A stretch of 31,192 nucleotides of DNA from a virus. The stretch covers positions 1 to 31,192 of IMG/VR virus record IMGVR_UViG_3300031772_009609. One strand, written 5' to 3'. Positions 1 through 31,192 of the stretch are shown here, one piece after another. Numbering within the stretch: position 1 is the first letter of the stretch; each line of letters begins with the position of its first letter. The notes beneath the pieces are model-generated. The model searched no databases. It worked only from the letters and a program-made list of their open reading frames with translations, and was not told the DNA's origin. The translations under genes and the position numbers were made by a program.

Positions 1-222
1 ATGATAACACAACACCATGAAGCGCACGCCGAGATTTTCATTACCCCAGGAGGCATCCTCGGAGAGCACTACTGTTGTTCGTGCGGCGCCACCAGCACGG
101 CCGCACAAATGGCTCATACCCCGGGCGGTGCGATGACCAATTCGCTCTTCGGGAATCATCCGTGTATTGGCATTTTGCGACTCCACCAGTCCGGCGAAAA
201 TTTCATTGTGGTGGACGCATGA
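1..222 (+). CDS. Unknown small protein, possibly C-terminal part of a gene cut by the window edge
   Basis: The frame is open from the first base of the window, so the ATG at position 1 may be internal and the gene may start upstream. The 73 visible residues contain a closely spaced cysteine cluster (HYCCSCG, residues 23-29) and a later Cys at 55, which could bind metal, but no family is recognised. The stop codon overlaps the next ATG in an ATGA at 219-222, a typical sign of translational coupling, and this is the main reason to believe the frame is coding. Function unknown. Confidence 0.45.
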   Translation: MITQHHEAHAEIFITPGGILGEHYCCSCGATSTAAQMAHTPGGAMTNSLFGNHPCIGILRLHQSGENFIVVDA

Positions 223-698
223 GCACGATTGAAATTCAAAATCACGGTTCGCTGATCCTCGCGACGAACTACTGGCGGAGCGAACTGGCGGCGGCGGGTA
301 AATTCTATTGCTCGGTCCACGCCGGGGCGATCCGGCTGCTGGTGCCGTCGGCCCAGCGGGCGAGCATCGAGGAAATGCGGGCGGCGCAGTACGTGGTGTT
401 GTCGCGAGGTCCCTGGCCCGATCGGGGCCTGCTCGAGGCGGTGGAGCTCCTATTCGAGGATGGATCAGAGGAGCCCTTCGCCTTGCAGTTGTCGCCCGAA
501 TCACTCGATCGGTTTCCGGTGGAGCCTCCATCCGGCCAACTCAATGATCGGGGCTGGGTTTTCTCTGTCTGGGTCGAAAAGAAGAGCCGGCCCCACAAAT
601 CTGTCGAGCGGATCTGCCATTGGCGGCAGGTGCCGCGGCTCCCGTGGCTGCAGCCGTGGGCGGAATCCCGCTCTCTCATCGCGGGGGGCAGAAAATAA
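219..698 (+). CDS. Hypothetical protein, 159 aa
   Basis: The frame is open further upstream, but ATG 219 is chosen because it overlaps the preceding stop as ATGA. The protein is soluble-looking, with no signal peptide or membrane segment. It begins MSTIEIQNHG, has a central acidic/leucine-rich stretch (LLEAVELLFEDGSEEP) and a basic C-terminus ending in GRK. I do not recognise a family. It is the last gene before a gene-free stretch of nearly 600 bases, so it probably ends a transcription unit. Confidence 0.6.
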   Translation: MSTIEIQNHGSLILATNYWRSELAAAGKFYCSVHAGAIRLLVPSAQRASIEEMRAAQYVVLSRGPWPDRGLLEAVELLFEDGSEEPFALQLSPESLDRFPVEPPSGQLNDRGWVFSVWVEKKSRPHKSVERICHWRQVPRLPWLQPWAESRSLIAGGRK

Positions 699-721
699 AA
701 TGGCAATCCTCCATTTTCCTC

Positions 722-750
722 TTGACGTCACCCTCTTGATTCTCTATTAT
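722..750 (+). promoter_or_regulatory. Sigma70-type promoter
   Basis: TTGACG at 722-727 and TATTAT at 745-750 are separated by exactly 17 bases. This is a near-consensus -35/-10 pair, in an AT-rich pocket just after the preceding gene. Transcription would start near 757. It is the best-looking promoter in the window, and what it drives is not an obvious gene. Confidence 0.65.
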
Positions 751-847
751 CATCCACAGTCGATCGTTTGAAAAAGGAAATCGAATAGGTGAAAACACAG
801 GTCGGTTATGGAATGGGTATTTGAGCAAGGGCGCACGGCGCATTTCT

Positions 848-905
848 GGCGGCCGATTTCACCGATAGATCGACTAATTTATCAACCCGAACGGCCGCCT
901 TTTTT
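848..905 (+). terminator. Intrinsic terminator-like hairpin 1
   Basis: GGCGGCCG (848-855) pairs perfectly with CGGCCGCC (892-899) and is followed at once by six T residues (900-905). The 36-base loop is long for a terminator, so it may be only partly efficient or may depend on inner folding. Confidence 0.5.
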
Positions 906-918
906 GAATCCTGATGCC

Positions 919-966
919 GCCGCGGTGGGAAATCCTTTTCTCTCTCGTCCCACCGCGGCCGTTTTT
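919..966 (+). terminator. Intrinsic terminator hairpin 2
   Basis: A perfect 12-bp GC-rich stem, GCCGCGGTGGGA (919-930) with TCCCACCGCGGC (948-959), has a 17-base pyrimidine-rich loop and is followed by CGTTTTT (960-966). It lies about 14 bases after hairpin 1, forming a tandem terminator. Confidence 0.7.
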
Positions 967-1286
967 CCATGGAGAGTATTCGCCCGGCGTTGTTGGGGCT
1001 TGGCCCTATCGAAAGGCCATCCAACCACACGTTACGGGGCCGGGTTTTTGGGGACGCCGCCGACGGTCCGTTGCCGAGGCCCGAGGGATTTTTTCGACGA
1101 CACTCCGACCGTGACAAGGATGCCGCCCCCGGACGGCTAGGCGAGGGGGTGGAGGTAAGGGCAGGGAGGCCTTGAATTTTTGATCGATGATGGATGATTG
1201 ATGATTTACTATTTTCGATTGCTGGAATCAGTTAGGTTGGCCCCAGTGAATTCCTGAGCCCCCGCGGCGTCGTAACGGAGTCTCTC
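967..1286 (+). other. Gene-free stretch upstream of the ASCH gene
   Basis: Short open frames exist here on both strands, but none has a ribosome binding site or a credible protein. The stretch contains an inverted heptamer array (1180-1207) and a GGAG ribosome site (1277-1280) for the gene at 1287. No tRNA or promoter could be made out. Confidence 0.5.
1180..1207 (-). repeat. Heptamer array, 4 units (minus orientation)
   Basis: Read on the minus strand, the units are aaatcat, caatcat, ccatcat and cgatcaa. This belongs to the same degenerate 7-bp family seen at many other gene junctions in the window. It lies about 80 bases before the ASCH gene. Confidence 0.75.
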
Positions 1287-1712
1287 ATGATGATCCCCAC
1301 CCTCTCCGTGAAACAACCTGGGGCCTCCTTGATTGCCCAGGGCAAAAAGACGATCGAGACGAGGCTCTGGGGGACCGCGTATCGCGGTCCGCTGGTGATC
1401 TGTTCGAGCCGGGAGCCTCGGGATCAGGGTCCGGTCGGCCGGGCCTTGTGCATCGTGATGGTCAAAAGTTGCCGGCCGATGACCGAGGCGGATGAGGCGG
1501 CGGCCCGCTGTGAGATCTATGAGAGGGCGATCGCCTGGCATTTCGGCAAGATGTGGCCGGTAATGCCTTTCGCGATGCGGGGCCAACGTGGGATTTTCCC
1601 TCTGAGCGTGCCGGAGTACGTGTTCGTGACGCCGGAGGATAGGCAGGAAGTGCACGAGGCGCTGGAGTGGTCGCGACGAAACGGATTATTGAAATATATC
1701 AAAGAGAAATGA
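1287..1712 (+). CDS. ASCH-domain protein
   Basis: The 141-residue protein matches the ASCH fold (PUA-like, related to EVE/YTH nucleic-acid binders). It has the N-terminal strand-helix motif LSVKQPGASLIAQGKKTIETRLW (residues 6-28) followed by YRGPLVICSS (32-41), as in family members that begin LSIKQPWA. ASCH proteins bind RNA or modified nucleic acids, and some act as nucleases or coactivators; the precise role here is unknown. GGAG at 1277-1280 is 6 bases before ATG 1287 (a second ATG follows at 1290). Two DNA methyltransferase genes lie a few kilobases downstream, so a link to DNA modification is conceivable but only inferred. Confidence 0.85.
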   Translation: MMIPTLSVKQPGASLIAQGKKTIETRLWGTAYRGPLVICSSREPRDQGPVGRALCIVMVKSCRPMTEADEAAARCEIYERAIAWHFGKMWPVMPFAMRGQRGIFPLSVPEYVFVTPEDRQEVHEALEWSRRNGLLKYIKEK

Positions 1713-1749
1713 GGTTTTCTCTTTTGAGTAACAACGCGAAAGGGATCAC

Positions 1750-2541
1750 ATGGAAAAAATCACGACGAAGACCAGAATTCTGCTCTGGGGGGTGGTGGGG
1801 GACAAGGAAAAGATCGATTTCGAACTCTGCGATTTCTCGTCGGATCAGGTGGGAGATCTGGACCGTTTGGTCCGAGCCGATGGAGAGAACAAGGTGCGGA
1901 TGACGATCGAGCCGGAACAGAAGGCGCTCCAGATCGGCGATATCACCTGCGACGTGGGCCTGGTCAGTCTCTCGTGCCGAGGCAAGGGACAGAAACTGAA
2001 GGTGCGCGGATTCAAATCACCCGATGAGAGGGCCGCGGCCCTCAAGAGAATGGCCGGCGCCGATACACCGATCCTGCTGACGATCGGGGAGATCCAGGGC
2101 AGCCTGTTCGAAAAACAGGAAACCACAAACCAGACCACCGCGGTCGGTGATCAGAACCAGGAGATCGAGCTGAAAATCAAGGGCATCAAGGGCGCCAAGG
2201 GCTTGGTCTCCCTCCGCTGCTACGGGGGTCAGTGGCAGGGTGGGTATGCGCTCCAACTCGGCAACCAGAGCGTGGAAGTGACACCGGAGGATACGCCGAC
2301 CCTATCCAGCCGGGCGAAGACTCTGCTTTGGATCGATAGGCAAATCCGCGGTTGGCTTGATTCAATTATCATAACGGGCAAGGTGGATCAGCGGCGGGCG
2401 ATGGAGGCCCGGCGGGATTCGATGCGCGAGCAGATAGGCAATCAACTGGCGGCGGCGATACGGGAGAGCATGACTGCGGCGCCGGGTTCCGGGGAGGCTA
2501 TGGGCGATGAAGAGGCGGACGAAGACAAGAGCAATGACTAA
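1750..2541 (+). CDS. Hypothetical protein, 263 aa, with a weak internal repeat
   Basis: AAAGGGA at 1739-1745 supports the ATG at 1750. The N-terminal two thirds look beta-rich and contain two similar stretches sharing a GLVSLxC core: GLVSLSCRG near residue 75 and GLVSLRCYG near residue 154. These suggest an internal duplication of a small beta domain. The C-terminal third is helical and charged (residues about 190-263) and ends in an acidic tail (GDEEADEDKSND). No signal peptide or membrane segment is seen. I do not recognise a family. The next gene starts inside its 3' end, indicating coupled translation. Confidence 0.7.
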   Translation: MEKITTKTRILLWGVVGDKEKIDFELCDFSSDQVGDLDRLVRADGENKVRMTIEPEQKALQIGDITCDVGLVSLSCRGKGQKLKVRGFKSPDERAAALKRMAGADTPILLTIGEIQGSLFEKQETTNQTTAVGDQNQEIELKIKGIKGAKGLVSLRCYGGQWQGGYALQLGNQSVEVTPEDTPTLSSRAKTLLWIDRQIRGWLDSIIITGKVDQRRAMEARRDSMREQIGNQLAAAIRESMTAAPGSGEAMGDEEADEDKSND

Positions 2542-3043
2542 TAGCCCGCGGACGCATCGGCAACCGACGGGCCGGGGCGTGATGGATTATCTGGCGGCGA
2601 AACGGCCGGGGGCCGCCCGCGTCCGGTCTGAACCCCGCCCGGCCGCCGGGGGGGTATCACCACGACGGGCCGGACCAACACTGGCATTGGCCCTGGATCG
2701 GGCGGATGAATTCCCCCGGTTCATCGAGATCTATGACGAGGGTGACGTGCGGGATCGGAACGTCTGGCGGTTCGACGTGCGGCTGGATATGGTGCGGGGT
2801 CAAACTCTCTATCGCTGTTGGTCGGTGACCGCCGTCACGTATGCAGGGGCCGTGCAATCGCTAGGTCTCCGGGCCGGCGACGCGCGGGTGGTGACGATCT
2901 TCGCGGTGCGGCGGCCGCCGACGCTCGAGGATCTCGATCGGATCGACGCGGCGAATGTCAAGTTGGGGCGGGTCCGGCGCCGCTGCGGGCCATGGGCCAC
3001 CGTGGACGATCTGGGGAAACGGGTGGCGCAACTGGCGTTTTGA
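2507..3043 (+). CDS. Hypothetical protein, up to 178 aa
   Basis: ATG 2507 has GGGGAGG 9 bases upstream (2491-2497). ATG 2534 overlaps the previous stop more tightly and is an alternative start. The first 60 residues are basic and low in complexity. From about residue 65 a compact domain appears (DEFPRFIEIYDEGDVRDRNVWRFDV), followed by predicted strands and a C-terminal motif (RRRCGPWATVDDLGKRVAQLAF). Function unknown. It sits in a tight run of small early-region genes. Confidence 0.6.
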   Translation: MKRRTKTRAMTNSPRTHRQPTGRGVMDYLAAKRPGAARVRSEPRPAAGGVSPRRAGPTLALALDRADEFPRFIEIYDEGDVRDRNVWRFDVRLDMVRGQTLYRCWSVTAVTYAGAVQSLGLRAGDARVVTIFAVRRPPTLEDLDRIDAANVKLGRVRRRCGPWATVDDLGKRVAQLAF

Positions 3044-3053
3044 GGATGGATCG

Positions 3054-3245
3054 ATGGATGCGGATGGGCAGGATATGGATATCTGGGGCGGCGCGGATAC
3101 GACGCTGATGCTGATCCCACGTCCTGGGGGATCATGCGTCCTATCGGATGACGAAAATATCTGCCCCGCCGGCTGCCGTCAATGCCTGGATTTCGCCGAG
3201 GAAATGGAAATTATAAATCATAAATCAGAAGGGATTCGATCATGA
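3054..3245 (+). CDS. Small acidic Cys-rich protein, 63 aa
   Basis: GAGGA (3042-3046) is 7 bases before ATG 3054, and the stop overlaps the next start as ATGA (3242-3245), so this short frame is probably translated. Residues 35-45 contain CPAGCRQC, a possible metal-binding knuckle, in an otherwise acidic protein. The last 13 residues are encoded by a heptamer repeat array (3208-3228), so its C-terminus may be accidental sequence. No family recognised. Confidence 0.55.
   Translation: MDADGQDMDIWGGADTTLMLIPRPGGSCVLSDDENICPAGCRQCLDFAEEMEIINHKSEGIRS
3208..3228 (+). repeat. Heptamer array, 3 units
   Basis: The units aaattat, aaatcat and aaatcag run in tandem immediately upstream of the ribosome site (GAAGGGA) for the lipoprotein gene. 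It belongs to the dispersed 7-bp family. Confidence 0.75.
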
Positions 3246-3910
3246 GACAGGGACTGTTGTGGTGGGGATTGGTGGCGGCGGTGCTGCCGCTGGGCGGGTG
3301 CGGAACCACGAGCGATCAGCGGCTCGCGGAATTGCAGACGGCGGTGACGTGGACGGCGGAGCAATCGCAGCGGATGGAGGCCCGGATCGTGCTGTTGCAG
3401 CAGGCGCTGACGTCCGCTCAGGTTCTGCTGGCCGATCCCAATCTCGCTCCAGCGACGTTGGTCAAATTGCGCGACGATATCACCATGATCCAGGCGAAAC
3501 TCGTAGCGGCGCAACCGGTCAAGAAGATGCTCGACCAGAATCTGACCGCGTACCAGACACGGCTCGCGGCTGCCCTGGCGAGCGGTCCGGTAGATATCGC
3601 GACGGAGGCGAAAACCTATGGCCAGGGGATTACGGCCGTCAGTCCCATCCTACCGGCCCCCTGGAACGCGGTGGCGGCGCTTTTGGGCGTGGCCGTGACG
3701 GCCGGCGGCGCGGTAGCCGGTGCATTCGTCAAGGGGAAAAAAGACGCCGGGGCCATCGCGGGGATCGTAACTTCGGTCGACGCCCTCCTGCAGAGCGATC
3801 AGATCAAGGATCTGGAGGCGGCCAAAAACCTTCTGGCGCGAGCCCAGGTGAAGACCCCGGGGGCGGCGGAGGCGGTGACGGCGGCCAAGGCGGCCGTCGC
3901 GGCCTCGTGA
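3242..3910 (+). CDS. Putative phage lipoprotein, 222 aa, with internal hydrophobic segment
   Basis: The first 20 residues form a lipoprotein signal: MRQG, a hydrophobic core, then the lipobox LGGC with the lipidated Cys at position 20. Residues about 25-110 are helical and probably coiled coil. Residues about 133-160 form a Pro-rich then glycine/alanine hydrophobic segment (ILPAPWNAVAALLGVAV), followed by a lysine patch (KGKKDAG). Small phage lipoproteins of this shape are sometimes envelope-acting (spanin-like or superinfection-related), but there is no lysis cassette next to it, so the role is open. ATGA overlap with the preceding small gene and a GAAGGGA ribosome site support the start. 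Confidence 0.7.
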   Translation: MRQGLLWWGLVAAVLPLGGCGTTSDQRLAELQTAVTWTAEQSQRMEARIVLLQQALTSAQVLLADPNLAPATLVKLRDDITMIQAKLVAAQPVKKMLDQNLTAYQTRLAAALASGPVDIATEAKTYGQGITAVSPILPAPWNAVAALLGVAVTAGGAVAGAFVKGKKDAGAIAGIVTSVDALLQSDQIKDLEAAKNLLARAQVKTPGAAEAVTAAKAAVAAS

Positions 3911-3950
3911 TCTGAAATCTGCCACGGGGATGCAGATTGAAAGGAACATC

Positions 3951-4802
3951 GTGCTGAGATACTGCGAAAATGACAACGTCATGCGGGCCGGTGAAAGCTC
4001 GATCAAGATCACTCCGCGGGGCAGTCTCTATGTGGCCCAGACTCTGAGCGACCGTTGGCCCGCCGATATCAAACATGCCCGGATCGGTTGGGATGACGAG
4101 ACGGGATTGCTGGTTCTGGAGCCGGCGGCGGTCGATACGCCGGGCGCCCGGACCGTGACGAGTGCCCACAAGAATCAAATGCGGCTGCGATTCATCACCT
4201 CCCTGAAATTCTTCGGGCTCCTGCCCCTGGCGAATATCAAATTGCCCGCCCAATGGATCCATGGGCGGATCGAGGCGATTGTGCCCGGCCATGGGGCCAA
4301 GGTTTCGATTGCCGCAGTGATCGTTGAGACGCCTGCGGCCAAGGGCGTGGCCCTGGAGGCGGCGATCGAGTTCGAGGATTCGGCCCCGCCCGCAGCGGGG
4401 CTCCTGCTGGATGCCAAGGAGATCCAGCAGGAGTTCGGCATTACGCAGGCGTACCTCTATGTGCTCTGCTCGAAGGGCAAGTTCCCGAAATCTGTTTCGA
4501 AGCGGGGGCATGCTTTTCTCTGGCGCCGGGCGGATATCGAGGCCTGGACGGCCCAGCGCGTCCGACGCCGGCCGGGGATGCCCAAGCCGATTTCCGGGGC
4601 GCGAACCAAACCGGAGATCCCCCCGGACGACTCGCCGGTCGGGCAACCCCGGTGCTCCAACTGCGCCGCCGGCCTGCGGATGCACGAAAACGGCGGGGTG
4701 TGCGGCAATCAGGCGTCGCCGCGCTTTGCGAATCGCGTGCTGCCGCGGGACCGTTGCCCGGAACACAAGCCCTGGCGGGAGAAACACCGTGTTGAGGTGT
4801 GA
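3951..4802 (+). CDS. DNA-binding protein with AlpA/MerR-like HTH and C-terminal zinc ribbon
   Basis: GTG 3951 is preferred because AAAGGA (3940-3945) is correctly placed; an in-frame ATG at 3930 has no good ribosome site. The N-terminal part (SIKITPRGSLYV ... ARIGWDDETGLLVLEP) has the rhythm of an AbrB-like swapped hairpin, which is tentative. The middle (about residues 145-200; LLDAKEIQQEFGITQAYLY ... LWRRADIEAWTAQR) closely resembles AlpA/excisionase-type winged helices. The C-terminal region has four cysteines (CSNC ... CGN ... CPEH) consistent with a zinc ribbon. It is probably a phage transcription regulator or DNA-architectural protein. It ends one base before the methyltransferase gene. 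Confidence 0.65.
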   Translation: MLRYCENDNVMRAGESSIKITPRGSLYVAQTLSDRWPADIKHARIGWDDETGLLVLEPAAVDTPGARTVTSAHKNQMRLRFITSLKFFGLLPLANIKLPAQWIHGRIEAIVPGHGAKVSIAAVIVETPAAKGVALEAAIEFEDSAPPAAGLLLDAKEIQQEFGITQAYLYVLCSKGKFPKSVSKRGHAFLWRRADIEAWTAQRVRRRPGMPKPISGARTKPEIPPDDSPVGQPRCSNCAAGLRMHENGGVCGNQASPRFANRVLPRDRCPEHKPWREKHRVEV

Positions 4803-4803
4803 C

Positions 4804-5490
4804 GTGAGCAAGCTTCGATTACTCGATTTGTTCTGTGGAGCCGGCGGGGCCGCGCTGGGCTACTCCCGGGCCGGGTTCGAGGTGGTCGGCGTTGACATCA
4901 AACCACAGAATCGCTACCCGTTTCAGTTTTTCGAGATGGATGTGTTCGAGGCCTTCGCCGTGCTCAGTCAACATTTCGACGCATTTCACGCGTCGCCGCC
5001 TTGCCAGCCGTTTTCATCCTTGCGGTTTCTGTACCCCCAAAAGTCCCGGCATCCCGATCTAGTGGGCCGGACGCGATGTTTCCTGGAGGGGATGCGGCGG
5101 CCGTGGGTGATAGAAAATGTATATGGGGCGCCCTTACGGCACGCGATTATGCTGTGTGGCACCATGTTCGGTCTTGGGAGTCCGTGCCGAGACGGGGCGT
5201 GGCATCAGCTATGGCGGCACCGGTATTTTGAGAGCTCTGTCGGCTTGTTAGGCGGAACGTGCCAACATCGAGGGCAGCCGGTCGGGGTGTACGGTCACGG
5301 TGGGTCATCCCATTCTCGCTGCAAAGGATTTCAGTGCCTAGTGAAAGAGGGCCGCGTGGCGATGGGGATTGACTGGATGACGAGAGACGAGCTAACTCAG
5401 GCCGTTCCGCCCTCCTACACGGAGTTCATCGGCAAACAATTGATGAGGGTCTGTGGTGGCGTGGAGAGCGGCAGAGATGGCGATCGGTAA
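4804..5490 (+). CDS. DNA (cytosine-5) methyltransferase, short phage type
   Basis: It transfers methyl from S-adenosylmethionine to C5 of cytosine in DNA. Motif I is LDLFCGAGG (residues 7-15), the catalytic motif IV is SPPCQ (64-68, nucleophile Cys67), and the ENV motif is at 104-106. A C-terminal block (MGIDWMTRDELTQAVPPSYTEFIG) is typical of phage methylases. At 228 residues it is shorter than Dcm-like enzymes (300-450), with little room for a target-recognition domain. The GTG start at 4804 is one base after the preceding stop; the frame stays open far upstream but that stretch lies within another gene. Likely role: protecting phage DNA from host restriction. No cognate endonuclease is seen nearby. 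Confidence 0.92.
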   Translation: MSKLRLLDLFCGAGGAALGYSRAGFEVVGVDIKPQNRYPFQFFEMDVFEAFAVLSQHFDAFHASPPCQPFSSLRFLYPQKSRHPDLVGRTRCFLEGMRRPWVIENVYGAPLRHAIMLCGTMFGLGSPCRDGAWHQLWRHRYFESSVGLLGGTCQHRGQPVGVYGHGGSSHSRCKGFQCLVKEGRVAMGIDWMTRDELTQAVPPSYTEFIGKQLMRVCGGVESGRDGDR

Positions 5491-6115
5491 TGCGGCGGCT
5501 TGTCTCTACATCAGAGGACGCAAACGAGAGCAGCATACGGGTCCGCAACTGATTCCCGATTCGTTCTGGGAGCGGTTCGGGTCGAATACGGCGGTGGTGA
5601 GCCGCGACGCGCGGGGCGAATACCACGTGACCACCTACGCGGATCTCGGACGCCAAAAACGGGAGCGGCAAGAGGGGCGGCTCCGCGACCTCCACGCGGA
5701 GGCCTGGCGAGTCCAGCGGCGGCCGCTCTATGTCTGGGTCTTTCATTGCCCGGGTTTGGGCGGCTTCGCGTTCGGAGGCTGGTGGACCTATCTCATCGGC
5801 CGCGGCATTTCGGAGGGGCGATGGAGTTTTCACGACGAGCAACTGCAACGGCGACTGATGACCCTTTTTCCTATCGCCGCGGGGAGTTTGGATGGCCCGC
5901 CGCTGACCTACGAGCAGTGGATGCCGCTGTTCGCGCGGGTCTTCTGCTGCCGCAATCCGGACGGGAAATCGCGTAAGCACGCCGGCCGGATCCAGGGCAA
6001 GGCCCTCATCTGGGCGGAGGTTCGCGGGGACCACGTCGAGCGGATCATCGGCCGGGCCCGGTGGCCTCTACCGAGGGGCGGATCTGTCGGATCAATGGCT
6101 ACGAATCATCAATAA
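5477..6115 (+). CDS. Hypothetical protein, about 212 aa
   Basis: ATG 5477 has GGAGAG (5463-5468) 8 bases upstream. GTG 5453/5456 after GAGGG are alternatives adding 7-8 residues. The start overlaps the end of the cytosine methyltransferase. The protein is basic in its first half and has an aromatic/glycine-rich centre (FHCPGLGGFAFGGWWTYLIGRG), which may be a buried or membrane-associated segment. No family is recognised. Its stop codon TAA comes from a heptamer array, so the last few residues (NHQ) are repeat-derived. Its place between two methyltransferases hints at a DNA-modification role, but nothing in the sequence proves it. Confidence 0.6.
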   Translation: MAIGNAAACLYIRGRKREQHTGPQLIPDSFWERFGSNTAVVSRDARGEYHVTTYADLGRQKRERQEGRLRDLHAEAWRVQRRPLYVWVFHCPGLGGFAFGGWWTYLIGRGISEGRWSFHDEQLQRRLMTLFPIAAGSLDGPPLTYEQWMPLFARVFCCRNPDGKSRKHAGRIQGKALIWAEVRGDHVERIIGRARWPLPRGGSVGSMATNHQ

Positions 6116-6138
6116 TCAATAATCAATCATCAATCAAA
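6104..6138 (+). repeat. Heptamer array, 5 units
   Basis: The units aatcatc, aataatc, aataatc, aatcatc and aatcaaa run without interruption from the last codons of one gene to the ribosome site of the next. The array supplies the stop codon of the upstream gene. Confidence 0.85.
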
Positions 6139-6146
6139 GGATAGGG

Positions 6147-7763
6147 ATGCCGCCGGAGATTCCCGTCAACACGATCCTCCAAGGGGATTGCCGCAAGCGG
6201 ATGCGCGAGCTGCCGAATGGGTGCATCCATTGCGTGGTCACGAGCCCGCCGTATTGGCGTCTGCGGGACTATGGGATCGAGCCTACGATCTGGGGCGGGG
6301 AGGAATCGTGCGAGCATGGGTGGGGTCCATCGGGATCGCATCATCGCGGCGGGCCGCCCAGCCAGAGCGAGGCCACCGTGGGCCGCGATCAATCCGCTCG
6401 CAATGCGACGAACGATGTCCGGACGGGTAGCGTCTGTTCGCGGTGTGGAGCCTGGCAGGGTGTCTATGGGCTGGAGCCGACGCCGGATCTGTACCTGGAG
6501 CACACGGTAGAGATCTTCCGGGCGGTCCGCCGCGTCCTGCGCGATGACGGCACGCTGTGGCTGAATCTGGGGGATAGTTATTCGAACGACACGAAATGGG
6601 GTGGCAAATCCCATGCCGCCGGGGGCTGCCAGGGCCAACGGGTTCGCCGAGCCAAAGACGGCGATCCCAAACGCGGAATTTCCGCACCGGGACAGCCGTT
6701 GCATCATTGCGACGGTCTAAAACCTAAGGACCTCGTCGGCATGCCATGGCGGGTGGCGTTCGCGTTGCAGGCGGATGGCTGGTACCTGCGGCAGGACATC
6801 ATCTGGCACAAGCCCAATCCGATACCGGAAAGCGTTACGGACCGCTGCACGAAGGCCCATGAATATCTGTTCCTCCTGACCAAGAGCCCCCGCTATTTCT
6901 ACGACGCCGAGGCCATCAAAGAGGCCGCCGCGGGAGTTGGAGGCGGAGCGGGTATTGGGCCCCAAACTAAACCTGGCATACATCACGTCAATCAGGGTCA
7001 TGGCGCCATCAATGGGATGGGCATACAGAGCCGAAAATTCGACCGGCCAGAGTATAAGATCCGCAACCGTCGTTCCGTCTGGACGCTCCCGACAATCTCT
7101 TTCCACGAGGCGCACTTTGCCACGTTCCCGCCCGAGTTGATCCGACCGTGCATCCGGGCCGGCACGAGTGAAAAGGGGGCGTGTCCCGCCTGCGGTGCGC
7201 CCTGGGAGCGCATCGTCGAGCGCCAGCCCGTTGGGGATTATGCGCTGCGAGGGGAGAATGCCGGGTTGGTCTACGGTATGTCCCGCAATCATCTCGGCGG
7301 GCAAAAGACCTGGACTGGGTATGTTCCGCCGCGGGCGGTTGGCTGGCGGCCAGGGTGCGGCTGTTATGAAACATCCTGGTCCGAGCGGTGCGACGTGCTT
7401 TTTGAGATTCTCTGTGTGCGGAACCGAACGCGCGATACCAGGAAGTGCCACCGGCAGAACCGGGCCGATTCCTGGGGTGACCGGGCCTATGGATATGCGG
7501 ATCGCATCCTGATGCCGCGTGAGCACGCCGCGTTTGCCGCGGGGCCCTGCTTGGTCCTGGACCCCTTCGGCGGCGCCGGGACCACGGGTCTCGTCGCCGC
7601 CCAGGAGGGGCGCCAGTGGATCTTGATCGAGCTCAAGCCGGAGTATGTTGCGATGGCCCGGCGGCGGATCGCGGCGGGAGAGTCGATGCCGCTGTGGGCG
7701 AAAAAAGCCTTGCATCCGTGCGTGACAAAGTCGGGCCGGCAGGAAGAGGGGTTGTTCCCATGA
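6147..7763 (+). CDS. DNA amino-methyltransferase (N6-adenine/N4-cytosine), beta class, with zinc-finger-like inserts
   Basis: Catalytic motif IV TSPPY is near the N-terminus (residues 32-36) and the S-adenosylmethionine motif DPFGGAGTT is near the C-terminus (472-480), the order of the beta class. GTLWLNLGDSY (135-145) is another family block. At 538 residues it is larger than typical phage enzymes (about 250-450). The extra length includes Cys/His clusters: SCEH (54-57) with CSRC (97-100), and CPACG near 346, likely zinc-binding elements in the recognition region. AAAGG upstream of ATG 6147 supports the start, and the 3' end overlaps the next gene as ATGA (7760-7763). It methylates an exocyclic amino group in DNA; the target sequence is unknown. 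Confidence 0.9.
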   Translation: MPPEIPVNTILQGDCRKRMRELPNGCIHCVVTSPPYWRLRDYGIEPTIWGGEESCEHGWGPSGSHHRGGPPSQSEATVGRDQSARNATNDVRTGSVCSRCGAWQGVYGLEPTPDLYLEHTVEIFRAVRRVLRDDGTLWLNLGDSYSNDTKWGGKSHAAGGCQGQRVRRAKDGDPKRGISAPGQPLHHCDGLKPKDLVGMPWRVAFALQADGWYLRQDIIWHKPNPIPESVTDRCTKAHEYLFLLTKSPRYFYDAEAIKEAAAGVGGGAGIGPQTKPGIHHVNQGHGAINGMGIQSRKFDRPEYKIRNRRSVWTLPTISFHEAHFATFPPELIRPCIRAGTSEKGACPACGAPWERIVERQPVGDYALRGENAGLVYGMSRNHLGGQKTWTGYVPPRAVGWRPGCGCYETSWSERCDVLFEILCVRNRTRDTRKCHRQNRADSWGDRAYGYADRILMPREHAAFAAGPCLVLDPFGGAGTTGLVAAQEGRQWILIELKPEYVAMARRRIAAGESMPLWAKKALHPCVTKSGRQEEGLFP

Positions 7764-8956
7764 CGTCGCCTCGCCCGCGCAAGTCGAAAATCGGAAATCC
7801 TGCCCCGGCGGCGCCGGCCGTGCCGTGCATCGAGATCGTGCACTGGCGGGAGGCCCAGCCCACGATCCCCGATCGGGAGGCCACGTGGATCAAGCTCTAC
7901 ACGAGCCTCCTGGAGTACGATGCGTGGGGGGAGATGGATGACTCGGCCCGGGTGCTGATCGTAAGTCTCTGGCTCTATGCGGCCCGCACGGGGCAATACG
8001 TCCTGCCGGCCGATGTGAAGTGGATCAAGCGGAAGATCCCGAGCCTAAACGGCGTGCCGGACCTGCGGCCGCTCTTGGAGGCGCGGGACGCCCTGGGCCG
8101 CCCGACGCCGTTTCTACGCTACTGCGATTGGCAAGAGGTCGAAACGCGTCAGAGTGTGAGCGGCGGCGGAAAATCATCGGCGCGCAAAATAGAGAGGAGA
8201 GGAGAGAAGAGAAGAGAAGAGAGAGAAGAGAGAAGAGAAGACGTAACCCTACGGGTTACGGAAGAAAAGAAAGAGAAGAAAAAACGGACTTCTTCGAAGT
8301 CCAAAAAAGAAGAGAACCGTCCAGCGGAGAGAGAACAATCCAGCGGAGAGCACGTCACAACGGAGCAGACGGCGGGAGAGCACGGCACAACGGCGATACC
8401 GCAGACCAGTTCCCCCCAGCCCGTCCAATCCGTGAATCCGAGGGATTTCGAGGCTGGGGGTAAGCAAGGGGCGTCAATGGTATCACCAGGGGGCGATCTG
8501 AGGCCCCCACAGCCTCTACCGCCCGCGAATCCGAGGGATTTCGAGGTAGGGGGGGTACGAGGAGTCACTGTTCGCCAGAGGCCCGCAGCGATACTGACGC
8601 CCCCCCACCCCGTTTGTGTGGGCGAACCAACGCGACTGGGCGCAGCGGTGGACGATTACCGCCATTGGCTCGATTTCGAGTGTGTCGCGTTTGGCTATGA
8701 GGTTTTCGACATATTGCAATTACGGCAGATCGGCGATCCGGACGGGGATTGGGGCAAAGGAGAGCGTGGCGCGTTCACGCGTTGGTTGTTTAACCGTCGC
8801 CGATCGGGTGATTTCGCAGCGGCCCGGGATCGAGGTTTGCATATTGCGAGGGATATCGCAAAATCAGGTCTCAAATCCGCCCGAAAACCAGGTGCGGTAT
8901 GGTTGGCGGCGGTCCAAGGCCGCTCCCGCTCGCCGCCGGCGGCGAAGGTAGGGTGA
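7760..8956 (+). CDS. Replication-initiator-like protein (phage replisome organiser type)
   Basis: ATG 7760 overlaps the methyltransferase stop (ATGA). The N-terminal domain (about residues 35-125; WIKLYTSLLEYDAWGEMDDSARVLIVSLW ... LPADVKWIKRKIP) resembles the winged-helix N-terminal domain of phage replisome organisers and O-type initiators. Residues about 140-310 are a low-complexity linker rich in Glu/Arg/Lys, then Ser/Thr/Pro, with a duplicated NPRDFE motif. Residues 311-398 form a second compact domain (DDYRHWLDFECVAFGYEVFDIL) and a basic tail. The expected role is binding the phage origin and recruiting the host helicase. The linker DNA contains repeats and purine tracts suggestive of an origin. 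The family assignment rests on the N-terminal pattern only. Confidence 0.65.
   Translation: MTSPRPRKSKIGNPAPAAPAVPCIEIVHWREAQPTIPDREATWIKLYTSLLEYDAWGEMDDSARVLIVSLWLYAARTGQYVLPADVKWIKRKIPSLNGVPDLRPLLEARDALGRPTPFLRYCDWQEVETRQSVSGGGKSSARKIERRGEKRREEREERREDVTLRVTEEKKEKKKRTSSKSKKEENRPAEREQSSGEHVTTEQTAGEHGTTAIPQTSSPQPVQSVNPRDFEAGGKQGASMVSPGGDLRPPQPLPPANPRDFEVGGVRGVTVRQRPAAILTPPHPVCVGEPTRLGAAVDDYRHWLDFECVAFGYEVFDILQLRQIGDPDGDWGKGERGAFTRWLFNRRRSGDFAAARDRGLHIARDIAKSGLKSARKPGAVWLAAVQGRSRSPPAAKVG
7781..7801 (+). repeat. Heptamer array, 3 units, inside the start of a gene
   Basis: The units aagtcga, aaatcgg and aaatcct lie seven codons into the replication gene and are translated as KSKIGNP. Three units equal seven codons, so this array keeps the frame. 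Confidence 0.6.
8191..8393 (+). other. Candidate replication origin inside the initiator gene
   Basis: The + strand is pure A/G for 51 bases (8191-8241). A hairpin CGTAACCC-TAC-GGGTTACG (8242-8260) follows, then a 24-base purine run (8261-8284), a hairpin GGACTTC-TTC-GAAGTCC (8286-8302), and another purine run. After that come iteron-like direct repeats: TCCAGCGGAGAG at 8320 and 8339, and a 20-base repeat with 18 matches at 8344-8363 and 8374-8393. In lambda the origin iterons and the adjacent strand-asymmetric region lie in the middle of gene O in the same way. Origin function is inferred. Confidence 0.4.
8279..8302 (-). terminator. Terminator-like hairpin on the minus strand
   Basis: On the minus strand GGACTTC-GAA-GAAGTCC is followed by G and six T residues. 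It would stop transcription opposing the replication gene, although no minus-strand gene is evident. It may instead be only a structural element of the candidate origin. Confidence 0.3.
8434..8546 (+). repeat. 20-bp direct repeat pair
   Basis: GAATCCGAGGGATTTCGAGG occurs exactly at 8434-8453 and 8527-8546, 93 bases (31 codons) apart, in the same frame (NPRDFE). The flanking residues are also similar, so a larger ancestral duplication is likely. Confidence 0.8.
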
Positions 8957-9273
8957 ATGAATCGAAAATAGGTAGGGTGGGCGTGAATGATGTAACCTAT
9001 TGTAACCGATGAACTTAGTGATTATCGGAACAAGAATGAAATGATGAATAATTTCACACGTAATCAACGATCGTTCTTGTAAGTGATGCAGGTATAAAGG
9101 CTTATATTATGGGTCCTTCCTACCCCCTCCCCCCTTGCGGCTCAAAAAAGAGCCGGAATCGGGTTCTTGAAAGATATTTTTTTGTGGTTTTTCCGAATAT
9201 AACTACTGGTGGATACAGTACTTACGGCGGCAACGCTGTTGTGAATCTGCGATAAGAAAAAGCGGGTTTTGAG
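8957..9273 (+). other. Noncoding spacer before the terminase genes (candidate cos/promoter region)
   Basis: No credible gene lies here and the DNA is clearly AT-richer than its surroundings. It contains direct repeats AGGTAGGGTG (8946-8955 and 8970-8979), TGTAACC (8991-8997 and 9001-9007), a 10-bp palindrome AACGATCGTT (9066-9075), and a hairpin CGGCTC-A6-GAGCCG (9138-9155). TATAAA (9093) and TATTAT (9105) could be -10 boxes but lack a well-spaced -35. In lambda, cos lies immediately before the small terminase gene, so this is where a packaging site would be expected; no cut site can be identified by eye. Confidence 0.4.
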
Positions 9274-10266
9274 ATGCCAGATGCAAAAAGAACAAAACAA
9301 AACAGGGAACGGCATCGCAGGCGGGCCGAACATAGTGTGGATCAGCCGCAGACCGGCCAGGAGCAGTCGCATCCCATCAATCACCCCACAGTGTTGACCG
9401 TGGCGCGGGTGCGCAAACTGGGGCTTGATTATGCCACGATCGTTGATGCTGCCGCCCACCTGGGACGGCGTTGTGACTTCCCGCAATTGCTCGCGGAGCA
9501 CGCCGATCTGGCGGCCGCCTGGTATCGGGGCCAATTTTTTCGCAACATCCGATTGCTCGCGGCGACGGGCACTACGATCGCAGAGGCGGCGAATCGGCTC
9601 GGGCTCACGGTGGATGATCTACAGACGCGCCTGGCATCCGACATGGAGCTGGCCAACATTTGGAATCAATCGCGTTTGACGACCGCGGTCGAGATCAAGG
9701 AGGGTTGGCTGGCCAAGGCCAAGGAGGGCAACGCCCGCGCCATGGCCCAGGTCGAGATCGCCTTGGCGAATGAGATCGCCCGGGCGGCGATGGACATCCA
9801 CACGGTTCCCGAGGACCAAATGTGCATGATCTCCGGCGTCACCCGGCAGACGCTCAATCGCTGGCTGCGGGAGGAAGCGATGCCGCGCAACGCCGGCGAA
9901 ACGACTTACGATCTGCCCGCGGTTTGGTTGTGGTACGAAGGGTTTATCAAAAAGCGTTGCGGTTTCAACCTTGATTCCAACAAATCGAGTCGGCTCCACG
10001 ACGCCAAGGCTGAGCGGATCGAGCTAGACCTTGCCAAACTCAAAGGCGCCTTGGTGCCTCTAGAATCCGTCAAAGGCGGTATCCTCGCGAGGGAAGAGTC
10101 TCTCAAGGCTATTTTGGAACATGTCCCGGAACAGTACGGCCACATCTTGGCCGGCAAGACCCATCAGGAAATTCAACGGGTCCTGGAGCAGCTCGCGAAG
10201 GATTTGTTGGTGTCCTGGTGCCGGGGAATCGCGGAAACGACAAACAGGAAGGAAATAGAAGCATGA
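9274..10266 (+). CDS. Terminase small subunit, Nu1-like, with extended N-terminus
   Basis: It binds the packaging site and recruits the large subunit. Residues 183-206 (MCMISGVTRQTLNRWLREEAMPR) form a Nu1-type winged helix, followed by YDLPAVWLWYEGFI. Residues 243-330 (DAKAERIELDLAKLKGALVPLE ...) match the Nu1 dimerisation/large-subunit-binding helix pattern. At 330 residues it is much longer than lambda Nu1 (about 180). The extra N-terminal half holds a basic tail (residues 1-20) and a second helix-turn-helix (98-132; GTTIAEAANRLGLTVDDLQTRL). The ribosome site is weak (TTGAG just before ATG 9274). It is followed directly by a micro-gene and the large subunit. Confidence 0.8.
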   Translation: MPDAKRTKQNRERHRRRAEHSVDQPQTGQEQSHPINHPTVLTVARVRKLGLDYATIVDAAAHLGRRCDFPQLLAEHADLAAAWYRGQFFRNIRLLAATGTTIAEAANRLGLTVDDLQTRLASDMELANIWNQSRLTTAVEIKEGWLAKAKEGNARAMAQVEIALANEIARAAMDIHTVPEDQMCMISGVTRQTLNRWLREEAMPRNAGETTYDLPAVWLWYEGFIKKRCGFNLDSNKSSRLHDAKAERIELDLAKLKGALVPLESVKGGILAREESLKAILEHVPEQYGHILAGKTHQEIQRVLEQLAKDLLVSWCRGIAETTNRKEIEA

Positions 10267-10334
10267 TTCCATATCCCTGGTTCGCCCTCCTCGATCTCGA
10301 CGGCGTCCTAGTGGATTACGAAAGGAGACAATGA
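10263..10334 (+). CDS. Micro-ORF, 23 aa, carrying HAD phosphatase motif I
   Basis: ATG 10263 overlaps the small-terminase stop (ATGA), and a GGAAGGA ribosome site (10247-10253) lies 9 bases upstream. Its stop overlaps a following ATG at 10331 in the same way. The peptide MIPYPWFALLDLDGVLVDYE (plus RRQ) contains LDLDGVLVD, the nucleophile motif of HAD-superfamily phosphatases, but stops before any other motif. It is either a truncated remnant of a HAD gene that kept its translation signals or a functional small peptide. The downstream frame does not continue a HAD domain. Confidence 0.5.
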   Translation: MIPYPWFALLDLDGVLVDYERRQ

Positions 10335-10336
10335 AA

Positions 10337-10576
10337 ATGGCACAGGATGAATTGACCGGCCGACGCCCGTTTCCGCTCGAAGTGGCGGTGCTGATCGGCC
10401 CCATCCGTATTCCCGTGGAGGTCTGCACTTTCACGATCGAGGAGTTTCCGAGTGCCACGGGGATGCGGATGCGGTTGCAGGAAGGGGTCCCGATGGCGAA
10501 AAAGATCGAGATCATTCTGAGCGGCCCGGAGCAGCTCGCGGTGTCCCGGGCCCTGGTAGCCTTATCGAAAGCGTGA
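10337..10576 (+). CDS. Hypothetical protein, 79-81 aa
   Basis: AAAGGAGA (10321-10328) is 8 bases before ATG 10337. An ATG at 10331 overlaps the micro-ORF stop but is only 2 bases from the ribosome site. The small protein has alternating hydrophobic strands (LEVAVLIGPIRIPVEVCTFTIEEF) and a short C-terminal helix ending in SKA. No family recognised. It lies between the two terminase genes, so a packaging accessory role is possible but unproven. Confidence 0.6.
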   Translation: MAQDELTGRRPFPLEVAVLIGPIRIPVEVCTFTIEEFPSATGMRMRLQEGVPMAKKIEIILSGPEQLAVSRALVALSKA

Positions 10577-10577
10577 A

Positions 10578-12491
10578 TTGAAAACGGAACTTGTTCCATT
10601 CGTCGCGCCTTTCCCATTGTTCGCGGAGGAGGCGGAATTGCTGATGCCGCGGGACCGTCCAGACATGGTCGCGTGGGCTCAGAGTCACTACGTCCTGCCC
10701 ACCGGCGACGTGGCGGTGGCGGGCCCCTGGTCCCCGGAATACGTACCATTCTGGGTGGGGCCGATGCGGTGGCTGTGTTCGAGCCTCGTGCGTCAGCTCA
10801 ATGCCGCCGCCTGCACCCAGGCGGGCAAAACGGAGACCTCTAACATCTTCGTCAGCTACCGTTCGGACCTGGAGCCGTCGCCTAAATTGCTCATATTACC
10901 GACCGAGGACGCCGTGAAAGAGCGCTTGGAGATGCGTTTGAAGCCGGTGATCCAAGCGAGTCCCCACCTGCTCAGGATGTTCGGGGATGATATCCGCAAT
11001 TTCAACATCAGCAAAGCGAATCGGTTCGGCCGGGCGATCCTGTACATTGGCTGGGCGAACAGTCCGATCAGTCTCTCCGACCGGCCGATCTGCGACGTCG
11101 TGCTCGACGAGCTGGCGAAATATCCGCACAGCGTCGGCCGGGAGGCGGACCCCGTATCGCTGGCGAAAAAACGCCAGCGGACCTTCCAACATAAATCCAA
11201 GCTCCTGATCGTCTCGTCGCCGATCCTGGAGGATGACCCATTCTGGCTGGCCTGGCTCTCGGGTGATCCCTATGACTGGTGGGTCCCCTGCCCGCTCTGC
11301 GGAGTGTGGCATCAGATGCGGTGGGAGCACGTCGAGCTCGATAAAAACGACCGCGGCCGGCTCCTGGAACCGCGGGAATACCTGCAGGGCGGCCGGGCTC
11401 GGTATCAGTGTCCGCACTGCCGCCAGCCGTGGACGGAGTACGAACGTTGGCAGGCCGTCACCGCTGGCCAGTGGATCCAGACGGGGGCCCGCGTCGAGCC
11501 GGACGGCGCGATCGTGGGCGGCCGCCCGGCCGGTCCGAACCGGTCGATCCGGGTGCTTTCGATCATGCTGCACCCGATCTTTCAGACCGTGGATGGTCTG
11601 GCGGCGGAATGGGCGGCGGCCCAGCTCGCGAAACGCCAGGGCAACGTCAAGCCACTCCAAGATTTCATCAATAACCAGCTCGCGGAGCCGTGGAAAGAGA
11701 CCGCGCGGGCGACGCCCCAGGACCTGCTCCATAAACACGTGGGCAGCCTCCCCGCCGGCGTGGTCCCGGATGGTGCGCTCTTCATTACGCGGGGGATCGA
11801 CGTGCAGCTCGACCATTTCTACGTCCTGGACGTCGCCTGGGGCGATCTCTCGCAGGCCTGGGTAGTGTTCTACGCCCGGATCGAGACCGGGGATACGGAG
11901 AAACTATCGAACTGGGGCCCACTAGAATATTATCTTCGCAGCGGCTGGCCCTTGGCGAGCGACTCCTCGAAGCGATTGCATCCGGTGCTGGCCTCGATCG
12001 ACTGCGCCTATCACACGGAGGAAACGCTGACGTTCTGCCGTCAGTGCCAGCGGCAGGGGATCAAGGTGATTCCATCCCGCGGCTCGGAGCACGAGCACAT
12101 GCGCCGGGGGATCGTCCGGCCCTTCCGGGACGCCTCGAAGAACATCCTGCGCTATGATATGAACGTCGACCACTACAAAAGCATCCTCCATTCCATGCTC
12201 TATGTGACACAGGAGCCGGGTCCCGGCTATCTCCACCTGCCGGCGGACACGCGGGAGGAGTTGTTGATCCACCTGTCGAGCGAGGAGGCGCGGGACATCC
12301 CCTACAAGGGCCGGCGGCTGGTGATCTGGGTGAACAAGCGCGAGCAGCCGAACCATTGGTGGGACTGCCTGGTCCACGCCCGCAACGCCGCCGAGCTGGT
12401 CGGCGTCCGCTGGTTGGACCCGGCGGCGGCCCGTCCGAGCCGGCCAGAGGGCAAGCCGGTGGGACACCTGGCGATCCGCACGCAATACTGA
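10578..12491 (+). CDS. Terminase large subunit, lambda GpA-like
   Basis: This is the ATP-driven packaging motor and endonuclease. Walker A is TQAGKTE (residues 80-86), a GpA-type variant; Walker B is VVLDE (174-178). A Cys4 zinc site (CPLC 238-241; CPHC 278-281) sits between ATPase and nuclease as in GpA relatives. Likely nuclease acidic residues are D408 in GIDVQ, D475 in SIDCAY and D596 in WWDCLVHA. At about 637 residues it matches lambda gpA (641). TTG 10578 starts the frame just after the preceding stop. ATG 10644, with AGGAGG 11 bases upstream, would start at MPRDRPDM and is a real alternative. Confidence 0.95.
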   Translation: MKTELVPFVAPFPLFAEEAELLMPRDRPDMVAWAQSHYVLPTGDVAVAGPWSPEYVPFWVGPMRWLCSSLVRQLNAAACTQAGKTETSNIFVSYRSDLEPSPKLLILPTEDAVKERLEMRLKPVIQASPHLLRMFGDDIRNFNISKANRFGRAILYIGWANSPISLSDRPICDVVLDELAKYPHSVGREADPVSLAKKRQRTFQHKSKLLIVSSPILEDDPFWLAWLSGDPYDWWVPCPLCGVWHQMRWEHVELDKNDRGRLLEPREYLQGGRARYQCPHCRQPWTEYERWQAVTAGQWIQTGARVEPDGAIVGGRPAGPNRSIRVLSIMLHPIFQTVDGLAAEWAAAQLAKRQGNVKPLQDFINNQLAEPWKETARATPQDLLHKHVGSLPAGVVPDGALFITRGIDVQLDHFYVLDVAWGDLSQAWVVFYARIETGDTEKLSNWGPLEYYLRSGWPLASDSSKRLHPVLASIDCAYHTEETLTFCRQCQRQGIKVIPSRGSEHEHMRRGIVRPFRDASKNILRYDMNVDHYKSILHSMLYVTQEPGPGYLHLPADTREELLIHLSSEEARDIPYKGRRLVIWVNKREQPNHWWDCLVHARNAAELVGVRWLDPAAARPSRPEGKPVGHLAIRTQY

Positions 12492-12504
12492 AAAGAAAGG
12501 AAAA

Positions 12505-12720
12505 ATGATGGACTTGGAACGATATCTCGGCGCCGTGTTCGGCTGGTGCTGGCGCCGGCCGTCGAGAGAGTACGCGTGGTGTATGAATTACGGGCGGCCG
12601 GTCCAGAGGGAGAAACCCGTAGCCGGCGAGCGCCTCCCGCGGCGAATGCCCCATTGGTCCAGCCTGCGTTCCGGCCGCCGCGGCCGGCACTGGAACCGCC
12701 GCCGAAATCATCAATCATAA
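12505..12720 (+). CDS. Small basic hypothetical protein, 71 aa
   Basis: AAAGG (12496-12500) stands before twin ATG codons at 12505 and 12508. The protein starts MMDLERYLGAVFGWCWRRPS, is Trp/Arg-rich throughout, and ends in a run of basic residues. The last residues (NHQS) and the TAA stop come from a heptamer array, so the natural C-terminus may once have been different. No family recognised; it might be a nucleic-acid binder given its charge. Confidence 0.5.
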   Translation: MMDLERYLGAVFGWCWRRPSREYAWCMNYGRPVQREKPVAGERLPRRMPHWSSLRSGRRGRHWNRRRNHQS

Positions 12721-12725
12721 ACTCG
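12705..12725 (+). repeat. Heptamer array, 3 units
   Basis: The units aaatcat, caatcat and aaactcg are followed by the AAAGGA ribosome site of the next gene. The array provides the stop codon of the preceding small gene. Confidence 0.75.
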
Positions 12726-12736
12726 AAAGGATTCGC

Positions 12737-13087
12737 ATGATGAGTCACCCCAAGGAGTCACCAGCCCGCCGCTGGATCTTCCCGTCCCCGACCCGGTGTC
12801 CGCGTTGCCAGCAATTTGACACCGAGGCGACGCACACGGATTCCGAGCGCGGGATCCAGTACCGTAAATGCCGCCGCGCCACCTGCCGGCGGAAGTTCTC
12901 GATCTCGGGGCCGCCCGTTTCGGTCGAGACGGCGGAAGTTCCTACCCCGGAAGTTCCCGCCTCAGTGCTCCTGCCCTGTCCCCACTGCGGCAAGAAATAT
13001 CAGCGTCAGGGTGACCTGACGAAACATATTCAGAAAACCCATTCAGAAGGAGAAACGAACGATGTTGGAAGAAAATCCGAAATCTGA
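12737..13087 (+). CDS. Zinc-ribbon plus C2H2 zinc-finger protein
   Basis: Two metal-binding modules are visible in 116 residues. The N-terminal ribbon has C21-x2-C24 and C45-x4-C50 with a following RKFSI, similar in shape to small phage activator (Ogr/Delta-like) or transposon zinc ribbons. The C-terminal module (residues 81-102) is C-x2-C-x12-H-x4-H with a Tyr and Leu at the usual hydrophobic positions, a classical C2H2 finger. A Pro/Val-rich linker with a repeated EVPTPEVP joins them. AAAGGA precedes ATG 12737/12740. It is probably DNA- or RNA-binding; its position just before the head genes would suit a late regulator, which is inference. Confidence 0.75.
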   Translation: MMSHPKESPARRWIFPSPTRCPRCQQFDTEATHTDSERGIQYRKCRRATCRRKFSISGPPVSVETAEVPTPEVPASVLLPCPHCGKKYQRQGDLTKHIQKTHSEGETNDVGRKSEI

Positions 13088-13424
13088 GGAAGGAGCGATC
13101 CCCTCTGTCCCCGCGCCATTTGCCCCGATCGATCCGCCCTGGGAATTCCTCGATCCCGATCTAGCCCGGTGGCTGCTGGCGAATCCCCTGCTCCATGCCG
13201 CCCTGCAGGAGGCCCGGGAGTGCGGCCGGTGGCTGATCACGGTGCACCGCAAGCTCAAGGACTCGCCGCCGGACGATCTGGCGGGCCGGTCCGTGCGGTG
13301 TGATTTCCCCTCCGACTGCATCGTCGACGCCCTACGGGGTTTATGCCGGTCGATCCTGATCGATGATCAGCGGGCCCGGCAGGATGAGGGTCGCCGGTGC
13401 GCGGACAAAAATCAGTGGAAATGA
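13062..13424 (+). CDS. Hypothetical protein, 120 aa
   Basis: AGAAGGAG (13046-13052) is 9 bases before ATG 13062, which overlaps the end of the zinc-finger gene. The protein is acidic/Pro-rich for 30 residues, then helical (DLARWLLANPLLHAALQEARECGRWLI) with scattered cysteines, and ends in a charged tail. Codons 4-8 contain two heptamer-like units (aaatccg, aaatctg at 13073-13086). No family recognised. Confidence 0.6.
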   Translation: MLEENPKSEEGAIPSVPAPFAPIDPPWEFLDPDLARWLLANPLLHAALQEARECGRWLITVHRKLKDSPPDDLAGRSVRCDFPSDCIVDALRGLCRSILIDDQRARQDEGRRCADKNQWK

Positions 13425-13696
13425 AGACGACAAAAAAACAAATCAGGGAAATCGTAGAGCCGGTGCGTCACGCCTTGGGTTTACGGATCAGCCAGGGGTC
13501 AGAGGATGAGGGAGTCATCGAGATCTCGGCAACGTATTCGTGGTCTGTCAAAATCCCCTCCCAGGCGGTGATGACGCCGGATCGTTTGGCGGATCATGTC
13601 CTGATGCAGATCCACGTCGAGCTGCTCGCTCTCCAAAGAAGGATCTGCCGTCATAAGGAGCGGATCATTCAGCTGCGGGTAAAGAACTCGCGGTGA
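13421..13696 (+). CDS. Hypothetical protein, 91 aa
   Basis: ATG 13421 overlaps the preceding stop as ATGA. The frame can be extended to GTG 13397, but without a ribosome site. The protein starts with a basic helix (MKTTKKQIREIVEPVRHALG), has a central beta segment, and ends in a helical basic stretch (LLALQRRICRHKERIIQLR). No family recognised. Its stop codon is the first base of a perfect palindrome, and it closes the packaging-region operon. Confidence 0.6.
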   Translation: MKTTKKQIREIVEPVRHALGLRISQGSEDEGVIEISATYSWSVKIPSQAVMTPDRLADHVLMQIHVELLALQRRICRHKERIIQLRVKNSR

Positions 13697-13722
13697 GATT
13701 CTTCCAGACTCTGGAAGAATCT
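13696..13722. repeat. 27-bp perfect palindrome
   Basis: AGATTCTTCCAGA - C - TCTGGAAGAATCT has 13-base arms around one central base. It starts on the last base of a stop codon. It could be an operator for a dimeric regulator or an RNA hairpin; T-rich sequence (13739 onward) follows only 16 bases later, so it is not a standard terminator. Confidence 0.8.
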
Positions 13723-13818
13723 GAACGGTCAGGCAACATTTTTCCCTTTTTCCTCTTGCTAAGGATGGGTAGATTGCCGAAATTATAAACAGTGACAACT
13801 GAGTCTTGAGTTTTCTTC

Positions 13819-13862
13819 GGGGCCGTGCAGGGCGAAAGCATCTGCGCGGCCCCCTGTTTTTT
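13819..13862 (+). terminator. Strong intrinsic terminator
   Basis: GGGGCCGTGCAG (13819-13830) pairs with CTGCGCGGCCCC (13842-13853) through one G-U pair. The loop can close further as GC-GAAA-GC. CTGTTTTTT follows. This should end transcription of the packaging operon before the portal region. Confidence 0.8.
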
Positions 13863-13914
13863 AGGGCAACGGCTGTGCAGAGCTGCACCTCGAGCACGGC
13901 GCGTTGCCCTTTTT
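13863..13914 (+). terminator. Second, branched intrinsic terminator
   Basis: AGGGCAACG (13863-13871) pairs with CGTTGCCCT (13902-13910), followed by a T run (13910-13914). Inside is another perfect small hairpin, GTGCAG-AG-CTGCAC (13875-13888). It directly abuts the preceding terminator. Confidence 0.7.
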
Positions 13915-13928
13915 GTTGAGATGATGAC

Positions 13929-14198
13929 ATGGCTCTGACGAGCGCCAGCACGTTGACCGACGCCTTGAACCAGTACAAGGATAATCTCGTCTGGTGGGGC
14001 AGCGCCGCGGCGGCCGCGAATCTCTTGGCGGCGGTCCTGTACCTCTTGGCCTGCAAGCCCGAGACGATTGCGGCGGCGGATCAGAACGTCAACTTCGCGT
14101 CCCTGGAATCGTTGCGGGTGCGGCTCGAAAAGGAAGTGGTGAATCTGAGCTCGGCAGCCAATCGCGTCTCGTTCACGAGTGGAAAGATGTTGATGTAG
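13929..14198 (+). CDS. Small head-completion/connector-region protein (gpW position)
   Basis: It lies between terminase and portal, the place of gpW in lambda. The 89-residue protein begins MALTSASTLTDALNQYKDNL, has a helical alanine-rich stretch that could be hydrophobic packing (AAAAANLLAAVLYLLA), then SLESLRVRLEKEVVNLSS and a short strand VSFTSG near the end, as gpW ends in a strand followed by a tail. The sequence similarity is weak, so the call is mainly positional. The ribosome site is poor (TTGAG), as for several genes here. It ends one base before the portal gene. Confidence 0.5.
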   Translation: MALTSASTLTDALNQYKDNLVWWGSAAAAANLLAAVLYLLACKPETIAAADQNVNFASLESLRVRLEKEVVNLSSAANRVSFTSGKMLM

Positions 14199-14199
14199 T

Positions 14200-15744
14200 A
14201 TGACGAAGAGCGTAGCCATCCTGGGTTCTGACGGCCGCCCGGTTCGCCTGGCCCGGTCTCGGACCCAGTCCGCCGACGGCCGTCATGAGATCGTCATGGA
14301 TGGGGTCGGCGGCGCCTACGCCGCCACCGGCTATCACGCCCGCTCCATCGCCGTCAACGAAGGCCAGAGTTACAGCCAGGGTTCCGGCGAGCAGCATCAG
14401 CGGTTCGATCGCTATATCCTGGTGGACGAATCGCGCGGCCTGGACCGGGACAATCCCCTCTATGCGTCGATCATCGACACGGCGATCACCTATATCCTCG
14501 GCTCCGGTTTCTCGCTTCAGACCGAGCCGAGGGTCGAGCAGCTCTGGAACGACTGGTGGCGGGCGCCCGAGATCACGAACCGGCTCTCGGGCGGCGAGGT
14601 CGAGCAGATGGTGCTGCGGGAGATCATCCTCTGCGGGGACCATCTGATCGTCAAGACGGAAAAGGGCCTGATCGACCTGATCGAGTCGGAGCGGTTGGCC
14701 AAGGGCAGCCGCATGGGCACGGGGATCACCACCGATCAACTCGGCCGGCCGATGGGATTTTCCGTCTGCGATTACGGCAAAAACGGCATGCTGAATACGG
14801 CCACGGCGACGCTCTATCCCTCCGATCGGGTGATCTTTCTCGCCTGTCCCCGCCGACCCTCGGAGCTGCGGGGGATGCCGGTCCTGCAAAGCACGTTCGC
14901 GATGCTGCACCGGATCAACGATACCTGCGACGCCGAGGCGATCGCAATGCAGCTCCAGGCCCGCCTGGCGATTGCGATTAAAAAGACCCAGGCGGCGCAG
15001 CTCGGCTATTTGGAGAGCAAGGACGATGAGGGGCAATCGGCCACGGAGGATACGGGGGCCCTGACGACCCGGATCACGGAGCTCAAATATGCGATCATCG
15101 CCCACCTGGAGCCGGATGAGGACGTGACCACGATCGAGCGGAACATCCCCGGCAAGGACTTCCCGCAGTCGCTGCGGATGTTCCTGCGGCTGATGGGTTT
15201 GCCCTTGGGGATGCCGCTGGAGTTGGTGCTCCTGGATTGGACGCAGAGCAACTACAGTCAGAGCCGGGCCGTGATCCAGCAGGCCTACGAGCGCTTCTGC
15301 AAATGGCAGACCAAACTGATCGACTTCTTCTACGACCCATTGCTGCAATGGAAACTGTCTCAGTGGGAGGCCCAGAAACTGCTGGGCAACAAGGCCGCGA
15401 AGAATATCAAGTGGGAATGGATCACGCCGACCTCGCCCTGGATCGATCCCCAGAAGGAAATGGAGGCGGTGGGTCTGAAATTGGATCGGGGCCTGACGAC
15501 GCACGGCCGGGAATGCAAGGCCCTGGGTTTGGATCGTAACGACGTGAACGATGCCCGCGAGGCGGAGATCCGCGACGCGATCAAGCGGGTGCAAAAAATC
15601 AAGGCGGACACCCAGGTGACAGTGCCCTGGCAACTCTTTGCGGGCGCCGTGACGGCCCCGGCCGCCCCGGCGGCGAAGAAACCGGAACTAGCGACGGCGG
15701 CCGAAAACGATCAACCAAAACCGGGAGTGGATGAAAATGCCTGA
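14200..15744 (+). CDS. Portal protein, lambda gpB-like
   Basis: It forms the dodecameric ring at the capsid vertex through which DNA passes. The N-terminal block (RFDRYILVDESRGLDRDNPLYASIIDTAITYILGSGFSL) has the ARDLVRNNP...A...GxGF layout of lambda-type portals. The following parts (WRAPEI, VLREIILCGDHLIVKTEKG, IESERL) match the conserved core. At 514 residues it matches lambda gpB (533). A C-terminal Ala/Pro-rich tail begins near residue 480. The gene starts immediately after the connector gene and overlaps the protease gene at its 3' end. Confidence 0.92.
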   Translation: MTKSVAILGSDGRPVRLARSRTQSADGRHEIVMDGVGGAYAATGYHARSIAVNEGQSYSQGSGEQHQRFDRYILVDESRGLDRDNPLYASIIDTAITYILGSGFSLQTEPRVEQLWNDWWRAPEITNRLSGGEVEQMVLREIILCGDHLIVKTEKGLIDLIESERLAKGSRMGTGITTDQLGRPMGFSVCDYGKNGMLNTATATLYPSDRVIFLACPRRPSELRGMPVLQSTFAMLHRINDTCDAEAIAMQLQARLAIAIKKTQAAQLGYLESKDDEGQSATEDTGALTTRITELKYAIIAHLEPDEDVTTIERNIPGKDFPQSLRMFLRLMGLPLGMPLELVLLDWTQSNYSQSRAVIQQAYERFCKWQTKLIDFFYDPLLQWKLSQWEAQKLLGNKAAKNIKWEWITPTSPWIDPQKEMEAVGLKLDRGLTTHGRECKALGLDRNDVNDAREAEIRDAIKRVQKIKADTQVTVPWQLFAGAVTAPAAPAAKKPELATAAENDQPKPGVDENA

Positions 15745-17104
15745 GTCAACGAATGCCATCCCCATCTCCTTTTTGACGGATTTGGCGGCCGAGCCGTGGG
15801 CGATGGAGCCGGGCCGGTTGCAGAATTTCTTTCTCCAGATCCGCGACCATGCCGCCGCCTATGCCAGCCTGGCGAAGATTGAGATCGAGCGGTCCAAGCC
15901 CATCCTGCGCGTGGAGGGCACGACGGCCCTGATCCCGATCAGCGGCATCCTGATGAAGAAAGTTCCCTCCTGGATGGCATTTTTCGGGATCGAAGCCACC
16001 GCCTATAGCGATATCCGCGATCTGGTCAACCAGGCGGCGGCCGCCCAACGGGTGACGGAGATCCATTTGGTGGTCGATTCGCCCGGGGGCACGGTGGCGG
16101 GCGTGGCGGACGCCGCCGCGGCGCTTCAGTCCGCCCGCCGGCAGAAACCCATGACGGCCCACATCCAGGACCTCGCGGCCTCCGCCGCCTATTGGCTGGC
16201 GTCGCAGGCGGGGACGATCACGGCCGACTTCAACGCGGAGATCGGCGGCATCGGCGTGTATACCGTCATTGATGATTTCTCCCGGAGGTTCGCCAATGAG
16301 GGAGTGACTGTCCATGTCGTCACCTCCGGAGAGCACAAAGGCGTGGGAGTATTCGGGGCGGCCGTTACGGAGCCCCAACTCGCGGCGCTCCGCGAGGTTA
16401 TCGAGGGGATCGCGGCGAATTTTCGCGATGCCGTGGCTGCCGGTCGAGGTTTGGCCGCCGACGAGGTCGGGGCCCTGGCGACGGGCCGGCTCTGGGAGGC
16501 CAAGGCCGCCCTCGCCAATAAATTGATCGATGGGATCGGACCGCCGCCGCGCGGCGCAAATCCGAAATCCGAAATCCGAAATCCGCAATCCAATGAAGGA
16601 GATCATCCCGTGGAAACGATCACCCAACCCCAACAACCTCCGGCCGCGGCTATTGCCCCGGACGTCGAGCAGATCCGGAAGGAAGCCGTGGAGCGGGAAC
16701 GGACCCGGCTCACGCAAATGCTGGCGGCGTTTCCGAAGGACCCGCATTTTGCCTTGACGCAATTTTCCGCCGGCGTCACGGTCCAGGAGGCCAAGGCCGC
16801 CTATTGCGATACCCTACTGGCCCGCGGCAAATCGGAAAGCGAAAGCGAAACCGAGGACGAAGGCGTGGCCGGCACGTCGGGCTATCAGCACGGCGGCTAT
16901 CAGGAGGGCGGCCCGGCCCCGGCGGCCGGCGGCTTCCTCGCGGCCGTACGCAGTTACGCCCGCGATCATAAATGCAGCCGACTCGCGGCGATTCAAGCGG
17001 TCCGGACCGACCAGCCGGGACTCTATGAGAAATTCCGCGCCGAGTCCCGGCCCCCGATGGTGCACGGCCGGTGCAAGCGCGTCAATGTGGAGTTGGGTTC
17101 CTGA
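15737..17104 (+). CDS. Head maturation protease (S49 family, gpC-like) fused to scaffold region
   Basis: This is a ClpP/SppA-type serine protease that processes the prohead. DSPGG is at residues 114-118 and the nucleophile is S149 in LAASAAYW, the usual phage S49 pattern. From about residue 275 the protein changes to a heptamer-encoded linker (NPKSEIRNPQS), then a helical charged scaffold-like segment (EQIRKEAVERERTRLTQML) and an acidic/Gly tail. GGGAG (15723-15727) fits ATG 15737; ATG 15731 is too close. An internal ribosome site and GTG at 16610 would make the scaffold separately, as in lambda C/Nu3. Confidence 0.9.
   Translation: MPESTNAIPISFLTDLAAEPWAMEPGRLQNFFLQIRDHAAAYASLAKIEIERSKPILRVEGTTALIPISGILMKKVPSWMAFFGIEATAYSDIRDLVNQAAAAQRVTEIHLVVDSPGGTVAGVADAAAALQSARRQKPMTAHIQDLAASAAYWLASQAGTITADFNAEIGGIGVYTVIDDFSRRFANEGVTVHVVTSGEHKGVGVFGAAVTEPQLAALREVIEGIAANFRDAVAAGRGLAADEVGALATGRLWEAKAALANKLIDGIGPPPRGANPKSEIRNPQSNEGDHPVETITQPQQPPAAAIAPDVEQIRKEAVERERTRLTQMLAAFPKDPHFALTQFSAGVTVQEAKAAYCDTLLARGKSESESETEDEGVAGTSGYQHGGYQEGGPAPAAGGFLAAVRSYARDHKCSRLAAIQAVRTDQPGLYEKFRAESRPPMVHGRCKRVNVELGS
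16558..16592 (+). repeat. Heptamer array, 5 units, within the protease-scaffold gene
   Basis: aaatccg occurs four times in perfect tandem (16558-16585) and is followed by caatcca. It lies exactly between protease and scaffold coding parts and just upstream of AAGGAG and GTG 16610. Confidence 0.9.
16610..17104 (+). CDS. Internal-start scaffold protein (Nu3-like), 164 aa
   Basis: Inside the protease gene and in the same frame, AAGGAG (16596-16601) stands 8 bases before GTG 16610. Translation from there yields a helical charged protein with no protease residues, ending with the shared C-terminus. Lambda makes its scaffold Nu3 from an internal start of gene C in the same way. The heptamer array just upstream, which elsewhere precedes true start codons, supports a real start. 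No experimental proof is visible in sequence. Confidence 0.6.
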   Translation: METITQPQQPPAAAIAPDVEQIRKEAVERERTRLTQMLAAFPKDPHFALTQFSAGVTVQEAKAAYCDTLLARGKSESESETEDEGVAGTSGYQHGGYQEGGPAPAAGGFLAAVRSYARDHKCSRLAAIQAVRTDQPGLYEKFRAESRPPMVHGRCKRVNVELGS

Positions 17105-17139
17105 CCGAACCGTGACTCTTCCGCTCGAAAGGGGCAGCG

Positions 17140-17796
17140 ATGTCCGAGCAAACGAATGGCACGATGGGATTTCCGGTAGCCGCTGCGGTGACCGCGTTTC
17201 GGCGGGTCAAGATCGATGCGGCGGGCCGGGTTGCGCACGCCGGCGCGAGCGATTATGGCATCGGCGTGGCCCAAACCGCCCAGGCGACGGTTGGCTTTCA
17301 GGTGGCGGTTCGTTCCTGGCATGAGGGCACGGTCATCATCGAGGCGTCCGGCGTCATCGCGGCGGGTGACGAGGCCTACGCCGCCTCGAATGGCCGGATC
17401 GCCGCCACGGGAACGCTGAAAATCGGCACGGTCTATACGGCGGCCGCCGCGGCGGGCAGCGTGGTCGAGGTCTTTCCGCATCTGAGGCTTCTGCAATCTT
17501 CGAGCAGCTCCTCGTCTTCGAGCAGCTCCTCCTCGTCAAGCAGTTCCTCGTCCTCGAGCAGCTTCTCGTCCTCGAGCAGTTCCTCGTCCTCGAGCAGCTC
17601 CTCGTCATCGAGCAGTTCCTCGTCTTCGAGCAGCTCCTCGTCGTCAAGCAGTTCCTCGTCCTCGAGCAGTTCCTCGTCCTCGAGCAGCTCCTCGTCATCG
17701 AGCAGTTCCTCGTCCTCGAGCAGTTCCTCGTCCTCGAGCCTCTCGGTTTCGAGTTCCTCCAACAGTCTATCATCGAGCAGCTCATCGTCGAGCTGA
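17140..17796 (+). CDS. Capsid decoration protein (DUF2190-like) with long poly-serine tail
   Basis: Residues 1-118 follow the pattern of small trimeric decoration proteins that stabilise the capsid (DUF2190/gpD role): VTAFRRVKIDAAGRVAHAGASDYGIGVAQ, then EGTVIIEASGVIAAGDEAYAA and GTLKIGTVYTAAAAAGSVVEV. The remaining about 100 residues are almost pure serine with a few Phe, Leu, Val and Asn, encoded by 18-bp repeats. Such a tail would project from the capsid surface if the family topology holds. It lies between scaffold and major capsid genes, where lambda D is found. A close paralogue follows. Confidence 0.8.
   Translation: MSEQTNGTMGFPVAAAVTAFRRVKIDAAGRVAHAGASDYGIGVAQTAQATVGFQVAVRSWHEGTVIIEASGVIAAGDEAYAASNGRIAATGTLKIGTVYTAAAAAGSVVEVFPHLRLLQSSSSSSSSSSSSSSSSSSSSSSFSSSSSSSSSSSSSSSSSSSSSSSSSSSSSSSSSSSSSSSSSSSSSSSSSSSSSSSSSSLSVSSSSNSLSSSSSSSS
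17500..17733 (+). repeat. Minisatellite, 13 units of 18 bp, coding poly-serine
   Basis: Thirteen consecutive 18-base units of the form TCGAGCAGYTCCTCGTCN run from 17500 to 17733, each encoding six serines. Units differ at a few positions (for example TCAAGCAG in units 3 and 9). This is typical of a tract that grows and shrinks by slippage or recombination. Confidence 0.95.
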
Positions 17797-17823
17797 GTCC
17801 TCTAAGGAAAAGGAGAATTTCAC

Positions 17824-18204
17824 ATGGCAGAACAAAGAGATTGGCCGGTGGCATTGCCAGCCGCTGCCGCGGTTACCGCCTTTCGGCGGGTGCGTTTGAA
17901 TGCGGCGGGCCGGGTTTCGCACGCGGGCGCGAAGGATTACGGCATTGGCGTGGCCCAATCCGCCCAGGCGACGGTGGGTAAGGACGTCACGGTGCGGGGC
18001 TACGATGAGGGGACGGTAAAAATCGAGACGTCCAGTCTCATCCTGGCCGGCAAGCGAGTCTATGCCTCCGCCGGCGGCTGTGTGGCGGCGACGGGAACGG
18101 TCCTGATCGGAACGGCCTACAAGGGCGCCACGGCCAGCGGATCGATCATCGAGGTCATCGTGCACCGGGGCCTGCTGCAGTCATCCAGCAGCTCCTCGTG
18201 GTAA
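17824..18204 (+). CDS. Second capsid decoration protein (paralogue), short serine tail
   Basis: Residues 1-118 align closely with the preceding decoration protein, with shared blocks VTAFRR, NAAGRVSHAGAKDYGIGVAQ and ATVG. It ends LLQSSSSSSW, so the same LLQS junction leads to only six serines instead of about 90. This is a tandem duplication with a tail of different length. Two copies may allow mixed decoration of the capsid. AAGGAGAA upstream of ATG 17824 is a good ribosome site. Confidence 0.8.
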   Translation: MAEQRDWPVALPAAAAVTAFRRVRLNAAGRVSHAGAKDYGIGVAQSAQATVGKDVTVRGYDEGTVKIETSSLILAGKRVYASAGGCVAATGTVLIGTAYKGATASGSIIEVIVHRGLLQSSSSSSW

Positions 18205-18229
18205 GGGCCGGTTGAAGAACATCGCCAGA

Positions 18230-18285
18230 GGGGGCGCGCACGAAGGCTCGCCCCCAACGAAAGGAATCCTCCGCCTGCGGCGGAG
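18230..18285 (+). promoter_or_regulatory. Two hairpins before the major capsid gene
   Basis: GGGGGCG (18230-18236) pairs with CGCCCCC (18249-18255). CTCCGCC-TGC-GGCGGAG (18269-18285) follows. The second is bracketed by two copies of GAAAGGAAT, the downstream one being the capsid gene's ribosome site. They may tune mRNA stability or translation of the most abundant protein, or the second may be a mobile palindromic repeat. No T run follows either stem. Confidence 0.5.
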
Positions 18286-18306
18286 TCTACGGAAAGGAAT
18301 GTCATC

Positions 18307-19266
18307 ATGGGAGTACAGTACACGGGTTACAGCACGCCGCGCGAGGATCTGGGCATGGCGCTGCACGAATTCGATCCTTCGAGCCAGGGCTTGATCGCGA
18401 CGCAGGTCCTGCCGATCCGGCCGGTGAGGAAACAGGCGGCCAATTTCAGCATGATCTCCCGCGAGAACATGAAAAACGCGGAGCGGGTCAAGCGCGCCGC
18501 CGGCAGTGCGTTCGCCCGCGTGCACATGCGGGCGGAGGACCTGGCTTACGCCTGCGAGCTCTACGGCCTGGAGGCCCCGCTCGCCGACGAGGATCGGGAC
18601 AATTACGAGGACGATTTCAACGCCGAGTTGGAGCTGACGCAGTTGATCAACCTCCTCCTGCTGCTCGATCTGGAGATCGAGGTCGAGGCGATGGTCTTCA
18701 ATACGACCACGTGGACGGGCACGGGTCTCTACGTGGACCACTACGCCGCCCCCTGGGACGCCGCGGCCACGGACATCATCGCCCAGGCCGAGGAGGCCAA
18801 GGAGTATGTCCGCCAGAACTGCGGCCTGCCGGCCAACGCCCTGATCGTCTCCGCCAAGACGCTCTCGAACATGCGGCTGAACACGGGGATCAAGGGCGCC
18901 TTCCCGGGAATCCCCACGTTGACCTACTCGGCCCTGATCGGCAATCTGCCGGGCATTCTCGGCATCGAACGGATCATTGTGGGCGGCCAGGTCTACGACA
19001 CGGCGGACGAAGGGCAGACCTCCACGATGGCGGATATCTGGCCGGACGATTACGCGATGTTCGCCCGCCTCAACGGCCCAGCCGACAGTCTCTGGTCGCC
19101 CGGCCTGGGTCGGACGATGGCCTGGCGGGTGGGGTCCTCCGATCTGGTCGCGACCGACCAGTACCGGGAGGAGCAGACGAAATCGGACATCTTCCGCGTG
19201 GAACACGCGCTCGATCCGCTGATCCTCAACAAGTATTGCGGGTTCCTCATCAAGATCGACGCGTAA
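18307..19266 (+). CDS. Major capsid protein, lambda gpE-like
   Basis: This forms the icosahedral shell (HK97 fold, gpE family). Supporting blocks are VLPIRPVRKQAANFSMISREN near the N-terminus, the ELELTQLINLLLLLDLEIEVEAMVFN spine-helix region, ANALIVSAKTLSNMRLN, and a C-terminal GSSDLVATDQYREEQTKSDIFRVEHA...LILNKYCGFLI typical of the family. At 319 residues it is close to lambda gpE (341). GGAAAGGAAT precedes ATG 18307. It follows the decoration genes in lambda order. Confidence 0.93.
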   Translation: MGVQYTGYSTPREDLGMALHEFDPSSQGLIATQVLPIRPVRKQAANFSMISRENMKNAERVKRAAGSAFARVHMRAEDLAYACELYGLEAPLADEDRDNYEDDFNAELELTQLINLLLLLDLEIEVEAMVFNTTTWTGTGLYVDHYAAPWDAAATDIIAQAEEAKEYVRQNCGLPANALIVSAKTLSNMRLNTGIKGAFPGIPTLTYSALIGNLPGILGIERIIVGGQVYDTADEGQTSTMADIWPDDYAMFARLNGPADSLWSPGLGRTMAWRVGSSDLVATDQYREEQTKSDIFRVEHALDPLILNKYCGFLIKIDA

Positions 19267-19302
19267 CGTCAGTCCCTCCGGGACGAATCGATCGGAGCAG
19301 CC

Positions 19303-19554
19303 GTGGAGTTTTTGGAGATTTTAGCTATGCCGCCTAATCTCGAAGACTGGTTGGCCAGTCCGGTCACCCAGGCGGTGATCGAGCAGATTGCCGCCAAGGT
19401 TACGCAGCAGGTGATCGAACAGCACATTCAATGCTGTCCCCACGGTCGATTGCTGCTCAAGGGCCGTTCCTTGCTCGTCGGACTCTGTATCGGCAGCGGG
19501 GTCGCGGGCGGCGGGGTTTCCGCCCTGGTGCTCAAGGTATTGACGGGGGTGTGA
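19303..19554 (+). CDS. Small protein with C-terminal hydrophobic segment
   Basis: GTG 19303 has GGAG a few bases upstream; ATG 19327, with GGAG 10 bases upstream, is an alternative start. The first half is helical (MPPNLEDWLASPVTQAVIEQIAAKVTQQVIEQ) and the last 25 residues (LLVGLCIGSGVAGGGVSALVL) look like a membrane or buried glycine-rich helix. It lies where lambda has FI, but no similarity is evident. Function unknown. Confidence 0.5.
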   Translation: MEFLEILAMPPNLEDWLASPVTQAVIEQIAAKVTQQVIEQHIQCCPHGRLLLKGRSLLVGLCIGSGVAGGGVSALVLKVLTGV

Positions 19555-19556
19555 TC

Positions 19557-19895
19557 ATGACGGATTTCGCGGCCGCGATGGATCTGGCCGCCGAGGCGGC
19601 GTGGGTGAGTTTGGACGTCGAGTCCATCACCTACACGCCGGCCGGCGGCGCCGGTCTGGTCCGTTCCGCCCTCGTGCGCCGTCTGGCGCCCCAGGAGATT
19701 TCGGGCCTGGGCCGGGCCCCGGAGGCGATGGTCACGCTGCGGAACCAGGCCGCTGCCGGCCGCCTGAGCTCCGTGGTGGACACCGGCGGAGACACGATCT
19801 CGTGGTCCCCGAAGCGCGGCGGAACGGCGAAGGTCTCCCGCGTGCTGGAAATCGTTTCCGCGAACGGCGGTTTCGTGACGGTCCTGATCGGCTGA
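19557..19895 (+). CDS. Head-tail joining protein (FII-like position)
   Basis: ATG 19557 is chosen because it follows the preceding stop by 2 bases; the frame is open further upstream within the previous gene. The 112-residue protein starts with an amphipathic helix (MTDFAAAMDLAAEAAW), then beta strands (ESITYTPAGGAGLVRSALVRR) and ends with GFVTVLIG. This helix-plus-beta-barrel layout and its place after the capsid gene suit a lambda FII-type head-tail adaptor. Sequence similarity alone is not decisive. Confidence 0.55.
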   Translation: MTDFAAAMDLAAEAAWVSLDVESITYTPAGGAGLVRSALVRRLAPQEISGLGRAPEAMVTLRNQAAAGRLSSVVDTGGDTISWSPKRGGTAKVSRVLEIVSANGGFVTVLIG

Positions 19896-19897
19896 GT

Positions 19898-19925
19898 GGA
19901 ATTTCGGATTGCGGATTTCGGATTT
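19898..19925 (-). repeat. Heptamer array, 4 units (minus orientation)
   Basis: On the + strand the units read ggaattt, cggattg, cggattt and cggattt; the complement is the aaatccg type found at 16558. The array occupies the gap between the FII-like and Z-like genes. Confidence 0.85.
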
Positions 19926-19928
19926 GGA

Positions 19929-20555
19929 ATGGCTGGTAGTGCACTACTGACGGTTCGAGTCGATCGTGCAGGGTTGCAGACCATGGCCCGGCAAGTGGCG
20001 GGCCTGCGCGGCGGTCTCGCCCGGGTGGTTCCGGCGGCGCTCAATCGTACGGCCGCCTGGACCCGCACGCGGCAGCGCCGGGAGGTGGCCAGTCAATGCC
20101 GCATCAAGGTTCGGGCGGCGGACCGGCTCCTGCGGACCGACAAGGCGAGTTCCGCCAAGTGGAACGCCCAGTGCGAGATCCTCAATCGCCGGGTTGGGAT
20201 CGGCAAATTCCTGGCCGGGGCCCGCCGCAGCACCACGGCGATGTTCCCCAGCGGCCTAGTGATACAGTATCCCCGACATTTTGCAGCCACCATGCCGAGC
20301 GGGCATCGGGGCCTGTTCGTGAGGGCGCGGGTCGTCAAGCCGGGGATCAGTATTCGCCGCCCTCAGCGCACGACGGCCGGCAAACACGGTGGGTATACGT
20401 ACCGGACCGAGTTGCCGATCTACGAGCAGCGCGAGCGGCTCGGCGTCGTGATGCAGCTCGATTGGATGGCCGCTCTCCAGGACGCCGGGGCGGCCCAACT
20501 GCAAAAAGAGATCGATTCGAAGATCGCCTGGCTGACGGCGAAAGGAAAAGGGTAA
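19929..20555 (+). CDS. Minor tail protein, lambda Z-like
   Basis: The frame begins at GTG 19896, but its first codons would be the heptamer array, so ATG 19929 is preferred (208 aa). The protein is strongly basic and helical (LTVRVDRAGLQTMARQVAGLRGGLARVVPAALNRTAAWTRTRQRR), the typical start of gpZ/prophage minor tail Z proteins. It is followed by a beta-rich middle and the ending LQKEIDSKIAWLTAKGKG. In lambda gpZ (192 aa) has the same place before U and is needed for tail completion. Confidence 0.7.
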   Translation: MAGSALLTVRVDRAGLQTMARQVAGLRGGLARVVPAALNRTAAWTRTRQRREVASQCRIKVRAADRLLRTDKASSAKWNAQCEILNRRVGIGKFLAGARRSTTAMFPSGLVIQYPRHFAATMPSGHRGLFVRARVVKPGISIRRPQRTTAGKHGGYTYRTELPIYEQRERLGVVMQLDWMAALQDAGAAQLQKEIDSKIAWLTAKGKG

Positions 20556-20557
20556 TC

Positions 20558-21028
20558 ATGGCGGCATCGCGGCGGGAACAGATTTCCGAATGGCTCCGGG
20601 CCGAGGTGGCGAAGATCGCCGGGGTCACGGCCCTGCGTCCCAAGCGAGTTTTCTGGACCGAGGAGCTGACGAAGGACTTGACGGCGGTGATCCGGCAGCG
20701 GTCCTGCCGGATCGTGCACGCGGATGAGACGGATCTGGCCTTCGAGCAGGGGTACAAGATCACCGTGGCCGTGATCGACCGGGACACGGCGACGGCCCCA
20801 CTCGATACCCGGATCAATCTCGTGATGGCTGCCGTAATCAAGGCCCTGGCGGCGGACCCCTCCTGCGGCGGTCTGGCGGGTTCGAATGGGATGGTCCTGG
20901 AGGAGATCGTGTCGCTCCAGGAGGACAATAGTGAGCCGGTTTCGCCGGGTCTCACGGGCGAAAGTCTGCTGATGCGGGTTCATTTTTCCACGTTGAAAAC
21001 GAATCTCAGCGCCGCGGGCGGCGTCTGA
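20558..21028 (+). CDS. Tail terminator protein (gpU position)
   Basis: ATG 20558, with AAAGGAAAAGGG just upstream, gives 156 residues; the longer open frame upstream is inside the Z-like gene. It starts REQISEWLRAEVAKIAGV, contains strand segments and MAAVIKALAADPSCGGL, and ends with MRVHFSTLKTNLS, like tail-completion proteins that end in a long strand (gpU or HK97 gp10 relatives). The assignment rests on this pattern and on lying directly before the tail tube gene. The acidic stretch VSLQEDNSEPVSPG precedes the last strand. Confidence 0.65.
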   Translation: MAASRREQISEWLRAEVAKIAGVTALRPKRVFWTEELTKDLTAVIRQRSCRIVHADETDLAFEQGYKITVAVIDRDTATAPLDTRINLVMAAVIKALAADPSCGGLAGSNGMVLEEIVSLQEDNSEPVSPGLTGESLLMRVHFSTLKTNLSAAGGV

Positions 21029-21043
21029 CGAAAGGAGTTTCGC

Positions 21044-21463
21044 ATGATCGGTAAAGGCGCGACGCTGACCGGCTCGGTGACGGGTTTGGTCGGCCACATT
21101 CGCAATATCAATTTCGAGGGCACCAAGGTCGACAATCTCGACAACACGGACGGGGACACCCCGGGCTATCACCGGACGTTCGAGCCGGGCCTGATCGACT
21201 CCGGCCGGTTCACCTGCGAGGTCCTGTACGACGCGACCTACGCCTGGGGCGTCCTGACGGCGTTGAAGAACCGCGTGACGGAATGCTGGAAGGTCCAGTT
21301 CGCCGACGGCCGCCGCCGGTGGTTCTGGGGCTATCCCGACGATAGTTCGCTCTCAGGTCCCTACGACGCCCTGGTCAGTTACAATTTCGGCATCAAGATC
21401 ACCGGGGCGATCACGAGCAGCTCCTCGAGCAGTTTGTCGAGCAGCTCTTCGTCCTCAGCCTAA
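21044..21463 (+). CDS. Tail tube protein with poly-serine C-terminus
   Basis: GAAAGGAG precedes ATG 21044. The 139-residue protein is beta-rich (GKGATLTGSVTGLVGHIRNINFEG ... DSGRFTCEVLYDATYAW ... DALVSYNFGIKITGAI), matching the shape of siphovirus tail tube proteins. It is placed between tail terminator and the G/G-T chaperones as in lambda V. The last 15 residues are serine-rich (SSSSSSLSSSSSSSA), in the position where lambda V carries an extra surface-exposed C-terminal domain. The serine tail thus probably decorates the tail exterior. Confidence 0.75.
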   Translation: MIGKGATLTGSVTGLVGHIRNINFEGTKVDNLDNTDGDTPGYHRTFEPGLIDSGRFTCEVLYDATYAWGVLTALKNRVTECWKVQFADGRRRWFWGYPDDSSLSGPYDALVSYNFGIKITGAITSSSSSSLSSSSSSSA

Positions 21464-21490
21464 ACCTCACGCAGCATAGGAGAAACGAAT

Positions 21491-21859
21491 ATGGTCCTGA
21501 CCCGCGAGCGCATTTTGACGTATCAGAAGCTCAAGCAAAAGAAGGTTGATTTCCCGGAGATGGGAGGCGAGCTGCTCTTTCAGGAGATGTCGGCGGATGC
21601 CTGGGAGGATTTCGACCGCAAGACCCCGAATTATTCCCTGCGGCTGTTCATCGCCGGGGCGATCGATGAGAAGGGTCTACGTCTCTTCCGGGACGAAGAC
21701 GTCAATCTCCTGGCCGGCAAAGGCGCCCACCTGATCGAGAAGGGGGCCCGGGCGGTCCTGGAGCTGTGCGGCGTCCTGCCGGAGAGTGAGCCGGAGATCC
21801 TAAAAAACTCCAAGCCGATCCCGCCCGCGCCCAAGAGTGGCGCATCGCCCTCGGTTTAG
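21491..21859 (+). CDS. Tail assembly chaperone G
   Basis: A 122-residue product starts at ATG 21491, after GGAGAAACG. It lies directly before the tape measure region, the place of lambda G. The helical chaperone-like body (LLFQEMSADAWEDFDRK ... LIEKGARAVLELCGVL) is followed by a Pro/Lys-rich tail. The tail begins at the slippery sequence, so unshifted ribosomes add LKNSKPIPPAPKSGASPSV and stop, whereas shifted ribosomes continue into the T frame. Such chaperones coat the tape measure protein during tail assembly. Confidence 0.8.
   Translation: MVLTRERILTYQKLKQKKVDFPEMGGELLFQEMSADAWEDFDRKTPNYSLRLFIAGAIDEKGLRLFRDEDVNLLAGKGAHLIEKGARAVLELCGVLPESEPEILKNSKPIPPAPKSGASPSV
21802..21808 (+). promoter_or_regulatory. 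Programmed -1 ribosomal frameshift site A AAA AAC
   Basis: In the G reading frame the codons are CTA AAA AAC, giving the canonical X XXY YYZ heptamer A AAA AAC at 21802-21808. A -1 shift here enters the open frame that codes for the T domain. A short stem GCGCC...GGCGC (21827-21843) lies 18 bases downstream and may stimulate slippage, though it is weak. Confidence 0.85.
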
Positions 21860-22128
21860 GCCGGACCCGGGCGGAGCTGCTGGCGGGCGTCACGTGCTCG
21901 GAGCTGGCGACGTTGCGGGTTCTCGACGGGGTCCGGGCTTTCGGAGAACGCCGGGCGGATCTACGGGCCGCGAAACTGACGATGCATCTGGTGGCATGCC
22001 TGCGGTCGAGCAAAAGCGGCGTCGTACATCTGGAGGAGTTTCTCCTGCGGCATCTGGACGATCCGGAGCCGGAGACGGAAGACTCCGATACGGCCGACCG
22101 GTTCGACGCCCAGGCCGGTCTGGTTTGA
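21808..22128 (+). CDS. T domain of the G-T frameshift fusion
   Basis: Read only after the -1 shift, starting LQADPARAQEWRIALGLGRT from base 21808 and ending at 22128. The segment EWRIALGLGRTRAELLAGVTCSELATLRVLD has the conserved W...LG.T..EL......SEL pattern of phage tail-assembly T domains, which binds the tail tube protein. The last 60 residues are helical and end in an acidic tail (DDPEPETEDSD). There is no start codon with a ribosome site, which supports expression only as the fusion of about 209 residues. Confidence 0.8.
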   Translation, partial: LQADPARAQEWRIALGLGRTRAELLAGVTCSELATLRVLDGVRAFGERRADLRAAKLTMHLVACLRSSKSGVVHLEEFLLRHLDDPEPETEDSDTADRFDAQAGLV

Positions 22129-22163
22129 AAATCAAAAATCAAAGATCATAAATCACCAATGCT
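22129..22163 (+). repeat. Heptamer array, 4-5 units, abutting the tape measure start
   Basis: The units aaatcaa, aaatcaa, agatcat, aaatcac and caatgct end exactly where the tape measure ATG (22164) begins. No recognisable ribosome site stands between, so the array itself is the untranslated leader. Confidence 0.85.
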
Positions 22164-24377
22164 ATGGCCGACACCTGGCAAAAATCCGGCATCGAGTACA
22201 TCGTCAAGGACTCCACGGAGACCGGTACCGCCGCGGTTTTGCGGAGTCTACAGAGCATCGACAAAAATCTGCAGTCCGTCACGGGAAATCTGCAGTCCGT
22301 CACGGGAAAAATGAAGGGGGTGGCGGCGGAGAGCCGGGGCATTGGGGCGGAACTCAAAGCGTCCCTCGCGATCGGGGTGGGCTACCTGGGGATTTCCAAA
22401 CTGGTCAGCGGCTATCAGGAAGTCTCCCGGTCGATTTCTGATACGGCCAAGGCGGCGGACATCCTCCAGATCTCGACGGAGAGTCTCAGCGGCCTCCGCT
22501 ATGTGGCGGAGCAATCGGACGTCGCCGGCACGTCCCTCGACGCGATGATGGTGAAGTTCACCGCGTTCGCGTCGCGAGCCGTGCAAGGCTCCGCCTCAGC
22601 GCGTTACGCGTTGCAGCAACTGGGACTCAGTGGGGAGGAATTGACGCGGATCCGGCCGGATGAATCGCTGCTGAGATTGGCGGACGCTTTTCAAAAGATC
22701 CGGGACCCCGCGGACCGGGTGCGGCTGGCGCTGGAAATCTTCGGGCGTACCGGCACCGCCGGCACGCAGATGATCGAGATCCTCGCCCTGGGCAGCGCCG
22801 GGATCAAGACGATGACGGATCGTTTCCGGGCCCTGGGCGGGGAAGTGACGCGGGTGGACGTGGAAAAGGTCCGCCAGGCGAACGCCGCTCTCAAAGACGT
22901 CAAGACGATCCTGGGGGCGATTCGGAAGGAGATCGTGATCCAGGTGGCGCCTTACGTCGCCGCCCTGGCGGGCGGTCTCGCGGACGCCGCGGCGGCCGGC
23001 GGCGGGTTTGGGGCGACGGTGACGAACGCGATGGAATCGGTCGCGGTGGCGGCGGCCACGGTGCTGGATATCCTCATTAAGATCGAGAACCTCAAGAACT
23101 CGGTGGCCCTCCACGCCTATGACGTCGCGTTCGAGAAAGATGTTTTCGCGCAAACGAAAGAGATCTACGCGGGTCAGATGAAGCGGGAGGGAAAGAAGCC
23201 TTGGGGCATGTTCGATCGGGGCGGTGTCCTATACCCGCCTCGCTGGTCCCAAGCCGAAGAAATCGTCCGCCGGGATTTGACGCCTGCCTACGAGGCGGGC
23301 CGCAGGCCGCTGGTTCAGGAAACGAATAACGCCGCCCAGGTCCAGACGTATTTTGGCCAACTCCGTCAACGGGCCCAGGGGCTGAGCGAACAGGCGGAGA
23401 TCAAGACCCGGATCACGGAATATGGCCGGAATCCGGAGGCCGGCTCGAATCTGCCTTCATCGATGCCGACCGTGCAGGAGCTCCAAGACGCTGAGCAGGC
23501 GCTCGAAGACGAAGAGAAAGCGGTCGAGCGGGCGGCGAATGGGATGCAGAGGCTGCGGGACCGGGTCGAGGACATGGACGCGGCGATCCAGACGGAGATC
23601 GAGGTGGTCCGCCGCGCCGGGGACGCGCACGGCAAGCTCGGCGAGATCGTGCGCTATGAGATGACGGTCCGGGCCGCCTACGGCGACGATCTGGACTTGG
23701 TGACGCGTAAGTTGGAGGAGCATCGCCGGCAATTGGAGTTGCTGGCCCGGGTGGATTTCTCGAACAAGTCGTTCGATGATCTCGGCCAGAGTCTGACGGA
23801 CCTCGTGTTCGATTTCCAAAACGCCGCGAAGTACGCGGAGCAATTCTTCAACACCCTCGCCCGCCGGGCCGTAAATGAGATGATCATGCAGCCCTTCATG
23901 GCCGCCCTCAAGCCGGGGGTCGCTGCGTTATTCAGTGGCGGCGGCGGCATGACGAGTGAGGGAATGGCCACGGTGGCGAGATATCACGATGGCGGGACGG
24001 TGGGCGCCGTGCCGGAGACCCGGTATCTGCCGGTCGGGGCGGCGGACCGGTATCTGGCGTCGAATGAGCGGTTGATCGTGGCCCGGGTGGGTGAGGAGGT
24101 CCTGACGAAGCAGGAGTCCCGCCGGCGGCGGGTCTCGGTCTATCATGAGGGCGGCGTGGTCGGGGAAGGGGGTTCGAGCGTTGCGGCTTCGGGCAATGCG
24201 GGCCAGCCCTCGCAGGTCCAGGTGCGGATCAGCAACCCGCCGGGCAGTCCGCTGGAGGCGACGGGCGCCGAGATCTCCTTCGACGGTCCCACGATGATCG
24301 TCGGCGTGATCCTCGACAACATCCGGCGGGGCGGCGTGATGCGGGACCAGATCCGCATGACGGCGCGGGGAGGATAG
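22164..24377 (+). CDS. Tape measure protein (gpH-like)
   Basis: This 737-residue protein sets tail length and is ejected with DNA. Position right after G/G-T and composition support it: a helical N-terminus (residues 1-75), a conserved-looking block SISDTAKAADILQISTESLSGLRYVAEQSDVAG (about 90-122) typical of tape measures, a hydrophobic stretch near 265-315, a coiled-coil segment (about 430-535), and a glycine-rich C-terminus (KPGVAALFSGGGG ... YHDGGTVGAVPETRYLPVG) seen in many family members. A rule of about 0.15 nm per residue would give a tail near 110 nm. Residues 35-48 are an exact tandem duplication (LQSVTGN/LQSVTGK). Confidence 0.9.
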   Translation: MADTWQKSGIEYIVKDSTETGTAAVLRSLQSIDKNLQSVTGNLQSVTGKMKGVAAESRGIGAELKASLAIGVGYLGISKLVSGYQEVSRSISDTAKAADILQISTESLSGLRYVAEQSDVAGTSLDAMMVKFTAFASRAVQGSASARYALQQLGLSGEELTRIRPDESLLRLADAFQKIRDPADRVRLALEIFGRTGTAGTQMIEILALGSAGIKTMTDRFRALGGEVTRVDVEKVRQANAALKDVKTILGAIRKEIVIQVAPYVAALAGGLADAAAAGGGFGATVTNAMESVAVAAATVLDILIKIENLKNSVALHAYDVAFEKDVFAQTKEIYAGQMKREGKKPWGMFDRGGVLYPPRWSQAEEIVRRDLTPAYEAGRRPLVQETNNAAQVQTYFGQLRQRAQGLSEQAEIKTRITEYGRNPEAGSNLPSSMPTVQELQDAEQALEDEEKAVERAANGMQRLRDRVEDMDAAIQTEIEVVRRAGDAHGKLGEIVRYEMTVRAAYGDDLDLVTRKLEEHRRQLELLARVDFSNKSFDDLGQSLTDLVFDFQNAAKYAEQFFNTLARRAVNEMIMQPFMAALKPGVAALFSGGGGMTSEGMATVARYHDGGTVGAVPETRYLPVGAADRYLASNERLIVARVGEEVLTKQESRRRRVSVYHEGGVVGEGGSSVAASGNAGQPSQVQVRISNPPGSPLEATGAEISFDGPTMIVGVILDNIRRGGVMRDQIRMTARGG
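22266..22307 (+). repeat. 21-bp tandem duplication in the tape measure gene
   Basis: A 21-base unit (22266-22286) is repeated exactly at 22287-22307, adding seven residues (LQSVTG plus N/K) in frame near the N-terminus. The identity suggests a recent event. Confidence 0.9.
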
Positions 24378-24379
24378 GG

Positions 24380-25396
24380 ATGTCCACTTTGCGCGAAAAT
24401 TGGATCTATGATGGCGCCGCTTATACGGAAGTCGGAGGAACGGCCTGGCGGGCGCAAAGCTTCCTATGTGGCTATGCGACGCCCTGGCAGGCCTATCAAG
24501 TGACATCGATCCAATTGCGGGGCTATGCGTATCAATCTTCGGGTGATTTTACAGTAGGGATTTATTCGTCCGTGTCGGGAAAACCGGGCTCTTTATTGAT
24601 TTCCAAAACGGTGTCCAAATCCTCTCTGCCTTCCGGTTCTTCCAATTGGTTTGAAATCACGTTTGACGATCCCTATCTGTTAACGTTGAACTCCGTTTAT
24701 CATATCGTCTCCTCGGCCAGTAGTGGAACGGTACGCCTGCAAGATCAAAATGGTTACAGTGGCGGGTCCTTTGCCTATTCCTCGGATGGAGGAAGTTCTT
24801 GGACTGTCAGCGGCACAATTGATATGGTATTTGCAGTTTGGGGTATCGAGCCGTTTTCATCCTCCTCCAGCTCCAGTAGTTCCTCTTTTTCTTCGTCCAG
24901 CTCCTCTTCCTCCTCCAGTCTCAGCAGTTCCTCCTCTTCGAGTTCGCTGTCCTCCAGTTCGAGTTCGCTATCCTCCAGTTCGAGCAGCAGTTTCAGCGTG
25001 GATTTCCCGGTCTTGACCCGGGCCTCCGCCCGCGGTTTTCCGGCGGAGTTCGTGATCGATCCGGGCGTGGTCACGGCCGCGCTGGGGATCGGCCGGCCCC
25101 GGGTGCGCCGGGAATTTCAGGATGCGTTTCGCGGCTGGCGGGACCAGCGGACGAATTGCAGCGCCGCCGATTACGCCGCCTTCGAGATCTTCTATCGGGA
25201 GACCGTTCAACGTAGCGTCCGGCCCTTCCGCTGGCGCAATCCCCGCACGCGGGAGCGGGTCGTGGTGCGGTTTTGGTTTCGGGAGCCGCCCCGCTGGCAG
25301 CGGGTGGCGGAGCATCAGGTCGAATGGACCGTGGATTTCACGCTGGCCGAATGCGCCGGGGCGACGGGGGTTGGGTATGGAGGAGCGGACGCGTGA
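24380..25396 (+). CDS. Chimeric minor tail protein: adhesin-like domain, poly-serine linker, gpM-like domain
   Basis: GGGGAGGATAGGG precedes ATG 24380. Residues 1-158 form a beta-sandwich-like domain (RAQSFLCGY ... VTSIQLRGYAYQSSGDFTVGIYSS ... KPGSLLISKTV ... YHIVSS) resembling choice-of-anchor/carbohydrate-binding sandwiches. Residues about 159-206 are poly-serine. Residues 207-338 (VVTAALGIGRPRVRREFQDAFRGWR ... RPFRWRNPRTRERVVVRFW ... VEWTVDFTL) resemble lambda gpM-type minor tail proteins. The first 480 bases are visibly AT-richer than neighbours, suggesting a captured domain. It lies directly after the tape measure gene, in lambda M position, at the tail tip. Confidence 0.7.
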   Translation: MSTLRENWIYDGAAYTEVGGTAWRAQSFLCGYATPWQAYQVTSIQLRGYAYQSSGDFTVGIYSSVSGKPGSLLISKTVSKSSLPSGSSNWFEITFDDPYLLTLNSVYHIVSSASSGTVRLQDQNGYSGGSFAYSSDGGSSWTVSGTIDMVFAVWGIEPFSSSSSSSSSSFSSSSSSSSSSLSSSSSSSSLSSSSSSLSSSSSSSFSVDFPVLTRASARGFPAEFVIDPGVVTAALGIGRPRVRREFQDAFRGWRDQRTNCSAADYAAFEIFYRETVQRSVRPFRWRNPRTRERVVVRFWFREPPRWQRVAEHQVEWTVDFTLAECAGATGVGYGGADA

Positions 25397-25413
25397 AATA
25401 TGACCTTAGAAGT

Positions 25414-25435
25414 GGGAGGCGGGCCGTGGCCCGCC
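25414..25435. repeat. GC-rich palindrome with candidate GTG start in its centre
   Basis: GGCGGGCC-GT-GGCCCGCC (25418-25435) is a perfect inverted repeat. GGGAGG (25414-25419) and GTG 25426 make a possible ribosome site and alternative start for the gpL-like gene, which would be hidden in the stem. Confidence 0.6.
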
Positions 25436-25444
25436 GGACTCTTG

Positions 25445-25479
25445 AAATCAACAAACGACAATCAGAAATCAAAAATGCC
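25445..25479 (+). repeat. Heptamer array, 5 units, abutting the gpL-like start
   Basis: The units aaatcaa, caaacga, caatcag, aaatcaa and aaatgcc end directly at ATG 25480, as at the tape measure gene. Confidence 0.8.
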
Positions 25480-26325
25480 ATGAAACAGATCCCGGATCTC
25501 ATCCTGCGGCGGCTGAAGGAGTTGGAGACGTCCGAGCCGTTCATCTCGCTCTTGGACGTCGCGCTCAATGACCTGGCCGATACGCACATCCGCCTGGCCC
25601 GCGACACCCGCCTGATCACGTTCGGCGGGGTCGACTACGTGCCCGCCGCCTTCGACCTGCAGGTCCTGGGCGTGACCAAGCGGGAGGGGATTCCGCAGTT
25701 CGATCTGGCGATCAGCGACGTGGAAGATCGTTTGCGGCCGGCGTTGTATACGTCGAACTATTTCCAGGGCGCGACCCTGACGATTGCCGTCGTCATGCCG
25801 GACGCCCTCTCGCTCGATTACCAGGATCTAGTGACGGAGTACAGCATTCTCAAGGCGCGCCCGCGGGCCGAATGGGTGTACCTGACGATCGGGGGTCCGG
25901 ACCTGCTGCGTAAGCGTTTTCCCTGGGGCCGGTTCTTCGCGGACCTGTGCGAGTACCGGTTCGGGGACGATCCCCGTTGCCCCTATGTCCCCTCGAATAT
26001 CGTCGCGGTGGACCACTCCGGCTCGGGGCCCGTGACGGTGACGGTGACGGACCATCCCTTCGAGACCGGGGACGAGGTGACGCTGGCGGGCGGGGCGGGC
26101 CTGACGCCGCCCTTGGCGGGCACGTTCGTGGTCACGGACATCGGGGATGACGCGTTCACGCTGGACGATACGAGCGGCGATGATTACACGGGCACGTACT
26201 CCGAGAGCGGCACGGCCGCCTTCACGATCTGCGAGCGGAACCTGGACGCCTGCCGCAAGCGGGCGGCGACGCTGCATTTCTGGGGCTGCGTGGGTCTCCG
26301 CAACCGGGTGTCCCGTTTGGCTTGA
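25480..26325 (+). CDS. Minor tail protein L-like with iron-sulfur cysteines and inserted beta domain
   Basis: ATG 25480 follows a heptamer array with no ribosome site; GTG 25426 after GGGAGG is an alternative. The N-terminal two thirds match the gpL-type tail tip protein (FISLLDVALNDLADTHIRL ... LITFGGVDYVPAAFDLQVLGVTKREG). C157-x9-C167 and C251-x6-C258 correspond to the four ligands of the [4Fe-4S] cluster of lambda gpL. Between the second and third Cys lies about 80 residues of beta-rich sequence (GPVTVTVTDHPFETGDEVTLAGG ... GTFVVTDIGDDAFTLDD), resembling the E1-FCCH-like repeats found in phage proteins; lambda has only 22 residues there. Confidence 0.75.
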   Translation: MKQIPDLILRRLKELETSEPFISLLDVALNDLADTHIRLARDTRLITFGGVDYVPAAFDLQVLGVTKREGIPQFDLAISDVEDRLRPALYTSNYFQGATLTIAVVMPDALSLDYQDLVTEYSILKARPRAEWVYLTIGGPDLLRKRFPWGRFFADLCEYRFGDDPRCPYVPSNIVAVDHSGSGPVTVTVTDHPFETGDEVTLAGGAGLTPPLAGTFVVTDIGDDAFTLDDTSGDDYTGTYSESGTAAFTICERNLDACRKRAATLHFWGCVGLRNRVSRLA

Positions 26326-26327
26326 AA

Positions 26328-29300
26328 ATGATACATCAAACGTCAAACGTCAAACGTCAAACTTCCGGCAATTGCTGGCGGCTCGTGCAGGAGACGCGGC
26401 GGGCGGCCGGATTGCCGATGCCGGATCAGGCCACGTGGCTGACGGCCCTGGTTCGCAACTCGGCCCCGGCGGTCCGGTTCGTCCGTCTCGCCGCCCCGCA
26501 GCTCTACGCCATCGTCGCGCTCAAAACCGGGGAATACGTCACGCATCTCGGCGTCGTGCTGTCCCCGCGGGAGTTTCTCCATGACGGCGGCGCCGGGCCC
26601 CAGGTGGAACGGATCGAAGTGTGGATCCCCCGGATCGAGGGTTTCTACGAGTTCGGCGATTGGCCGCTCCCGCCTGCTGGGTATCCGATCGCGGCGGTGG
26701 GGGCGCCGGGGTCCCTGGTGATCCTCACGAATCCTCTGACCGGCGCCTGCCGCACGGCGTGGGGGGATGCCCAGGGCGGCAGTGTGGCCCAGTGGCTGGC
26801 CCGGGAGGATGTGCCGGCGGGGGCGGTCTGTCTCTTGAATGGGACGCCGTTGTCTCCCGAACATTGGTCCTATCGGCCCGGTCCCCGGGATCGGCTGCAG
26901 GTCCTGATCCCGATCGGCAACAATAATCAGATGCTGGGCATCATGCTGATGGTGATGCTGGCCGTAGTCTCTTATGGCGTCGGGGCCTACGTCGGCGGGG
27001 CCGCCGGCCTAGGGATGGGCGCGGGCTGGGGGGCGGCGGCCAGTGCCGGAATCATGATCGGTGGCTCGCTGCTGCTCAATGCCCTGCTCGCCCCCGGCGT
27101 CCCGGATACCACCAAAGACGAAGTGAAATCGCAATGGGGCGAGCAGACGGTCCAGGCCCAGGGGGGGGCGGTCCCCAAAATCTATGGGGACGTCCGAGTC
27201 CACGGCAACATCATCGCCCACTACAGCGAGCAACTCGGGGTGGAAGTGCACGGCGGCTTCCTAGCGCGCATGCCGGAGGAACATATCCGCAACGTCCTGG
27301 TGTGTTTCGGTGAAGATCCGGTGGAAGGTTTCGACGAGTCGTCACTGCGGATCAACGATGTGGCGATTGCGGAGCTGCCCGGCGTGGCGGTCGAATACCG
27401 GCGGGGACTCCTCGATCAGACGGCGATGAGTAAATTCGCCACGGAGACCCCGATCGAGTTCTTTGCCGGATACGTGCTCGACTATGAGACGAACACCCGG
27501 ACGTACACCCTGCCGGGCGTCGGCTATGATGACGCCGAGGTGACGGTTCTATTCACGAATGGTTTATGGTCGCTGGATCAAAAAAAAGGAACGATGAAAT
27601 GGCAGGTTGCCACCCTCAAGGTCGAGGCGGGGGACGCGTTGACGGATACCTGGCAAACCATTCTGTATCGGACGGAGACTCACAACAACACCAACCCCGT
27701 GCGCTTCAATTACCGCGCCAGCGGCTGGGTGTACCCCGGATTACCGGGGAAACAACACTATATAGGCGGTGCGATTTTCACGATCACGCGGGCGATGCAG
27801 CCCCGTTTTCGGGTTACGCGGATCGATCCGGCCTATCAGGGGATCAGTTGGGGCGGCGACTGCATGATCGCGGAGGTCCGGGGGATCTTGAATGAGGTCT
27901 TCGAGCATCCCGGCAAGGTCCTGTTGCAGATCAGCGCCCTGCCCTCGAAGATGCTCTCCGGCTCCCTCGACGTCAGCATCGTGGTGAACGGTTCCATCCT
28001 GCAGCGGTGGGACGGCGCCGCCTGGGTGCTGGACGCGGTCAAGTCGCGAAACCCGGCCTGGATCGATTATGACATCCTGACCTATCCCCTGATCAGCGGC
28101 GATGGCGATGGAACGCCCTACGCCGTCGCGAAGTACAGGGGCGTCGATCCCGCCGACCTCGATGTGGCGGGTTTCCTGGCGACGGAGACGCTGGCGGATG
28201 GTCAGGTCCCCGACGGCCAGGGCGGCGCTGGGCTGGAGAATCGGATCGAGATCGGTACGGTCTTCGGGGAGACGAGCAACGCCTACGACGCGGTCCGGCG
28301 GATCGGCGTGACGGGCCGGGCGGGTCTCGATCTGCGGGGCAATCGGGTAGGACTCTGGTGTGACCGGGCCCGCGTGCCGGTGGGCCTGTTCGGCGACGGC
28401 AATTGGCTCAAGGACTCCTGGGAGCCGGACCCGATCCCGCAGGCGGACCGGGCGGCGGAACTGGAGATCGTCTATTACGACCGGGACAACGGGGACGAGC
28501 AGACGCCGATCTTAGTGCCGGATCTGGACATCGACACGACGAATCGCTCCTCGATCGATTGCGCGTGCACCCGGCGGCGGAGCGAGGCCTGGCGGACGGG
28601 CCGGTACAACCTCGCCCGCAATCGCCTGCTGGATCTCGCGGGCAAGTTCTCGACGGATATTGACGGGATCATTTACGAGCCGGGCGACGTGCTGTACCTC
28701 CAGTTGCCGGGCCGGTCCTGGGGCGGACGCCTGGCGGCGGTGGATTCCGGCGCGGGTACGGTCACCCTGGATCAAGACGTCCAGACGTCCGCGAATGACG
28801 TTCTGATCGTCCAGGTCCGCGATTCGGTGACGGGCGTCCAGGCGGCCGGATATCGGATCGTGGCCTCGCGCGCCGGGCGCGTGGTGACGTTCAGCGGCGC
28901 CTGGGTTTTCCCGGCGGGCGTGACGGCGGCGGCGGCCCCGGACGATCCATATCTATTCGGCCCCGTCGCGATCCTGACGGACATCTTCGAGGTCCTGGAT
29001 GTCTCGCCGCAGGCGCACCTGCAGTTCACGCTCTCGGTGCTGCGCTACGCCGCCGGCGTCTATACGGTCGATGACGAGGAGTCGGGCCTGTCGATCGATT
29101 CCGGCTTGGCGGTAGATCCTATCCCGGCCGGGCCGCCGCGGCCCCCGACTGCGGCGACTATCGCGGGCTATTTGCCGCCTGGCGTCCAGAGTTCAGGGCA
29201 GGCCCCGGAAATCGAAATCCTCGGACTCGCCGTTACGGGCGACGCCGCCACGACGATCTATTGGGACGCGGGGCTGATCACGATTGGCGCCTCGGAATAT

Positions 29301-29903
29301 GAGATCGCCGCCGGGTCCACGACGGATGAATACGTATGGTTCGATCCGGGGGCTCCGGACCCTCTGACCCTGAAGACCGGCGCGGTTTGGGGTGGCGCCG
29401 GCACGTACAAGATGTTCGCCAACCAGGCCGGGCGGCCCGATCCATTCTATGCGCCGTTGGCGGCGCTGGGGATCGAGATTTCGGGTCTGGGCGTGACGGG
29501 GGACGGCGACGATACGATCGATTGGCTGGCGGGGCAGATTTCCTATCGCGGGCACGATTATTCGATCGGCGCGGGGTCCACGACGGATAAATACGTCTGG
29601 TTCGATCCGGAGGCCGCCGATCCTTTGACGCTGAAGACCGGCGCCGCGTGGCCGGAGGACCCGGATATCTACAAGATGTTCATCAATACGGCCGGCGCGG
29701 CGACGGGGTTCTACGGCCAGGCCTCGGCCACGGAGCCGGTGACCGTGGTAGACAGCACGTCGCTCGATCTGACCCTGGCCGGGCAAGAGCTGAGCGGCGC
29801 CGTCCTGGCGGGCGGTGGCTTTATCGACGTGACGTTCGACGGCGGGACCTCGAACGTAGGGCTGGACACGGATTTCAGTTTCGATGCGGGGTATAGTCTA
29901 TGA
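26328..29903 (+). CDS. Fused K-I-J-like tail tip protein, 1192 aa
   Basis: Three lambda functions seem to be in one chain. Residues about 14-90 look like an NlpC/P60 peptidase (C16 in NCWRLV, H73 in VTHLGVVL, H85), the K role. Residues about 90-210 end in VCLLNGTPLSPEHWSYRPGPRDRLQVLIPIG, an I-type pattern, followed by a glycine-rich hydrophobic region (211-262). From about 275 (QAQGGAVPKIYGDVRVHGNIIAHYSEQLG) the J-type central fibre/baseplate hub begins. The C-terminal 230 residues hold two about 88-residue repeats. Starts at ATG 26328 or TTG 26322. The JAMM domain of lambda K is not seen. Confidence 0.75.
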   Translation: MIHQTSNVKRQTSGNCWRLVQETRRAAGLPMPDQATWLTALVRNSAPAVRFVRLAAPQLYAIVALKTGEYVTHLGVVLSPREFLHDGGAGPQVERIEVWIPRIEGFYEFGDWPLPPAGYPIAAVGAPGSLVILTNPLTGACRTAWGDAQGGSVAQWLAREDVPAGAVCLLNGTPLSPEHWSYRPGPRDRLQVLIPIGNNNQMLGIMLMVMLAVVSYGVGAYVGGAAGLGMGAGWGAAASAGIMIGGSLLLNALLAPGVPDTTKDEVKSQWGEQTVQAQGGAVPKIYGDVRVHGNIIAHYSEQLGVEVHGGFLARMPEEHIRNVLVCFGEDPVEGFDESSLRINDVAIAELPGVAVEYRRGLLDQTAMSKFATETPIEFFAGYVLDYETNTRTYTLPGVGYDDAEVTVLFTNGLWSLDQKKGTMKWQVATLKVEAGDALTDTWQTILYRTETHNNTNPVRFNYRASGWVYPGLPGKQHYIGGAIFTITRAMQPRFRVTRIDPAYQGISWGGDCMIAEVRGILNEVFEHPGKVLLQISALPSKMLSGSLDVSIVVNGSILQRWDGAAWVLDAVKSRNPAWIDYDILTYPLISGDGDGTPYAVAKYRGVDPADLDVAGFLATETLADGQVPDGQGGAGLENRIEIGTVFGETSNAYDAVRRIGVTGRAGLDLRGNRVGLWCDRARVPVGLFGDGNWLKDSWEPDPIPQADRAAELEIVYYDRDNGDEQTPILVPDLDIDTTNRSSIDCACTRRRSEAWRTGRYNLARNRLLDLAGKFSTDIDGIIYEPGDVLYLQLPGRSWGGRLAAVDSGAGTVTLDQDVQTSANDVLIVQVRDSVTGVQAAGYRIVASRAGRVVTFSGAWVFPAGVTAAAAPDDPYLFGPVAILTDIFEVLDVSPQAHLQFTLSVLRYAAGVYTVDDEESGLSIDSGLAVDPIPAGPPRPPTAATIAGYLPPGVQSSGQAPEIEILGLAVTGDAATTIYWDAGLITIGASEYEIAAGSTTDEYVWFDPGAPDPLTLKTGAVWGGAGTYKMFANQAGRPDPFYAPLAALGIEISGLGVTGDGDDTIDWLAGQISYRGHDYSIGAGSTTDKYVWFDPEAADPLTLKTGAAWPEDPDIYKMFINTAGAATGFYGQASATEPVTVVDSTSLDLTLAGQELSGAVLAGGGFIDVTFDGGTSNVGLDTDFSFDAGYSL
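26334..26361 (+). repeat. Heptamer array, 4 units, translated at the start of the fused tail protein
   Basis: catcaaa is followed by three exact cgtcaaa units. It encodes residues 3-12 (HQTSNVKRQT) of the fused protein, so here the array is part of the coding region unless translation starts further on. Confidence 0.85.
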
Positions 29904-31192
29904 GCACGCGCTGGCAATGCAAACGGGATACGGCGGCGAATTGGACCTCGAATAATCCAGTCCTCCTGTCCGGGGAATGGGGTGTGGAAACGGATACGAA
30001 GAAATTGAAGATGGGAGACGGCGCCACCGCGTGGAACGGTCTCGCCTATGATTTCTCACCACAGAACAACGTGGCGATCACCGGCGGCTCCATCACGGGG
30101 ATCACCGATCTGGCCGTGGCGGACGGCGGCACGGGGGCCTCGACGCTGACGGATCACGGCATTCTCCTGGGATCGGGCACGGCCGCCGTGACGCCTCTGG
30201 CGGCCGCGACGAATGGGCAGATCCCGATCGGCAGCACGGGGGCCGATCCGGTCCTGGCCACGATTGCCGGCACGGCGGATGAGGTGGACGTCAGCGTCGG
30301 GGCCGGGACGATCACGATTGGCCTGGTGAATCCCCTGATCGCGGGCAAAGGCGGCACGGGGGCCTCGACGCTGACGGATCACGGCATTCTCCTGGGATCG
30401 GGCACGGACGCCGTGACGCCTCTGGCGGCCGCGACGAATGGGCAGATCCCGATCGGCAGCACGGGGGCCGATCCGGTCCTGGCCACGATTGCCGGCACGG
30501 CCAATCAAATTGTCGTGACCAACGGGGCCGGGACCAGCACGATCGGGACTCCGTTACTCGCCGGGAATGAGCCGGTACGACAGGTGATTCACGGTGGGGT
30601 GGCGACCATCCATGCCGGCAACAATGGATGGGGGCAGGGTAGACCGCCGAATTCCAAGATCACGCAGAGTGCCGCGATTGCCGGGACACGAACCACGGCG
30701 CAAATCTTCACCCGCACGACGGGAACGTGGACCGCAGATGTCTTGATTGCTCAATATGCCTTCTTCTACGCGGCAGCGGCCCCGTCCGTGGGCAACTGGC
30801 TGCCCATCGTGGATAATGACGGCACAACCTTGACCGTGACCGGAACGATCCTGGCGGCAGCGAATACGGTAAAAACCTGCATATGGAATCCGATTCAACG
30901 AACCTACGCCCACGGGCAAGGGGTTGGTGCGTTCGCCGACGGTTTCTTCGATGGTCAGAACGGGTGGCTGGTGCCCTTCAGTTTCGCGAACCTGGTCAAA
31001 GTAAATCCGGCTGATGGGACGATGACCTCCTATGCGCACGGCCAGGAGGCCGGCGCCTTCATGGGGAGTTTCTTTGACGGTCAAAACGGGTGGCTGGTGC
31101 CCTCGAATTCCGCCAATCTGGTCAAGGTCAATCCGGCCGATGGGACAATGACTTCCTACGCCCACGGGCAAGGGGCCTATGCGTTCATCGGC
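29900..31192 (+). CDS. Tail fibre / receptor-binding protein, cut by the window edge
   Basis: ATG 29900 overlaps the preceding stop (ATGA), and the frame stays open for 431 codons to the window end. The N-terminus (WQCKRDTAANWTSNNPVLLSGEWGVETDTKKLKMGDGATAWNGLAY) is the fibre-attachment pattern seen in major-tropism-determinant-like and other tail fibres. Residues about 76-200 contain a nearly exact duplicated 75-residue shaft unit (GGTGASTLTDHGILLGSGT ...). From about residue 335 a 42-residue repeat starts (YAHGQ ... FFDGQNGWLVP ... ANLVKVNPADGTMTS), at least two full copies, probably beta-propeller blades for receptor binding. It continues beyond the window. Confidence 0.85.
   Translation, partial: MSTRWQCKRDTAANWTSNNPVLLSGEWGVETDTKKLKMGDGATAWNGLAYDFSPQNNVAITGGSITGITDLAVADGGTGASTLTDHGILLGSGTAAVTPLAAATNGQIPIGSTGADPVLATIAGTADEVDVSVGAGTITIGLVNPLIAGKGGTGASTLTDHGILLGSGTDAVTPLAAATNGQIPIGSTGADPVLATIAGTANQIVVTNGAGTSTIGTPLLAGNEPVRQVIHGGVATIHAGNNGWGQGRPPNSKITQSAAIAGTRTTAQIFTRTTGTWTADVLIAQYAFFYAAAAPSVGNWLPIVDNDGTTLTVTGTILAAANTVKTCIWNPIQRTYAHGQGVGAFADGFFDGQNGWLVPFSFANLVKVNPADGTMTSYAHGQEAGAFMGSFFDGQNGWLVPSNSANLVKVNPADGTMTSYAHGQGAYAFIG
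30125..30501 (+). repeat. 152-bp direct repeat in the fibre gene
   Basis: 30125-30276 and 30350-30501 are identical except for one base (C at 30183, A at 30408). The period of 225 bases equals 75 codons, so recombination between copies would add or remove one shaft unit in frame. Confidence 0.95.

Follow-up and report, generated by a model that had tools for sequence, protein, structure and literature searches.

The 338-aa product of the intact open reading frame at 24380-25396 is, judging from sequence and gene position, the distal tail protein of an uncultured phage and the analogue of lambda gpM, and this protein probably carries an accessory adhesin in the form of a swappable choice-of-anchor R module held on a serine tether. 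The window, i.e., the whole stretch of 31,192 nucleotides that was analysed, displays the gene order of a lambda-type siphophage according to the open reading frame list and family searches (Table 1). The gene consists of three parts, an N-terminal choice-of-anchor R domain, a 48-codon serine tract and a C-terminal distal-tail domain, and it is nearly unchanged in two further IMG/VR contigs (L002 and L003). Directly downstream, the protein in the gpL slot is 78% identical to its copies in relatives, and family profile searches returned no match to it over the cut-off. Two other features of the window were also observed. The region at 8641-9515 has the lowest GC content in the window (0.46) and is mostly without a clear long gene, and the segment 29900-31192, together with L021:3-1451, encodes a tail-fibre-like protein with long internal repeats, one reading TDHGILLGSGT... 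with a period of 225 and another of 126 bases (FFDGQNGWLVPS...).

Table 1. Features of the analysed window referred to in the text.
Feature	Position	Strand	Basis or remark
Whole window	1..31,192		IMG/VR virus record IMGVR_UViG_3300031772_009609, uncultured phage
Terminase	starts 10578		Window gene order
Portal	starts 14200		Window gene order
Protease	starts 15731		Window gene order
Cement (capsid decoration)-like protein	17140..17796	+	PF09956 E 6.8e-5, just under cut-off
Second cement protein	17824..18204	+	PF09956 E 4.1e-7, 30.8 bits against a cut-off of 24
Major head protein	starts 18307		Window gene order
Major tail (tube) protein	21044..21463	+	phrog_158 E 2e-7; C-terminal serine tail SSSSSSLSSSSSSSA
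Chaperone	starts 21491		Window gene order
Tape measure protein	22164..24377	+	phrog_9483 E 6e-40; directly 5' of the three-part gene
N-terminal domain, low GC	24380..24853	+	NF041539 match, residues 14-153; no counterpart in L006, L007 and L008
Poly-serine tract	24854..24997	+	48 codons, 42 Ser, six Ser codons; kept in domain-less relatives
Distal-tail (gpM-like, phrog_384) domain	24998..25393	+	phrog_384 E 3.2e-5
gpL-slot minor tail protein	25480..26325	+	Between gpM-slot gene and J; directly 3' of gpM-slot gene
J-like central tail fibre protein	26322..29903	+	phrog_31 E 3e-68

The direct match of the C-terminal domain to phrog_384 is weak, and Pfam gpM gave no match to the three-part protein in a Pfam search. 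The domain is tied to phrog_384 through the distant contig L037, the second copy of which matches with an E value of 9e-22. By hhalign, the family of the window aligned with the phrog_384 set at a probability of 97.9 and with lambda gpM and its relatives at probabilities of 64-78 (E about 2e-5 to 6e-5), while 60 column shuffles reached at most 3.2 and a reversed alignment 0.1. The gene slot between the tape measure gene and the gpL-like gene is common to the window, four cultured phages and lambda. The phrog_384-like genes of these cultured phages, which infect Rhodovulum, Nitrincola, Rhizobium and Bradyrhizobium, lie between the tape measure and minor tail genes and encode bare proteins of ~117 aa; L037 likewise has a bare 118-aa copy 3' of its tape measure gene. 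An AlphaFold2 model gave the C-terminal domain a beta-helix-beta-beta-beta secondary structure that fits the gpM pattern of a beta-sandwich with an E-loop and a single helix, with pLDDT below 50 in that region. Lambda gpM forms a hexameric distal tail ring (PMC10721106), and the tail domain in the window shares with it and with the phrog_384 branch of siphophage distal tail proteins the slot after the tape measure gene, the domain size and the profile similarity. Gene position and profile comparison bear out the M-type label that the first-pass annotation had given to this protein. Lambda gpM, at 109 aa, is unextended, as stated there, whereas about 206 residues precede the tail domain here. 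In L037, two tandem phrog_384 genes follow the tape measure gene (L037:1290-2095), and the second of them opens with an (SLGSG)n-type repeat linker, parallel to the serine linker.

Residues 14-153 of the N-terminal part match the NCBIfam choice-of-anchor R family NF041539 with 44.2 bits (E 1.9e-11; curated cut-off 30 bits), the alignment covering profile positions 10-152 of 155. This family takes its name from bacterial proteins that terminate in any of several surface anchors. The domain in the window is instead fused to a phage tail domain, which ends the protein (AECAGATGVGYGGADA), and the C-terminal cell-surface anchor signal is absent; the domain is a member of the choice-of-anchor R family, but the product as a whole does not belong to the anchored surface proteins. 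AlphaFold2 displayed a beta-sandwich both in the whole protein (mean pLDDT 44) and, only slightly better, in the N-terminal domain alone (mean pLDDT 54, pTM 0.61); the alignments were shallow, with two effectively independent sequences, and the whole-protein model is poor because of this. Together with the family match, these low-confidence models agree with the beta-sandwich-like domain proposed in the first-pass annotation, and an ordinary tail fold for the N-terminus, given the choice-of-anchor R match, is unsupported. The best match of the N-terminal domain model to the PDB by VIA-align was a porphyran-binding carbohydrate-binding module (CBM; Z 7.5, 3.6 A, 108 residues), and the same list holds several CBM6/15/36 domains and the Cwp84 lectin-like domain as well as the cellulose-synthase protein BcsB, Eph receptors, Cry toxins and lambda gpJ/tail tip, all with Z below 8, a level that may reflect only the common beta-sandwich arrangement. 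Foldseek comparison to viral predicted structures gave weak matches of mixed kinds, and a Pfam search of the three-part protein gave no match to CBM families. We know of no ligand for choice-of-anchor R. Glycan binding by the modelled domain is plausible and fits the fold comparison, and host binding is likewise plausible.

The composition of the N-terminal domain sets it apart from the rest of the gene. Residues 1-158 (474 bases) have a GC content of 0.50 and a GC3 of 0.52, while GC3 is 0.81 in the section that encodes the C-terminal part and 0.81-0.88 in the tape measure, gpL-like and J genes, confirming the compositional shift that had been pointed out for the first 480 bases. Among 433 windows of 158 codons taken from other genes, a single one equalled this GC3, and none was lower; the equal window is the N-terminus of ORF 20096, the start of which is uncertain.

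Comparison to relatives separated two clades, one with the domain (the window, L002 and L003) and one without it (L006, L007 and L008). In the latter, the C-terminal domain is about 77% identical and the gene order is the same, but the gene consists of MLM, poly-serine and the tail domain. DNA similarity runs to window position 24381 and resumes from 24965, with flank identities of 84% and 78% up to the borders of the missing domain, and ~50 residues of the serine tract are retained. We thus regard the domain as a presence/absence module, and the tract as independent of it. The first-pass annotation had named, as a finding that would refute its reading, relatives that all carry the same domain with matching composition; three relatives at ~77% identity are without it, an outcome in favour of that reading. 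Tandem arrays of varied sequence that repeat exactly every seven bases, mostly at gene boundaries, were observed in the window (6104-6137, 16555-16592 and 26331-26366), in L025 (10386-10422, 14970-15006 and 15614-15648) and in L027 (11562-11589, 12617-12648 and 18758-18784), and other tandem periods from 4 to 11 were almost absent from these three; the array at 14970-15006 of L025 stands in the place of the domain, before the start codon of the domain-less clade.

A graft unique to this gene is ruled out by a second gene built from the same three parts. In two nearly identical contigs, a second NF041539 match lies about 7 kb downstream, just past the end of the window, in a gene composed of a choice-of-anchor R domain (38.3 bits against a cut-off of 30), a serine tract and a tail domain. 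Its N-terminal domain is 32% identical to that of 24380-25396 and has a normal GC3 of 0.79. The second copy in the sister clade has a different, short N-terminus without a choice-of-anchor R domain. The C-terminal domains are about 40% identical between the two copies and 74-78% identical between the clades for each copy, which places the duplication before the divergence of the clades. Given their unlike composition, the two N-terminal domains more likely have separate histories.

Taken on sequence evidence, lineage-specific acquisition is favoured over loss, given that the sister relatives are without the domain, that distant members of the family are bare proteins of ~117 aa and that the domain is an outlier in composition; the domain is therefore seen as a swappable add-on that was most likely gained in this lineage. 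The first-pass annotation had proposed a recent capture, and what stands of this, with good support, is a foreign-looking module added in this lineage to a gpM-slot protein, while its recency drew no backing from the donor searches and is plausible. A search of annotated phages and plasmids with an E threshold of 0.01 gave no homologue of the N-terminal domain, nor did searches of genome contigs and of the other viral contigs, and beyond this phage group none of the donor searches turned up a close homologue. The L-shaped tail fibres of Klebsiella phages gave tblastn matches that stayed below the threshold (E 0.5-5) and were discarded. A scan of genomes with the C-terminal domain gave no match, and hence no host is named.

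An opposite history, in which the common ancestor had a choice-of-anchor R domain in both paralogues, the sister clade lost both, and relaxed or unusual codon use produced the low GC3, would account for the presence of the domain, 32% identical, in both paralogues of the clade that has it, and fits the C-terminal domains of the paralogues having split (40%) before the two clades did. We nevertheless regard it as rather improbable, as it requires two separate losses, the GC3 values of 0.79 and 0.52 point to differing recent histories for the two domains, and the extension is missing in outgroup members of the family. The domain might also be structural, a part of the tail-tip scaffold or of assembly with no role in adhesion. 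Tail proteins often bear Ig-like or beta-sandwich decorations with no known ligand, and lambda gpJ is among the fold matches. However, a presumably disordered tether of 48 residues would make a poor scaffold and the sister phages manage without the domain, leaving a structural role unlikely. For the reading that we prefer, an accessory adhesin on a distal tail protein, the following arrangement can be proposed. By analogy with gpM, the protein would form a hexameric ring between the tail tube and the tip, and the choice-of-anchor R-type beta-sandwich would hang N-terminally from this ring on the long flexible serine tether. Up to six tethered beta-sandwiches, a stoichiometry that we infer from the ring, would thus probably surround the tail end, where they are probably exposed at the surface, and through probable binding of a ligand they could contact the host surface weakly, ahead of the engagement of the J-type tip. 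The direction of change, from a bare to an extended protein, is likewise probable.

The serine linker of 48 residues described in the first-pass annotation is present as described, but its treatment there as a joint only is not borne out, as a tract of ~50 residues is kept in phages that have no domain to join and tracts also occur on cement and tube proteins and, in relatives, on J. The tract is not a simple microsatellite, because all six serine codons occur in it (TCC 16, AGT 9, TCG 6, AGC 6, TCT 4 and TCA 1), and a simple-repeat artefact is further ruled out by its identity in independent contigs. The cement-like protein ends in a poly-serine tail about 93 residues long, and the second cement protein ends in LLQSSSSSSW, a serine tail of 6 residues. 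The core of the major tail protein is 92% identical to that of relatives, whose copies bear the serine tail too. The tails on both cement-like proteins and on the major tail protein are common to both clades, and in the relatives only, serine tracts are also found on J, as a serine-rich C-terminal tail, and on a fibre protein. On the sense strand of the window, the open reading frames with serine tracts are structural genes only; the one other reading frame with a run of five serines is the antisense frame 7540-7824. Two relatives, one per clade, have a cluster of six genes directly 3' of the tail genes that is 74-87% identical between them and encodes two Methyltransf_24 proteins, a nucleotide-sugar epimerase (E 1.9e-41), a GT9-like protein, a fusion of GT9- and GT4-like domains and one protein without an assignment. 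This sugar-modification cluster is known from the relatives G002 and G005 only, in which the phage-encoded glycosyltransferases are a GT9 (E 7e-13; the GT9-like protein is just under the cut-off) and the GT9/GT4 fusion, and the window ends before the corresponding region. It was located at L024:9304-14913 and L027:13194-18752, and one member (L024:10499-11212), for which family searches were empty, is yet 87% identical between the clades.

Because serine tracts also occur on the cement and major tail proteins and a sugar cluster is present in relatives, the tract is more than the linker of this domain and may form a flexible and possibly O-glycosylated virion brush; tracts and cluster together give hints of glycosylation. 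Carried further, the tract itself would be the main feature, an O-glycosylated brush made by the phage's sugar cluster with the domain as an optional passenger. Arguments for this are the occurrence of tracts on both cement proteins, on the major and distal tail proteins and, among relatives, on J and a fibre protein, the use of all six serine codons, indicating selection at the protein level, the retention of the tract without the domain, and a cluster that immediately follows the tail genes in either clade, with 74-87% identity. There is also a precedent, in that one source (PMC12363180, citing Freeman 2023) reports that capsid and tail-tube proteins of mycobacteriophage virions are glycosylated by phage-encoded glycosyltransferases. 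On the other hand, the cluster lies beyond the end of the window and was found in relatives only, no enzyme in it was identified as having a known specificity for protein serine, and it could instead act on sugars of the host surface or on a polysaccharide of the tail. A survey of other contigs with poly-serine was also without a usable control. We consider a brush of this kind a serious contender, if somewhat short of an even chance. That it is virion-wide, glycosylated by the phage's own cluster, and that its tracts are sockets where adhesin-like domains are inserted or removed from one lineage to another is a more tentative proposal. In Che8, Corndog and Myrna, according to the same source (PMC12363180), the decorated proteins are likewise those of capsid and tail tube and the glycosyltransferases are phage encoded, but those virions are glycosylated, whereas here the case is built from serine tracts and the sugar cluster of relatives alone. 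In any event, the poly-serine merits attention at least equal to that given to the domain.

A pattern scan of viral contigs for poly-serine found many unrelated contigs (among them L048, L064, L071, L089, L102 and L111) encoding several proteins with serine tracts, which are C-terminal or internal and in some cases very long; virion proteins tailed with poly-serine may be widespread among uncultured phages. Choice-of-anchor R was found in 0 of 39 such contigs, and likewise in none of the control genomes at that threshold. GT2 was present in 11 of the 39; the control scan yielded a single contig, and we claim no association.

The proposed mechanism resembles that of distal tail proteins described as evolved in lactococcal phages. 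In lactococcal skunaviruses, a distal tail protein (Dit) enlarged by carbohydrate-binding insertions aids adsorption, and as in the present case the extra module is found in some relatives only (PMC10688798). The lactococcal modules are carbohydrate-binding insertions, whereas here a domain of another family with putative binding is fused N-terminally, through poly-serine, in a lambda-type tail. Until now, enlarged distal tail proteins were described chiefly in phages infecting lactic acid bacteria, where the enlargement is a carbohydrate-binding insertion, and the phage studied here adds a lambda-type case with another module, another joining device and a direct comparison of sister phages with and without the domain. 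Glycosylation of the serine tracts, if it occurs, would extend virion glycosylation from the mycobacteriophages in which it has been described to an unrelated group of uncultured phages, and its acceptor sequence would be visible from the genome alone and therefore searchable.
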